Both the position numbers and the translations under genes were made by a program. A stretch of DNA of 64,000 bases from Hondaea fermentalgiana (Eukaryota; Sar; Bigyra; Thraustochytrida; Thraustochytriidae): positions 161,337 through 225,336 of the forward strand of contig NPFB01000009.1 of assembly GCA_014084085.1 (NCBI GenBank). Reading direction: 5' to 3'. Under the pieces are notes generated by a model that saw nothing but the letters and a program-made list of their open reading frames with translations, was not told the origin of the DNA and ran no database searches. Shown here in pieces: positions 1 to 64,000 of the stretch (position 1 is the first letter of the stretch; each line of letters starts with the position of its first letter).

Positions 1-42
1 GCCGCCGGTGGACTTGCGGGCAGTCTGCTTCGTGCGGGCCAT
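1..42 (-). CDS. Histone H3, N-terminal 14 codons (runs off the window)
   Basis: The reverse strand starts with ATG at 42-40 and reads MARTKQTARKSTGG, the invariant N-terminal tail of core histone H3, including the modifiable K4 and K9 and the R8-K9-S10 context. The rest of the gene lies to the left of the window. H3 pairs with H4 in the nucleosome core tetramer. The gene is divergent from the H4 gene that starts at 531, an arrangement common for replication-dependent core histones and one that allows shared control. The identification rests on 14 perfectly conserved residues, so the family is very likely; the H3 variant cannot be decided. Confidence 0.93.
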   Translation of the reverse strand, partial: MARTKQTARKSTGG

Positions 43-842
<800 letters not shown>

Positions 843-1333
843 ACAAACGAATGATTTGCATGTATTTTGTATTTTTCAATTCTCATTCTTCTTCCCCTTT
901 GATCGATCGTCTTTCACTCTCCCGCTTTCTTGTCGCTTTCTTGTCGCTTGCTTGCTCGTTAGCTTGTGCGTCCCATGTCATCGCATCGTGCATCTAGGTC
1001 GTTGGAAATCCCATCTCCATGGTTGGACCCGGATGATGTTTTGACCGAAACGGATGGCTCTTGTTTGCTCGCCCGCCTGCCGCGGCACCGGCAAGGAATG
1101 AGACTGGAATGAGAGTGAAATGAAATTCTCCCTCCGCACGGCCCTGACCAGTCATGATCGTTTCTTTACAGTGGAGAGTGAGTTAAGGTGAGAAAAAGAA
1201 ACTAAACTCACAGTGACGCCCGACACAGGCCGTCCGCGACGGCCTTCCGACCGAAACTCGCACGTGTCTCTCTCTCTCACCTCCCCCATTTATCTGAGAA
1301 TTCGCCTCGCGATAGGGTGCAATAAACAATAAA
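843..1333. other. Intergenic region between convergent H4 and HECT ligase genes
   Basis: This 491-bp spacer is mostly pyrimidine-rich 3' flank of H4. Two AATAAA hexamers on the + strand (1321-1326 and 1328-1333) directly abut the stop codon of the opposing HECT gene. No further gene is seen. Confidence 0.5.
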
Positions 1334-4300
1334 TCAGGACAGCTCAAAGCCCGCGCCCGAGCGGATCGCCGTCACGAGCTTCTCCTTCATCACTTTGCTC
1401 GACGAGTACGTCGGTAGCTTAAGGATGTTAAAACACGTCGATGCAGACGGCAAGGCCTGGTCATCAGAGCGAATAGAGACACGCTGAAGCGTAAAAGGCG
1501 GGCTTAGCGCGCCAAAACCAAGGAGCGGAGCGCGCTCGCAGCTCGTCACAAAGCGCAAAAGTCGCCCTTGGTCCTCAGCTGATAGTTCTGCCAGAACTTT
1601 CCAGAAACGCGCGACTGTGCGATCGAGCCCGTGAAATCCATTGGCGTACGATGTATGGCGACGTAAATCATCGATGCTAAAGACGCCTGCAGCGCCAGAA
1701 ATGAGCGTTTGCAACTCCGGCTCAGAAAAGAGCCGCGTCCAGCTCGGCTGAATGAGCTGCGAAAATCCACGCAAGAACGCCTGGCTCTGCGCGTGAGCGC
1801 GAACGTTCAAATAGTAGTTTGCCATGAGGTGAACGTAGCGGAACTTGTTGTGCGAGGTCACCTCAAGATTGCGACCGCCTGGCACGAGATCCACCTCCCG
1901 CTGCTCGCCAAGATCATCCTCAGTAACAGAAAAGGTGAGGCAAAGATCCCGAATATCACCGTCAAAGGTTTTGAGAAAAGACAGATTGCGATAGAGCTCG
2001 ACATCCAGCGACGGCAAGTCACCAATCGAAGACGCGCGATGGAGTAGTTTGGACAGGAAAAAACGAGCGAATCGGGGCTGAATCACCAGCTCTTCATACA
2101 AGGCCTTGCCTACAATGCAGCCGAGGAACTCGAAGAGCTCGAGATGATCCTGCTGAATGACACCCGATCGCGGATTTGGGTACAAAAGCTGATCTTCGGT
2201 CGTAGCGAAAAGACCATAGCTTGCGTCGAAGGCGACACCGCTTAAAGTCGTCCAAAACTCCTTGAATAGCCCCCCTGCGTCAATGCCCGTTTCTTCGGCG
2301 CCAGCATCGTTAACGAAAACCACATACAGGCGTCCTTTCAAGCGCGGTCCAAGTTTTGCAAGCTTTCGAAAGCCGTCTTCGAGAATGTTGGAGCGACGGA
2401 CCGTAAAGCGAAAAGATGAGCCATCGCGAGGTTGGTGCGCTTCGCGATCAGCAGCAAGCATCTTTTGAAACATGCGGACGCGCTCGGCAAATGGAATTCC
2501 AAACGCCATTTCGCGCACAACGCGCTGGCGCTGCTCCTCGGAAACTGACCTGCTCAACGCATTGACTCCATCTCTAAAGTTGAGCTGTGGCACGAGCCAG
2601 ACTTTCGTGGCACACAGCGGCCTCCTCGAATGTCGCTCGTACAGCGCGGCCAGTAACGCCGACGCGCGCTCCGCAAGAGTATCCGCAAGCGCCTTTGTTG
2701 ATGAGCCAGCCGCCGATTCTACTCGTGTCGACGCCGACGAGGACGACGACGTCGCGCTTGATGCATGGCCCGGCGATGCTTCCGTGATGGTGTGAAAGAG
2801 CCGCTGCTTGAGCTCGAGTATAAGAGCTTCGAGATCGTTTCGATGGAGTGGCACGTGCTCATCGTAAATTTCGGCATCGTCAGCAATGAGAAGACCGTGC
2901 TGCAGTACAGCGCAGAGGACGAGCAGCACGGCCTGGGCTCCGGCATCGAGGCGCTCAAAACTTTGCGACTGCTGCGAGCGAAGAGGCGTCAGCATACTGT
3001 AAAGTGCCCAGAGCCGAGTCGGAAGCTCGCGATCCCCAAAGGAGAGAGCGTTCAAGAGGCCCAGCGTGAAGGTATTGTTTGCGCGGGGAGGCCATAGCCA
3101 AATAAATGTGCCAAACGTGCGTGCCCACACAAGCGCAAGATCCAGAGGCGTGCTTGTTTGCTTTCCTCGTACGGCAGACGGCTGCGGCAGTTCAGGTGGC
3201 ATGCCCGCTCCATCGGGTTGGGGCGTAGAACCCTCGGCAAGACCGCGAGCCACATGGGACGTATTGCGAAGACCTGCACGTGCTTGGGCTGCAGTCAAGG
3301 TCGCCGAGGGCCTGCGAAGGGAGCGACGCGATGTTCCAAGCATACGACTCCACGACGAGGATGACCAGGCATCTTTGACGCGATCCAAGACTGATTTCGC
3401 AGCCGCCGCTTTTAGACTGGGTTCCGTGAGTGTCTTGTCTGCGAGCGCAGTGGCCTTAGAGGTCCACTCCCGATCGTTGCGCACGCGACGTGCTTGGAGA
3501 TCTGCCGCTGAGACCACGTGAGTGCATGTATTGACAAGGAAACTGCAGACTTCGAGACGCTGTATCTGACGAAGCTGTGCGCGGAGGAAGTCATTCATGG
3601 CCACGCAGACGCCATCACGGATCCAGATAACCGACATTTTCCCACAAAATGTCTGCTCGGGAATACTTAAAAAAAGGCTGTGCATCTTTTTCATGCCCAC
3701 TTGAAACCAGGAAGGCTCTTGGCCGGCTTGGGCCTCGAGCGACACAAGGCTGAGAAGGTTGCCGAGCTGAAAGAGGACCCCGGGCACACCTTCGGGACCT
3801 GGACCAACAATTGCGTGGCATTGCAGAGCACGTGCTATCAGATCTGGATATGCTCGCACGGAATCGAGATCGGCGCGATGCTCGAGAACTGCTAGAGAAA
3901 GAAGATCAAGCATAGCCCGCGCCGCAGAGTCCGTATCAGGAGCAACTTGCAAGATACCGAGGCAAATGTCTACCCAGCGTGCGCCCATGGCCTTGCGGGT
4001 AGCTGTCCATGGCCTTTCGCTGGTCGGGATGCCAAGAGCGTCAAGACCCTTGGAGAGTTCGTCGACCACGAGTGGGGCCACGCTCTGTGAGATTTCAACG
4101 TGGGACTCGACAATTAATGCGAGGACATCAAGAAGTCGCTCCTCCGCTCTTGGTGAGAAACCTGCCGCTGCGAGGTGCGCCGCAAAGACGCTCGCACGTT
4201 CCTTTGATAAAAACCCGGCACCCTCTCGTGCCTCGGCTTCGAGAGCATCTTGGCAGAGCCCCGCAAGATAGGTGAGTGCGGCATCATCGAATCCCGGGCG

Positions 4301-4615
4301 GTAGAATGCATTGACCTGCAGTACAAGAGCCGCAAGCGTGGCATCCGGGACCACAAACAACGGTCGGCCGGCAGCTGCGAGAACTGCTTTGACCCGGTTG
4401 ATATCCGCTTGTTTGCGTGCAAAGTCTTCCCGTAGCGTCCTCCGCAGACGCATGCGTGCCAGCCCGGACCTCACCACGCATTGCACGCGCACCGCGTGTT
4501 TCGCGAGTTCCCGCTCCCTGGCGCGCGCCTCGCGCTTCTCGCGAGCTTTGGCGACGACATCTTGCTTTCTGCTCGCCGCACCTCGGCCGCCTCGTCCGCC
4601 GTCCGAATCGAACAT
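1334..4615 (-). CDS. HECT-type E3 ubiquitin ligase, UBE3C/Hul5-like
   Basis: This 1,093-residue E3 ligase would take ubiquitin from an E2 onto a HECT cysteine and then onto substrate lysines; the UBE3C/Hul5 family works with the proteasome on poorly degraded proteins. The N-terminus (MFDSDGG..., then a basic helix with an IQ-like segment at about residues 41-60) resembles UBE3C and decides the start: the frame stays open upstream to 4891, but that part is repeat-encoded low-complexity sequence. The C-terminal HECT domain (roughly residue 740 onward) has GIDAGGLFKEFW, the catalytic Cys1061 in PSASTCFNILKLP, and the family ending AGFELS. It has no introns and is convergent with H4. Family confidence is high; assignment to UBE3C rather than UBE3B is an inference. 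Confidence 0.93.
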   Translation of the reverse strand: MFDSDGGRGGRGAASRKQDVVAKAREKREARARERELAKHAVRVQCVVRSGLARMRLRRTLREDFARKQADINRVKAVLAAAGRPLFVVPDATLAALVLQVNAFYRPGFDDAALTYLAGLCQDALEAEAREGAGFLSKERASVFAAHLAAAGFSPRAEERLLDVLALIVESHVEISQSVAPLVVDELSKGLDALGIPTSERPWTATRKAMGARWVDICLGILQVAPDTDSAARAMLDLLSLAVLEHRADLDSVRAYPDLIARALQCHAIVGPGPEGVPGVLFQLGNLLSLVSLEAQAGQEPSWFQVGMKKMHSLFLSIPEQTFCGKMSVIWIRDGVCVAMNDFLRAQLRQIQRLEVCSFLVNTCTHVVSAADLQARRVRNDREWTSKATALADKTLTEPSLKAAAAKSVLDRVKDAWSSSSWSRMLGTSRRSLRRPSATLTAAQARAGLRNTSHVARGLAEGSTPQPDGAGMPPELPQPSAVRGKQTSTPLDLALVWARTFGTFIWLWPPRANNTFTLGLLNALSFGDRELPTRLWALYSMLTPLRSQQSQSFERLDAGAQAVLLVLCAVLQHGLLIADDAEIYDEHVPLHRNDLEALILELKQRLFHTITEASPGHASSATSSSSSASTRVESAAGSSTKALADTLAERASALLAALYERHSRRPLCATKVWLVPQLNFRDGVNALSRSVSEEQRQRVVREMAFGIPFAERVRMFQKMLAADREAHQPRDGSSFRFTVRRSNILEDGFRKLAKLGPRLKGRLYVVFVNDAGAEETGIDAGGLFKEFWTTLSGVAFDASYGLFATTEDQLLYPNPRSGVIQQDHLELFEFLGCIVGKALYEELVIQPRFARFFLSKLLHRASSIGDLPSLDVELYRNLSFLKTFDGDIRDLCLTFSVTEDDLGEQREVDLVPGGRNLEVTSHNKFRYVHLMANYYLNVRAHAQSQAFLRGFSQLIQPSWTRLFSEPELQTLISGAAGVFSIDDLRRHTSYANGFHGLDRTVARFWKVLAELSAEDQGRLLRFVTSCERAPLLGFGALSPPFTLQRVSIRSDDQALPSASTCFNILKLPTYSSSKVMKEKLVTAIRSGAGFELS

Positions 4616-4694
4616 GCGGGCGGCCTTGGCCTCGCCTCGGGCCGGGCCCTCTGTGCTGTGCTGCGCTGCGCTGCCGCGCTGGCCCGCGTCGCGC

Positions 4695-4740
4695 GAGACG
4701 ACACGACACGACACGAGACGAGACGAGACGAGACGAGACA
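4695..4740. repeat. Pentanucleotide (GAGAC/GACAC)n array in the HECT 5' region
   Basis: About nine consecutive 5-bp units of GACGA/CACGA type lie 80-125 bp upstream of the HECT ATG. Very similar arrays lie upstream of the MATE gene (9504-9535) and of the second YdcZ-like gene (13472-13520). Confidence 0.85.
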
Positions 4741-4910
4741 ACACGGATTGCTCGGCACGCGATCGACGATGACTTGTCTTCCCCGGTACGATATCATGTC
4801 TCCGCGCGTACGATACTGTTCTTCGTGTTGGTCTTGTTGTTGGCCTTGGTGATGATCTTGGAAACGGCTTCGGCGCTCCAGCGCACTGCACTGGACTCTA
4901 AACGCTTCCA

Positions 4911-4983
4911 TGAGGTGATGGTCAGCGAGGTGATGATCAGCGAGGTGATGATCATCGAGGTGATGACCGAGGTGATGACCAGC
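4911..4983. repeat. Short minisatellite, core GAGGTGATGA
   Basis: Five imperfect copies of a 12-18 bp unit containing GAGGTGATGA occur in tandem between the HECT and asparaginase genes. The array is non-coding in any plausible model. Confidence 0.8.
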
Positions 4984-5868
4984 TCGCTCGAAGCCTAGTT
5001 TGTGTGAAAGTTTAATAATAGCGATGACGGACAGCCAAAATGTCATACGTGAAGTGGGCGATCAACCCTCTCAGCTCCATGAGTCTTCGTTTTCTTTCCA
5101 AAGGATGTTTCCTTTCCAAAGGATCTTTACTGGCAATAAGTAAGTTGCTGCTGGTTCCTTCGCAAAAACTTCTTTCCTGTCCAAGCGAGCCGTGTGCTGT
5201 TCGCCCCTATTGTCTGTCCCCTTTTGCTCTCCATCGCACGTCAGCTCATACCGTTTTCCCGCCAATGCTGGCAGGTATAGATACTAGATACGATAGGCAA
5301 GTGGAAACTACCAGCTTGGACTCCCAACCAACGCCTTCCCATGATGATTCACGGCACTCGCCGAGTGTGTCTCGCTGGTCCAATCGCCGTCGAGACAGTG
5401 CGAATTCTTTGCAGGCCGGCCTCCATCGCGGTCGATCGCGGAAGCCTCTCGCAGCCGCTCGTTGGCGTGGCTGTCCCGGCGCCCTCTGCGCAGTTTGCCA
5501 CGCCTCCGTTGGCCCCTCCTCCAGCATACTCGCGCTGCATCATCTGCTGGGCTGCTGCTCGAGCTTGTGCTCTTTCGGCACGAACTGGGCGCGGGGGAGG
5601 GCTGTGCAGAGCACCATCCTGCGAGGTCGCGGAGCGGAGTGGCGCTGAAGCGGACGCACGGGCCCCTGCGGAGGCAGCGTAGCGTGGCTTGCGTGGCTTG
5701 CGAGGCTTGCGAGGCTTGCGTGGCAGGAACGCTTGGCCAGCAGCAGCGCGTCTGGCTGGTGAACTCGACGTGCTCTGAGCAGCAGACCAGAACTGGACGC
5801 TGCGCGACGCACGAGCGAGGCCGGGTGCTGCTCGCTCGCGCGCGCACGAGAAGGGAGCAGGAGAGACG

Positions 5869-7026
5869 ATGTCGGGCGTGGTGATCCGCGCGGGGGCTGC
5901 ACGCGAGGACACCGCCGACGAGGTGAACTCGGAAAAGGTCGAGGGCGTGGAGGAGGAGCAGACTGCGAACATGGGCCCCAAGGTGCTCGTCTTGTACATT
6001 GGCGGCACCATTGGCATGGTCGCCGACAGCTTGGGGTCCCTCAAGCCGTGCCCTGGATACCTGACCAAGGAGCTGACGACGATGCCGGAGATGACGGCGG
6101 ACGACATGCCGAACGTCGACGTTAAGGAATACGATACGCTTGTGGACTCGTCCGACATGGATGCGAGCGACTGGGCCGCCATTGTGCGGGACATCGAAGA
6201 CAACTACTTTAACTACGACGGCTTCGTGGTGCTCCAGGGCACTGACACGATGGCGTACTCGGCTAGCGCACTTTCTTTCATGCTCGAGAACCTTGGCAAA
6301 CCTGTAGTGCTCACGGGGTCGATGATTCCGCTGATCAAGGGGTACAGTGACGCGCGAAGGAACTTGCTCATGGCAATCTTCATTGCCGGCACCTCGTGCA
6401 TTCCTGAGGTGTGCATCTTCTTTTTCGACAAGCTCCTGCGCGGCAACCGCAGCAAGAAGCTTGACACCGGTTCTCTCGACGCTTTCCAGTCGCCCAACTT
6501 TGGTCCGTTGGCCAGCGTGGGCGTAGGGATTCAGTACCACGAATCCTTTCATTTGGACCCGCCCAAGAAGCCTTTCCGTACGCATAAAACGATGGATCGG
6601 GGTGTGGCAGCCATTCGTATGATCCCCGGCTTTGACGACGAGATCTTGCGCGCGCTCAAGAACGTGTCTTCGCTCAAGGCAATTGTTGTCGAGCTTTACG
6701 GCACGGGGAATGCGCCAAGCCGCAAACGAGGCCTCGTCGAGGCTTTGGAGAGTCTCATTGCGGCGGGAAAGCTCGTCGTGGTCGTGTCGCAGTGCCCTAC
6801 GGGTAATGTGGACTTGCTCGCGTATGCTGTGGGCCGACGCTTGGCCGAGGCAGGCTGTCTTTCCGGTCATGACATGACTGTCGAGGCCGTGGCCGCCAAG
6901 CTTAGCTATTTGTTTGGCCGGGGTTTGAGCCCTGCAATTGTTCGTGATCGTCTGTCGGTGAGCTTGCGCGGCGAGCTTACCACTTCGTCGGAGCGTCGTG
7001 CGCCGCGTCTTACCTCGCCTCTTTAG
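5869..7026 (+). CDS. L-asparaginase, type I (AnsA-like)
   Basis: This 385-residue enzyme of the bacterial-type asparaginase/glutaminase family hydrolyses L-asparagine to aspartate and ammonia. The first active-site motif IGGTIGM holds the nucleophile Thr47, and the second, LQGTDTMAY, holds Thr125-Asp126. The segment PVVLTGSMIPLIKGYSDARR is the conserved stretch after it. No signal peptide is visible, so a cytosolic type I enzyme is inferred. The start at 5869 gives a 34-residue acidic leader; ATG at 5971 has a better context (A at -3, G at +4) and begins right before the conserved core, so it is a credible alternative. It is intronless and convergent with the MATE gene. Confidence 0.93.
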   Translation: MSGVVIRAGAAREDTADEVNSEKVEGVEEEQTANMGPKVLVLYIGGTIGMVADSLGSLKPCPGYLTKELTTMPEMTADDMPNVDVKEYDTLVDSSDMDASDWAAIVRDIEDNYFNYDGFVVLQGTDTMAYSASALSFMLENLGKPVVLTGSMIPLIKGYSDARRNLLMAIFIAGTSCIPEVCIFFFDKLLRGNRSKKLDTGSLDAFQSPNFGPLASVGVGIQYHESFHLDPPKKPFRTHKTMDRGVAAIRMIPGFDDEILRALKNVSSLKAIVVELYGTGNAPSRKRGLVEALESLIAAGKLVVVVSQCPTGNVDLLAYAVGRRLAEAGCLSGHDMTVEAVAAKLSYLFGRGLSPAIVRDRLSVSLRGELTTSSERRAPRLTSPL

Positions 7027-7612
7027 GACGAGATTCGGATCTCTCGTTGGGTTCTAACCACGACAACTATCTTTATTCTTATATTCCTATTGCGCGCAGT
7101 TTGGAGGAACGTGAGGACTCACTTGGTGATACTTTCGCCACTAAAACAAAGAGCCCAGGTTTTCTTTGTAAATTTTGGCAGACCAGACAAGTGATGACTG
7201 GCGACTTCGCAGTCTCCGTTGTTGAGGCCTTTTTGCAAACCACCAAAGAAATAGACATCTTTACCTTGCTCAGGCCTGGTGCTCGGAATGCACTGTTTCT
7301 GTTTATTGTTTTCGTGTGCTCTTTTTGTAGAAACCTGAGCTAGATTGATTGGAGCAAAACAAACCCACGCGTTATCGCTTAGCGCGTCTTTTGGTGGTCG
7401 TAAATTTTAAAATTAATTAAACATACACACAGAGTAGCCTTGAGAGGAAAAGTTCCCTGTTAACTTCTTCTGGATCCTTGCCATTTGCGGAATGTATAAA
7501 AAACAAAAAAAGAAGAAGCACGTTCTACAGCATACACGTGACGGTGAGAAAAGGAATAGAAAAACAAAGGAAGGGATGAGAAAGGACTTTCTCATTTTCG
7601 CTTGCAACTCTT
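7027..7612. other. Intergenic region between convergent asparaginase and MATE genes
   Basis: This 586-bp AT-richer stretch contains the 3' flanks of both genes. No gene or notable structure was recognised. Confidence 0.5.
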
Positions 7613-9301
7613 TCACGTAAGCACGGGGGAAGGAAAGGGCATGGTGTCTGCAGATATAATCGAGCCCAATCGCTGCCTGTTGTCTCGGCCCTCTGCTGCA
7701 AACGGATATTGCTGCATGTCGCTTGTCGCCATTGCATTTCGCCGCAGGGCATCGTCAAGGACCTTGTTCCAGTCCGTAGTCAGCACATTGACACAGAGTA
7801 CGAGCGTCGTGACTGCATATCCAGCCATGAGACCGAGCCATAATCCAAGAATGCCCATATCGAGGACAAGCGCCAGCACGTAGGCAAGAGGGACTGCAAC
7901 GACCCATGCGCCACAAAAGAAGGCAAGAGCCACGACATTCGGACGGCCCTGCGCGTCGAGTAGAGCCATGCTTAGATAAAAGAGGCTGAGGGCCACAAAG
8001 CCAAAACTCATGGGCAATACAATCGTTGCTGCCTCATTGATGACCCGTTCATCCTTGCTGATGATTTCTCCAATTTTGAAGCGAAACAAGAGAAGGAGGC
8101 AGCAGCTGATCAGAGACACGATAATGCATACCACAAAGGCAATCTTGGCCACGAGCTTGGCGTGCATGGCGTCCTGCATTCCAATATACATGGCGCAGCG
8201 CACAGAGGTGGCCTTCATGACGCCCCATTGAAAGGCGAGAATGCTCAGGAAGAAGCTCAACAAGCCGTTGTGCGTGCCGATAATCCAGGCGCCGTCCGTT
8301 TGTCTGCTGGCGTAAATAATGGCAAAGGATGAGACCGTCTGCATCTGGATGTCTTCCAAAAGCGTAGCGAGCGTGAGGGGCAAGCCTTGGCGCAGAAACT
8401 CGCGGACGCGAGGGGCGTAAAAGACGTCTCTGCTCCAGCCTGGCCAGCACCGCGCCGTGTCCGTGCGCCAGTAAAAGACATAGAAAAAGGAGACCCCGCA
8501 AATGAAGAAATTTGTGCTGGCCGTAGCGATGGGGCTACCCACGAAACCGAGACCGGCCCAGCCCCAGGCACCATGAATCAAGACCTGATTGAGGACGATG
8601 TTAAGCGCGATCGATACAAAAGCAATTACGACCAAGGGCAGAATAATGCCTTGTGAGAGGCAGAACTGTCGGATGGCCCCGGCAAAGAGCTGAGGGTACA
8701 GTCTGAGAATAGAGTAACGAGAGAACTGCGCAATGAGGTCTTTCACTTCGACATCGAGAGCAAAGATCGCGCCAAGAATGTCGGATGCAAACCACCAAAG
8801 CAGGGCCACAGGGATTCCAAGCACCGTGCAGAGCACGAGACAGAGCTGCAGCCAGCGTCCCAGGAGGCTGTATTGGCCGGCCCCGAAGGCCTGCGAGCAG
8901 AGTACCGTGAGAACTTGAAGGAAACCTCGCAAGAAAATTGCAATGGTCACGTCAAAGAGAACGCCAGCCTCGGAGCTGGCGGCTAGGTACTTGCTGGACT
9001 CCTCCGGGGTTCCGAGATGGCCCAAAAAGCTCATATCGACAAGAGTAAAACTTGTTGACGCGAAAAAGAGCGTCATGGTCGGCCAGGTAATGGACCACCA
9101 GGCGCGAAGTTCCGCACGTTGCTCCCTCGAGCGCCAGTCGAGCTTAAGATCCCCCATGAGTCGGTCCTCTTGAGCCCCGCCCGTGGGCAGCGTCTCGTAC
9201 GGCGTCTCATTGTCGCCCGCAAGGTCCTCGCTCGTCACCGTGCTCGGCTCCACGCGTCGATAGTCGTACTCGTACGCGTCGTCCGAAGAAGACCTATTCA
9301 T
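7613..9301 (-). CDS. MATE family multidrug/toxin extrusion transporter
   Basis: This 562-residue membrane protein is predicted to have about 12 membrane segments after a ~65-residue acidic cytoplasmic leader. The hallmark LCSQAFGAGQ after the second hydrophobic segment is the MATE signature, and the length fits the eukaryotic MATE range. Family members exchange H+ or Na+ for organic cations or metabolites at the plasma membrane or vacuole; substrate and direction cannot be told from sequence. The start ATG at 9301 is the first of the frame and is followed by a polar Ser/Asp-rich tail. Its upstream region carries pentanucleotide arrays. No intron is needed. Confidence 0.93.
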   Translation of the reverse strand: MNRSSSDDAYEYDYRRVEPSTVTSEDLAGDNETPYETLPTGGAQEDRLMGDLKLDWRSREQRAELRAWWSITWPTMTLFFASTSFTLVDMSFLGHLGTPEESSKYLAASSEAGVLFDVTIAIFLRGFLQVLTVLCSQAFGAGQYSLLGRWLQLCLVLCTVLGIPVALLWWFASDILGAIFALDVEVKDLIAQFSRYSILRLYPQLFAGAIRQFCLSQGIILPLVVIAFVSIALNIVLNQVLIHGAWGWAGLGFVGSPIATASTNFFICGVSFFYVFYWRTDTARCWPGWSRDVFYAPRVREFLRQGLPLTLATLLEDIQMQTVSSFAIIYASRQTDGAWIIGTHNGLLSFFLSILAFQWGVMKATSVRCAMYIGMQDAMHAKLVAKIAFVVCIIVSLISCCLLLLFRFKIGEIISKDERVINEAATIVLPMSFGFVALSLFYLSMALLDAQGRPNVVALAFFCGAWVVAVPLAYVLALVLDMGILGLWLGLMAGYAVTTLVLCVNVLTTDWNKVLDDALRRNAMATSDMQQYPFAAEGRDNRQRLGSIISADTMPFPSPVLT

Positions 9302-10236
9302 CGTACGGCGTGGCGTGTACGAGTCGTCCGTGGCGTGGCGAGTTGAAGTGAGGTAAGACAGGACAGGGTGTCACAACGGCGGTGACGCTGCCTGCCAAGG
9401 TCTTTACACCGACGACAACGTCGATGACGCACTGGGACCCAGGCGGCGCGCAGCGCAAAAAAGGCAGTCAACGCAGCGCAGCGCAGCGCAGCGCAGCACA
9501 GCTCGAGACGAGACGAGACGAGGCGGAGCGAGACGACGCGACGGTCGGCGAGTGCTTGGCGCTTGTATGCGCGTCCGCTCGCTCGACCCTCGCGGAATCC
9601 GGGTTTGCTCTCTCGGCCAGAGTCTGTTTGGCTGCCTGCGACGTTTCTCCTGCCACTCCCACAACCGAGTGTTGTTTTAGAAAAAGGAATTTCTCTGAAA
9701 CGAGGATGAACAACGGTTTATTAAAGACCGGGCCCCTGGCTTAGCTATTTTGGGACGAGTCGAGCAGGGCCCATCGCATCAACCGCACGAAGAGCACTTG
9801 TTATAGCTGGACAGGACAGCCGCGATCAAAGATCTTGAAGGGCGCAGAGCATCGCCAGCTTTCGTAGTCTTTCCTTTTCCTGATTGGAAAGTTTAGCGCT
9901 GATGTAGAAGGCAATATCATTTTTCTTTGCTGTGAACATTAGCTTCCGGAGAGAACTTTCTGCTCTGGATCACTTGAAGCGCGGGATTCTTTTCCAAGTG
10001 CTTGTGCAGATTGTAGCGTCAGTACCGGGATTGACATGGACGTGGTGCGGCCACGTTGTGCACAAGGTTTTTCAGGCTGCGCCGGTATTGTACCACAAGT
10101 AGACTTTCCATCCCTTACAGTTCTGAGTTGGTTCTGCAGTGAGTGCTCACTTGCAAAGTCTCAAATCTGGTCATTCTACGCGAGGAAGAGCGTGTTCCGC
10201 TGTACGGCATCGGAAGTATTGATGACCTTGCTTGGA
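9302..10236. other. MATE upstream region and spacer; repeat arrays at 9470-9535
   Basis: The part next to MATE contains a GCGCA pentamer run (about 9470-9499) followed by a GACGA pentamer run (9504-9535), roughly 170-235 bp before the MATE ATG. The rest, up to the 3' end of the next ORF, shows no gene that can be supported. Confidence 0.5.
9470..9535. repeat. Two adjacent pentanucleotide arrays, (GCGCA)n then (GACGA)n
   Basis: About six copies of GCGCA are followed directly by about six GACGA-type units in the MATE 5' region. The same pair of motifs occurs upstream of the HECT gene, although the GCGCA array there has the opposite orientation relative to the gene. Confidence 0.85.
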
Positions 10237-11175
10237 TTATCTGGAGTAGCGCGGAGGCTTGTCGTGAGTACGACGTGGATGATAGGTCTTCGCTTTCCTT
10301 TCGATGCCAGATGTAAACGTCACCGAAAGCTGCCGGGCGCCGTTGCTGAGATGCATGAATTGTTGTTCGGCGTGGCAGCGAAGCGCATCGTGCACGTCAC
10401 AGAGGATTTTCTCGACATTGAAGGCAGGAGAGTTTATGTCATGGCAGGACGCAAGCTGCACATTGGTAACAATGAGCGAGACGGAAGGAATGCGTACCGG
10501 CGCAGCCATGATGACATATGGTAAGACCATAAGGCTTGCGCAATCCCGATGAGCCGCGGATCGTTTATAGAGGGTCACAACCTGACGAATCTCCTCGGCG
10601 TACGCGGCCCAGGTTTCAGGGTCTCCGTCTTGGACAAAGCTTATGTTGTGCAAATGGCACGTAAGGAAAGCAAAATGGCCAAAGCGCGTAAAATCGAACC
10701 CCGTTATAGTCCGCCCCAATCCAAAGTTCCGGATTGTGTAAGTCTCTGGGACATGTTTTAAGGCAGATGTGAAGTTCTGCAAATGGCCCTTTTTAATTAG
10801 ATGACTCCGGAGGTTGCCGAGATTGATGACCATGTCGTCGCGCGTTGATGTTCCGCTGGACTTTCGAATGAATGAGAGTCTCTCGCAACCTGATCCACAG
10901 CAGGAAATCGAGATCGAGCCCGACACTGATTGGGTAAGCTCAAAGATCTGACCACGATCGTTCTTGCCAAAGACTTGACCTTCGTTGCTCACCGCCTTGC
11001 CCTCGGCATCGAAGGATTCGGCAACAACAAACACGCGCAGGAACCTTGTCACCTCGCCGCGCTCCATGCGCCTCTGCCAAGCATACTTTCCTTCGTTATC
11101 CTGCAAGGCCGTCCGTATCCATGGTCTCAGGAACTCCTCGTTCCACGAAACCCAAGGAATGCTGTCTCCGCTCAT
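10237..11175 (-). CDS. Hypothetical protein, 312 residues
   Basis: I do not recognise this protein. The frame is open from 11316 but has no ATG before 11175 (MSGDSIPWVSWNEEFLRPWI...), and the part before that is Gln/His-rich CAG-type repeat, so 11175 is taken as the start. The product is soluble-looking, with mixed alpha/beta composition, several Cys and His residues (CCGSGC at about residue 93), no membrane segment and a basic C-terminus. Codon use is less biased than in neighbouring housekeeping genes, so low expression, a missed intron or a chance ORF are all possible. It is divergent from the first YdcZ-like gene. Confidence 0.5.
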   Translation of the reverse strand: MSGDSIPWVSWNEEFLRPWIRTALQDNEGKYAWQRRMERGEVTRFLRVFVVAESFDAEGKAVSNEGQVFGKNDRGQIFELTQSVSGSISISCCGSGCERLSFIRKSSGTSTRDDMVINLGNLRSHLIKKGHLQNFTSALKHVPETYTIRNFGLGRTITGFDFTRFGHFAFLTCHLHNISFVQDGDPETWAAYAEEIRQVVTLYKRSAAHRDCASLMVLPYVIMAAPVRIPSVSLIVTNVQLASCHDINSPAFNVEKILCDVHDALRCHAEQQFMHLSNGARQLSVTFTSGIERKAKTYHPRRTHDKPPRYSR

Positions 11176-11543
11176 GAGCTGAGTCGTCTGGTGCTGGCGC
11201 GGGCGCTGGTACTGCTGTTGGTGGTCGTGGCACTGCTGCTGGTTGACGTGGCCCTCAAAAGCAGTGGCCACGGTGTGCGAAAAAGTACCCCATAAACAAA
11301 CGGGTGTCTCCAGCAAATCACTGACATGTGAATGGAGAGAAAGATGCGCTCGCGCCGGCGCAAAGTTTGATCATTCCGGCACGACCGAAGCGAAGGCGGC
11401 GACTGGCGGGTGGCCCCTGCAGAATGGGCACGCCACGGCGACGCGCACTCGCTCGCTCACGCGGCATGTAGCAGAGTGATATCGCCGCCGAGGAAGGGAA
11501 GTGGCCGCGCTCGGTGGCAGGAGGTATAGGATAGGATAGAAGG

Positions 11544-12578
11544 ATGCTTGCGACAGTTGCAGGAGTTCTTGCGGCGATCGTCTCGGGAGCCTGTCTTGCG
11601 ATACAAAGCGCCACGAATGCAGCGCTCGCCGTGCCGCTGGATAGTGGTCTGATGGCCTCCTTCTTTTCGTTCATGGGCGGAGTGGCCTCGCTGGTGCTTA
11701 TCTTTCCTTTTACGCTCGGGCAAATCCGACGCCAAAAGGACGCAGTATCTAAGCCTGTGCGATGGTGGTTTTGGGTTTGTGGCGGCTTTATTGCGGCATT
11801 CTTTGTCACGACGGGGACGTTTATGGGCCCGAAGCTCGGGTATGGGCTGTTTTATGCGTCCGTCATTGCTGGTCAACTTTTGATGAGTTTGTTTGTGGAC
11901 CACATTGCCTTTATGGGCCTACGACGGCAGCCTGCAACGCTATGGCGCTGTGGCTCGATGCTGATTGTCTTGGCCGGAGCAATGCTTGCCGTAGCGGACA
12001 AGGTAGACGTCTCCGGGATCAGTGTGGGACGTGTGGTAGGATACGTTATCCTGAGCTTTGTCGGGGGCTGTTTGCTAGCTCTTCAAGTGCCCGTAAACAA
12101 TGCCTTTACGATCCGTATGGGTACACTGCCTCATCGAACGTCTTTGCTGGGCTTTTGTGTAGGTTGCGTGAGTGTTGGCACGGTCTGGGGCATTTCTGTA
12201 GGTATTCGTGGTGATGGTCTGGACAATGTAAACATGGACGCCACGAAGAGCTGGGAATTTCTTGGTGGCGTCTATGGCGCTTTTTATCTTGTGTGCTCGG
12301 TGGCGCTTGCGCCTGTGCTCGGCATTGCTTGGTTTTTCGTTTCTGTGATCGCCGGCCAGCTGCTCATGTCGCTCCTGATCGATACCTTTGGCTTGTTTTC
12401 GTCGACGGTCATTCCTGTCTCAGTGATGCGGATCGTCGGTGTTCTACTAGTTTTTCTCGGCGCTGCAAGTTTTCGTCTTTTGCCACTTCGGTTTTCCCAG
12501 ACAACGAAACCTGCCGCGGCTGTGCCAGATCCACAGGAAGCAACGCCTCCTGAGGCTTATGAGGTTGCGCGCGTTTAG
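11544..12578 (+). CDS. Double-length YdcZ/DUF606 (DMT superfamily) membrane protein, copy 1
   Basis: This 344-residue protein has about ten hydrophobic segments arranged as two homologous halves. Each half carries a YdcZ-type pattern: SGACLAIQSATNAALA...GPKLGYGLF...AGQLLMSLFVDH in the first, and LALQVPVNNAFTIRMG...AGQLLMSLLIDTFG in the second. Bacterial YdcZ proteins are typically single ~140-150-residue units, so this is a fused duplication. Family members are drug/metabolite transporter relatives of unknown substrate. The short Ala/Pro-rich C-terminal tail is cytoplasmic-looking. The next gene is a paralogue in the same orientation 1.1 kb downstream, which indicates tandem duplication. Confidence 0.88.
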   Translation: MLATVAGVLAAIVSGACLAIQSATNAALAVPLDSGLMASFFSFMGGVASLVLIFPFTLGQIRRQKDAVSKPVRWWFWVCGGFIAAFFVTTGTFMGPKLGYGLFYASVIAGQLLMSLFVDHIAFMGLRRQPATLWRCGSMLIVLAGAMLAVADKVDVSGISVGRVVGYVILSFVGGCLLALQVPVNNAFTIRMGTLPHRTSLLGFCVGCVSVGTVWGISVGIRGDGLDNVNMDATKSWEFLGGVYGAFYLVCSVALAPVLGIAWFFVSVIAGQLLMSLLIDTFGLFSSTVIPVSVMRIVGVLLVFLGAASFRLLPLRFSQTTKPAAAVPDPQEATPPEAYEVARV

Positions 12579-13685
12579 TCAGACGAGCGAGCGAGGCTGG
12601 TGTGATATTTCATTCTTCGCCTTGTCAAGTTCTCTCTCTTTGTCTCTCATTCCTTCCTTCCTTCCTCCCATCGGTCAGCCAGTCAAATCATTGTAATATT
12701 TTATAGATCGAAAGTCCAATTCTTCTTTGACGGGAATAATTTTTGTGAGGATTGCGCGTGTCTTGACATCAACCGCACTGGCGCGAGCGAACAAAGTTGT
12801 TGTGATGTGATATTCTTCTTCACTTATCGACGTCAAGGTTTCGCCTTTGTCCCATTACTCGATTCTCTCGTTCATCTTGCCACTCGATCCTTTCTACATT
12901 TCTTTTGTCCCAAAGTAGGAGGCGAAAAGTAGCGAAAGTTCGCCCGAGCTCGAACAAGCTGACTCGTTGTTCAACCTTACATATACTCACGGTCGTAGTC
13001 TGAGCGCAAGTCTTACTTTTTGCCTTTCTTTGGCCACCTACTCACAGTCAATCCAATCTCTTTCTTTGTCCGAGCTCAAGCCGCCCCCCCTTTCCGCGAC
13101 CCTTGCCACGCCACGCAATCGCAAGCCAGAGCGAGTATCATCCTCCGCCGTCGCCCTGCAGAAACCAAGCCCTGCCAGGCACGCACACCACCGCCAGCCG
13201 AGCGAGTCGTAAGTTCTCACCGCCGAGTTCGCTCCTGAACATTGCGCGCGGTCCGTTCTCTTCTTCCCCAGGGCCCTCTCCTCGTTCTGGCCCCGCTCGG
13301 CCTTGAGACGACGTCGCGCCGCCGCGGCGTTTCATTTCATCGCGGCGGTGGGCGGCGAGCGAGGCAGCGAGACCTCGCTACGAGCCCTCGAGAGAGAAGC
13401 TGCGCGACTGCTGCAGGCAGGCTTAGCTGTTTAGAGAGCGAGACTGACGAGAACGTGCACGCAGACCCCGAACGAGACGAGACGAGACGAGTCGAGACGA
13501 GACGAGACGAGACGAGACACGCGCGCGGCGACGAGCTCGGGCGCGCCCGCTCGCCCGCTCGCGCGCTCGCTCGCGCGCTTGCGTCGCTCGACCTTTGTCA
13601 GCCCGGTCTGCACAGGCCGGAGCGGTCGGGAAGCCCCGTCGCTACCAAAGGCCGCTCTTGGCCAGTCGTCGAAGCGAGGGCCGCG
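12579..13685. other. Spacer between the two YdcZ-like paralogues, with a pentanucleotide array at its end
   Basis: This 1.1 kb spacer contains the 3' flank of copy 1 and the promoter of copy 2. A C-rich/Ser-encoding stretch (about 13,040-13,330) is open in several frames but looks like low-complexity leader. A (GAGAC)n array lies at 13472-13520, about 165-215 bp before the next ATG. No separate gene is supported. Confidence 0.5.
13472..13520. repeat. (GAGAC)n pentanucleotide array upstream of YdcZ-like copy 2
   Basis: About nine GACGA units with one interruption (GAGTC) are followed by a CGCG-rich run. It matches the arrays upstream of the HECT and MATE genes. Confidence 0.85.
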
Positions 13686-14801
13686 ATGAGCGGGGCGACG
13701 AGCAAGCTGCTTGGCATGGTGGCCGCCCTGGGCTCGGGCGCGGGCCTCGCGATCCAGAGCGCCATGAATGGCGCGCTGGCCGTGCCGCTGGGGAGCGGCC
13801 TCATGGCCTCGCCGGTGAGCTTCCTGGTGGGCGTGGCCACGCTCCTCCTCGTGGCGCCCTTTAAGCTGGGACAAAAACCACGCGATAAGGGACCCAACCC
13901 GAAACCATTGTACTGGTGGCACTGGTGCACAGGCGGGAGCATTGGCGTGTGCTACATTTGCGCAGGGACATTTTTGGGCCCAAAACTCGGGTACGGGCTC
14001 TTCTTTTGCTCAGTGGTGGCGGGACAAATCATCACAAGCCTCGTCCTCGACCACATTGCCTTTTTAGACCTCCGACGCCAGCCCGTGACGGTGTGGCGCG
14101 TAGGCTCAACGGTCGTTGTCTTGGTGGGCGCAGTTCTTGCCATTGTGGACAAGGTCGACGTGGCGCTTGGTGTTGGCAAGCTCGTGGGATTCGTGCTGTT
14201 GTCCTTTGCTTCGGGATGCCTGATGGCCATCCAGGCGCCCATCAATAGCTCCCTTACGATCCGTTTCGGCACCTTGCCACATCGGACTGCGCTTATATCC
14301 TTTAGCGTTGGTACACTGTACATTTTGGTCATTTGGGGAATCTCCGTCGGCGTCAAAGGACGCGGCCTCGCTGACGTGCATGTGAGTGAATCGGAACCTT
14401 TTATGTGGTTTGGCGGCGTCCTCGGGGTCTTGTACGTTGTAGCAAGCGTATCTCTCGCCCCAATTCTTGGTGTTGGTCTCTTTGTAGTTTTCGTTGTGTT
14501 TGGCCAGCTCTTTATGTCGCTCTTTATTGATGTCTTTGGCCTTTTTGCGTCCAACTCGATTTCCGCTACGCCCTTGCGCATTGTCGGCGTTGTATTGGTC
14601 TTTGTCGGCGCCGCTGGCTTCCGAATGCTACCACTGCGTCTGTCATCATGTCCGTGTGCAGGCCAAGTGTCGAAAGCGGGAGAGCCAACGACCAGTGCGG
14701 AGCAAAAGATGCATGAACAGCGGGCTGAGGTGGAAGACCCGTCCGAAGACGAAGCAGACGTCGCATATGCTAGTGCTCCAGCGGGCCTTGCTCGCGTGTA
14801 G
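13686..14801 (+). CDS. Double-length YdcZ/DUF606 (DMT superfamily) membrane protein, copy 2
   Basis: This 371-residue paralogue of the preceding gene shares the same two-half layout and many identical stretches (GAGLAIQSAMNGALAVPL, GPKLGYGLFF, RFGTLPHRTALISF). The ATG at 13686 aligns with the start of copy 1. The frame is open back to 13242, but that extension is Arg/Ser low-complexity encoded by the GAGAC array, so it is rejected as protein. A ~50-residue acidic C-terminal tail distinguishes it from copy 1. The substrate is unknown. The duplication is clear from the sequence; transport function is inferred from the family. Confidence 0.9.
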   Translation: MSGATSKLLGMVAALGSGAGLAIQSAMNGALAVPLGSGLMASPVSFLVGVATLLLVAPFKLGQKPRDKGPNPKPLYWWHWCTGGSIGVCYICAGTFLGPKLGYGLFFCSVVAGQIITSLVLDHIAFLDLRRQPVTVWRVGSTVVVLVGAVLAIVDKVDVALGVGKLVGFVLLSFASGCLMAIQAPINSSLTIRFGTLPHRTALISFSVGTLYILVIWGISVGVKGRGLADVHVSESEPFMWFGGVLGVLYVVASVSLAPILGVGLFVVFVVFGQLFMSLFIDVFGLFASNSISATPLRIVGVVLVFVGAAGFRMLPLRLSSCPCAGQVSKAGEPTTSAEQKMHEQRAEVEDPSEDEADVAYASAPAGLARV

Positions 14802-14874
14802 TAGGGTCAGCGGTTCTCCTTTATTTCTCGTAGTGACAAATAAATTTGGTGGTCGTAACGATGTTAAGAATATG

Positions 14875-14915
14875 CTCCTGCTGCTACTGCTGCTGCTGCT
14901 GCTGATGTTGATGAG
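14875..14915. repeat. (CTG)n-rich stretch between convergent genes
   Basis: A run of CTGCTACTGCTGCTG type with a degenerate tail (TGATGTTGATGAGGATGA) lies in the short spacer between YdcZ-like copy 2 and the YeiH-like gene. Confidence 0.7.
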
Positions 14916-15040
14916 GATGATCGTAAAGATGAAAATTGCTGCAGTGATCGTGACAGAGACATGCATACGGAAAAAACAAAGAAAAGGAACATTTGTTTGC
15001 TTGAACAGTTCATCAATGAGCAAAAGGAAATAGCATAAGA

Positions 15041-16372
15041 TCAGGCGAGATGGAAGACATGGTGCAGAATGAGCGCGGTGGAGAAGCCCGTGGCGCCGAC
15101 GGCACCAGCTCCGGCAAGACCCACAATGAAGGGTTTGATGCCGACACCACGCAGTGCACTTGCCGAGGTACTGAGACCAACACCGGCCATGGCGGTACCC
15201 AAAAGGTAGTGCGATCCAAGTTCGTTGCCAACAAACTTGGTCAGGGTCTTCCAGGTGTCAGCGTCAAAAACACCAAAGGCAGCCGCGGTGTCGCTTGCAA
15301 GCGTCATGTCGCCAACAGTACGGAGAGCACTCATGCCCACAAAGCCAGCGACGAAACCAGGAAAGTACTTTTTCACCTCGGCAAAGGATGGGACGAGGCT
15401 TGATGGAGCCTCAAGGGTAGCGGCGGCTCCAGGGTTTTCCTTTGCGGCAGCAGCAGCAGCCAACTGGCTTTCGCTACGCGCTGTCATGTAGGTCAAGCCA
15501 GGGATCACACCAGCCAGAAAAAGATTGCGCGTGAGCTTTGTGACGGTTGCCACCTTGAGAACCTCTTCGTCGCCAAAGACAGTCGAGTAGGAGAGGGCGC
15601 AGCCAATGACCTGGCTCGTGTCATGGACGCTGAGTCCAAGGGCAATTCCAATAGCATGGCTCGAGGGAATAATGGCGTGCGCAACATAAGGGTAAACAAG
15701 CATGCCGATGGTGCCGAAAGCGACAACGTTGGCGACGGCAAAGCTGGTGTCCTGCTGCGAGGCCTTGATGGCGGGCGAGAGAGCCGTAATGGCCGTGACA
15801 CCGCAAATGGACGTACCGGCGGCAATGAGGGAGCTCATCTTGGCCGGAAGACCCATCTTGTTGCCAAGCCAGGGGATAAAGGTGAGGCCGACGCCAATGC
15901 TAGTCACGACGGCTGGCAGGCCAACGAGGCCGGTGGTGACGAGGTCAACAGCACTGAGCTTGGCGCCGACGCAAACGATACCAGCCTGAAGGACGGGCTT
16001 GGTGGCGAACTTGATGCCGTCCTCGAGCTGCGAAGGCACGCCAACGGTGTTTTTAATGGCCATGCCGAGCAGGATGGCGACGGGAATGCCTGAAATGGGA
16101 CTCGCGCCCGAGATGCCCTGCAGGGCCAGCAGGCCTTGGCCCAGGTACTCTGCGCCCATGAAGCCTCCCTGCATGACTACGGCCGAAGCCGCGACGCCCG
16201 GCGCGAGCTTGGCGACGGAGCTCTGGGCCCGCGCGGCGCCGGGCAGGCGGCCTCGTCGGTGCTGCTCATCGTCGCTCTCAAGTCTCGCGCCGCAGTCGAG
16301 CACGGTCTGCACGCGCGCAAGGGCGCGCGAGTCCAGGCCGCGTCTCCTCGCGAGTCCGCGCGCGGCGAGCAT
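15041..16372 (-). CDS. YeiH/UPF0324-family membrane protein (putative sulfate exporter family), organelle-type leader
   Basis: This 443-residue polytopic protein carries the UPF0324 (YeiH/YadS) signature AAGTSICGVTAITALSPAIKA plus NVVAFGTIGMLVYP and LGLSVHDTSQVIG, which are typical of the bacterial family. The family is annotated as putative sulfate or anion exporters; the true substrate is uncertain. Compared with bacterial members of ~350 residues it has an Arg-rich, acid-poor N-terminal leader (MLAARGLARRRGLDSRALARV) that could target a mitochondrion, and an Ala-rich insertion at about residues 300-325. The family is mainly bacterial, so transfer from bacteria is a reasonable inference. 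It is convergent with YdcZ-like copy 2 and has no introns. Confidence 0.88.
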   Translation of the reverse strand: MLAARGLARRRGLDSRALARVQTVLDCGARLESDDEQHRRGRLPGAARAQSSVAKLAPGVAASAVVMQGGFMGAEYLGQGLLALQGISGASPISGIPVAILLGMAIKNTVGVPSQLEDGIKFATKPVLQAGIVCVGAKLSAVDLVTTGLVGLPAVVTSIGVGLTFIPWLGNKMGLPAKMSSLIAAGTSICGVTAITALSPAIKASQQDTSFAVANVVAFGTIGMLVYPYVAHAIIPSSHAIGIALGLSVHDTSQVIGCALSYSTVFGDEEVLKVATVTKLTRNLFLAGVIPGLTYMTARSESQLAAAAAAKENPGAAATLEAPSSLVPSFAEVKKYFPGFVAGFVGMSALRTVGDMTLASDTAAAFGVFDADTWKTLTKFVGNELGSHYLLGTAMAGVGLSTSASALRGVGIKPFIVGLAGAGAVGATGFSTALILHHVFHLA

Positions 16373-17192
16373 TCTGCCAGGCCCCGCTTCGCTCCTCCTG
16401 GTCCTCCTCCTCCTCCTCCTCGCGGGAACGAACTCCGATTGACTTCAGGTTCTGGCGCCGGGCTCCAAGGTCTGCGCTGTGCTGCGCCGCCGCGTCAAAC
16501 GTCACCATTCCGCGCTCGCTCACTGTGAATCACTGGTGGTAGAAAGGGGAGGAAGGGAGGCGACGTTGACGACGGGCCAATGGCCAGTGAGGGAGGGCGT
16601 GAGTGCGTGCAGCTGCGGAGCTGCACAACTTGCGTTGCGCAGGCGCAAAGTGTCGCGCCTGGCTGTTGTGGCTGCGGCTGCTCGTTCGGTCGGGTTCGGC
16701 GGCTTGCTCATGTGCTTTTTGTGGGTTGCTGAGACTGACAGAGATGTGAGTGGATGCGGCCCAAATGTTGTTGATGGCCGCGCGAGCAACAGCCGATCAT
16801 TACAATACCAGATCAAGCATTTTTATTTATTGCAGCGGAGCTGGTAGTACGTTGTGTAGGATAGATTGGCCGCGCCAAAGATCGATTGTCGAACGAAGGT
16901 GTTGACCTTGATTATTGCAACAGGAAGAGAGAGTGGGTGAGAGAGAGAGAGTCAAATAAAGTTCATCTCATCCGTCATATTAAGCAAGCCGGCGGTCGCT
17001 GCGCCTGACATAGTCAATCAAGTCGATATCAACCAAGTCATCCAATCAATCAAATGATCAAGCAAGTCATCCAATCAATCAAATGGTCAAGCAAGTAAGC
17101 AAGCAAACAAGTCACTCGTCATCAAGCACCCTTCGTTCATCATTCATTCAATCTACTGCTGTTGGTTGCACAGTTCGCGCAGACACATATGC
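16373..17192. other. YeiH-like promoter side and 3' flank of the formaldehyde dehydrogenase gene
   Basis: This 820-bp spacer includes a CTGCGCTGTGCTGCGC motif (about 16,473-16,490), also seen near the HECT and MATE starts, and a 29-bp tandem duplication at 17034-17091. No gene is supported. Confidence 0.5.
17034..17091. repeat. 29-bp perfect-period tandem duplication
   Basis: Two copies of a 29-bp unit beginning CAAGTCATCCAATCAATC, differing at one base, lie in the 3' flank of the class III alcohol dehydrogenase gene and are followed by further CAAG units. Confidence 0.9.
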
Positions 17193-19515
<2,323 letters not shown>

Positions 19516-20583
19516 ATGTCGCACGCACGCGTCTACGCAGACGTCAACGTGCACAGGCCCAAGAGCTACTGGGACTACGACTCGCTGACGGTGACCTGGG
19601 GCAACCAGGAGGACTATGAGGTGGTCAAGAAGATCGGCCGTGGAAAGTACTCGGAGGTCTTCGACGGCTACAATGTGCGCAACAAACAGCGTTGCGTCGT
19701 CAAGATCCTCAAGCCGGTCAAGAAGAAGAAGATCAAGCGAGAGATCAAGATTTTGCAAAACCTGTGCGGCGGACCCAACATTGTCAAGCTCTACGACGTC
19801 GTGCGCGATCCACAGAGCAAGACCCCGAGCCTCATCATGGAGCACGTCGACAACGTGGACTTTAAGATCCTCTACCCGACGCTCACTGACTATGACATTC
19901 GATACTACATTCGACAGGTGCTCCTCGCGCTCGACTTTGCCCACTCCAACGGCATTATGCACAGAGACATCAAGCCGCACAACATTATGATTGATGCTGC
20001 GCGTCGGCGGTTACGCGTCATTGACTGGGGTCTTGCCGAGTTTTACCACCCGGGTCGAGAATACAACGTCCGTGTGGCCTCGCGCTACTTCAAGGGCCCC
20101 GAGCTTTTGGTCGAGTACCTCGAGTACGATTATTCGCTCGACATGTGGTCCCTCGGTTGCATGTTTGCGGGCATGATCTTCCGCCGCGAGCCCTTCTTCC
20201 ATGGCGCCGACAACTACGACCAGCTTGTCAAGATCGCCAAGGTGCTTGGCACCGACGAGCTCTTGCAATACCTTGAGCGGTACGACCTCGAGCTCGACCC
20301 CCATTTTGACGGTATTCTGGGACGTCACTCCAAAAAGGCTTGGTCAAAGTTCACCAATGCCGACAACCAGCACCTCGTGTCTCCGGAGGCTCTTGACTTT
20401 TTGTCCAAGCTTTTGCGTTACGACCACCAGGAGCGCCTCACGGCCAGGGAGGCCATGGCCCACCCGTACTTTGCACCCGTCTCCCAGCACGAGTCTGCTC
20501 CCTCTGCCTCGCCCGAGGGCGCTGGTGATGCGCAGGGAACGGCCGCCACCGCTGCTGCCAGCGCCGACTCGGTCAACGAGTAG
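19516..20583 (+). CDS. Casein kinase 2 catalytic subunit alpha
   Basis: This 355-residue constitutively active Ser/Thr kinase phosphorylates acidic sites and forms the CK2 holoenzyme with the beta subunit. The start [22 protein letters not shown] aligns with CK2 alpha N-termini. Glycine loop GRGKYSEVF (41-49), catalytic Lys63, basic cluster [18 protein letters not shown] with Asp151, the CK2-specific DWG (170-172) in place of DFG, and the activation segment [19 protein letters not shown] are all present. After the kinase domain (to about residue 320) there is a Ser/Ala-rich tail. It has no introns and a codon bias typical of a highly expressed gene. The identification is certain. Confidence 0.98.
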
Positions 20584-21987
20584 GCCAGCTTCCTCTGTCG
20601 GGGCCTTCACCGAGTTCGTTGATGCCTAACTTGCCTAATCTAGCTTTGATGCTTTTTTACTTTCTTCTTCTTATAACTGCTGCCGGACGTGTCTCTTTAG
20701 GAATGTTACCTCCAACGAATCAAAACCCTTCACCATCGCATGCGCGAAGTGCTCCTTCGAAAATGAATTTTTTTTTGCATGAAACAAGACTTGCATCGCC
20801 AAAGGAACTTTCGACGGGTGATCAGTGAAGTGTATCAACTTCTTTGCCATATTGCTGCTGCGCAGACCATGGCAAGTTTTTCCTCCACAACCATGTCGCG
20901 ACCGGGCAGTCAAGCCTTCATTCCTTGGGTCGATGGCAAGCAAAGATATTGCAAGTTCCTGACTCAACTCATTGTGTGAAGCAGACGATTTCTAACCTGT
21001 GCTACTGGCAAAGAATGTAAAAAGCTACTCCCACAGCTATCAAGCATTTCAATAATGCAAAGTCGAGGGCAAGACGCAGCGAGACTTGGAAGAAGACGAA
21101 CTCTGTCGAAAACGAAAATGTAGTGCCGCGAAGCGTTTGAGCTGACGCCGATAATCTTCGTTGAAACTATCGAAGACGGTAACGCGGGGCATCGATCCCC
21201 ATTTTCATGCCTTCACTATCACTAGCGGAAAGCAAAACCATAGGCGCCATCTCGCCAAAGTCTTAGCTTCATTTTAGGCCCTGGACACGCGGAGATCCGA
21301 CGGTAAACACCTCTGGCTCTGTAAGAGATCAAACGATAGTTTTGATAAATGCTCAGACGGTAGCAATCGGCAGCACTCGATCGGCACGGTCCGTGTGGCG
21401 CATCAGCCATGCCAGAACAAACTGCCAGGTGTCCTTGAGGCGAGCGAGTCAGGTATCAATGCCCCACACGAGACATTCAGTTTTCTTACATCAGCAGTGC
21501 AGCGGTACAGCACGCGCGTCATGATCAATGTAGTGTTGGCCTCTATTCCGCAGCGGTGATGCGGCACAGTTTACGAGGCTGAAAGGATCGGTAATCGGAG
21601 GCCTGCACTCCTTTTTAGGTACGCTAGAAGACGTCCGCTCTGCCATTCGAGACAAATCTGTAACATGTGGACGCGAGACGAAGGATTTGCGAGATTGGTT
21701 GAGCTGGCAAGCGCGCACATTTATCAATAACTCGTTCGCGCTAAAATGAAGGATCGGCGAAACTGATTGCGTTCGAATTAAAGAAAACTTGCAGGCGCGC
21801 ATGAGCTTCAGCTAAACACGGATTGGCCGCTATGTGCCAGAACCGCAAAGCATGAGCAATGCAGATTTTTCAGAACATCGCAGTTCTCTTCAGTGTGCTG
21901 CAAGTATCTGCAAGTGTGCGATTGGCTGGATAGCGGCGAGCCGCACTCTCACTCTCGCGGGTCGAAGGATGCTAGAGCTCCACATTC

Positions 21988-23255
21988 TTTTAATCGACGA
22001 TGCCCGTCACGATGAGCTTGCCATCTCCTTGACACCAGGTGGTAAGCTGCTGTAGCATTCACGCGCAGCGCACGTTAAGCGCACACTAAGATGCGAATCT
22101 GCATCTAGGCCAAGGTGTACCCACTAAATTGATGCAGCCTTGAAGAAGGCTCAGCGCATCGGCCCTTTACTTAGTATTGCCGCCTTGACGAGGGCTCTGC
22201 GCAGTACTGAACGATGCCGCCTTGACGGAGGCCCAGCGCATCATTCCACAAACTAAATGCCACTCGACAAAAGCCCGCGCAATTTATTACACCATGCTAT
22301 TCACAGCATGAAACATAGTCTAAGCTGCACGAAGCACGCTAATGCTGCACGAAGCACGCTAATGCGGATTCGTTCGCCAGCAGACCTAAATTACCCGAAG
22401 CCCTCGAACCCAGAACAAGGTTCCGAGATAACTGCATCGTAGGTTAGCAATTTGCAAGCGGGCTCTTCCTAACCGTTCGACTCCCTTGCATCCTTGGCAA
22501 AGAACTACAGTCCCCGTGTAGCAGCAAGAGACTCCAAACTTCTTCCTCCCCATCGCGGTACGCGCGGAGGGGAGATTTCTTTTACGTTTACACGAATCAT
22601 CTTTATTGTTCTTTCTTTCAAACAGACTTTGCGTCAATAATCCTTCCAGACATACTTTAGCAGGTTTGGTTATGTGTATTGTGATTGGAAAAGGCGGTGC
22701 TCGTTGCAGATCAGCTCGTTATCACTTTTACCCAAGTATGCGCTACGATGCTGCCTGGATTGCAAGGGAGTCAAACGGTTAGAAAGAGCCCGCTTGCAAA
22801 TAACATCCCGACGACGTAGTCGCCCTCGGAACCTTGTTCGGCTTCGAGTGATTTTAGGTTTGCTAGCGAACGAACTCGCGTGGGCGTGGCTTCGTGCAGC
22901 TTATGGCGATAATCTACGCTGCGAATAGCATGGTGAATAAGGACTGTTCAGGCTCTTGTAAGGCGGCATAGAAGGTGGTGAAATAATGCGCTGGGCCTTC
23001 GTCAAAGCGGCAGTATTCAGTATGCGCTGGGTCTCAGTCAAGACGGCATTGCTCACTGAAGGAATGACACGCTGGGCCTCGTTAAGCCGGCATCATCTCA
23101 GTGGGTGCGATTTGGCTCGCACGCGTGTTGCGTTAGGATTCGCATAGATCTTTGGGTGAGTATACTTTTACGCTGTGCGTGGATGCTGCAGCAGTTTACT
23201 ATCTGATGCTAATGTGATGGCAAGCTCATCGTGACGGGCATCACGTCGTTTAAAC
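21988..23255. mobile_element. Foldback-type element: two ~505-bp inverted arms around a ~260-bp loop
   Basis: The arm at 21,988-22,497 is repeated in reverse complement at about 22,750-23,255. Matching landmarks include GATGCCCGTCACGATGAGCT (near 21,999) against its complement near 23,225-23,243, a triplicated ~38-bp CGCCTTGACG...GCCCAGCGCAT unit in each arm (about 22,135-22,240 and 22,982-23,095), the GCTGCACGAAGC... segment, and TTGCAAGCGGGCTCTT...CGACTCCCTTGCA near the inner ends. Divergence between arms is substantial, so it is old. It encodes no protein. A foldback or non-autonomous DNA transposon is inferred; target-site duplications were not established. Confidence 0.75.
22324..22363. 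repeat. 20-bp direct tandem duplication inside the left arm
   Basis: GCTGCACGAAGCACGCTAAT occurs twice in tandem without mismatch. The opposite arm carries a single diverged copy (near 22,890-22,925), so this duplication arose after the arms formed. Confidence 0.85.
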
Positions 23256-23482
23256 CCGAAGAAGATTCCGAGGCGACCACGCCGTCGGGTAGCCATTTGC
23301 AAGCGGGCTCTTCCAAATCGTTCGACTCCCTTGCAACCTAGGCAAATAATATCGTCTCCGAGCAGCCACGAGAGACTCCAAGCATTTTCCTCCCCATCGC
23401 GCTACTCGCGCGGAGGGGGGATTTCTTTCACGTTTATACGAATCATCTATGCCAATCTTTTCCCAAATAGACTTTGCGTCAT
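23256..23482. repeat. Third, directly oriented copy of the foldback inner segment
   Basis: This ~227-bp stretch repeats about 22,386-22,636 in the same orientation, from CCCGAAG...TTCCGAG through TTTGCAAGCGGGCTCTTCC, GTTCGACTCCCTTGCA, CTTCCTCCCCATCGCG-like sequence, the GCGCGGAGGGG block and AGACTTTGCGTCA. It directly abuts the right arm, giving the overall order A-B-C-B'-A'-B-C. Confidence 0.8.
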
Positions 23483-23796
23483 TTAGATCATCACGATGGC
23501 TTGCCTGAATCACACAACGAACCCTTGTTTCAATTCCCGCAAAGACTTGTTACGAAATTATGAAGATGCTCAAGACAATTTCGTTCTCGGACTATCGCAA
23601 CGCCTTACCTTTTCTCTGAGTCAGTACGTACAAGCTCTTGCTTAGATGACTCATCGCGAGAAAAGGATCCTTGAGCAACGCGGCCAAGCAAAGATTTCAA
23701 ATACTATGTTCAACAATCGATTGACCGCAAGATCCGAGTGGAAGACAAGAAGAGAAAACAAGAACAAAAGTGGGGAATAGTAGGGTGTTTGTGGGT

Positions 23797-25046
23797 TTAC
23801 TTGCGCATGCGGGCAACATGGGCAGCCTTCTTCGCCTTGGCAGCCTTCTCCTCGATGATGCTGAGCTTGATACCCTTGCCCTTGGGGAGCTTGATGGCCG
23901 ACTGGTTCTCGTTGCCAATGACAAAGGAGGCGCTGAGGCGAGTGGCAAAGAGGTTGCCACGGGAATCCTTGACGTAGATGATGTCAAAGGAACCCTGGTG
24001 GACCTCGCGCGACTGGAGGACACCGACGCGACCAGCGTTCTTGCCGCGGACGATGAGGACGAGCTGGCCGATCTCGTACTTGTAGATCTCCAGGATCTTG
24101 TTGGTCTCGAGGTCAAGCTTGATGGTGTCGTTCACCTTGATGAGCGGGTCCGGGTAGCGGATGGTGCGGCCATCGTGGGTGGTGATCATGGGCACCTTCT
24201 TGGGGCCGACACGGACGGCGGTGACCTTGCAGAGCTTCCACTTGGCCTCGGCCTTGTCAATGGGGGTCAGGGTGAAGCGGCCCTTGGTGTCGTAGAGAAG
24301 GCGGAAGTCCTCCTTGGTCTTCTCGATGGAGACAACGTCCATGAGACCGGTGGGGAAGCGCGGGTCGGTGCGGACCTTGCCGTCGACCTTGATCAGGCGG
24401 CGCATACAGATTGACAGAGCCTCCTTGGCGGTAAGCGCGTACTTGAGGCGCTGGCGCAGGATGAGAATAACCGGGAGCGAGTCCTGGAGGGCGTGGGGGC
24501 CGGCGCTGGAGCGGGGCGCCCAGATGCCGCCCAGCTTGTCCATCATCCAGTGGTTGGGGGCATTGAGCCGCTTGAGGTGCTTCTTGGGACCGCGAGCCTG
24601 GTACATCATCGCAAATGCATCAATCAGTTGATCAATCAATCGATCAGCAGCAGCACATCGTTGTTAGTCTCCTCGTTCGCGAATTTCCTCCCAGCCTCTC
24701 TTTTTAACCTGACCTTGGCCTCGGGGCCGGAGGCGAGAAAGAAAAACGCGGCGCTCGAGCTTCGGCCGGACCCGCCTTGGCGATTCGAGCGTCCACCACG
24801 CCTCGTCTCCTTTCGTTTCGCAGCTCCCCGCTCGCCCGCGCGTCTCTCCAGGCGCGTCTCGTCCACCGCCCGCCCGCCCGCCAGCCAGCCAGCCCGGCGG
24901 CCATCATCCTCATCATCCTCATCCTCCATCTCCCGCCTCGCCTCGCCGCGGCCTCTCCGGCCTTCGACGCCGCGCGCGCGGAGGCCTCCTCCTCCTCCTC
25001 CCGCGCCGCCCGCCCGCGCGCCCGCGCGCCCGCGCGCACGTACCAT
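23797..25046 (-). CDS. 40S ribosomal protein S4 (eS4), two exons with the intron directly after the ATG
   Basis: Exon 1 is only the ATG at 25046-25044 in ACCATG|GTACGT. Exon 2 is 24597-23797, entered by CAG|GCTCGCGGTCCC. The intron (24598-25043, 446 nt) has ACTGATT as a likely branch site. The spliced product is 267 residues and starts [25 protein letters not shown], in register with eS4 from other eukaryotes; the usual length is about 263. Conserved stretches include an S4-type RNA-binding part (about 42-105), [27 protein letters not shown], the KOW-like [21 protein letters not shown] and the basic C-terminus. It is a component of the small subunit body. Reading exon 2 alone would give a false [14 protein letters not shown] leader. 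Codon bias is strong. Confidence 0.96.
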
Positions 25047-25268
25047 GGTGCTAGCTGGTGCTGCTGCCGCTGCTGCTGCTGGCCTGTCGTCTTCTCCGTC
25101 TGCTTCTGCCTCCCGCGCCCTGCCTGCTTGCCCGCGGTGCTCCTGCTCGCCCCTCGTTCCCTCCCTGCTCCCTGCTTTGCCCCCTTGCCCGGCCCCTTCT
25201 TCTCTCTCTCCCGCCTGCTGCCTGCCTATCCAGCCGCCACCCGCCCCCGAACCCAGGGGTCCCCCGCG

Positions 25269-25283
25269 TACCCTAACCCTAGC
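25269..25283. promoter_or_regulatory. Telo-box-like CCCTAACCCTAG motif upstream of RPS4
   Basis: TACCCTAACCCTAGC sits about 225 bp upstream of the RPS4 ATG. Telo boxes (AAACCCTA type) are known promoter elements of plant ribosomal protein genes; a similar role here is inferred only from position and sequence. Confidence 0.4.
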
Positions 25284-25346
25284 TCGCCGGGCGGCGATGG
25301 GGAGAGGGGCAGGCGGGAACGGGGAGAACGCCGAGGGAGGGAACGG

Positions 25347-25599
25347 GGGCGGGCGCAACGCAGAATCGTGGGCGCAACGCGGAATAGGTGGCGCAACGCA
25401 GAATAGGTGGCGCAACGCAGAATAGTTGGCGCAACGCTGAATAGGTGGCGCAACGCAGAATAGGAGGCGCAACGCAGAACGGTGGGCGCAACGCAGAAGA
25501 GGTGGCGCAACGCAGATTGGGTGGGCGCAACGCAGATTGGTGGGTGCAACGCAGAATAGGTGGCGCAACGCAGAATAGGTGGGCGCAACGCAGAACGGT
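25347..25599. repeat. 13-copy minisatellite, 19-20-bp unit (GGTGGCGCAACGCAGAATA)
   Basis: Thirteen tandem units of GGYGCAACGCAGAATAGGTG type, with 19-20 bp period, lie 300-555 bp upstream of the RPS4 ATG. Units differ at a few positions (AATA, ATTG, ACGG variants), so the array is not freshly expanded. Long open frames through it on the minus strand are artefacts of the repeat. Confidence 0.92.
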
Positions 25600-26374
25600 A
25601 AGGACAAGGCTGGCTGGCGCGCGAGTGGGCGCTGGGGCCGTTGTGGAAGGAAGCACACTGCACTGGAGCGCGCGTGGAGGCCGGCCGGTACTTTGGTCAC
25701 GAGAGGGGGCGAGGGTGAGGAAATGGTCGTTAGGTTGACGAGCATTGCGTGGGTAGGAAAAGGGAGAGCGCGAGAGAGTGAGCAGGTCCGCTGAGGAAAG
25801 AAACGAAATGTTTGTCGTTGCGATGATGGGTGCTAAAAAAAATGAACGCGACGAGAAACGAAACTTTACGCAAAGAAAAATCGAAAAAGAAAACAGAAAG
25901 CCTTCGTTTGCGATGTCGACACTGGTGGGGCGCGAACCTTTAATTATTGAAATCATTACTTTTCTTTTGAGATCGCAAAATCGACTGCGACGTGAAAGAA
26001 ATCACTCGCGTGCAAAAAAACAAAGAACAAAACTGTTACTATCTCCTTTCCTGGTTGAAACTCTTTCTTCGTTAATCTTTTTCTCTCTGGTGGACATCGC
26101 CAAAACTGCTAGCCAAATATACGGTCCCAACCCTCTTTTTTCCTTCGAGTGACGAGTCGAAGATCCGTTCGAAAAGAGAAATTACGCGGCGGAGTGATTG
26201 ATGTGACCTCGTTGGGACAAAGCAATTCTTTTTTATCGTTTTTTATTTATTTATAAAAGCAAAGCTCGTCACGATTACACTTCGCGTCGGGTCACACAGC
26301 CGAGGAGCGAGCCAGCCAGCCAGGCAGCCCCGACATGTGCTTATCCCAAGTCTGAGCTAGAGCAAGAGTGTCCC

Positions 26375-27247
26375 TCAAAAATTGTCCTTTTGCTTTCGCA
26401 GTTCCGAAAACCGTTCAAGAGTCTCTGCGCGGAGAAACGGATTAAATCGGAGCTCTTGACCAAGCGTGGTGGGGACAGTGGGCTCCTTCGCGGCGACCTG
26501 TGCCTTGAGGAACTCGGCGTGGGCTGCCAAGTCGGCATTGTTGGGGTCAGCCCACACGGCAAAGGCAGCGTTACTCAAAGCGTACTCGTGCGCGGCAAAA
26601 ATGAGCGTCTCGTGGGGCAGTTCCTTGATGCGATTGAGCGCTTCGTAAGAGTCCTCAAAGGTACCCTCGAAGACGCGGCCGCACCCAAGTGGAAAGATCG
26701 AATCGCCAGGAAAGAGAACCTTGGATCGCGTAAAGTAGTACGCAATGTGTCCGAGAGTGTGGCCGCTGACATTGATGACGCGGACAGTCTCGCCGGCGAG
26801 CTCAATTTCGTCGCCGGGCTTGACAGTATCAGTGAGTTTGGGAATGTGGTTCGTTTCCTCTTCCGGGCCGTAGATTCGAAGGCCAGATCCAAAGTATTTG
26901 GCTGCATCCTCGTGGCCCGCAACGTGGTCATGATGGCCATGCGTGGTGAGGAGGACATCGAGTTTGCTTCCGTGCAGAGCTTCGAGCAAAGGAGCCCATT
27001 CGGGAGTGTCTACTGCGAGAGTTTCGCCGGTGTCACCACCGCCGTTTCCGCCGCCGCGCACGACAAAGCCGTAATTGTCTTGACGCGCTCCAAAGGTGGC
27101 GACTTCGAGTCCCGTTTCGTCAACGCGCGTGGTCCGCGTGGAGACCCAGGACGGGAGCACCTCTTGCTGAATGCTGTGCATGTTGCGGCGCAGACGTGCG
27201 CGTTGCGCGCAAAGGCCGCGGGAGCGCATCGTCCTTGCTGCGTGCAT
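26375..27247 (-). CDS. Hydroxyacylglutathione hydrolase (glyoxalase II), probably mitochondrial
   Basis: This 290-residue metallo-beta-lactamase-fold hydrolase splits S-D-lactoylglutathione into D-lactate and glutathione, the second step of methylglyoxal detoxification. The metal motif THGHHDH supplies His103, His105, Asp107 and His108; His163 (SGHTLGH), Asp182 (FPGDSIF) and His220 (AAHEY) complete the dinuclear site. The C-terminal family segment LRFNPFLRAE is present. ATG at 27247 gives an Arg-rich, acid-free leader suited to mitochondrial import. The frame stays open upstream to 27592 with other Met codons, but that stretch has no family similarity that I can see. It is in tandem with RPS4. 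Confidence 0.92.
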   Translation of the reverse strand: MHAARTMRSRGLCAQRARLRRNMHSIQQEVLPSWVSTRTTRVDETGLEVATFGARQDNYGFVVRGGGNGGGDTGETLAVDTPEWAPLLEALHGSKLDVLLTTHGHHDHVAGHEDAAKYFGSGLRIYGPEEETNHIPKLTDTVKPGDEIELAGETVRVINVSGHTLGHIAYYFTRSKVLFPGDSIFPLGCGRVFEGTFEDSYEALNRIKELPHETLIFAAHEYALSNAAFAVWADPNNADLAAHAEFLKAQVAAKEPTVPTTLGQELRFNPFLRAETLERFSELRKQKDNF

Positions 27248-30200
27248 CTTGAGCGTCGACTTGTGGTCGAGTGTCTGGGCTTGCCGGTCTGCCTCGTCGC
27301 TGTGAAGCAAACAAACTTCTTTCTTGCCAACCAAGTCGGCGAAGGAAAGATAGGCCTTCAGACACAAGGAAAAAAGAAGGGCCCTCTCAGCCTCGCAATC
27401 ACAGTCAGTCAATGCCTCGTTTCCATTGCGATTGCTTGCCATCCGCGGCGTGCGCAACGCGTTTTCCATTGATTTCCTGCGCAACGCATTTCTTATGAAG
27501 AAATGGGGACACCTTCTCGTCGTCCCGGCGTCCTCATCATCTGTTGGGACAGGGAGCGAGGAAGAATTCGCTGGCTTGAGGAGCCAAAGCAATGCTTAAA
27601 ATCAAGAGAACAATGATGAAAGACAATCTTGCAACAATCATCGAGTAGTGTACTATATGCTTCCGGGGCCAGCAAAGGCTGGTGAAGCCCTTGTGAAGAA
27701 AAGGGTTGCGTCCAAGTGTTCAAACTTGAAAAAGATGTTGCAGAGCGACAACCTTCTAGCTGAGTCGTGCCTTCGTTAGTGGTCACTGCTGTCCATGCCA
27801 CAGCCACTGCCATACGTGGATATGGTTCTCGAGGATCAGACCGTCGGAATGGAGAAGAGAAACCGCGCTCTTTTTTTTTTTGGAGGGTGGCCTTCTTTCT
27901 GCAGACGGTCCCAGGGGGAAAGTGGCCAGCCTAAAATCGCCGCAGTTCCAAACCGAGGCCTCAAGAACCTTCTCGCGTGCCCTGTCCCGCTTTCAAGGGC
28001 ATCTTGTTCGATCAGGGTGCGATTTCCCGGCCGCAAAGTGATTTCGAAGCCTGGTTGAGTCGTCGCGGTCGCCCATGCCAACTGCGTCGTCGTTCGTTGA
28101 GGCAAACACTGTTGCGCCGTGCAGATGCATACCATCCAGCAGTTGCCTCTTTTGTTGGCCTTGTTCCTTTCAACAAGGCCAGTTTGGGTCCATCACAGCT
28201 TCGCTCGACGGCTGCCTGGCCGACCGGCGGTTACCTTCGACATGGGAAGCTTTTCGAACAAAAGCAGAAAGAAAAAAAAAAACGGAATGAAAGCAACTGC
28301 ACGTGCCGCGTTTGTGAGGAGATCCGCTTGTGATCATCGGTCCAGTCGAAGCTTCTGCTACTCATGGCTGGCTTTGAAGGAGCGAAAGTAAAAAAACTGC
28401 AATTTTTTTTCTTTGGGCTGTCCTCGAGTCGAGAGACGTCGCCTCTTGCGGCTTCCCGGGGCGATTGCGCTGCGCTCGAGAGGAGGGAGACAAAGACATG
28501 CTCAGACGTTGTAGATCTTTGTGTCGGCGGCGTGATCGCGTAGCTTCTCAAAGGACCCGTATGGACTTGCAGGTCGGTTGGCTTGCGAATGAAGGCCACC
28601 GCGCCCAAGAAGAATTTTTTTTCTTTCGAAAGTTTGTGATAAAAGAAGGGGGCCCCATTTTTTGTTAAGATGCCCTGACTTCTTTCTCACCGGTCTCCTG
28701 GGCCTTCTCGTCTGGTAGAAGACATCTTGCGCGCCTGGTCCTTCTCCAGCCTGCGATCCCGATCCCTTCTTGACAATTCCTTCGCTGGCAGCCGCAGGTT
28801 TCGCGCGAAACGGCGCTTCGATCGCTGCATCGGCCAGCTCGACGACGTCTCTATCCCAATTCGCGGTCGCTCGAGCTGCGCAGAGCCGAGGCCAACGCTC
28901 GCCGTGCGGAAATGGCACTCGCAATCGGCATCGGCATCCAGGTGAGACCGCTGCGGAAAAGGAAAAGAAGGGAAAAGAAAGTTTTCAATTCTTCCTTCCT
29001 TCTTTCCTTCCTTCCTTCCTGACCGCTGTCCCCCGGAAAGAAGAAGTTTGAGCTTTTTACTTTTTCTTTTCTTTCTTTCTTTCTTTTCTTTCTTTCGTTT
29101 CGTTCTCGGTAGAACGCGCAGCTGCAAGCCCTGATCATGGATGGACGGATGGATGGTGGATGTGGATGGGCGGTTCCTCTCTAGTACCTACTCCCGCTTT
29201 CCGGATTCACGCAGCTGCAGCTGCAGCCAGCGCAGAGGAGCGTCTCGCCCGCCGCCTTGCGTCGCCTTGCGTCGCGCCGCGTCACACGGCACGGGCCCCC
29301 GGCGTCCAGCCTTCGCCATCGGCCTGCAAGTCCAAGATAAACGTGACCATACAGACAGCCAGACGTATCGTAGTAAGATACACCACATTTGCGTGGTGGG
29401 CGCGAACGCAAACTCAAGTATAGTACTATCTATACTGCAGCATGCTCGTACAGCGCACGCCTGCCTTCGCTAGTGGGCCTTGGCGGCGGCAACAGCGCCA
29501 GCGCACTGGCGCAAACGCAGCGCCGGCCGGGCCGCGTGGAGCCGCGCCACGCAACCCGAACCAACTCGCGCCACATGCCAAGCAAGCAAGCAAGCAAGCA
29601 AGCAAGCTAGCAAGCACTCGAGTCGAATCACCTCCCCGCCTCGCCGCGCCTCGCGCTGCTTCGCGGCCGAACTCGGCGCCAAGATTTCTCCCCTCCCCGC
29701 CCTCGTAGCCGTGGCTCGGGCCGCAGCTGCAGCCAGCAGCAGCTACAGCCAGCCAGCTGCAGCCAGCCAGCCGCCACCGGCCCACGCCGCGTACGCTGCT
29801 GCGCGTCGACGACCGGCGCGTCGATCCGGGCGCTCGAGGGATCCATCCATCCATCCATCCGGCCACCCATCCATCTATCCAGCCAGGCCGGCGGCGAGGG
29901 ATCGTAGCAAGGACGGGCCGCCCGCGAGGTGAAGCGACGAAGCGGCGCGCGTCCGCCCGCGAGGCGCGGATGGTCGCGCGCGCTCCGGGCGGGCGCAGTG
30001 CGGCGGCGGGCAGGCGAGGGAGGGAGGGCGGCCGTGGATGCGGTGCAGCTGCGCAAATCTTGCAGCGGCGGGAGCACCTGCGCGCGACTGTGGGTTGGAA
30101 AAAAAAGGAGGAAGGAGGGGGCCGGCTGAGAAAGGGAGAGAGAAAGAATGAATGAAAAGAGAAAAAGTTAGAATTTGAAAGAAAAGGAAAAAAGTTAGAC

Positions 30201-30296
30201 TTTGAAAAAAAAAAGAAAAAAGAAAAAGAAAGGGAATCTTGATCGAGAGACTCTACACGCTGATGCTGTATAGAGCATTCCGAGGCCGCCGACGAC

Positions 30297-30338
30297 CAAC
30301 CAACCAACCAACCAACCAACCAACCAACCAACCAACCA
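30297..30338. repeat. (CAAC)n tetranucleotide microsatellite
   Basis: About ten uninterrupted CCAA/CAAC units occur in the gene-poor stretch. Confidence 0.95.
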
Positions 30339-30796
30339 AGTTGAACTTGAAGGAGCACCTTTGTGCACGCTCGGCGGCTGCGAGCAAACCTGGGCTTGAC
30401 CTTCTGGCTGGCCGCTGCCGGCGCGATTCTCGCTTTCTTGCAAGCTGCTTTCACCGGCGCGAACGGGGCTGCAAGTGTCGCCTTGCTCCTGCGGCGTGCT
30501 GGCGGCACCCAGATCTCCCTCACCTTCTTCACCTCTTGCACTCGCCACGGTTCCTCCCAGTGACACCATACGCGCCACTATACACGCATACTGCACAGCC
30601 TGCGCCGCCAGCACCGTGAAGTTTCTCCCTCTCCAGCCCACCTGCGCAGCGCCGCGCGCCAAGCGCTGCATCCTCCCGCCGGTATCCCCATCTCTGTGTC
30701 GTGCAGCCTGCAGCTGCTGCTGGCTGCTGGCCGCTGTCGCTCGCATCGCACCTGCAGCTATCGCAACGCAGCAGCTGCACCGCTGCCGGCCGGCCA

Positions 30797-30833
30797 GTGG
30801 ATGGAATGGAATGGGATGGAATGGAATGGAATG
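30797..30833. repeat. (GGAAT)n pentanucleotide repeat
   Basis: Six to seven GGAAT units occur with two GGGAT variants. The period is five, as in the promoter arrays elsewhere in the window. Confidence 0.9.
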
Positions 30834-33061
30834 AAATCCGCAAGCCCTGTCATGTAGTATGTTCACGGCAGGCGTCTGCGCCGCTCTGTCTCCTCCCTTC
30901 GAGCTCCTTCCTTTTCGCCGTGCCTCGCTCTGCCTGCTCTTGTCTACTGTCCATCCTTTCGTGATCTTCGGGTCTGTATTCGCGCTGCAGGTGCTCTGCG
31001 CTTTGCTTTGGGTAGCCCCGCCGCCTTCCTGCTCCTCTGCCTGGACCGGCCGCGCCCTGCTGCTTCCGAATCTGCACTTGCACGAACGCGCTGCGCAGGA
31101 GCGTGTGCCCGCCCGCTTACGCTGCGACGCCTCGCGAGGCGTGCGATCTGTGCTGCTGCTGCTGCTGCTGCTCCCGCGAGGCCCGAGCTCGGCGTGATCG
31201 CCACGCGAGGCCGGCACGGAGCTTGGCTGGCAGCAGCAACGCAGCTGCAGCAGCCGGCTACAGTGCAGCAGCCGCTGCCGGCAGCGGCAGGCGCGGGGAT
31301 CAAAATGGCAAATGATACGGAGCCACTGCACTGCGCCGGTCTCAAGTGCGATCGAGGCGTGGCCATCGCACTTGAGCGTTCTTGAAAGCTCAGCCTCAGC
31401 AGCAGCGCAGGAGGGGCGTCTCGCAAGGCGCCCTGGACTTGCTCCGCGATCGCATCGGTCGATTGGGGCGAGGAGCTTTCGCGGCAGCCCGTGCAGAGGG
31501 TGATGTTTTGTCTACATTAGGGCGCGTGAGGATTGCTGGGCTTGCTGGCCAACCAACCAAATTCAACTGCAATCGTTGGAAGGAAGGAAGAAAGGAAGAA
31601 GGGAGACTGCAAGTCTGTGTGGCAGGGGAATGACATGAACCCGCCGCTTCTTTCAATGCCACCCATGACACTGGTGTGGAGGCCTGGGTGGAGTTTGTGG
31701 AGGGCTAGTTGCAGATGCACTGTTGTTGCACATAGTACAATTATTTTTATCTACTACAGTTTCTGCGCAGCGCCGGCACGGTGAAGTGGCTTCACTCAAC
31801 AAGATCCAAAAACGAGATCAGGAAATGATCTTTCAGCGACAAACAAAGCATACACGACATTCTCGACGAGACGAGCTAGGCCGTGGCGTCGGTCGGTCTT
31901 GCCAAAGGCCAAAAATGGCTCACAGTGCATCTTGCGGAACCTCTCGCTCGGAGGCAAATTTGCGAGCGAAGCGAGCAATGCAAAAGCGTCTGCGAGCAGC
32001 CCCAGGAGCACGTGACTACAAGCAAGGCATTCATGCGAGCGACCGGTCGTCGTGCGACAAGGTATAGGTTTTTTTTTTTTCTTCTCTTTTACAATAATTA
32101 GCCATTCTCTATCTATAAGCAGGCGCTTTATTTTGCCTTGAAAGGTGACATGTTCATGGTGTTGGGTCCGCAGCGCGCAATGTAGCCAAGTAATTGACAG
32201 AGGGATAAAGAAGATGCTGTATACGCCTCTTCTCGGTCTTGCGCCTTTGCTTCTCGGTACCTCACTCACTCAATCAATCAATCACTCACTCACCCACCCG
32301 GTCAGAGCCAATGACCTCATGAACGGCACGCCACACGGCAGAGCCCTGCCGATCTCGAACGGATAAATAGAGCCGTTGGCTGGGGCGGCGGGGTGGGGCA
32401 GGCTGGGGGGGGGGGGGGGTAAGGTCGGATAAACTGCGCCCGGAGAGAGCCAGAAGTCGGGTCGTGAACACGTGCGTCGCGCGGCCGCGAGTCGGCAAAC
32501 TCGCAGGTGCCCCGGCACAGTGCGCAGGTGCCGAGGCTGCCGGGACGTACGCGCTCAGTCTCCCCTACAAAAACCTCATGCGGGGCTCGCGCCGATTCAG
32601 TGCAGTTCACGCGACCTCGCCGCCACTGCGCGGTTCCAGGTCGCAGTGGAGTGCGTCTTCCGCGCAAGTCCCGGATATAGCCGATGGGAGCAGGACTGCG
32701 GGCAGTGACGTCGCAGAGGAGGACAGCCGGTGGCCATCAACCGCTTCGGCGCTTTGCGTCACATTCGCGTCGTCGGCGCTCCACCCCACAGTGCGCAGTG
32801 GCAGCAGCCGCGCAGATCCGGCGACTTTTCCGAGCCCACGCCGGAAACACTTTCTCCTGCCAGAACAAATTTTGAAAGACCGTAAGTAAGAAAAAGAAAA
32901 CAAAAAAACGACGAGAGAAATTTTTACTTTTTGCGGAAGAAAAACAGTTTCGCGATACCGGTGGTGGATGAGGAGACAAGAAGAAGATGGAATAAAAATG
33001 GCGCCTGCCTGCCACTGGCTGATCATGTCTCTCTGTAATCACATCTCCACTCGAGCACGAC

Positions 33062-33089
33062 ACGCACGCACGCACGCACGCACGCACGC
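33062..33089. repeat. (CACG)n tetranucleotide microsatellite
   Basis: Seven CACG/ACGC units are uninterrupted. Confidence 0.95.
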
Positions 33090-34084
33090 TCCCTTTTGAA
33101 GAAGAAACGCGCGGGGGCCCGTGCCGCGCGAGGCCGGAGAAGGAGAGGCCCGCGAATGGCCCGTGCGGCAGCGGCCTTGGCGGCTGATTGGCTGGCTGGC
33201 TGTCTGGCGGCTGGCGAGGGCGAGGGCGGAGGGCCGATGAATCTTCTCCCGGCACGTGTGTGCCCGCCCTCCTGTGCTGCCTCCTCTTCTGGCTGGAGGC
33301 AGATCGGCTGCACTTGCGCTCGCACTCTGGCACTTCTTCCGCTGCATTTGCGCCATGCGCCGCCGCGACCGCAAACTTCCGCGGCTCGCGGCGCAAATGC
33401 GAGGCGCGGAGGGGCCGGGAGAGCGCGACGGGCCGGCGGCGCGGGGCGGAAACAGGGCGCAGCGTCCGACCTGCCGGCCATTCGAGCAGAAAACGTCGCC
33501 CGGCGCGCGAGTCTTCGCGTCGCGGCGCGAGGCGGGCGGGCGGGCGGGCGAGGAGCCGCGATACTTTCATACTTTCTTTCTTTTTCTTTTCTTTACTTCT
33601 TTCTTTCTTTTTTTCTTTCTTGCGACCTAGACCCGCCAGGAAGCAGCGGGGCCGGGGCAGTGAAAGAAAACAAAAAGAAAAAAGAAATAGACGGTTGATA
33701 CGGCCGCAAGGAGTGGCGCGGCCTTGATAGTTTTTATCTACCAAGCCATGTTTTTTTGTTTTTGTTTCGCCTCCGCTCCGCATACGAGAAACAAAGATAG
33801 AGAGAAGAAAGTTTGAAAGAGAAGAAAGTTTGTCTCGAGAGTTTTGAAAAGGCGGGAAGGGAAAGGAAGGGCAGGCGGGCGACAAAAGGCGCGAAACTCG
33901 GGTGAAACTCTTTGGCGCGGCGCGCTCCGCGAGGGGAAGTTTCCGGTTCGCTCGCCCCTGCCTCCCATCCCTTCCCTTCCTCGCTGCTGTTGGTCGCTCG
34001 CTCGCTCGCTCGCCCGCCCTCCCGCTCTGGCCGGCTAGCGGCCAGCGCGAGAGACTCCAGAAGACGAAATGAAAAAACTTATCA

Positions 34085-34157
34085 AAAAGTAAAAAAAGAA
34101 AAAGAAAGAAAAAGTAAAAAAAGAAAAAGAAAGAAAGAAAGAAAGAAAGAAAGAAAA
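34085..34157. repeat. (AAAG)n/(AAAAAG)n purine tract
   Basis: A ~70-bp purine-only tract of AAAG and AAAAAG units ends in (AAAG)6. The complementary strand is an uninterrupted polypyrimidine run. Confidence 0.9.
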
Positions 34158-34954
34158 AAGGCTTGAGGGTTCGAAAGGAGCGAGAGGCCTGTTTGAAAAC
34201 GCGGCGGCGGCGCGGCGAGGGCAAAGCAATTCCCCAACGCGCAAGCGCTGCAAGCTCGAGGCTTGCTCGCTCGCCCCCGACCGAGGTACGTGCAAGAGAG
34301 AGACGATGGACGAGGCCAAGCGAGCCGCCAGGCCATGGCGAGACTCAGGACGAGACAGAAAGCGTGCGCGTCTGGCGATGCGTCCGACAGACGGAGAAGC
34401 GTGCGCGCGAGCGTGCGGATGAGCGTGGCAGCATGAGAGATCTCTGCGCCTCAACCGTTCGCTCGTCTCTGCTTTGCTTTAGCTTTGCTTTTGCTCTGCT
34501 TTGCTATGCTTGCGCTGTGTGACATGATGTGACGGGAGGATGTGATGGATGCGATGATGTTCAAGACGATCGACCGCGACGACCAGGAGAAGAGGCACGC
34601 GTGGCGACGCGGACCGCGTGCCGAGAACGCTCCGTCTCGGTTTGACGACCGCGCCAGCCTGCCTGCCTGCTGCCTTGCACTGCACTGCCTTGCATTGCGT
34701 CGAATTGCATTGCAGTTCGCCGCTCTGCACTGCACTGCGCTCGCTGCAGAGGCGCCCCCCCCTCCTCTTCTCTCTGTGCATCACCGGCCGACCTGCCTGC
34801 CTGCCATTCCCGGGCCCGCGGCCGCCAGGCTCGGCGCGTCGCGTCGCGTCGCGAGGCGGCGTTCCCGACGGGTCCGCCGCCGCGGAGCGTTGGCCGGACG
34901 GCCGATCTCGAGGCCGAGCAGGCGCCTCGCCTCGCTCGCATTTCATCCCATCCC

Positions 34955-35030
34955 ATTGCGTTGCGTTGCATTGCATTGCATTGCATCACATGACATCGCG
35001 TCGCATCGCATCGCATCGCATCGCATCGCG
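34955..35030. repeat. Adjoining pentanucleotide arrays (GCATT)n and (GCATC)n
   Basis: GCGTT/GCATT units (about 34,960-34,987) pass into GCATC units (34,995-35,028). A related CACTG/CATTG array lies at about 34,676-34,740. They lie about 600-1,000 bp before the P-type ATPase ATG. Confidence 0.9.
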
Positions 35031-35428
35031 GTTCCTGCGCGCCTCCTCCCCAGCCCTCGTGCTTTTCCCCTTTCTCCCTCTGCTTTGCGTGCTTGGCGGC
35101 TGCGTGAGTCGCATTCTTCGCGCTACACGCAGCCTACCGGGTCCTGCGATTCAATGCGCGCGAGGAGCCTGGCCCCGGAGACGGAAGAGAGAGGAGGAAG
35201 GAGGGAAGGAAGGAAGCGGCGGGCACGCTTTCTTTGTTTCGTTCAAATCATTACGGCTCCAGGGGACAGAGGCAGAAGGGGAGAGAGGGAGCGGGTCCGT
35301 GCAGGGACGAACAGACACACGCACGCTGCGCCAACGCCGAACGGCGCGCGGCGGCCGCGCAGTGGGGGCGCAGAGAGAGGGAGGACGGGAGCGACAGGAA
35401 GGAAGAAGGGGAGAACAGACCAACTGAC

Positions 35429-35551
35429 GTGAGCGAGTGATCCGATGATTGCTTGATTGATTGATTGATCGATTTCCTGGCGGGACCTGTGACCTCTGGT
35501 TTTCTCTTTTTCTTTTTCTTTTTCTTTTCATGTTATTCGATCGATCGACAG
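35429..35551 (+). other. Probable 5' UTR intron of the P-type ATPase gene
   Basis: GTGAGC at 35429 fits a donor. The segment ends in a long T/C tract (about 35,500-35,530) and CGACAG at 35551, a good acceptor, 93 bp before the ATG. TTGATTG repeats could provide a branch site. The intron is inferred from signals alone. Confidence 0.45.
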
Positions 35552-35644
35552 GAACAGCAAAGGCAGAACCTGAACTCGGGTCTCCTGGAAAGCAGGAGAC
35601 GAACGAACGCAGAGTAGTACAAGGGCTACAAGCCACCAAGCAAG

Positions 35645-38600
35645 ATGGGCGCCTGCGGCGGAGACAAGAAGGACGCCAACAAGACGGCTCAGGTCCAGCA
35701 GGAGTCATGGCACGTCATGGACTGCGAGTCCGTGGCCGCCAAGATGGAGACCGACATGGCCAAGGGCCTGACCGCGGCTGAGGCTGCGGCTCGCCTTGAA
35801 AAGTACGGCCCTAACAAGCTTACCGAGGCTCGCAAGGCCACCATGCTCGAGCGCATCTGGCGCCAGGTCAACAACGTCCTCGTCCTCATTCTCGCCATCG
35901 TCGCCGTCGTCTCGTGCGTCAAGGGTGGCACCAGTGAAGGTGAGGAGCGCGTCACCTCTTTTATTGAGGTCGCTCTCATCGTCGGTGTTATCATTCTCAA
36001 CACCTGGATCGGCATCCGCCAGGAGGGCTCCGCTGAGAAGTCCGCCGATGCCCTCAAGGCCATGCTTTCCTCTGACGCCACCGTCATCCGCGACGGCACG
36101 CGCCAGGGCATCCCTGCCGAGAACGTTGTCGTTGGTGACCTCGTTGTTCTTGGCACCGGTGACCGTATCCCCGCCGATATCCGCCTCGTCAAGGTCTCGA
36201 ACCTTGCCTCGCAGGAGGCCGCCCTCACCGGTGAGTCCCTCCCCGTTGAGAAGAAGAGCGACAAGATTGAGGCCTCCAACCCGTCCTCCGTGCCCCTCGG
36301 TGACCGCAAGAACATGGCCTTCAGCGCCACTCTTGTCTCCCAGGGTGAGGCCATTGGTATCGTCGTTGCCTGCGGTGATGACACCGAGATTGGTGAGATT
36401 AACTCCCTTGTGTCCCAGGTCGAGTCCAAGAAGACTGCCGTGCTCGTGCAAATCGACATCGTCTCCAAGTGGATCGCCATCTTCGTCGTCTGCACCGCCA
36501 TCGTCACCTTCCTCGTCTACTACTTCCACGTGCCCGGTGTCCGCAACGGCCACAAGGCCCTCGAAGGTGTGTCCACCGCCCTCGTGACTTCTGTCGCCAT
36601 GATTCCCGAGGGTCTCGCCGCCATCGTCACGCTTACCTACGCCTACGCCGTCAGCAACATGGCCAAGCACAACGCTATTGTCCGTGTCCTCCCCGCTGTC
36701 GAGACTCTTGGCTCCGTGACCGTCATTTGCAGTGACAAGACCGGTACCCTCACCAAGAACGAGATGACCCTCACCTGCTTTGTCACCTCGAACGCCCGCT
36801 ACAAGTTTAACACCGATGCCACCGAGCGCACGCCCTCGAACTTTGTTCGCGAGGATTCCTTCATGGCTCACACCCGCAAGAAGGGCGAGGTCCCCGATGC
36901 CAAGCCCGAGGAGGTCAAGCCCGAGGTCAACGAGTCTAGTGGCGACGCTGCCACCTCGCCTGTCTCCGACGGCGAGTCGCCCTCGTTCGAGTTCCTCCGC
37001 TCTGCTCTTGCCGGTGGTATCGTCTGCTCCAACGCCATGCTCGGTACGGACGGTGGTCGCGACGGCGAGATCGGCAACCCCACCGAGATTGCCATCGTCC
37101 GCGCCGCCTACTTTTCTAACGCCGACTACGTCAAGATGCGCGAGGAGCAGCCCGTCATTAACCAGGTCCCCTTTTCCAGTGAGTACAAGTTCATGGCCAC
37201 CCTCAGCAACCCCATCCCTGAGCTCGACAAGATCGAGGACGGCGTCGTTGTCCACGTCAAGGGTGCCCCCGATCGTCTTATCGCCATGGCCTCGCACCAG
37301 GCCAAGAACGGCGATGTTGGCGAGTCCGAGCCCATCAACCGCGACTACTGGCTCGACGCCGCGCACAACCTTTCCTCCCATGGTCTCCGCTGCCTCGCTC
37401 TCTGCCGCGCCGTCGTCCCCGCCGACGCCGCCAAGCCCGGCGAGAACCTTGGTCCCGAGTTTGTCCAGCGCGACGAGCCCTGGCTCACCATTGTTGGCAT
37501 TTGCGCCATTGTCGATCCCCCTCGCCCGGAGTGCGTGCAGGCCATCAAGGAGGCCCACGGCGCTGGTGTCACCGTCAAGATGATCACTGGTGATCACCGT
37601 GCCACCGCTCTTGCCATTGGTGACCAGCTCGGAATTGTCGACGCTGAGCACCCGGACGCCATCACTGGTCCCGAGCTCGATGACCAGTCCGATGAGGAGC
37701 TCCGCAAGACCGTGCTCACCTACAACGTCTTTGCCCGCGCTTCCCCCGAGAACAAGATCCGCATTGTCAAGGCTCTCCAGGCCGAGGGTCAGGTCTCCTC
37801 CATGACTGGTGATGGTGTCAACGATGCCCCCGCTCTCAAGGCCGCCGACATGGGTGTCGCCATGGGTAAGGAGGGTACCGATGTCGCCCGTGAGGCTGCC
37901 GAGATGATTCTTGCTGATGATAACTTTGCCACCATTGTCCGCGCCGTCAAGGAGGGCCGTGCCGTCTGGGACAACCTTCGCAAGGTCCTTCTTTTCAACA
38001 CTCCCGTCAACAACGCTCAGGGTATGACTGTGCTTTTTGGTATCATTTGCGGTCTCGAGTTCTCGCCCCTCTCCCCGATTCAGGTGCTCTACTGCAACCT
38101 CATTTGCGCCGTCACCCTCGGTTTTGTGCTCGCCGTCGAGGTCCCGGAGAAGGGCATCATGTCGCTCCCGCCCCGCCGTGTTGGCAAGCGCCTGATCGGA
38201 CGTTTCCTTCTTCTCCGCATTGCCATTGGCACCGTCACTCTTGTCGCCACCACTGTTGGCTCCGTCTTCATCATGCGTGGCTTCACCAGCGACTACCTCA
38301 TCGATGACTGCCCTCGCAACGACTCGGCCGATGCCGAGACCCTCTTTGATGAGTCCAGCGACTGCTTCTCCAGCGCCGCCGGTCAGCTTCGCTCGCAGGC
38401 CTCCAACACCCTCACCTTTGGTGCCATCTCCATTATGCTTTCGGCCCGCTTCGCCTACAACTCGTCCTTGCACCCGCGCATCTTCCGTGGCAACAAGTAC
38501 GCTTGGTACTCTGTGGCCATCGTCGTTGTTCTCCAGATCATGATCACCTACATCCCGGGTCTCAACGATGTTGTCTTTGGTATGAAGCCCCAGAACGGTA

Positions 38601-38821
38601 TTGGTTGGGGCTTCACCATTCTCTTCATGATCGTCGACTTCCTCGTCATGGAGGCTGAGAAGGCTATCCGCCGCCACCTCAAGGGCGAAGGCTACGATAC
38701 CGACGATACCCAGCCTGACCCTTACCTCGATGACGACCACGTCAACGCCCCGGAGGAGCCCTATGCGCCGCCTGACTCGGTGCGCTCCGCTACGATGCAC
38801 TCCAACACCGTGCATCACTAA
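35645..38821 (+). CDS. P-type II cation-transporting ATPase (Ca2+/Na+ type, substrate undecided)
   Basis: This 1,058-residue pump has the full P-type set: an N-terminal cation-ATPase domain ([19 protein letters not shown]), TGES in the actuator domain, [13 protein letters not shown] with the phosphorylated Asp, KGAPDRL in the nucleotide domain, [10 protein letters not shown], and [21 protein letters not shown]. About ten membrane segments are arranged 2-2-6. TM4 reads [12 protein letters not shown]6 reads [18 protein letters not shown] and lacks the Asp of the SERCA NLVTDG motif, so it is not a classical SERCA; it resembles bacterial-type P2 pumps. The start MGACGG could be lipidated, a weak inference. 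It is intronless in the coding part, with extreme codon bias suggesting high expression. Confidence 0.93.
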
Positions 38822-39783
38822 GTTGTTGCGAAATGGCGAAACGAACTGTCCTGGTTCCATTACGTAGTTGATCAAGTCAGCGCCAAGGGCGAGCTGGCAA
38901 ACGAAAACTATGCATGTACGCGTCCATTCCCTCCTGCTAACAAGCTTTTCGCGCACGCCTGTGTGACAAGATTTTACGAACATGACCAACTTGCGTCCCG
39001 TCCCAGCGCGTTTTTTATAACCAAATAACAAATTACATTTGCAGAAATGATTGATCACTCACTCGCACACCTCTGGGGAGAGCTCGAAAACCTTTTTTGC
39101 TCCGTCAAGACGTAGGAATAGAGAAAGGCAGCAGCGGCCGATTGGTTCCAGCCGCTTGTCTTGCATGACTGTGTGATTGCATTTGAGCTGGCCAGAATAA
39201 ACAAGTTTTTGCCTCATGAAACAAAATCAATGCGTTCGCTGTGCACGCTTCCTAACATAAGCTTTAACCGACGGCTTTAACACAGCAAGCAGCTTCTTTC
39301 ATGTTGCATTACGTACAATGTGCATCACACAAAATTGAAACGTGTGAGATGGATTTCCAACTCCGAACCTCTTCATCACCCGCCAATCGACCCAAATCGT
39401 ACACGAGAAGACGCCAAAAATTAAAGTATGAAAATTATTCATCTCCGTATGAACGTTTTCCTAACTCATCGTCCAGCAATAGGCCTCGGGATTCTGAATA
39501 GGCCTAACATAATCCACAAGATATACACCATTTCATCGTAGCTCACCCTTAGCCGCCGTACTAGGCCTAGAAGTTCCATAATCGGATGAAAAGCAAGTAT
39601 GAGCAAGGGAAAGGGGCAAGGTAAATTGCTTTACTGAAACTAGAAAAAAGAAGTCCATGCTCGCAAGATGTGAATACAGGGCGAAAACCAAGTGGATATC
39701 TTGAGCATCAATCTGAACAATGCTCCAGCGTCGCTCAATTTCTGTCTGGTCGCAGTTGCGCGATCAAGTCCGTGCATCGTTTC
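38822..39783. other. Intergenic region between convergent ATPase and E2 genes
   Basis: This 962-bp AT-richer spacer contains the motif AGGCCTA three times (39,482-39,575 region). No gene is supported. Confidence 0.5.
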
Positions 39784-40664
39784 TTATTCCGCTGTGTCCA
39801 TAGCAGAAGAAGACGAAGCCTCCGCATTCGTGCTCGCCTGTGCGTCAGCTGTCGTCTTGCCGGCCGCTGCAGCTGCCTCTTCTTCCTCTTCCTCCTCGTC
39901 GTCGTCGTCGTCGTCATCGTCATCGTCGTCATCATCGTCGTCGTCGTCATCATCGTCGTCATCATCGTCGTCGTCGTCGTCGTCTTCGCCTTCACCGACG
40001 TCGACCCAGCTTTGCTCCACGATGTCGCGAACCCGGCGATTGTACTCGCGCTTGTTGGACTGGAAAAGAATCGCCGCCTCCGAGTTTGCGGGGCTATTGG
40101 GGTTCGGGTCGCAGAGTAGCGACTGAATGCTCGTCAAGATAGCAGCAATGTCATAGATTGGGCTCCATTGGTTCTGCAAAATGTCCAAGCAAATCGAACC
40201 ATCTGCGTAGACGTTCGGGTGGAAAATCGTTGTCACAAATCGGACTTTTGGGGGCTTGTTCGGATACTCTTCCGAAAACTCCAGCACCAAATTGAAGGTG
40301 CCGCCCTCCCAGATGGAGCTATCGGGGCCAAAAATCACGCCCGCCCCTGCACGCATCAATCCCCGCGCCGCATTGCAAGTCATCGCAAAATAGCGAGTCA
40401 ATCAATTCGTCAGTCAAACAGTCAGTCAGTTAGCCCAGCCATTCGGTCACCCCAACTCTGAGAAAGTCTTGCTTCGAGCCATGCTTCAAACATTCTCTTC
40501 GAAGAGATGCGCAAACAAGATCGCGACCGCGAAAGACAGTCGGATAAGAGACACTCACACTTGAGAATGTTGTCGTCCATGGGCGCCGCCGAGATGCCCG
40601 TCGGCGGGTCATTCTGAAGCCGCCGGAAATCGCGCAAAAGCCTGCGTCTCGCCGACGTTGACAT
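39784..40664 (-). CDS. RAD6/UBE2A-type ubiquitin-conjugating enzyme with poly-Asp tail, two exons
   Basis: Exon 1 (40664-40559) encodes [20 protein letters not shown] and 15 more residues, ending in AAG T|GTGAGT. Exon 2 (40346-39784) is entered at GCAG|GGGCGGGC. The split codon gives Trp36 in ILKWAGVIFGP, where RAD6 has a Trp. The intron is 212 nt. The 222-residue product has the E2 fold, [17 protein letters not shown] with catalytic Cys88 (the same number as yeast Rad6), and [11 protein letters not shown]. After residue ~156 a tail of about 29 Asp and 7 Glu follows, then an Ala/Ser-rich end; yeast Rad6 also has an acidic tail. Expected role: histone H2B and PCNA ubiquitination. The exon 2 ORF alone would give a false N-terminus. 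Confidence 0.95.
39895..39990. repeat. (GTC/ATC)n trinucleotide tract encoding the poly-Asp tail
   Basis: A run of about 29 GTC/ATC triplets (GAC/GAT on the coding strand) is flanked by CTC/TTC codons for Glu. The mixed GAC/GAT usage suggests that it is not a recent pure expansion. Confidence 0.9.
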
Positions 40665-41713
40665 TTTGCCTGTCTGCCTCGCGCTGCGCGCAAGCTCAGC
40701 TTTTCCCCGGACCTCGCGCGCACAGCCTCTTCTCGCGGCCCCTCAGCGCTGCTGCCGCTGCTGCCGCTCTCGCTCGCCGCAGCTGCTGCCGTTCGCTGTC
40801 GCCGCGGGTGTCCGTCTGCCTCGCGCCCGAGGATCGAGATGCCCCGCGCCCTTCGATCGAACGATCGAACGATCGAACGGACGGACGAAGGAACGAAGGC
40901 GGCCAAGCACCGGAAACGAGGAGCCGCGCGTGCGGGCCTTCGCGCGCTCGCTCCCTTCCTCTCGCCTGCAGCCGCGCGGGTCGAGGCCGCTCGGAGGTCG
41001 CGTTCGGGTTGGCCGTCTGTCTCTCTCTCTCCCGCCCTTCTCTCCCTTCTTTCTCCCCTGCTTACTTCTCGCCCTTCTCTCTCTCTCTCTCTGTGTGTCT
41101 CTCTCGCGGTGACTCTCTCCCTCTCCCTGCCTTTGCACTGGCCCGACCCTGGGGTTGACGGCACACCGCGGCGCCGCGAGGCTGCACAAGCAAGCAAGTC
41201 TGTCCCCTTGGGCATGCATCCAAAAATGCGCGGGACGAGGAGGCCGGGCCGAGCGAGGCACGGGAGCAGACGCTGCGGAAGCTTACTCGAGCCACGGACG
41301 GGAGAGGAAGAGAATGCAGGCGTGGCGTGCCAGGCGCTGCTCCGCGGGTCGAGTTGAAAGTCGCGCTCGAACGTTTTTCTCGATTTCCGGGGCAGGGAGG
41401 GGGTGAGCGGGGTGAGGCTCAGTACAAACGGCGATCGATCTCCAATGCACACCCTCCGGGTCGCATCGACTGCGAGACCTGTCTCGAACAAACAAACCAG
41501 CCTAGTCTACTCGAATGGAACAACGTCTTGCCCAACTCATGGGTGCTTCGCTCACACGCGAAGGGTGCATCATCATCTTACTGCTAATCATCATTTTCAT
41601 CATTTTCATCTTTGAAAATAAGAGAAGAAGAGAGGTTTGCTTTCTCCGAGAGTTGCATCCTAGTCTTCGTCTTCTTCTTTGCTTTCTAGTACTGCGGCAA
41701 ACAACCAGCTTGG
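40665..41713. promoter_or_regulatory. E2 upstream region and 3' flank of the CxxC gene
   Basis: This 1.05 kb spacer includes a GATCGAAC repeat (about 40,854-40,880), (CTCT)n tracts near 41,020-41,105 and a CG-rich block. Open frames across it are low-complexity. No gene is supported. Confidence 0.5.
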
Positions 41714-43485
41714 TCAAGTCTCCGGGCACGATTCGAGCGCAGACCCGCGACGCGTAGCATCTAGCCTTCGCATCTCGAACTGGACCTCGTCCACGAGACA
41801 CTTTTCGTGAGCGCTAATACTGTTTGGTCGAAAGGTCGACTGCTTGTTCTCGCGTGCACGCTGTTTTGCAAGCTGTGCAGTTCCAGGTCAAAGTAAGTTT
41901 GGTGACACCTCGTTGTCAGTTGTCTCCAAAGCTCTTTCTCCGGCGTCAAAACCCAGAACAAAACAAAACTTACCCAGGCCGCGTGAATCGCCCGCTTCAC
42001 CCTTGCAAAAGCAGCTGCGTGTTCTTCGCGAGCAATGCGCCATGCCTCTTCCTCGTCGTCATCGTCGTCGTAATCTCCGTCAACGCCCTCTCCTCGAGCG
42101 ATGCTGCTTTCTTCACGCTTTCCTTTCAAAGATGCGTCACGATCGCCCTCGTGCCGAATATCGAGATCCTCACAGGCATCACGGCCGCGACGCAATTTCT
42201 TCGCTTTTGACTTCTTCTTGCTCTTCTTTAACTTTCCTGTCTTCGTTCCTGGCGCCCCGCGCCCTGGTCGACACGCGTTCTGTGCTGATCGCGTGATGGG
42301 TCGGACTTTTGCGATGCAATGTCCTCCAGGAACCCATGGACTTTCCTTTGTGTCAACCACAGACACAAAAGACTGTAGTGCCGTCTCCAGATCACGCCGC
42401 GGACCCTTCACCTTACCACCCGCACCACCTCGTTTGAGTCCTTTCTCAACAACGTCCAAGACGTGATGGAGCTCGCCAATGGCTGCTAGTTGGGCTTCTC
42501 GCTCTTTCGACCGCTTTACACGTATTTTTTGCATACGCCAGGCGCTCACAGCAGATTGCCGCTGCGGGCGGAACGTTGGAGCTCTCGCCTGAAATTCAGC
42601 CCGCGCTTGCAAGGGCCCCAGACTGTGGCTGAGCTCGCCGATATCGTCCACAGCGTTTGGTTTCACTTTTGCCCCTCTCCGATGCCGCCCGGCCGCCTTA
42701 CGAAAGTTCTCATATGGGAAGAACTGACTGCAGAAAAGACAAACTCGGACCTTGTCATACATGCGAGAGTATCTATATTTTTCAATCATGGACGAAATGG
42801 CCGCCTCCGGACTGTCACCTCGAGAAGAAAAGCGCACTATTTCCTGACTTCCGCTCGCTTTATCGGGGCTCAGAGCAGCGTGCGGTGCCTCTGAGGAGCT
42901 TTTTAGCAGCGCTGGCGACGAGACTGCCGTGGTAAAGAGATTTACGTCCCGGGGCTCCTGCTCGCGTGCCTGAATTTCTGCAAAGATGCGACGCAACTGC
43001 AAAATACTCGAACGCAATTGTTCGCTGCCCATGACGTTTTCGGGAAATTCGTGCTCGCACAAAGCACAAGCTCGTTTTCGATCTTTCCGCGTCCTCAGAC
43101 TCGGATGCCGACGTGCTTGCTCCTCATCTCCTCTCCACGTGTCGGGCGCCTCCTGTGGACTCAGGCTTCTTCCTTGTTGTGATGTGCCGGACGAACGCCG
43201 GGCTTGAGACGCACGACGCACCCCGAGACCTGCATCTTTTGCATCGCTCTCCGCCAATGCTGGTCGCTGCAAACCATCGTCAATGGATAGCTTGACCATA
43301 GTTGTATTGGAACGCCTGATCGCTTTTGTGCTCGAGGGAGCTACAAAGTCTACGTGCACATTATTTTTGCCTCCTTCCTGCTGCACTTTGAGCCAGTGCG
43401 CATCGCTGGCCTTGAGATTGCGGTACTTGCGCACGGCTTCGTCGCGCTTAAAGTACGTGTGCTTTCCGGCGTCTGCGTGAAACAT
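41714..43485 (-). CDS. Two-exon protein of unknown function with paired CxxC motifs
   Basis: I do not recognise this 556-residue protein. Exon 1 runs 43485-41974 and ends GCCTGG|GTAAGT; exon 2 runs 41872-41714 after TGCACAG|CTTGCA. The intron is 101 nt, phase 0. Splicing replaces an unnatural tail with LAKQRARENKQSTFRPNSIS, and 32 more residues follow before TGA. Two similar motifs, RACALCEHEFPEN (Cys140/143) and RVCLFCSQFFPYENF (Cys249/252), suggest a split zinc site or two related knuckles. The middle is basic, with a KKSKKKSKAKK cluster (a likely nuclear signal) and an acidic DDDDDEEE stretch before a helical region. A nuclear or cytoskeletal adaptor role is only a guess. It is divergent from the giant gene. 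Confidence 0.8.
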
Positions 43486-44553
43486 CTTTCTTGCTCCACC
43501 GTCAAAGTCGCGTCGGCCCTTGCGTCTTAGCGCTGGCGACAGGGCTCGAGCAAAAACAACCCTATTCGAGTTGCAGCGCGGTTCCTACCGCGCTCTTGCC
43601 CGTCTGTACTGCCGTGCGTAGGTCCCCCTTTGCGCATTTCCTCTACGAACGGCATCCAACTCGGACCATCGCCTCGCGACCGGACAAAACCTTGTGTAGG
43701 TAAGACACACCACACAGAACGAAAGGGAAGAGGGGGTCCCCGCGCACCTCTTGAGAACATTCGCAAGAGAACAGAACGACAGGTGTGCGCCGCGCACCCG
43801 CCTCGGGCTGGGCCTCTCGTAACGGAAAAGTGGGACGGCAACAGCAGCTGCAGCTGCCTGCCAGATCATGACGGATCATCAACGGAGTGAGCAATCGTTC
43901 TCGACTCAGCAGCAGCAGCAGCTCCCAGCCGGCAAGCCACCGGTCGCCGAGTTGTCCCGCCCGTTGTTGTCCCCCCCCCCCCCTCTCTCCTTCCCAAACC
44001 ACGCGTCTTGTCCGAACCTGAGGAAGGAAAGACGGCGGCGGGTAAGAAGAAGAAGGAAAAAGTAGAAGGAGAAAGAGGTGAGAGGGAGGGCCAGGTTGAC
44101 TGACGGTGAGTGCAGTACAAGTCAAAAAGCACGAAAGAAAGGAGGTCTGCCCGGCCTGCCGACGCCATCAAAGCCGCTTCGTCACGCCACGCCGGGCACG
44201 AGCTCGACAGGGTCAACAAGAGAGAACCTCAGAAGAGCCTCTCCACTCTCGGCCCTGCGCTTGCGCCTTGCGCGATCGGCGGGCGGCCGCAGACACGAAC
44301 GGGAGCACACCAAGACGAGGCCGTCCACCGGTCACGGACAAGGAGCCCAAAAATACGAGACATAGTCATCAAGCTCGTTCTCGTGCAGCCAAGGTGAGCA
44401 GGTAGGTGGCTGTCGGGCGCCACCTTTGCCTGCGAAAAACAAACTTGCGTACGCTTCGTTCTCGCTGCAAGCCAGCTGCTTGAACTTCTGTTCGCTGCTT
44501 AGTAGCGGACTAAGCAAGATTTTCCTACCGTAACGCACTATCACATCAGGACC
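43486..44553. promoter_or_regulatory. Divergent promoter region, CxxC gene / giant membrane protein gene
   Basis: This 1.07 kb spacer holds a poly-C run (about 43,970-43,983), a GAAGAAG-rich purine tract (44,030-44,080) and a CAGCAG run (43,908-43,923). No additional gene is supported. Confidence 0.5.
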
Positions 44554-47500
44554 ATGATTCTCCCTCTCCCAGAACGTGCACTCAACAGTTTGGGTACTTG
44601 GTCTTCGTTGCCAGATTCACAAGAGGTCGATAGAAATGCAAACCTGAAGCCATCGAATCCACACAGAACTTTTGAGAGAGATGCTCGTCTAAATCATCAG
44701 CGAAGAGCGCGGAAAGTATATACACAAAGGTCCGTTCTTGCTACGTGGGCATCAACTTCACTGTCAGTGCGACGAATCATTATTGTGGCCCTTGTCGCTA
44801 TGTATTGTGCTGTAGGCGTATTGGCTCAGGCGCCGGCTCCGACGCCGCAGCCAACGCAATTGCCCACACAATTGCCGACTGATTCTCCGACAGCCTTTCC
44901 GACTGATTCCCCGACAGTCTTTCCAACTGATTCTCCGACGGCCTTTCCGACTGATGCCCCGACGGCCTTTCCAACTGATTCTCCAACAGCCTCTCCAACT
45001 GATTCTCCGACAGCCTTTCCGACTGATGCCCCGACAGCCTTTCCGACTGATTCTCCAACAGACTCACCGACATACGCTCCAACTTCAGCGCCTCGCCTAA
45101 TAATCCTCAACCCTGAAACGCTTTCCGTGATTGAGGGCGGCCAGAATCGGTCATACTATATTACGCTTGATTACACGCCAGTCTGGGAAGGTGATGATGT
45201 GTGCATCTCCATGTCTGTCGGTGGACTCGATCCCGAGGCACGTGGGATCCATGTACTGCCAAACAGTACTTGTTTCACTGCCTATGGCGAGACGCAGCAG
45301 GTCAACGTACGGATTGAAAGAGACTTTATTAAGCGGGGAGCGGCAGAGACCTTTACAATCGACCACGCTGGCGTCGACGAGGCTGCAGTCCTCACAGTCC
45401 CCGTCATTGACGTTGACCAAGCATCTGTAGTCCTTTCTGCGGTATCTGGGACGATCCAACAAGGTGTCCTCGGCGGTGCCGGAGCCCAGGATGTGCAATA
45501 CAATGTCTCGCTCGATAGTATACCAACACAAGATGTGACGGTGACCTTTGTCGCAGACAAGAGCTCTCTCGTGGATATCACTCCTTCCTCTCTCGTCTTT
45601 CGGCAGGGGGAAGATCCAAGCGCACAGACTGTAACCATCTCTGCTGTTGACGCATCGACCGTGGATGATGTCGTCTCTGACAGTGTTCGCATCAGTCACA
45701 TAGTCGAAAGTCTCGATGCCGTATATGACGAAATCAGTGTGGCAGACTTTGTGGCCGACTGGTACGGTGCCGAGCACCCGAGAGTCATCATCTCGGCATC
45801 ATCTATTGAGGTGGTCGAAGGAGATAGCGACACTGTCAGCCTTTCCATCAAGCTCGGTATTCCCCCGAGCTCAGGATCAATGAGTATTTCGCTCGCTAGT
45901 ACGGAGCTCGACGGTATACCCTTAGACTTCGCCCCAACCCAGCTTACTTTCACAAGCGCCAACTTTGACACTGTACAGGCCGTCGACGTGAGTTTTCCAC
46001 GAGACTACGAATACCGAGGTGCGGAAATCAATGCTCTACAACTGAGTTTCGCTGTGGACGCCGGCAGTGCTGCCCCTTATGCAGACGAAACTCTTGTCGA
46101 GTATTGGCCTTCATCGATTGTAACAGTCAATGTTCGAGAGGTTGATCTAGCAAGCGTCTCTCTTTCTGCAATCACGGGCTCAGTGCAGCAGGGAACCATT
46201 GGCGGCGGGGGCGCGGTGGACGCTACGTACAATATCTCACTTTCCAGTATTCCGATTGCTGACGTGACAATTTCCATCGCTGCCGATCAACCTCGTCTCG
46301 TGGACATCACGCCGTCCGAAATCACCTTTCTTGCGGATCAAAGCCCTTCTCCGGCGCTCGTTACCGTATCTGCAGCAGACGCAGAGCTGGTCTCGAACGT
46401 GAGCTTCGACATTCTTCGTCTTTCTCATACTGCGTCCAGCACGGATCTCGACTTTGATGCTGCCGACATTCCCGATTACGTCGCAGATTGGTACGGTGCG
46501 GCTCGACCCAAGGTCGTCATGTCTCTTGCGTCCCTCGCATTCGACGAGGCATCTTCTGGTGAAACTTTTTCTGTCAAGCTTGGAGCTCCGATCACAAGTG
46601 GAACCGTGACCGTAACATTGGCGAGCAGTACGCTTACAGATGGATCCGAGCTCACCGTCTCTCCAGCCTCCCTGACCTTCACTTCTGCCAACTGGAACGC
46701 AGCGCAAGCAGTCCAGATTACGTATCCTCAAGACAACATTTATCGTGGAGATGCTGACACCAGTTTTACGATCACTGTCGATGCTACAGGTGGACAACCT
46801 TACGCAGATTCTCAGTACGTCATCTTCTACCCGTCAGCTACGATTGCTGTTGACGTCCATGAGGTCGATCAAGCTGCTGTTTCGCTTTCCGCTGTTGCTG
46901 GGGACATATATCAAGCTACGGTTGGCGGCAGTGATGAAGTCGATGTTACGTATACCATCAACCTTGCCAGTACGCCCACGGAGGATGTGACGGTCAGCAT
47001 NNNNNNNNNNNNNNNNNNNNNNNNNNNNNNNNNNNNNNNNNNNNNNNNNNNNNNNNNNNNNNNNNNNNNNNNNNNNNNNNNNNNNNNNNNNNNNNNNNNN
47101 ACGTATACCATCAACCTTGCCAGTACGCCCACGGAGGATGTGACGGTCAGCATCACTCCTGATGACACGTCACTGGTCAGCGTCTCGCCTGCATCGGTCA
47201 CATTCGCGGCGGATACGAGCCCTTCAGCTCAGACAATCACGGTCTCGGCAGCCGATCCGACCGTAGTGACAAACGTGACGTCTGCTTTGCTGACGCTCAG
47301 TCACGCCGCGACAAGCTCCGACAGCTTTTACAACGGTATCGCGATTCGTAACTTTGTCGCAAACTGGTATGGATCGCCTCGACCAAGAGTTCTAATGTCG
47401 AGATCTGCGCTTGAGATCGATGAAGACTCCTCAACCGGCGATAGCTTCACTGTCAAGCTTGCTGTGGAGCCTACAAATGGCGATGTTACCATTTCGCTGG

Positions 47501-50500
47501 TCAGCAGCGCTCTCAGCGATAGTTCAGAGCTGACCATTTCTCCGGCGTCGCTTACGTTTACGTCTTCTGACTGGGACACTGCGCAGACGGTTCAGGTCAC
47601 GTATCCCAAAGATGATGTATATCGGGGAGAAGCCGACACTAGCTTTACGATCGCAGTCAGTGCAAGTGGAAGCGAGCCATACGCAGACTCTCAGTACGTC
47701 ATCTACTATCCATCAAGTTCGATAGCAGTCGACGTCCACGAGGTCGATCAAGCTGCTGTTTCGCTGTCCGCTGTTGCTGGGGACATCTATCAAGCTACGG
47801 TTGGCGGCAGTGATGAAGTCGATGTCACGTATACCATCAACCTTGCCAGTACGCCCACGGAGGATGTGACGGTCAGCATCACTCCTGATGACACGTCACT
47901 GGTCAGCGTCTCGCCTGCATCGGTCACATTCACGGCGGATACGAGCCCTTCAGCTCAGACAATCACGGTCTCGGCAGCCGATCCGACCGTAGTGACAAAC
48001 GTGACGTCTGCTTTGCTGACGCTCAGTCACGCCGCGACAAGCTCCGACAGCTTTTACAACGGTATCGCGATTCGTAACTTTGTCGCAAACTGGTATGGAT
48101 CGCCTCGACCAAGAGTTCTAATGTCGAGATCTGCGCTTGAAATCGACGAGGGTTCCTCAGCAGGAGACACATTTACCGTCAAGCTCGCGGTGGCCCCAAG
48201 CAATGGCGATGTTACCATTTCGCTGGTCAGCAGCGCTCTCAGCGATAGCTCAGAACTGATTATCTCTCCGACGTCGCTTACGTTTACGTCCTCCGACTGG
48301 AATACCGCACAAACGGTTCAAGTCACGTATCCCAAAGATGATGTATATCGAGGAGAAGCCGACACTAGCTTTACGATTGCAGTCAGTGCTAGTGGAAGCG
48401 AGCCATACGCAGACTCTCAGTATGTCATCTATTATCCATCAAATTCGATAGCAGTCGACGTCCACGAGGCTGATCAGGCTGTCGTGACACTCTCGTCCAC
48501 AACCGGGACGATCCGGCAAGGCGCTATTGGCGGCGCTGGTGCCGTTGATGCTACTTACACCGTCAACCTCGCAAGCGCGCCGACGCAAGAAGTGACGATT
48601 AGCATCATCGCGGACCAAGCCTCACTCGTCACCATTTCACCAGACATACTGACTTTTCCTGCAGGTCAAAGTCCATCCGCTCAAATCGTTACAATTTCAG
48701 CGGCTGATGCCACGGCAGTGACCAATGTAACCTCTGCGCTGTTAACATTGAGTCATACAGTGACGAGCGGGGACACCTCTTACGATGGCGCCGTGGTCAA
48801 TGACTTCGTTGCTAACTGGTACGGTTCTGCCAGGCCCAGAGTCTCCGTCTCGACCTCTTCAATAGACATTGTTGAGGGGGCAAGCTCGCCCGCAAGCATG
48901 TCCGTCAAGCTTGATGTTGAGCCCAGTGACGGCCCCGTAAACCTCACGCTCACCAGCTCCTTGCTCGCAGATGGCTCAAGCCTCGACGTAAGCTCGGAGC
49001 TCCTTGTGTTTACAACCGAGAACTGGAGCTCCGAACAGGTCGTAGAGGTTCAGTATCCCCGAGACTTTGTGTACCGTGGTGCCAACACCTTCTCTTTCCA
49101 ACTTGAACTCGCCGTAGTCGAAGGCAGCAGCGAGCCGTACATGAACGAGTCTTACGTTCTCTTTTGGCCAGACTCCACGATTGATGTCACTGTTCGCGAG
49201 GCCGATCAGGCATCCGTGACCATTTCTGACCTTACCGGCACCATTCGCCAAGGCGCAATCGGTGGCGCGGGTGCTCAAGATGCAACATACACCATGTCGT
49301 TGACAAGCGTCCCCGAGGACAACGTCACGATCAGCATTACGCCGGACAATGAGTGGCTCGTGGACATTACACCAAGCGAAATTGTCTTCTCAGCTGGTGT
49401 CGCACCGCCTGATGTGCTCGTGACCGTAGCTGCCAAGAGCGCGACGCAAGTTGCAAATGTCAGCTTTGACGTTCTTGTAGTATCGCATAGTATTTCCACG
49501 ACAGACTCTAACTATGCCGCCATCGACATTCCCGACTTTGAGGCAAGTTGGTATGGTGCAGCACACCCACGGGTCGTTCTTTCGGCAGCCGCAATCGATG
49601 TTGTGGAGGGCACTGAAGTGGCAAGCATATTTTACGTCAAGCTTGGAGTTCAACCAAGCAGTGACGACGTTAGTGTTGATTTTGCAAGCAGCATCCTCGA
49701 AGATGGGTCCGCTCTCTTGATCGACCCAACCTCTGTGAGCTTTAGCATGACGGACTGGGATACGGAGCAGCCGGTGCGGGTCACCTATCCCCGAGACTAC
49801 GAGTACCGTGGAGCGGAAGTCACCTCGTTCCAGGTTCTACTCAGCGTCGGAGCAGGCAGTGGTGAGCCTTATGCTGATGCACAATACGTTCAATTTTGGC
49901 CTACCTCTCAGGTCGAGGCTAGAGTTTATGATGCCGACCTTCCTGAAATTGTCCTTTCTGAACAGACAGTGTATGTGACAGAGAATGGGCAGTCGGCCCA
50001 ATACGAGCTCGTTCTGAATTCACGACCTGCGCAGGATGTGAATGTGAGCATTGCCAATCCAAACTCGGATTTGGTGGGTCTCAACACGACCTTGGTCGTC
50101 TTCACCAGCGCAGACTGGGACATTCCGCAAACGATCCGTGTCGTTGCAATCGAGTCCGAGGATGACAACGCCTACGACCTTGCTTCCGCCATCACCATCC
50201 TTCAACACAGCGCCGCGAGTAATGACACTTCTTACGATGGTGTCTCTGCGCGCTTTTCCCCATCGCAATTGCTCATTGTGCGAAGGTACGAAGACCCGAC
50301 CATCCCTAACTGTCCTGGAGGAACCTATCTCACGGGCGAAACAAGTCTCGAGTGCGTTGCCTGTCCCGCAGGCTACAAATGTCCGGTCGAGACCAATGAC
50401 CCGGCGCCCTGCTTGCTTGGTTCCTTTAGTATTGGGGCCCAGGTCAATTGCACGCTCTGTCCGAGGGGCATGCGGTGTCCGCAAACAAACTCGAACTCGA

Positions 50501-53500
50501 TGGACGCGTGTGCGGCGGGCACGTATTCCATCGAAGGGCAAGCCGACTGCACGATTTGTCCCGCGGGCAAACAGTGTCCTTCGACGGATTCAGATGTTGT
50601 TCAGGACTGCCCGTCTGGGTCATATTCTCTCGCAGGCTCACAAACATGCACAGTTTGCCCTGCCGGGAAAGCCTGCCCTGATCCCACCGGGGTCACAATC
50701 CATACCTGCGAGCCTGGCACCTATACCGAGACTGGCATGACTTCATGTGTGGCGTGTCCTGCAGGCTATGCATGCACTGACGTCACGCGTGCGCCCATTG
50801 AGTCCGAAGCATGCGAGCCTGGAACCTTTGCCGGACCCGAATTGGGCAACACCTTTTGCACGGAGTGCCCCGCTGGCTACTCGTGTCCCTACACGGACGA
50901 CGACACGATAATTGCTTGTGCTTCCGGAGAATACTCTGCGCACGGTAACTCGACATGTACCCAGTGCCCTGCGGGCATGGACTGTACACCGGAGAGTGGT
51001 CCTGGCAACGTTTGCCAAGAAGGAACATACTCTCTTTTGGGAGACGCAAATTGTCATGATTGTCCAAGGGGACACAAGTGCCCGACGAATTCGGCCCAAC
51101 CGGTCGAATGTAACATGGGATCCTACGCAGCAACGACGCGACACACCGCATGCTCAGCATGCCCTGCCGGGAGCTTTTGTCCCACCAACGCAACCGAGTC
51201 ACCGCAGATTTGTCCTGCAGGAACATACAGTTACGAAGGTGCAACAAGCTGCGAAGACTGCGACGCGGGCTACTATTGCGAGGAAGGAGCCGTCAGCCCA
51301 ACTCCTGTAAACGACGAATGTGAAGCTGGCACCTACTGCCCTTCTGGTGGGCCCCAATTTAATTGTCCTGCTGGGTCGTATGGAACAAAAACAGGTGGAG
51401 TCTCCGCTGATGATGCTTGCGATCCATGTCCCGCTGGGTACTATTGCCCTGAGGGTTCAACTGATGCGACGAAGATCGAATGCACACCGGGATACTATTG
51501 TCCGCAAGGAACAAGTGTGGAGACGCAGTATCCGTGCTCAGCAGGATACTACAATCCAGATGGCGGAAGCGTTGCAGGCGGTGCTTGCCTTATCGTTCCG
51601 GAAGGTCGGTACGCGTACGCAGGGTCGAGCCAACACTATCCATGCCCTTCAGGATACTACTGCCCAGAGGGCACAACGCACGAGCACGAGTTCCCCTGCG
51701 CGGGCGGAACGTATTCGGGAATTGCAACGGAGCTTAAGTCTCAGGATGACTGTCTTACCTGTACCGTTGGTCATTACTGCCCAAGCGGCTCGATCACGCC
51801 TACGGCATGCCCAGTGGGCAGCTACAATCCTACAACGGGAGGCTCTTTGCTAACCAATTGCCTTGCCTGTCCAGCAGGATACACGTGTCCCAATACAGGC
51901 ATGAATGACTATACGCAGATTCGGTGTCAGGCGGGTCATTATTGCCCTTCTGGAAACTATGACATTGACGCGTTTCCATGCCCCGCTGGAACGTATACAG
52001 ATGACGATGACCTTCAAAATGCGCAAGCCTGCACACCTTGCCCTCCAGGCTATGCTTGTCTCGAGGGTACCGGCGGAAGCGTCGCAAAGCTCGACTGTGC
52101 GGTGGGTCACTATTGCCCCGAGGGAACCACTTACACAACGCAGTACGATTGCCCGAGAGGATCGTATACCGTGTCGACAAGTCTCACGGACGTCGACGAG
52201 TGCACTCCATGTCCTGCGGGAAGTTACTGCGAAGGTGGGCTTGGCCGTATCGGTGCAATTGGAGACGTTGATGGCCATTGCAGCCCCGGTCATTATTGCC
52301 CCGCCAGCACGTATGAGCCAAACCAGTTCCCGTGCCCAGACGGTACCTACACGGCAAGCGTGAGCCTCGAGAGCGAGGATCAATGCACGCCATGCGATTT
52401 GGGTCATTATTGTTTCGACGCTGCCACCTTTCCAGTCCCGTGTCCCGCGGGCTCTTATGCGAATGAGACCGGTGAAAGCGACGACTTGTGTACTACGTGT
52501 CCGGCGGGCTACGAGTGCCCCGAAGGTACAATTGACCCCATCCCCTGTCAGCCAGGCAACCAGTCAGCCTCGGGTCAGGATGCTTGCGACACGTGTGAGG
52601 CTGGGTACTTTTGCAAGACCACCGCGACGACGCGCGAGCTCATGCATGCTCAGCCTTGCAGTCCAGGACTCTATTGCCCAGAAGGTGTGGCGATCGAGCC
52701 TAGCTTTGCTCAGCACGCTTGTCCTGATGCGCACTATTGCCCACAGGCTATTCCAGCGCCGCTAGAGTGTCCTGTCGGAACTTACAACCCCGTGACGGGC
52801 CAGGGGTACCTCGAGAACTGCACGGCCTGCGACCCTGGTTACTACTGTATTGTGCAGAGTAACAGTGTTACTGGCGAGTGTGATCCTGGACACTATTGCC
52901 CTGCTGGCTCGACCGGCCCGATGCAATTTCCTTGTCCTGCTCGCACCTACCGCACAACTTCGCGCGGTGAGTCGGAGAATTCATGTTCCATTTGCACCAG
53001 TGGATACTATTGTGAGGTGGCGACTGTTGATCCGGTCATCTGTCCAAAGGGCTACTATTGCTTGACAGCCTCGTCCGCACCGAAAGCGTGCCCGATTGGG
53101 CGGTATGGCAACTTCACGGGCCTTACCAGTGGCGCTGCCTGTACGCCTTGCCCCGGTGGCTATTACTGCGATGGCCAAGGTCTAACGCAGCCCACAGACC
53201 TCTGCGATGAAGGCTACTATTGCATGGAAGGCTCGTATACCTCGACGCCCAATGCGGCGGGGACAAATTGGACGTACGAGCTGGGCGATGAGCTCGAGTC
53301 GGCTTTGGTGTTTGCTGACATTGGTGACATTTGTCCTCCCGGCTACTTTTGTCCTCGAGGTTCAGCAATGCCTATTGCCTGCGATCCTGGAACTTTCAAC
53401 TCCGTCGAAGGGGCAACTTCCAGTGATGCCTGCCTCGACTGTACCCCGGGCCACTACTGTGCGGGTGCAGGCAATGCTGTTCCAACCGGCCTTTGCGAAC

Positions 53501-56500
53501 CTGGATACGTGTGCCCTGGAAGGTCGGAGGACCCGACCGATGAGATTGCGCTGCCTGGGACCTTTGCCCCTGAAGGCTCAGCCGCGGCCTCCAACTGTGC
53601 TCATGGGACATTCAATTCGGAGTTCGGCAAGGCGAACTGCACATTGTGCTATCCAGGATTTTACTGTCCAGAAACGGGTCTCGAGTCCCCAGAAGAATGC
53701 CCTGAAGGCATGTATTGCCCAGAGGCCTCGATAAGCCCAAGTCGTTGCCCAGAAGGAACCTACTCTAATAGCACACAACTTGGCGCCGCGTCTCAGTGTA
53801 CGCCATGCGACCCAGGCAGCTACTGCGCCTCGAATGGACTTGTCGAACCTTCGGGATTTTGTGCGGCAGGCTACTATTGTCTCCTCAGTTCAACAATGCG
53901 GATTCCCTCGAATGACGCCGGCTTTGGAGGCGTTTGCCCGGCAGGCTACTATTGCATGGAAGGAACAGCTTCTCCAGAACCTTGTCCCCTTGGAACCTTT
54001 GGGACGAAGGAGCAAGCCAAGTCGCTCGATGACTGCAAGCCATGCGAGCCCGGCTCGTACTGTGGCGAGCGTGGGCTGACCGCCCCTTCGGGTCCCTGCG
54101 CAGCTGGATACTACTGCAACGGTACGTCGTCCGTCTCAAGCCAGACACCTGACCTGATCTGCCCCACTGGATTCCGGTGCCCTGCTGGTACAAGTCACCC
54201 GATTCGCTGCGACGAAGGCACGTACGCCCCGGATAAGGGCGCCTCTAATTGCACGGTATGCCCAGGGGGTTACTTTTGCGATGGCATCGAGACGACCCTC
54301 GCCTTTGTCTGCCCAGCAGGATCCTATTGCCCCCCTGGAACGGGAGCGAGCCCGCCACGATGCCCACCGGGGACCTTTAGTACTGCATTGGGTCTCAACG
54401 ATATCTCATTGTGTAGCATCTGCCCCGCAGGACAATTTTGCGCGGACTATGGGCTTCTCAACTCGTCGGGAATGTGCGATCCGGGCTATGTATGCGATCC
54501 CGGCAGCAAGACACAGTATGGCGGAGGTGTCGAGTGCTACGACGCTGATCTTTTGCCGTATGAATGCCCTCGTGGACATTACTGTCAGTATGGTCGAGCG
54601 CTCCCTTGCCCAATTGGTACCTACAACCCGCTTGTAGGTGAGGGCACGCGTGAAAGCTGCCGTCCATGCGAAGCCGGTCGGTGGTGCTTCGAGGAGGCCA
54701 CGGCATACCAAGACGATTTCATGTGTCCTACGGGTCACTACTGCGAATCGTCCACTGCCTTGCCCATTCCGTGTCCCGCTGGTACTTTTCGCGACGAGAC
54801 CGGAGCGGCCAGCGCCGCGGATTGCGAGATTTGTCCCTCAGGTGAGTATTGCCCCGGTGATGCTGCTTTATCACCCATCCTCGACCACAATGGAAGCACT
54901 GTCGAAGCATACTGGAACGCGAGCTCTGGTTCGAGCTTTGCTATTCCTTGTCCAGCGGGGACCTTTTGTACAGGTGGCAATGTGGAGCCTGAGTTATGTC
55001 CAATCGGCTTTGCGGCGTCGTCCCCTGGCATGAGCATTACACGTGGGTCTATCGCTGCGGCATGCACACCGTGCCCGGGCGGTACGCATGGGACAGATCC
55101 TCTCCGTCTCGAGTGCGCCACCTGCGACCCTGGTTACATTTGCGTGCACGCAGCCTCGACGCCGCGTCCGCTCGACGTCACAACGGAGGGAGGATATATT
55201 TGTCCCGTGGGTCACTACTGTCCTGCGGGGAGCACGACCACGCTTCCGTGTCCACCGGGGACCTTTGCAAATGAGACTGGGGCGTACAGTGAAGAAATGC
55301 ATTGCCTCCCTTGTGCTTCGAACACCTACAATGAGCTTTGGGGTGCAGCGGGCTGCAAGCCATGCGCGTCGTCGTCATCGTCCGAGTCCGGATCAACCGC
55401 TTGCAATTGCCAGGGACGAAACCGAGCTTTCGAGGCAAGTACTGGTAAATGTCTTTGCGTTCCGGGTTTTGAGGCTTTCGACCAGACATCGGGATTCACG
55501 TCCAAGATGGCCGTTGACGAGGACGGAACAGAAGATTGCCAGCCCATCACCTATGAACGCTGTGCTCTTGGCGAGGTGCTCAATGCAGATGGTCTATGTG
55601 TATCCGCAGATGCCCAGTGCGCCACCGAGTGCGCGGATCTTTTAGGGACGGGTCGCTTGAGCACGGTACTCGGCGTTTGCGACTGTGATGGGGCTTTGCC
55701 GCTCGAACAAACGTGCGGTGTCGAGTGCCGTGCAAATGCGACAGATGGCTATCTCGTCGCAGGGTCGCCAAAGTCGCTCACATTGAGTGATGGGACAAGC
55801 ACAGACCTTTCCGAGTTGGAGGGATTCTATGGTGTGCCGTCTTGCGCCAGCACCGATGCCTGCGCTGTCCTTGGGTGCGAATTTGGTAACGAGGGCTCCG
55901 CGGGTTGTGACTACGATCTTCCAGCGGTAATTTCCTCGCTTGAAGCCGATTCGGAGCGACGTGTGCGCCGTCAGCGTCGCCGACTCGTAAATGAGACCGA
56001 CAGTGACTCAACCATGATTGCTCACCCGGTTCTTTGTATCAACACCGGCGACACCTTGGTCTTCAAGCTCGAAGCAGACGAGGACGATGCATCGGGTCTT
56101 CCTGCGTATCCAGTGTACAAGAAGGACTCTCTTCTCAACACTAACCCAGACTTTGACTATGGGCACTTTCGCTACCTGGAGGGCGCGCCATACGTTCGCG
56201 TCTTTGCCTTCACCTTCCAAAGTTCAGGCATGTACGTTTTCGGATCGTCTCGAGACCTTAGCACTGAGCTAATCGTGTCGGTGCAGCCCAAGGGCAGCGC
56301 CTGCCCGACCGAAGCTGCGATCATGCCGCGATCGACGGCAACTCTATTCGCGCTCGGAGCCAAGCGGAGCGAAACAATTCTTCTGGAGCCCGACTGGTCT
56401 CTGCTCGGTACCTTGCTTGGTGGCATGGCGGGTCTTGTGGTTCTCTTGCTCACTGTGGTGTACTGTTTTCGAGAATTTGCTCTGGGAACGGTGCGCATTA

Positions 56501-59500
56501 TTCCAACGTACCGCAACAAGAACCGACTCGGGGACGCGAAGAAACTGCTCAAGGGAAAGAAGCGCGGCTGGATCAAGTCTCGTAGTGTGGCGCCAATGGC
56601 AAAGGTCTTTACACCCGGGGACGCGGCCAAAGAGGGCCTGCAGCCTCTGGGCCATGCTCGATGGGCGGAGGAAGATGTTGACCCCCGCGAACTTGTGGAG
56701 CGCATGGTCTCAAACCACGAGGAAGTTCACGAGCACCTCAACCGTCACGATGCCAAGGTCGAGACCTTATTTGGAAACCTTCAAGTGGAGTCGCAAGAGC
56801 TCAAGGAAATGCTCAAAGCCATCAAGGAAGACGGCGTGCGTACCATTGGCGGGCAACCTCTCCTGCCAGGCTTTGGAGCTCGCCTCGGTGACGACAATGA
56901 TGCAAGCGAAGGTGATGATGGTGACACTGATCTTTGGTCCACCCCTCGGGACGCTCTCGATTCCGACAGGTCCGGCTCTCTTTCGGAACTACACCGTAAG
57001 GAACAGCAGCTCCTCGAGAAATCGTGGCAAGAATCCGCCGAGCGCGAGCTCGAGGAACTCAACACAAAACTTGATGAGGAAGCCGAGGAAGCTATGCTCG
57101 AGGAACAATTGAAGCAAGAAGAGCAACTTGAGGATCTAGAGCGCATGCTGCTGGAACGAGAAGATATCAGCGATGAGGAGCGCGAGCGCATCTTGCGAGA
57201 CTTTGAGCGTGACCAGGAAATGCTGCGTGATACTCTCGATCTTGAGAAGCGGCGCCAGCAAGAGGACTTGAAGAACCGTCTCGCAGAGAGGAATCTTCGA
57301 AGCTACCGTGCTACCAAGCGGCGCCAGCGCTCTGAACGCGAAGAAGAGGAGCAGATGCAAACTGGAAAGGATGGTGCAAAGTCACAAAAGGCCTCGGGAC
57401 CAGCTGGCAGCGCCGTTGTCAATAAGGAGGCCGAGGCGCGCAAAATGGAGCAGGTGGCCAAGTTGCTTGCGATCCAGGAGGAGGCCGAGCTCGAGGAGCT
57501 TGATGTGGAGCTCCAGCGCGAACGCGTTCAGGCCGAGGCAGACCTTATGGACGACTCCAAGAGCATGGCACTGTCTGGTCTCGACGAGGAGGCGCGTGCC
57601 AAGCTTGAGCGAGAAATGATCATCATGCGTGCCTCCTCCGAGCAGAATGCCGAAGACCATGCGCGCAAACAAAAGGAAGAGCTGCGCGAGCGTCTCCTGA
57701 AGCAGAAACGCGATGAGACCGCCCAGGCAGTCTCGCGTGCGCGCAAGAGCATCGTTTTGGATAGTAGTAAAGAGGGCGGATCCACGTCTGAAGACGCACA
57801 GGGGGAATCTCAAGACAAGGGCAAACCTGACCAATCAGCGGATATTTCACAGTCGCCTAGCGACGAGGCCCTCAATAAGGTTCTCAATGAGCTCGCAGAG
57901 GAAGAGGTCGAAGCCAAGGTTGAGATCGAAGCTGCGCTCGAGGAGGACGCCCGTGAAGAGACAAAGCATCTCCAGAAGGAGATGGCGTCCGCTCTGGCGA
58001 AGGCCAAAGAGACAAACAACGAAGAGAGCGAAGAGGCAAAGACTCTAGTGACCTCGATCCGCGAAGACTATAAGCGGAAAATTGACCAACTCCAGGAAGA
58101 AACAGCAGCAAAGCGCAAACAGCAGTACGAGGCGCTCAAGTCGCGGCTCAAGAACCGCCGTCGCGCACGCGTCAAGGAGATCGTCCAAGATGAAGATGTC
58201 TCACCCGATCTCTTGGAAAAGGCACTCGACGAGCAGGACAGCGATGCGGACATCAGACTCGAAATGGAATTGCAGGAACGCCACAAGGAGGATGTTGGTC
58301 GCCGTCTCGAGCTCGACAAGCGCGAGGCCGAATTGCGACGACGCGAGGCCGAGGTTGCTCTTCGTCTCTCCGCTGAGCGCGAAGGCAAAGACGCCGAGGC
58401 CGAGGTCAAGAGGCTTCGCGAGTCCCACGAAGCCGCGCTTGCCACTTTGGGACAATCGCAGGCGCAAATCAGGGACAAACAGCGGGACGCGCTCAAACGT
58501 CGCGCCCAGGAGCGCAAGGAGAAACGTGAGCGGGAGGAGGCTGCCAAGGCCGCAGAAGCTGCCGCTAAGGCAGAGGCAGAGGCAGAGGCCGAGGGAAGCG
58601 AAGCTCATTCGGGCGCAGAAGGCTCTCCCGGCGACGCGGAGAGCGGTACTGTCGAGGGGTCGAAGTCGAGCCCCGGAAAGAGGGAAGGTCGCGCATCGGC
58701 GCTGTGGGAGAATGCTGTGGACCGTATTTCCGTCAAACTCACGCGGCGCATCGCTGAAGCGCGCGCTCTCGAGGAGGAGAAGGCCCGGCTCGGCGCCGAG
58801 CACGAGAAAGTCATTGAAGAAATGCGAAAGCGGCAAGAAGAAGAGCGCAAGCGTCTCGAGGAGGAAATGGAGGCCGCTCGACAGAAACTTCTCCTCGAAC
58901 GTAAACGCGAGGAAGCTGCTGCCATGGAACACGCAGATGAGGAGCGCCGAAGGCGCGAAGAGGAGGCTGCGCTGTCCGCAAAGACGGCGCAGGAGCTCGA
59001 AGCCATCAAAGAGCAGCACGAGCGCGACTTTAGCGCAAAACAGGAGCAAGAGCGACTGAAGCGCGAAAAACAGCGCGAGAAGGTGATGAAGAAGCTGGAA
59101 GAAAAGAAGGCCCGCAAACGCCAGCTCCTGGAGCGTCGGCATCAGCAGACCATGAAGAAGCACGAAGCCAAGGCCGTCGAGCAGACCGGAGCGCCACAGA
59201 TGTCGCGTGAGGACGAGATGCGGCAAGAAAAGGCTGCCATATCGCAGCTCATGAAGCACGCCTCGCCCGATGGCATCGAAGCCAGCGAGCTTTATCGAGG
59301 AATTGAGAAGATTCTCGAGCCGCGTCACACTCGCGAAAAGCTCGAACTTTCTCAACGCCAGTTTCAACAGCGCACCCAGCAAATCAAGACGAGATTCGCC
59401 GAAGTTCAGAATGAAAAGCACGAGCGCAAGAAGGCGATCATTCAGTCAGGTGCGAGCCTAGATGAGATTGAAAAGCTCGAGGCTGAATGCAAGGAGAAAC

Positions 59501-61536
59501 TTCGCGTGATTGAAGACGAAGTCACCCAAAATGTCGAAGAGGCACACAAGGTGGAGCAAGACGAGCTCACGCGGCGACATGCGCAGGAGATCGGCAAATA
59601 TGTGTCCAAGTACTCGCGCAAGCCCAAGGAGACAATCCAACAAGATGCTCAGGTCGAAAGCACGGAACTGCGTGCCATGCTTGACAAGGAGCGCGAATTC
59701 CGACTTCGCGAAATCCAAAACGAGCGTGCTGCAGCCGAATTTCGTGCGCGCGAAGCCTTCGACAAGGCAATCTTGGATCTGGAGCGCGGTCTTCGAGACT
59801 ATCGCGCGGAACATGCAGGCGATACAGCGGCGGTCTTTGAAGCTCGAAAGGCAAAGCTTCTGCAAAAGCAGATGACCTCGCACGATATCGTCCTGAAGAC
59901 CGCTCGCGACGACACCCAGAGGCGCGAGATGCGCGCCGGCTTTGAGTTGGAGCGCGAAAGACTTGCCACGGCGATTCGTGCCGAGCACTTACGTCAAGTG
60001 AAGAGTGTCGAGGCACGCGTCGAGAGGCTCAAGGCGAAGTCGGCACGGTACTACAGGCGTGTCCTCGACGCGCGTCTCCGCGACATCGCAGATGTGACCA
60101 CGCGCAAGGTCATGATCATGGATGATGCCTTGCGACGTATGTTTGCGCAACGGAACGCCAAGGTGGAGGCAATTATGGCATCTCCCTCGGAACCAGGATC
60201 TCCTGGGTCGCCCTTCAGTGTGGGTGGGGCGGACGCACTTTACTACGAGCAAGCTTTCCAAGATTCTCCCCCGCAAAATCTGGCCGAACTTCAGGCGCTA
60301 CACCGCTCCGAGTCAATGCGAAGGATCTCGGCTCTCCAAGGTACCTCTGCCACCGCCGCTGTCGCTGGCGTGGCGCTATCCTCGATGCCATCGCCATCCA
60401 CCGCTGCTCTCGAGAAAAAGCTAGAAGCGATCGAGTTGCTCTTGCAGTCCATGCGAGGTATATCGGCGTCTTCGAGTGGAGAAACAGAGACAAGAGGAGG
60501 GGCTCAAGTTTCTCATCAGAGTGCACCGCAGTACACAGATCCTCTCGACGCAGGTTTCACTACCTCGTCAGAAGTGGTTGAAATTGCTTCGGAGGACTTG
60601 TTGCCCACAGAATTGTCGCGACTTCGTCTTGGAGATCGCATTCTGCGCGTCCTTGGACTCCAAGGTCAGGTCAGTCTGCGCGCTGCGCGCTCTGTTCCCT
60701 CGAACCAGGCGCAGGCCTCTGCCTTCAAACAGTCCTTTAGCTGGGACGAGTCGGAGCGGAGACTTTATCTGCGTGTGGAGCGCTTCACCAATGTCGGTGA
60801 CTTTGTCTTGGTACTCGTTCATTGTTTGGCGCACATCAAGGTGCACAAGACGGCGTCCGCCTTTGTTGACGCGGACCCTATCTTTATTCAGGAGTTCCAC
60901 GCTCAGCTGCGGTCGGTGAACAATGCACTGATTGGCTTCGCGGGTGTTCTCGACGATGAAGATACCGATGACGATGGTCGGGATGTTTCGAGCACGGGTA
61001 AACAGGCATCATCTGACGGCGCGGCTGTCGTTCAAGACGCCTCGAAGACGCGCCTACCGGCCCGCCTTTCGGCGTACTCTGCCTTTTCAGACGGAACATC
61101 GGACGATGGAGGGTCCGCTGTTCTCAAACTTTTGCGAGACCTCAAGCTTGACAGAGTCAATCTCGTCGTTGAGAGCGAGGCCTCGTCCAGCGCAGCCTTG
61201 GTTGCTCCTAAAAGTGAGCATGCAATGCATACCAAGCTCAAGGCGCAGGTCTCCGAGCTTGAGAAACGTATCGGGGATGCGCGTGAAGAACTTCGGACCG
61301 TTGAGGAAAGAATTGCCACAATGCAAGGACGTCTCGATTCAAACGAGGAAGGCATTGACAAGGAAGCGTTGGGAAATGAGCTCGAAACTTTGCGATCGAA
61401 CAAGGAGGGTGAGCATCATCGATTGGAGAAACTAAGTCAGCTTTTGCAAGAGCGCAAGGAGCAGCTGGCACATTTCTTGAATCAAAATGAGGATATGAAA
61501 GACGCAGTATCTGCTGGGCTTTTGCAAGATCGCTAG
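44554..61536 (+). CDS. Giant single-pass membrane protein: PT stalk, Calx-beta/Ig-like modules, GCC2/GCC3 repeats, cytoplasmic coiled coil
   Basis: This is one intronless ORF of 5,660 codons (a 100-N gap lies inside). A hydrophobic signal or anchor (about 75-91) follows a 74-residue leader. Eight PTDSPTAF-type octamers come next (about 102-178). Residues 181-1905 form alternating Ig/Calx-beta-like modules with recurring VxEG, LTFTS, YPRDxxYRG and WYG motifs. Residues ~1918-3640 are cysteine-rich GCC2/GCC3 (ephrin-receptor-like) repeats of CPAGYYCPEGT type. A basic RRVRRQRRR site lies near 3803. Residues 3826-3916 resemble a cupredoxin-like domain. A membrane span lies at 3949-3971. The cytoplasmic part is Glu/Arg/Lys coiled coil (4146-5200) plus a C-terminal domain (5333-5660). 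A cell-surface adhesion or sensing role is an inference; no orthologue is known to me. Confidence 0.9.
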   Translation: MILPLPERALNSLGTWSSLPDSQEVDRNANLKPSNPHRTFERDARLNHQRRARKVYTQRSVLATWASTSLSVRRIIIVALVAMYCAVGVLAQAPAPTPQPTQLPTQLPTDSPTAFPTDSPTVFPTDSPTAFPTDAPTAFPTDSPTASPTDSPTAFPTDAPTAFPTDSPTDSPTYAPTSAPRLIILNPETLSVIEGGQNRSYYITLDYTPVWEGDDVCISMSVGGLDPEARGIHVLPNSTCFTAYGETQQVNVRIERDFIKRGAAETFTIDHAGVDEAAVLTVPVIDVDQASVVLSAVSGTIQQGVLGGAGAQDVQYNVSLDSIPTQDVTVTFVADKSSLVDITPSSLVFRQGEDPSAQTVTISAVDASTVDDVVSDSVRISHIVESLDAVYDEISVADFVADWYGAEHPRVIISASSIEVVEGDSDTVSLSIKLGIPPSSGSMSISLASTELDGIPLDFAPTQLTFTSANFDTVQAVDVSFPRDYEYRGAEINALQLSFAVDAGSAAPYADETLVEYWPSSIVTVNVREVDLASVSLSAITGSVQQGTIGGGGAVDATYNISLSSIPIADVTISIAADQPRLVDITPSEITFLADQSPSPALVTVSAADAELVSNVSFDILRLSHTASSTDLDFDAADIPDYVADWYGAARPKVVMSLASLAFDEASSGETFSVKLGAPITSGTVTVTLASSTLTDGSELTVSPASLTFTSANWNAAQAVQITYPQDNIYRGDADTSFTITVDATGGQPYADSQYVIFYPSATIAVDVHEVDQAAVSLSAVAGDIYQATVGGSDEVDVTYTINLASTPTEDVTVSXXXXXXXXXXXXXXXXXXXXXXXXXXXXXXXXXXTYTINLASTPTEDVTVSITPDDTSLVSVSPASVTFAADTSPSAQTITVSAADPTVVTNVTSALLTLSHAATSSDSFYNGIAIRNFVANWYGSPRPRVLMSRSALEIDEDSSTGDSFTVKLAVEPTNGDVTISLVSSALSDSSELTISPASLTFTSSDWDTAQTVQVTYPKDDVYRGEADTSFTIAVSASGSEPYADSQYVIYYPSSSIAVDVHEVDQAAVSLSAVAGDIYQATVGGSDEVDVTYTINLASTPTEDVTVSITPDDTSLVSVSPASVTFTADTSPSAQTITVSAADPTVVTNVTSALLTLSHAATSSDSFYNGIAIRNFVANWYGSPRPRVLMSRSALEIDEGSSAGDTFTVKLAVAPSNGDVTISLVSSALSDSSELIISPTSLTFTSSDWNTAQTVQVTYPKDDVYRGEADTSFTIAVSASGSEPYADSQYVIYYPSNSIAVDVHEADQAVVTLSSTTGTIRQGAIGGAGAVDATYTVNLASAPTQEVTISIIADQASLVTISPDILTFPAGQSPSAQIVTISAADATAVTNVTSALLTLSHTVTSGDTSYDGAVVNDFVANWYGSARPRVSVSTSSIDIVEGASSPASMSVKLDVEPSDGPVNLTLTSSLLADGSSLDVSSELLVFTTENWSSEQVVEVQYPRDFVYRGANTFSFQLELAVVEGSSEPYMNESYVLFWPDSTIDVTVREADQASVTISDLTGTIRQGAIGGAGAQDATYTMSLTSVPEDNVTISITPDNEWLVDITPSEIVFSAGVAPPDVLVTVAAKSATQVANVSFDVLVVSHSISTTDSNYAAIDIPDFEASWYGAAHPRVVLSAAAIDVVEGTEVASIFYVKLGVQPSSDDVSVDFASSILEDGSALLIDPTSVSFSMTDWDTEQPVRVTYPRDYEYRGAEVTSFQVLLSVGAGSGEPYADAQYVQFWPTSQVEARVYDADLPEIVLSEQTVYVTENGQSAQYELVLNSRPAQDVNVSIANPNSDLVGLNTTLVVFTSADWDIPQTIRVVAIESEDDNAYDLASAITILQHSAASNDTSYDGVSARFSPSQLLIVRRYEDPTIPNCPGGTYLTGETSLECVACPAGYKCPVETNDPAPCLLGSFSIGAQVNCTLCPRGMRCPQTNSNSMDACAAGTYSIEGQADCTICPAGKQCPSTDSDVVQDCPSGSYSLAGSQTCTVCPAGKACPDPTGVTIHTCEPGTYTETGMTSCVACPAGYACTDVTRAPIESEACEPGTFAGPELGNTFCTECPAGYSCPYTDDDTIIACASGEYSAHGNSTCTQCPAGMDCTPESGPGNVCQEGTYSLLGDANCHDCPRGHKCPTNSAQPVECNMGSYAATTRHTACSACPAGSFCPTNATESPQICPAGTYSYEGATSCEDCDAGYYCEEGAVSPTPVNDECEAGTYCPSGGPQFNCPAGSYGTKTGGVSADDACDPCPAGYYCPEGSTDATKIECTPGYYCPQGTSVETQYPCSAGYYNPDGGSVAGGACLIVPEGRYAYAGSSQHYPCPSGYYCPEGTTHEHEFPCAGGTYSGIATELKSQDDCLTCTVGHYCPSGSITPTACPVGSYNPTTGGSLLTNCLACPAGYTCPNTGMNDYTQIRCQAGHYCPSGNYDIDAFPCPAGTYTDDDDLQNAQACTPCPPGYACLEGTGGSVAKLDCAVGHYCPEGTTYTTQYDCPRGSYTVSTSLTDVDECTPCPAGSYCEGGLGRIGAIGDVDGHCSPGHYCPASTYEPNQFPCPDGTYTASVSLESEDQCTPCDLGHYCFDAATFPVPCPAGSYANETGESDDLCTTCPAGYECPEGTIDPIPCQPGNQSASGQDACDTCEAGYFCKTTATTRELMHAQPCSPGLYCPEGVAIEPSFAQHACPDAHYCPQAIPAPLECPVGTYNPVTGQGYLENCTACDPGYYCIVQSNSVTGECDPGHYCPAGSTGPMQFPCPARTYRTTSRGESENSCSICTSGYYCEVATVDPVICPKGYYCLTASSAPKACPIGRYGNFTGLTSGAACTPCPGGYYCDGQGLTQPTDLCDEGYYCMEGSYTSTPNAAGTNWTYELGDELESALVFADIGDICPPGYFCPRGSAMPIACDPGTFNSVEGATSSDACLDCTPGHYCAGAGNAVPTGLCEPGYVCPGRSEDPTDEIALPGTFAPEGSAAASNCAHGTFNSEFGKANCTLCYPGFYCPETGLESPEECPEGMYCPEASISPSRCPEGTYSNSTQLGAASQCTPCDPGSYCASNGLVEPSGFCAAGYYCLLSSTMRIPSNDAGFGGVCPAGYYCMEGTASPEPCPLGTFGTKEQAKSLDDCKPCEPGSYCGERGLTAPSGPCAAGYYCNGTSSVSSQTPDLICPTGFRCPAGTSHPIRCDEGTYAPDKGASNCTVCPGGYFCDGIETTLAFVCPAGSYCPPGTGASPPRCPPGTFSTALGLNDISLCSICPAGQFCADYGLLNSSGMCDPGYVCDPGSKTQYGGGVECYDADLLPYECPRGHYCQYGRALPCPIGTYNPLVGEGTRESCRPCEAGRWCFEEATAYQDDFMCPTGHYCESSTALPIPCPAGTFRDETGAASAADCEICPSGEYCPGDAALSPILDHNGSTVEAYWNASSGSSFAIPCPAGTFCTGGNVEPELCPIGFAASSPGMSITRGSIAAACTPCPGGTHGTDPLRLECATCDPGYICVHAASTPRPLDVTTEGGYICPVGHYCPAGSTTTLPCPPGTFANETGAYSEEMHCLPCASNTYNELWGAAGCKPCASSSSSESGSTACNCQGRNRAFEASTGKCLCVPGFEAFDQTSGFTSKMAVDEDGTEDCQPITYERCALGEVLNADGLCVSADAQCATECADLLGTGRLSTVLGVCDCDGALPLEQTCGVECRANATDGYLVAGSPKSLTLSDGTSTDLSELEGFYGVPSCASTDACAVLGCEFGNEGSAGCDYDLPAVISSLEADSERRVRRQRRRLVNETDSDSTMIAHPVLCINTGDTLVFKLEADEDDASGLPAYPVYKKDSLLNTNPDFDYGHFRYLEGAPYVRVFAFTFQSSGMYVFGSSRDLSTELIVSVQPKGSACPTEAAIMPRSTATLFALGAKRSETILLEPDWSLLGTLLGGMAGLVVLLLTVVYCFREFALGTVRIIPTYRNKNRLGDAKKLLKGKKRGWIKSRSVAPMAKVFTPGDAAKEGLQPLGHARWAEEDVDPRELVERMVSNHEEVHEHLNRHDAKVETLFGNLQVESQELKEMLKAIKEDGVRTIGGQPLLPGFGARLGDDNDASEGDDGDTDLWSTPRDALDSDRSGSLSELHRKEQQLLEKSWQESAERELEELNTKLDEEAEEAMLEEQLKQEEQLEDLERMLLEREDISDEERERILRDFERDQEMLRDTLDLEKRRQQEDLKNRLAERNLRSYRATKRRQRSEREEEEQMQTGKDGAKSQKASGPAGSAVVNKEAEARKMEQVAKLLAIQEEAELEELDVELQRERVQAEADLMDDSKSMALSGLDEEARAKLEREMIIMRASSEQNAEDHARKQKEELRERLLKQKRDETAQAVSRARKSIVLDSSKEGGSTSEDAQGESQDKGKPDQSADISQSPSDEALNKVLNELAEEEVEAKVEIEAALEEDAREETKHLQKEMASALAKAKETNNEESEEAKTLVTSIREDYKRKIDQLQEETAAKRKQQYEALKSRLKNRRRARVKEIVQDEDVSPDLLEKALDEQDSDADIRLEMELQERHKEDVGRRLELDKREAELRRREAEVALRLSAEREGKDAEAEVKRLRESHEAALATLGQSQAQIRDKQRDALKRRAQERKEKREREEAAKAAEAAAKAEAEAEAEGSEAHSGAEGSPGDAESGTVEGSKSSPGKREGRASALWENAVDRISVKLTRRIAEARALEEEKARLGAEHEKVIEEMRKRQEEERKRLEEEMEAARQKLLLERKREEAAAMEHADEERRRREEEAALSAKTAQELEAIKEQHERDFSAKQEQERLKREKQREKVMKKLEEKKARKRQLLERRHQQTMKKHEAKAVEQTGAPQMSREDEMRQEKAAISQLMKHASPDGIEASELYRGIEKILEPRHTREKLELSQRQFQQRTQQIKTRFAEVQNEKHERKKAIIQSGASLDEIEKLEAECKEKLRVIEDEVTQNVEEAHKVEQDELTRRHAQEIGKYVSKYSRKPKETIQQDAQVESTELRAMLDKEREFRLREIQNERAAAEFRAREAFDKAILDLERGLRDYRAEHAGDTAAVFEARKAKLLQKQMTSHDIVLKTARDDTQRREMRAGFELERERLATAIRAEHLRQVKSVEARVERLKAKSARYYRRVLDARLRDIADVTTRKVMIMDDALRRMFAQRNAKVEAIMASPSEPGSPGSPFSVGGADALYYEQAFQDSPPQNLAELQALHRSESMRRISALQGTSATAAVAGVALSSMPSPSTAALEKKLEAIELLLQSMRGISASSSGETETRGGAQVSHQSAPQYTDPLDAGFTTSSEVVEIASEDLLPTELSRLRLGDRILRVLGLQGQVSLRAARSVPSNQAQASAFKQSFSWDESERRLYLRVERFTNVGDFVLVLVHCLAHIKVHKTASAFVDADPIFIQEFHAQLRSVNNALIGFAGVLDDEDTDDDGRDVSSTGKQASSDGAAVVQDASKTRLPARLSAYSAFSDGTSDDGGSAVLKLLRDLKLDRVNLVVESEASSSAALVAPKSEHAMHTKLKAQVSELEKRIGDAREELRTVEERIATMQGRLDSNEEGIDKEALGNELETLRSNKEGEHHRLEKLSQLLQERKEQLAHFLNQNEDMKDAVSAGLLQDR
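44878..45075 (+). repeat. 24-bp tandem repeat encoding the PTDSPTAF stalk
   Basis: Eight in-frame 24-bp units encode octapeptides of DSPTAFPT type, with Ser/Ala and Phe/Val/Ser variants. PT-rich stalks are common between signal peptide and ectodomain in stramenopile surface proteins, and they are likely O-glycosylated. Confidence 0.9.
45409..49929 (+). repeat. Six tandem double modules of 723-732 bp (about 242 residues)
   Basis: Boundaries read from the recurring EVDQA-type segment fall at 45409, 46138, 46861, 47740, 48466, 49198 and 49930. Spacings are 729, 723, 879, 726, 732 and 732. The 879 includes the N gap and a 53-bp duplicate and becomes 726 when those 153 bp are removed. Each unit consists of a VSLSAxxGxIxQ...ANWYG half and a PRVxxSxxSIxxxEG...YYPSxxIxVDVHE half. 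Units three and four are nearly identical at the DNA level. Confidence 0.9.
47001..47100. other. Assembly gap (100 N) inside the giant gene, flanked by a 53-bp exact duplicate
   Basis: The 53 bases before the gap (46948-47000) are identical to the 53 bases after it (47101-47153). This suggests two contig ends that overlap rather than missing sequence. Confidence 0.95.
50309..55480 (+). repeat. Cysteine-rich GCC2/GCC3-type repeat array (about 1,700 residues)
   Basis: Dozens of units of about 35-60 residues follow the pattern CPAGYYCPEGxxxPxPCPAGTYxxxxGxxxxxxCxxC. They are diverged in DNA, so the array is old, unlike the adjoining Calx-beta-like modules. The end is marked by CNCQGRNR...GKCLCVPGF. 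Confidence 0.88.
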
Positions 61537-61875
61537 CGAAGCGAATCGAGCAAGAAAGCGGCACAGTGCTTGCCACTGTAGTCAGTCAGTCAGTAAGTGG
61601 ACCAAATCAAACGCTCACACGCAAATCTTAACTCTGACCGACTCAAGAATCGACTTTCATCTCATCACAATCGGATCTTGTGAAAAGAATGAGAGCAAAG
61701 GAAAAGCAATTTTGACTATCTAAACAGACTGGGTATTTTTCGAGAGTGCGCGATTCACAACTTGAAGAAAACAAAGACTTTTAAAGACGAAATATAGCAA
61801 GACACCTTCGTTTTGCGTCATGAAGAAAACTGCACGGCGTCCATTTTGTGCTTGTACGCGCAAAGATATTCCACC
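61537..61875. other. Intergenic region between convergent genes
   Basis: This 339-bp AT-rich spacer between the 3' ends of the giant gene and the CEP164-like gene starts with a short (AGTC)n run (61,580-61,593). Nothing else is seen. Confidence 0.5.
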
Positions 61876-63995
61876 TTAGTGAAGCAGAATAATCTGCGTA
61901 TTTTGCACAATCTTTTGGGCAACCTTGGGCCGATATTGTGCGAGATTGTCACCGAGCATCTTGATTTCGATCATGTATGCACGTAGATTATGTCCGCCGC
62001 GCGACAGAGCTTTGCAGTCCTTGGCAAGAGCTCCGCGCTGCATGCTACAATCATACTTTCGGAGCTCTTTGCGGAGCCGTTCGCGAACAGCAATAAGTTC
62101 TGCTGCTTGCGACTCGTTCCATGACACCGTCTCGGAGGATGCTTGCATCAGCGTGGTAGATCGACCAAGAATATTGATCTTGGCGCCGACAAAAAGATCC
62201 CAGGCTTCGAGCGTACCATGCCGCCCAACTCCATGTGAGAGCGTGTACACCTTTTCGGCGCCTTCGATGATGACCTGGAAGTTGCCCGAATCAACATGAA
62301 AGTAGATGTCTATATGTCGTCGAACAACTTTATCAGCCCTTGCTCTGCCATCGTTCCACCAGGATTTGAAACATAGTGTCTCGGGCTTTGATCCATGCTT
62401 GCTAGGCTTTGTGCGCTTGTTGGCAAAGACCCCCTTTTCGAGATTTTGTCGGACGTGGAAAGACTGACTAGTCTTGGAGTGGAGAAGACCGTTCTCATCG
62501 CTCAGCACGACACCTTGCTCAAGAGTCGGGGCCATTCCTTGTCCTTTGCCGGCAGCAAAATTGTAGTAGTATGACACTTGAGCCCGATATTGCGACCCGT
62601 CCTCGGCCTTGATTTTGTAAGGAAAAGTAAAATGAATCCATGCCATTGCGGGATCGAGATCCGCGTCAAGCGCGCTGTAGCGTTGAAGTTGCTCGATCTG
62701 CTGTCGCTCGTGCTGCACTAGCTCCTTGAAATAGCTCGTTCCAGGGTGATCGTCGCGCTCCTCCTTGGTGTCAACATTGCGAAAAAGCGGATGCAATGAT
62801 CCTAAAGGATGCAGGACCTGCCAGCCAGGAGGCAACGGGGTTTGCAGGGCTTGAAGAACAATCCATAAAAGTCGAGGTTCAGACTCAGGGTTGATACCCC
62901 AGGCCTTAGCAAGGGCCGCAACTTGGGCATGCGTGATGCGGTGAAAAGCTGGAATCGGCCATTCTCCATGCATGGTATCTGTCGGCTTATGTGTGAGAAG
63001 GACCTCAATGAGCACGGGCGAGATTGTACTGGAAGTCTTGGAACGATGGTCCTCGATTGTCTTGCAAGATTCGAGCAAGTCCACAAACCCCTCAAAATCA
63101 AGCGCTGCGTTTTCGATGCAGCAGAGGTCTGGAAGAGCATTGCCTGCCGCAATTTTCAAAAACCAAGTGCATGTCGAGCAAATGGCGCGGAACTCCAGCT
63201 TCGCCTCAATTGCATCCATTATGGACTCCGCTTGAATGCCCGATGACTCGGGTCGCTCGGCGGACTTTGACTCTTGCTCAATGCTCTTCTCTTCGTCGTT
63301 GGATTTTGCAGTCGCCCCAAGCTGAGCTTCTTGTTCATAGGCCGCAACGCCATTGTATATCTCCCGCAGAGCAAGCAAGGTATTGGCTTGCGCTGCGCGT
63401 GCAGGTACAGGGCGATGTTTGGTCCAAAGACTTGCAAAGTCCTTCACATTCGGACGCGAGCGACCTGCTCCTCTATATCATCGTAATGTGTTCGAAGACA
63501 CTTCGTTAGCTTTTTTGTATTTTCCCTTGGCCTCATTCACGAGGCGTATAATGCATTCGCCCATTCGCAAGAGTAATCAAACGTACATGATATCGAGAAC
63601 AAAGTCGTCCGCGAGAATTTCCGGTACACACAAAGGTCTCAACCATGCAGATCTGTACATCAATCGCAGCGTCTCCGGATCACGTTTACGGATGAGCTAA
63701 TGACCACGTCAAAGGAAACAGGAGAATGAATGTGAGCATACTTGATATCCTGTCTTTCGTGTTCGAGAACAAGAGCGAGCTAATGACTTACTTTGAAGAG
63801 CGCAGGCAGGTCGATAGTGTCTGCACGCCGCGCACCCGGACCCACGCTTCTTAAATCATCGATTTCCGAATCAGTGGTCTCGTCAGACGAGTCTTTCCCG
63901 GCGCATTTGCGCTCCGCGTCCTTTGCCTCGAGTGTCTTGAGGTCGACAAGAGCTGCGAGCTCTTTGAGCGCCTTGACGCCGTCCGACACCGACAT
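61876..63995 (-). CDS. Three-exon protein with a degenerate CEP164-like WW region
   Basis: Exon 1 is 63995-63792 (AAA|GTAAGT), exon 2 is 63696-63587 (ATTAG|CTCATC ... AT|GTACGT) and exon 3 is 63472-61876 (ATATAG|AGGAGC, with GCTAACG as branch site). Introns are 95 and 114 nt. The frame holds throughout and gives 636 residues. An acidic N-terminus leads to a segment at about 284-363, ITHAQVAALAKAWGINPESE...PLPPGWQ...DHPGTSYFKELVQHER, that resembles the helix plus WW domain of CEP164-type ciliary proteins, though the second Trp is lost. The C-terminal 250 residues (FTFPYKIKAEDGSQYRAQVSYYYNF) are unrecognised. A basal body role is an inference. The single ORF from 63447 starts at a GTG and is incomplete. 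The ATG lies five bases from the window end. Confidence 0.75.
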
Positions 63996-64000
63996 TCTCA

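Follow-up and report, generated by a model that had tools for sequence, protein, structure and literature searches.

Notch carries a Cys-rich repeat stalk, a single transmembrane segment (TM) and a basic cleavage loop within a juxtamembrane fold, and SVEP1 is a modular extracellular protein with ephrin-receptor-like repeats. Cupredoxins such as plastocyanin fold into a Greek-key beta-sandwich and bind copper through two His, a Cys and a Met, and zincins follow a helix-strands-helix order of secondary structure. Toxoplasma CRMPA and CRMPB, two cysteine repeat modular proteins (CRMPs), have nine TMs according to PMC9815656. Here we describe a giant gene in a 64,000-nucleotide stretch of DNA (the window) on contig C217 (541,080 bases) of the genome assembly of Hondaea fermentalgiana (36.0 Mb, 238 contigs), a thraustochytrid among the labyrinthulomycete stramenopiles. 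We propose, and regard as evenly poised, that its product belongs to a family of giant surface proteins, conserved in stramenopiles, which cross the membrane once and link an extracellular stalk to the cytoplasm, i.e., a surface-to-cytoplasm tether or receptor.

The open frame, its assembly gap and the deposited gene model

The open reading frame occupies positions 44554..61536 of the window on the forward strand, as do all features of the gene described below, and comprises 5660 codons as printed, read in the standard code with zero internal stops. Over the same span, stops number 113 and 240 in the other two forward frames, compared with 93, 189 and 231 in the reverse ones. The original prediction of an uninterrupted 17 kb frame thus holds with respect to a real, stop-free frame, but this frame crosses a 100-N assembly gap at 47001..47100. 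The 53 bases to the left of the gap are identical to the 53 bases to its right. Six anchors in the repeat units of this region are spaced by 243, 241, 293, 242 and 244 aa as printed, and by 243, 241, 242, 242 and 244 aa after collapsing the overlap together with the Ns (153 bp, 51 codons, in frame). Because of the identical flanks and the restored ~242-aa period, the gap most likely reflects an unmerged overlap, which would give a protein of ~5609 aa; a protein longer than 5609 aa by multiples of ~242 aa, with whole units missing at the gap, is possible.

Apart from the giant gene and its deposited copy, three protein searches yielded 22 homologs (P0004-P0025), and the 23-row comparison used throughout leaves out that copy (P0003) and a fragment (P0002). 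The homologs bear on whether the gap stitched two genes into one open frame by artefact or chance, as might be suspected from the 100 Ns inside the frame and from a deposited gene model that differs from it. We consider the likelihood of such a fusion to be close to negligible: the gap falls inside one repeat unit, between identical flanks whose collapse restores the period, and downstream of it a single alignment (48% over 4146 columns) shows P0004 to be collinear with residues 1541-5658, and two overlapping alignments show the same for P0005 and residues 1543-5660 (45% over 3536 columns, 1543-4986; 35% over 1567 columns, 4144-5660).

Contrary to the original claim, the length of the frame is not exceptional, since stop-to-stop frames of 11,046 and 10,214 codons also occur in the genome. 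The former (C173:347705-380842, forward strand) contains 100 Ns near its start, at 347810, and a single hydrophobic segment around residue 10413; the Ig-like unit of the giant gene matches it more weakly at three places, and its end looks PDZ-like by eye. In the latter (C179:71935-102576, reverse strand), seven strongly hydrophobic segments lie towards the C-terminal end. The supposed contrast with intron-bearing neighbours is weakened as well. When 10 further ORFs in the window were scanned with Pfam, five gave matches (E <= 0.001; P-type ATPase, HECT, MatE, YdcZ and Cons_hypoth698), each holding its domain(s) within a single frame, which is still compatible with introns elsewhere in these ORFs or in the other five. 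Two intact ORFs of the window adjoin each other, one matching DMT_YdcZ (13242-14801, forward strand; 3.4e-57) and one matching Cons_hypoth698 (15041-16372, reverse strand; 8.3e-56). Both are mainly bacterial families, and acquisition of the pair by gene transfer is possible. A second 100-N assembly gap of the window lies at 19157-19256.

The best protein match of the ORF is P0003, the deposited H. fermentalgiana protein of 5181 aa, named "SVEP1". It begins at ORF residue 220, a start that would remove the hydrophobic segment at residues 75-92, and omits five further ORF stretches as introns. Three of these five, in the Cys-rich part, were compared with P0004 and P0005, one of the remaining two spanning the gap, and showed identities of 31 and 32 of 68, 22 and 24 of 43, and 18 and 18 of 31 residues, respectively; in view of these identities, the three introns look spurious. 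Sushi, VWA and pentraxin domains had no Pfam match at E <= 0.1 in the giant protein, and identity with SVEP1 was dropped because these domains of that protein are missing. The public gene model is corrected accordingly, as both its name and its introns mislead.

Extracellular stalk and juxtamembrane domain

A hydrophobic segment at residues 75-92 (44776..44829; KD hydropathy 2.43) is likely a signal peptide or signal anchor following a 74-aa N-terminal extension, the start codon being provisional. It precedes Pro/Thr/Ser (PT) repeats at residues ~95-180 (44836..45093; PF04886, E 1.1e-11), which include a 24-bp tandem array at 44875-45061. Residues 181-1910 (45094..50283) consist of tandem ~242-aa units, whose six anchors lie 241-244 aa apart after gap correction. 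These units are apparently beta-rich and Ig/Fn3-like; they match fn3_6 (PF17766) at E 1.4e-13, and a search with the Ig-like unit found eight matching places within the giant gene, query counted. Calx-beta modules had originally been proposed for the ectodomain, but Calx-beta (PF03160) found no match in the giant gene at E <= 0.1 in the Pfam scan, fn3_6 being reported instead. In a genome-wide PF03160 search, six candidates were scored and five places matched, all outside the giant gene (two on C51 and one each on C214, C180 and, with a score under the cut-off, C3). Matches above the curated cut-off include C51:3266-3961, C214:147654-147971 and C180:90783-91151.

The GCC2/GCC3 (Ephrin_rec_like) repeats fared better. 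The stalk at residues 1915-3640 (50296..55473) contains 182 Cys, and 30 CxxCxxGxxC motifs occur within residues 1901-3660. PF07699 exceeded its curated cut-off at one stretch (24.6 vs. 23.1 bits; window 53557-53700, C217:214893-215036), although the same stretch scanned inside one long piece scored 19.2 bits, below the cut-off, over three stretches.

Beyond the stalk lies a cupredoxin-like juxtamembrane domain at residues 3770-3918 (55861..56307; core 3821-3918). The cupredoxin fold suspected at the outset is moderately supported by the structure model, but the 23-row alignment of the core contains no conserved His as a copper ligand, and a copper site in the core was excluded on this ground. 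The domain reached no Pfam cut-off (best E for A3 members 0.036, far below cut-off), and a PDB sequence search gave chance-level matches and none of significance. The polybasic sequence RRVRRQRRRL (residues 3802-3811; 55957..55986) is a candidate processing site according to motif counts and its location in a predicted loop (pLDDT <50) inside the predicted cupredoxin-like fold. Of the 23 proteins, 21 have RR(x)L ahead of the core, vs. 2 of 189 background ectodomain windows, and the stricter RRxL occurs in 18 of 23 vs. none of 189, suggesting that RRxL is probably a processing site of the family. The Hondaea genome contains Peptidase_S8 at seven places and presenilin at two loci above the family cut-off; P_proprotein, the kexin/furin P domain, was not found in it. 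Of the furin-type cleavage feature of Notch, the giant protein presents the motif and a predicted loop. Relatives of the juxtamembrane region in viral contigs were not confirmed by tblastn.

Membrane span, cytoplasmic tail and C-terminal domain

The membrane span placed by the original prediction near residues 3949-3971 is recovered as a transmembrane helix at 3950-3972 (56401..56469; hydropathy 2.39), and in all 23 rows the juxtamembrane core is present and directly followed by a hydrophobic segment. N-glycosylation sequons number 16 in residues 180-1910, 16 in 1915-3640 and two in 3641-3820, with none in 3821-3948 and none in the 1686-aa tail. This distribution, rich in the ectodomain and nil in the tail, fits a topology with the stalk outside and the tail inside.

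The tail had been described as a coiled coil of 1,690 residues. A long charged tail is indeed present, but clear heptads are confined to its last ~115 residues. The heptad test was a simple one, which could miss polar cores, and scored 28-residue windows as positive if they beat 95% of shuffles; positive windows made up 23% in residues 3990-4140, 0-16% in 4140-5200 and 75% of 12 windows in 5545-5640. Given the low proportion in 4140-5200, we refer to the main tail (residues ~4130-5200; 56941..60153), with its helix-favouring composition and weak heptads, as a charged, probably helical region, a more apt description than coiled coil. The C-terminal segment at residues 5545-5660 (61186..61533) is coiled-coil-like, with heptads and two long helices in the model. 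Tail length ranges from 1234 to 2769 aa among 12 proteins, Hondaea included, as expected of a spacer. The best-kept 50-residue block of the tail relative to nine distant rows (5375-5424, 29%) lies within the C-terminal domain.

This domain (residues 5327-5460; 60532..60933) corresponds to the globular-looking end noticed from the sequence (SFSWDES...VHCLAHIK) and is delimited by an AF2 model and a hidden Markov model (HMM). The AF2 model of residues 5268-5660 has a mean pLDDT of 68.4, with blocks of 85-95 over 5338-5457, 77 before and 54 after, and predicts one helix, three strands and two further helices, in that order. An HxxxH motif (H5423 and H5427; 60820..60834) lies on the second long helix, in a zincin-like position without the Glu. 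Of 17 rows, 15 retain the first His and all retain the second, and the slot after the first His is C, A, S or T in all 13 rows of A4, with no Glu in the other four of the 17 either. The HExxH motif of zincins was accordingly rejected. The nearly invariant C-terminal HxxxH and the RR-(x)-L before the core are newly recognised here.

Searches with the C-terminal domain returned no Pfam match over cut-off (A4 members, best E 0.047), no PDB sequence match at E <= 10 and no relatives in viral contigs and prokaryote genomes that tblastn confirmed, and the outcome of a fold search with its model was dominated by the coiled coil. Alignment to SprT by hhalign scored 23.3 over only 11-12 columns (probability 7.7%; 0.1% for the global alignment), relative to a maximum of 21.8 in 200 column shuffles; in earlier controls, 28 column shuffles reached at most 16.1 and nine unrelated E. 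coli proteins 15.5. The helix bearing HxxxH falls in register with the HExxH of SprT/zincin metallopeptidases, a similarity at the level of the motif only, and the predicted helix-strands-helix order of the domain resembles that of zincins, but the catalytic Glu is replaced by C, A, S or T. We give about one chance in three to the domain being a zincin-fold pseudopeptidase, which we treat as a lead rather than a finding.

Family distribution, possible roles and known systems

The named sources of the family are Hondaea, Ochromonas (P0010, taxon 2985) and 'GSChrysophyteH2' (P0019), the latter two being chrysophytes; P0005 bears an NCBI protein name. In a tree of core and TM, P0001, P0004 and P0005 group together (support 99/96), and 14 rows including both named chrysophytes form one group (96/95). 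P0007 and P0009 each align with the giant protein at 27%, over 4394 and 4333 columns, respectively. The C-terminal domain was detected by HMM (E < 1e-3) in 17 of 23 rows, including nine of 15 proteins outside HMM building. As P0011-P0025 were chosen by their core, only TM, motif and C-terminal domain count as independent evidence in these proteins. The rows without the domain (P0013, P0014, P0015, P0017, P0018 and P0025) end 248 to ~1458 residues past the TM. Cys residues before the core number 56-374 in 15 of the 23 gene models and 0-27 in the other eight, which start near the core. P0010, which bears an MMETSP (transcriptome project) name, is a single protein comprising core, TM, tail and C-terminal domain. 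That TM and C-terminal domain belong to one coding unit is thereby backed by homologs including that of Ochromonas, and homolog alignments support the receptor-like topology of GCC2/GCC3-type stalk, TM and cytoplasmic part that was originally proposed. Juxtamembrane and C-terminal queries each matched the Hondaea genome once and found no second copy.

At the level of sequence, the giant protein comprises a stalk of repeat modules and Cys-rich GCC2/3-type repeats, a TM and a long charged tail, with conserved domains outside as well as inside the membrane, and homologs whose models reach far enough preserve this order. This defines a giant surface protein family common to labyrinthulomycetes and chrysophytes, with two conserved domains, one juxtamembrane and one cytoplasmic, that reach no Pfam cut-off and have no significant PDB sequence match. 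We recognised no earlier description of the family in the literature searched, whose coverage excluded most subscription journals.

In the tether or receptor that we propose, the juxtamembrane domain would be a copper-less cupredoxin fold split by the RR(x)L-bearing loop. A subtilisin-type convertase may cut this loop while the two halves stay together, so that the ectodomain would form a stalk that is clipped yet still attached and could be shed or pulled away. As a spacer whose length is free to vary in evolution, the tail would present the C-terminal docking domain, and this HxxxH domain, possibly a zincin-fold pseudopeptidase, would face the cortex or flagellar cytoskeleton. A coupling of an outer scaffold to the cytoskeleton, as first envisaged, is possible.

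Alternatively, the protein could be a scaffold of the ectoplasmic net or bothrosome, special to labyrinthulomycetes. Its modular ectodomain is adhesin-like, and Hondaea belongs to the labyrinthulomycetes, which form such nets (PMC12221091), but section 9 and Table 1 of that paper contain no recognisable candidate; its screen, as described there, left out proteins with high-scoring homologs beyond the labyrinthulomycetes and could overlook the giant family. The chrysophyte relatives carry the same core, TM and C-terminal domain. To our knowledge, chrysophytes make no ectoplasmic net, and the occurrence of the family in them disfavours a net-only role, which we regard as improbable. A better fit is a function that thraustochytrids have in common with chrysophytes, for example attachment by surface or flagellum, or mechanosensing. 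Both groups make hairy flagella, and the two-sided membrane architecture would suit an anchor that, in zoospores and swimming chrysophytes, joins extracellular flagellar hairs (mastigonemes) across the membrane with the axoneme. Oomycetes are hairy swimmers too, yet no oomycete or diatom was among the named matches of the three protein searches, which is not proof of absence, and the thraustochytrid proteome paper (PMC12221091) names another putative mastigoneme protein. We therefore consider a dedicated hair anchor unlikely, albeit worth retaining, and continue to prefer the broader tether or receptor.

The giant protein resembles SVEP1 in being modular and extracellular with ephrin-receptor-like repeats, but lacks sushi, VWA and pentraxin domains and adds a TM and a giant cytoplasmic tail. 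With CRMPs it shares large size, modularity and ephrin-receptor-like cysteine repeats, and PMC9815656 lists these repeats and, for some CRMPs, a coiled coil among their domains, which would accord with an apicomplexan-type CRMP acting in secretion or invasion. However, the two Toxoplasma CRMPs have nine TMs in that source, compared with one after the stalk here, and they differ from a protein with a cupredoxin-like domain, a tail of 1234-2769 aa and an HxxxH domain. A 4,505-codon frame of the same contig (C217:46388-59902, forward strand), Cys-rich in places and with eight hydrophobic segments towards its C-terminus, is a better CRMP-like candidate, and we find it very improbable that the giant protein is a CRMP. 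Notch is similar in its long Cys-rich repeat stalk, single TM and basic cleavage loop in a juxtamembrane fold, but the giant protein has a predicted cupredoxin-like fold instead of the HD fold, and EGF, LNR and ankyrin had no Pfam match at E <= 0.1 in the three pieces of it that were scanned. Rather doubtfully, the protein might even be a non-animal, Notch-like force-gated receptor, in which pulling on the stalk would separate the halves of the split cupredoxin-like domain at its convertase-clipped RR(x)L loop and the HxxxH tail would be released or re-set, possibly by presenilin. If so, the principle of the cleaved-heterodimer receptor would have been invented independently in stramenopiles. 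The conserved RR(x)L makes a cleaved-receptor mechanism outside animals cheaply and decisively testable. As CRMPs differ in TM count, and Notch agrees in layout and in the notion of a cleavage loop but not in domains, we assign the giant protein to a new family that would function in the manner of a modular tether or receptor.
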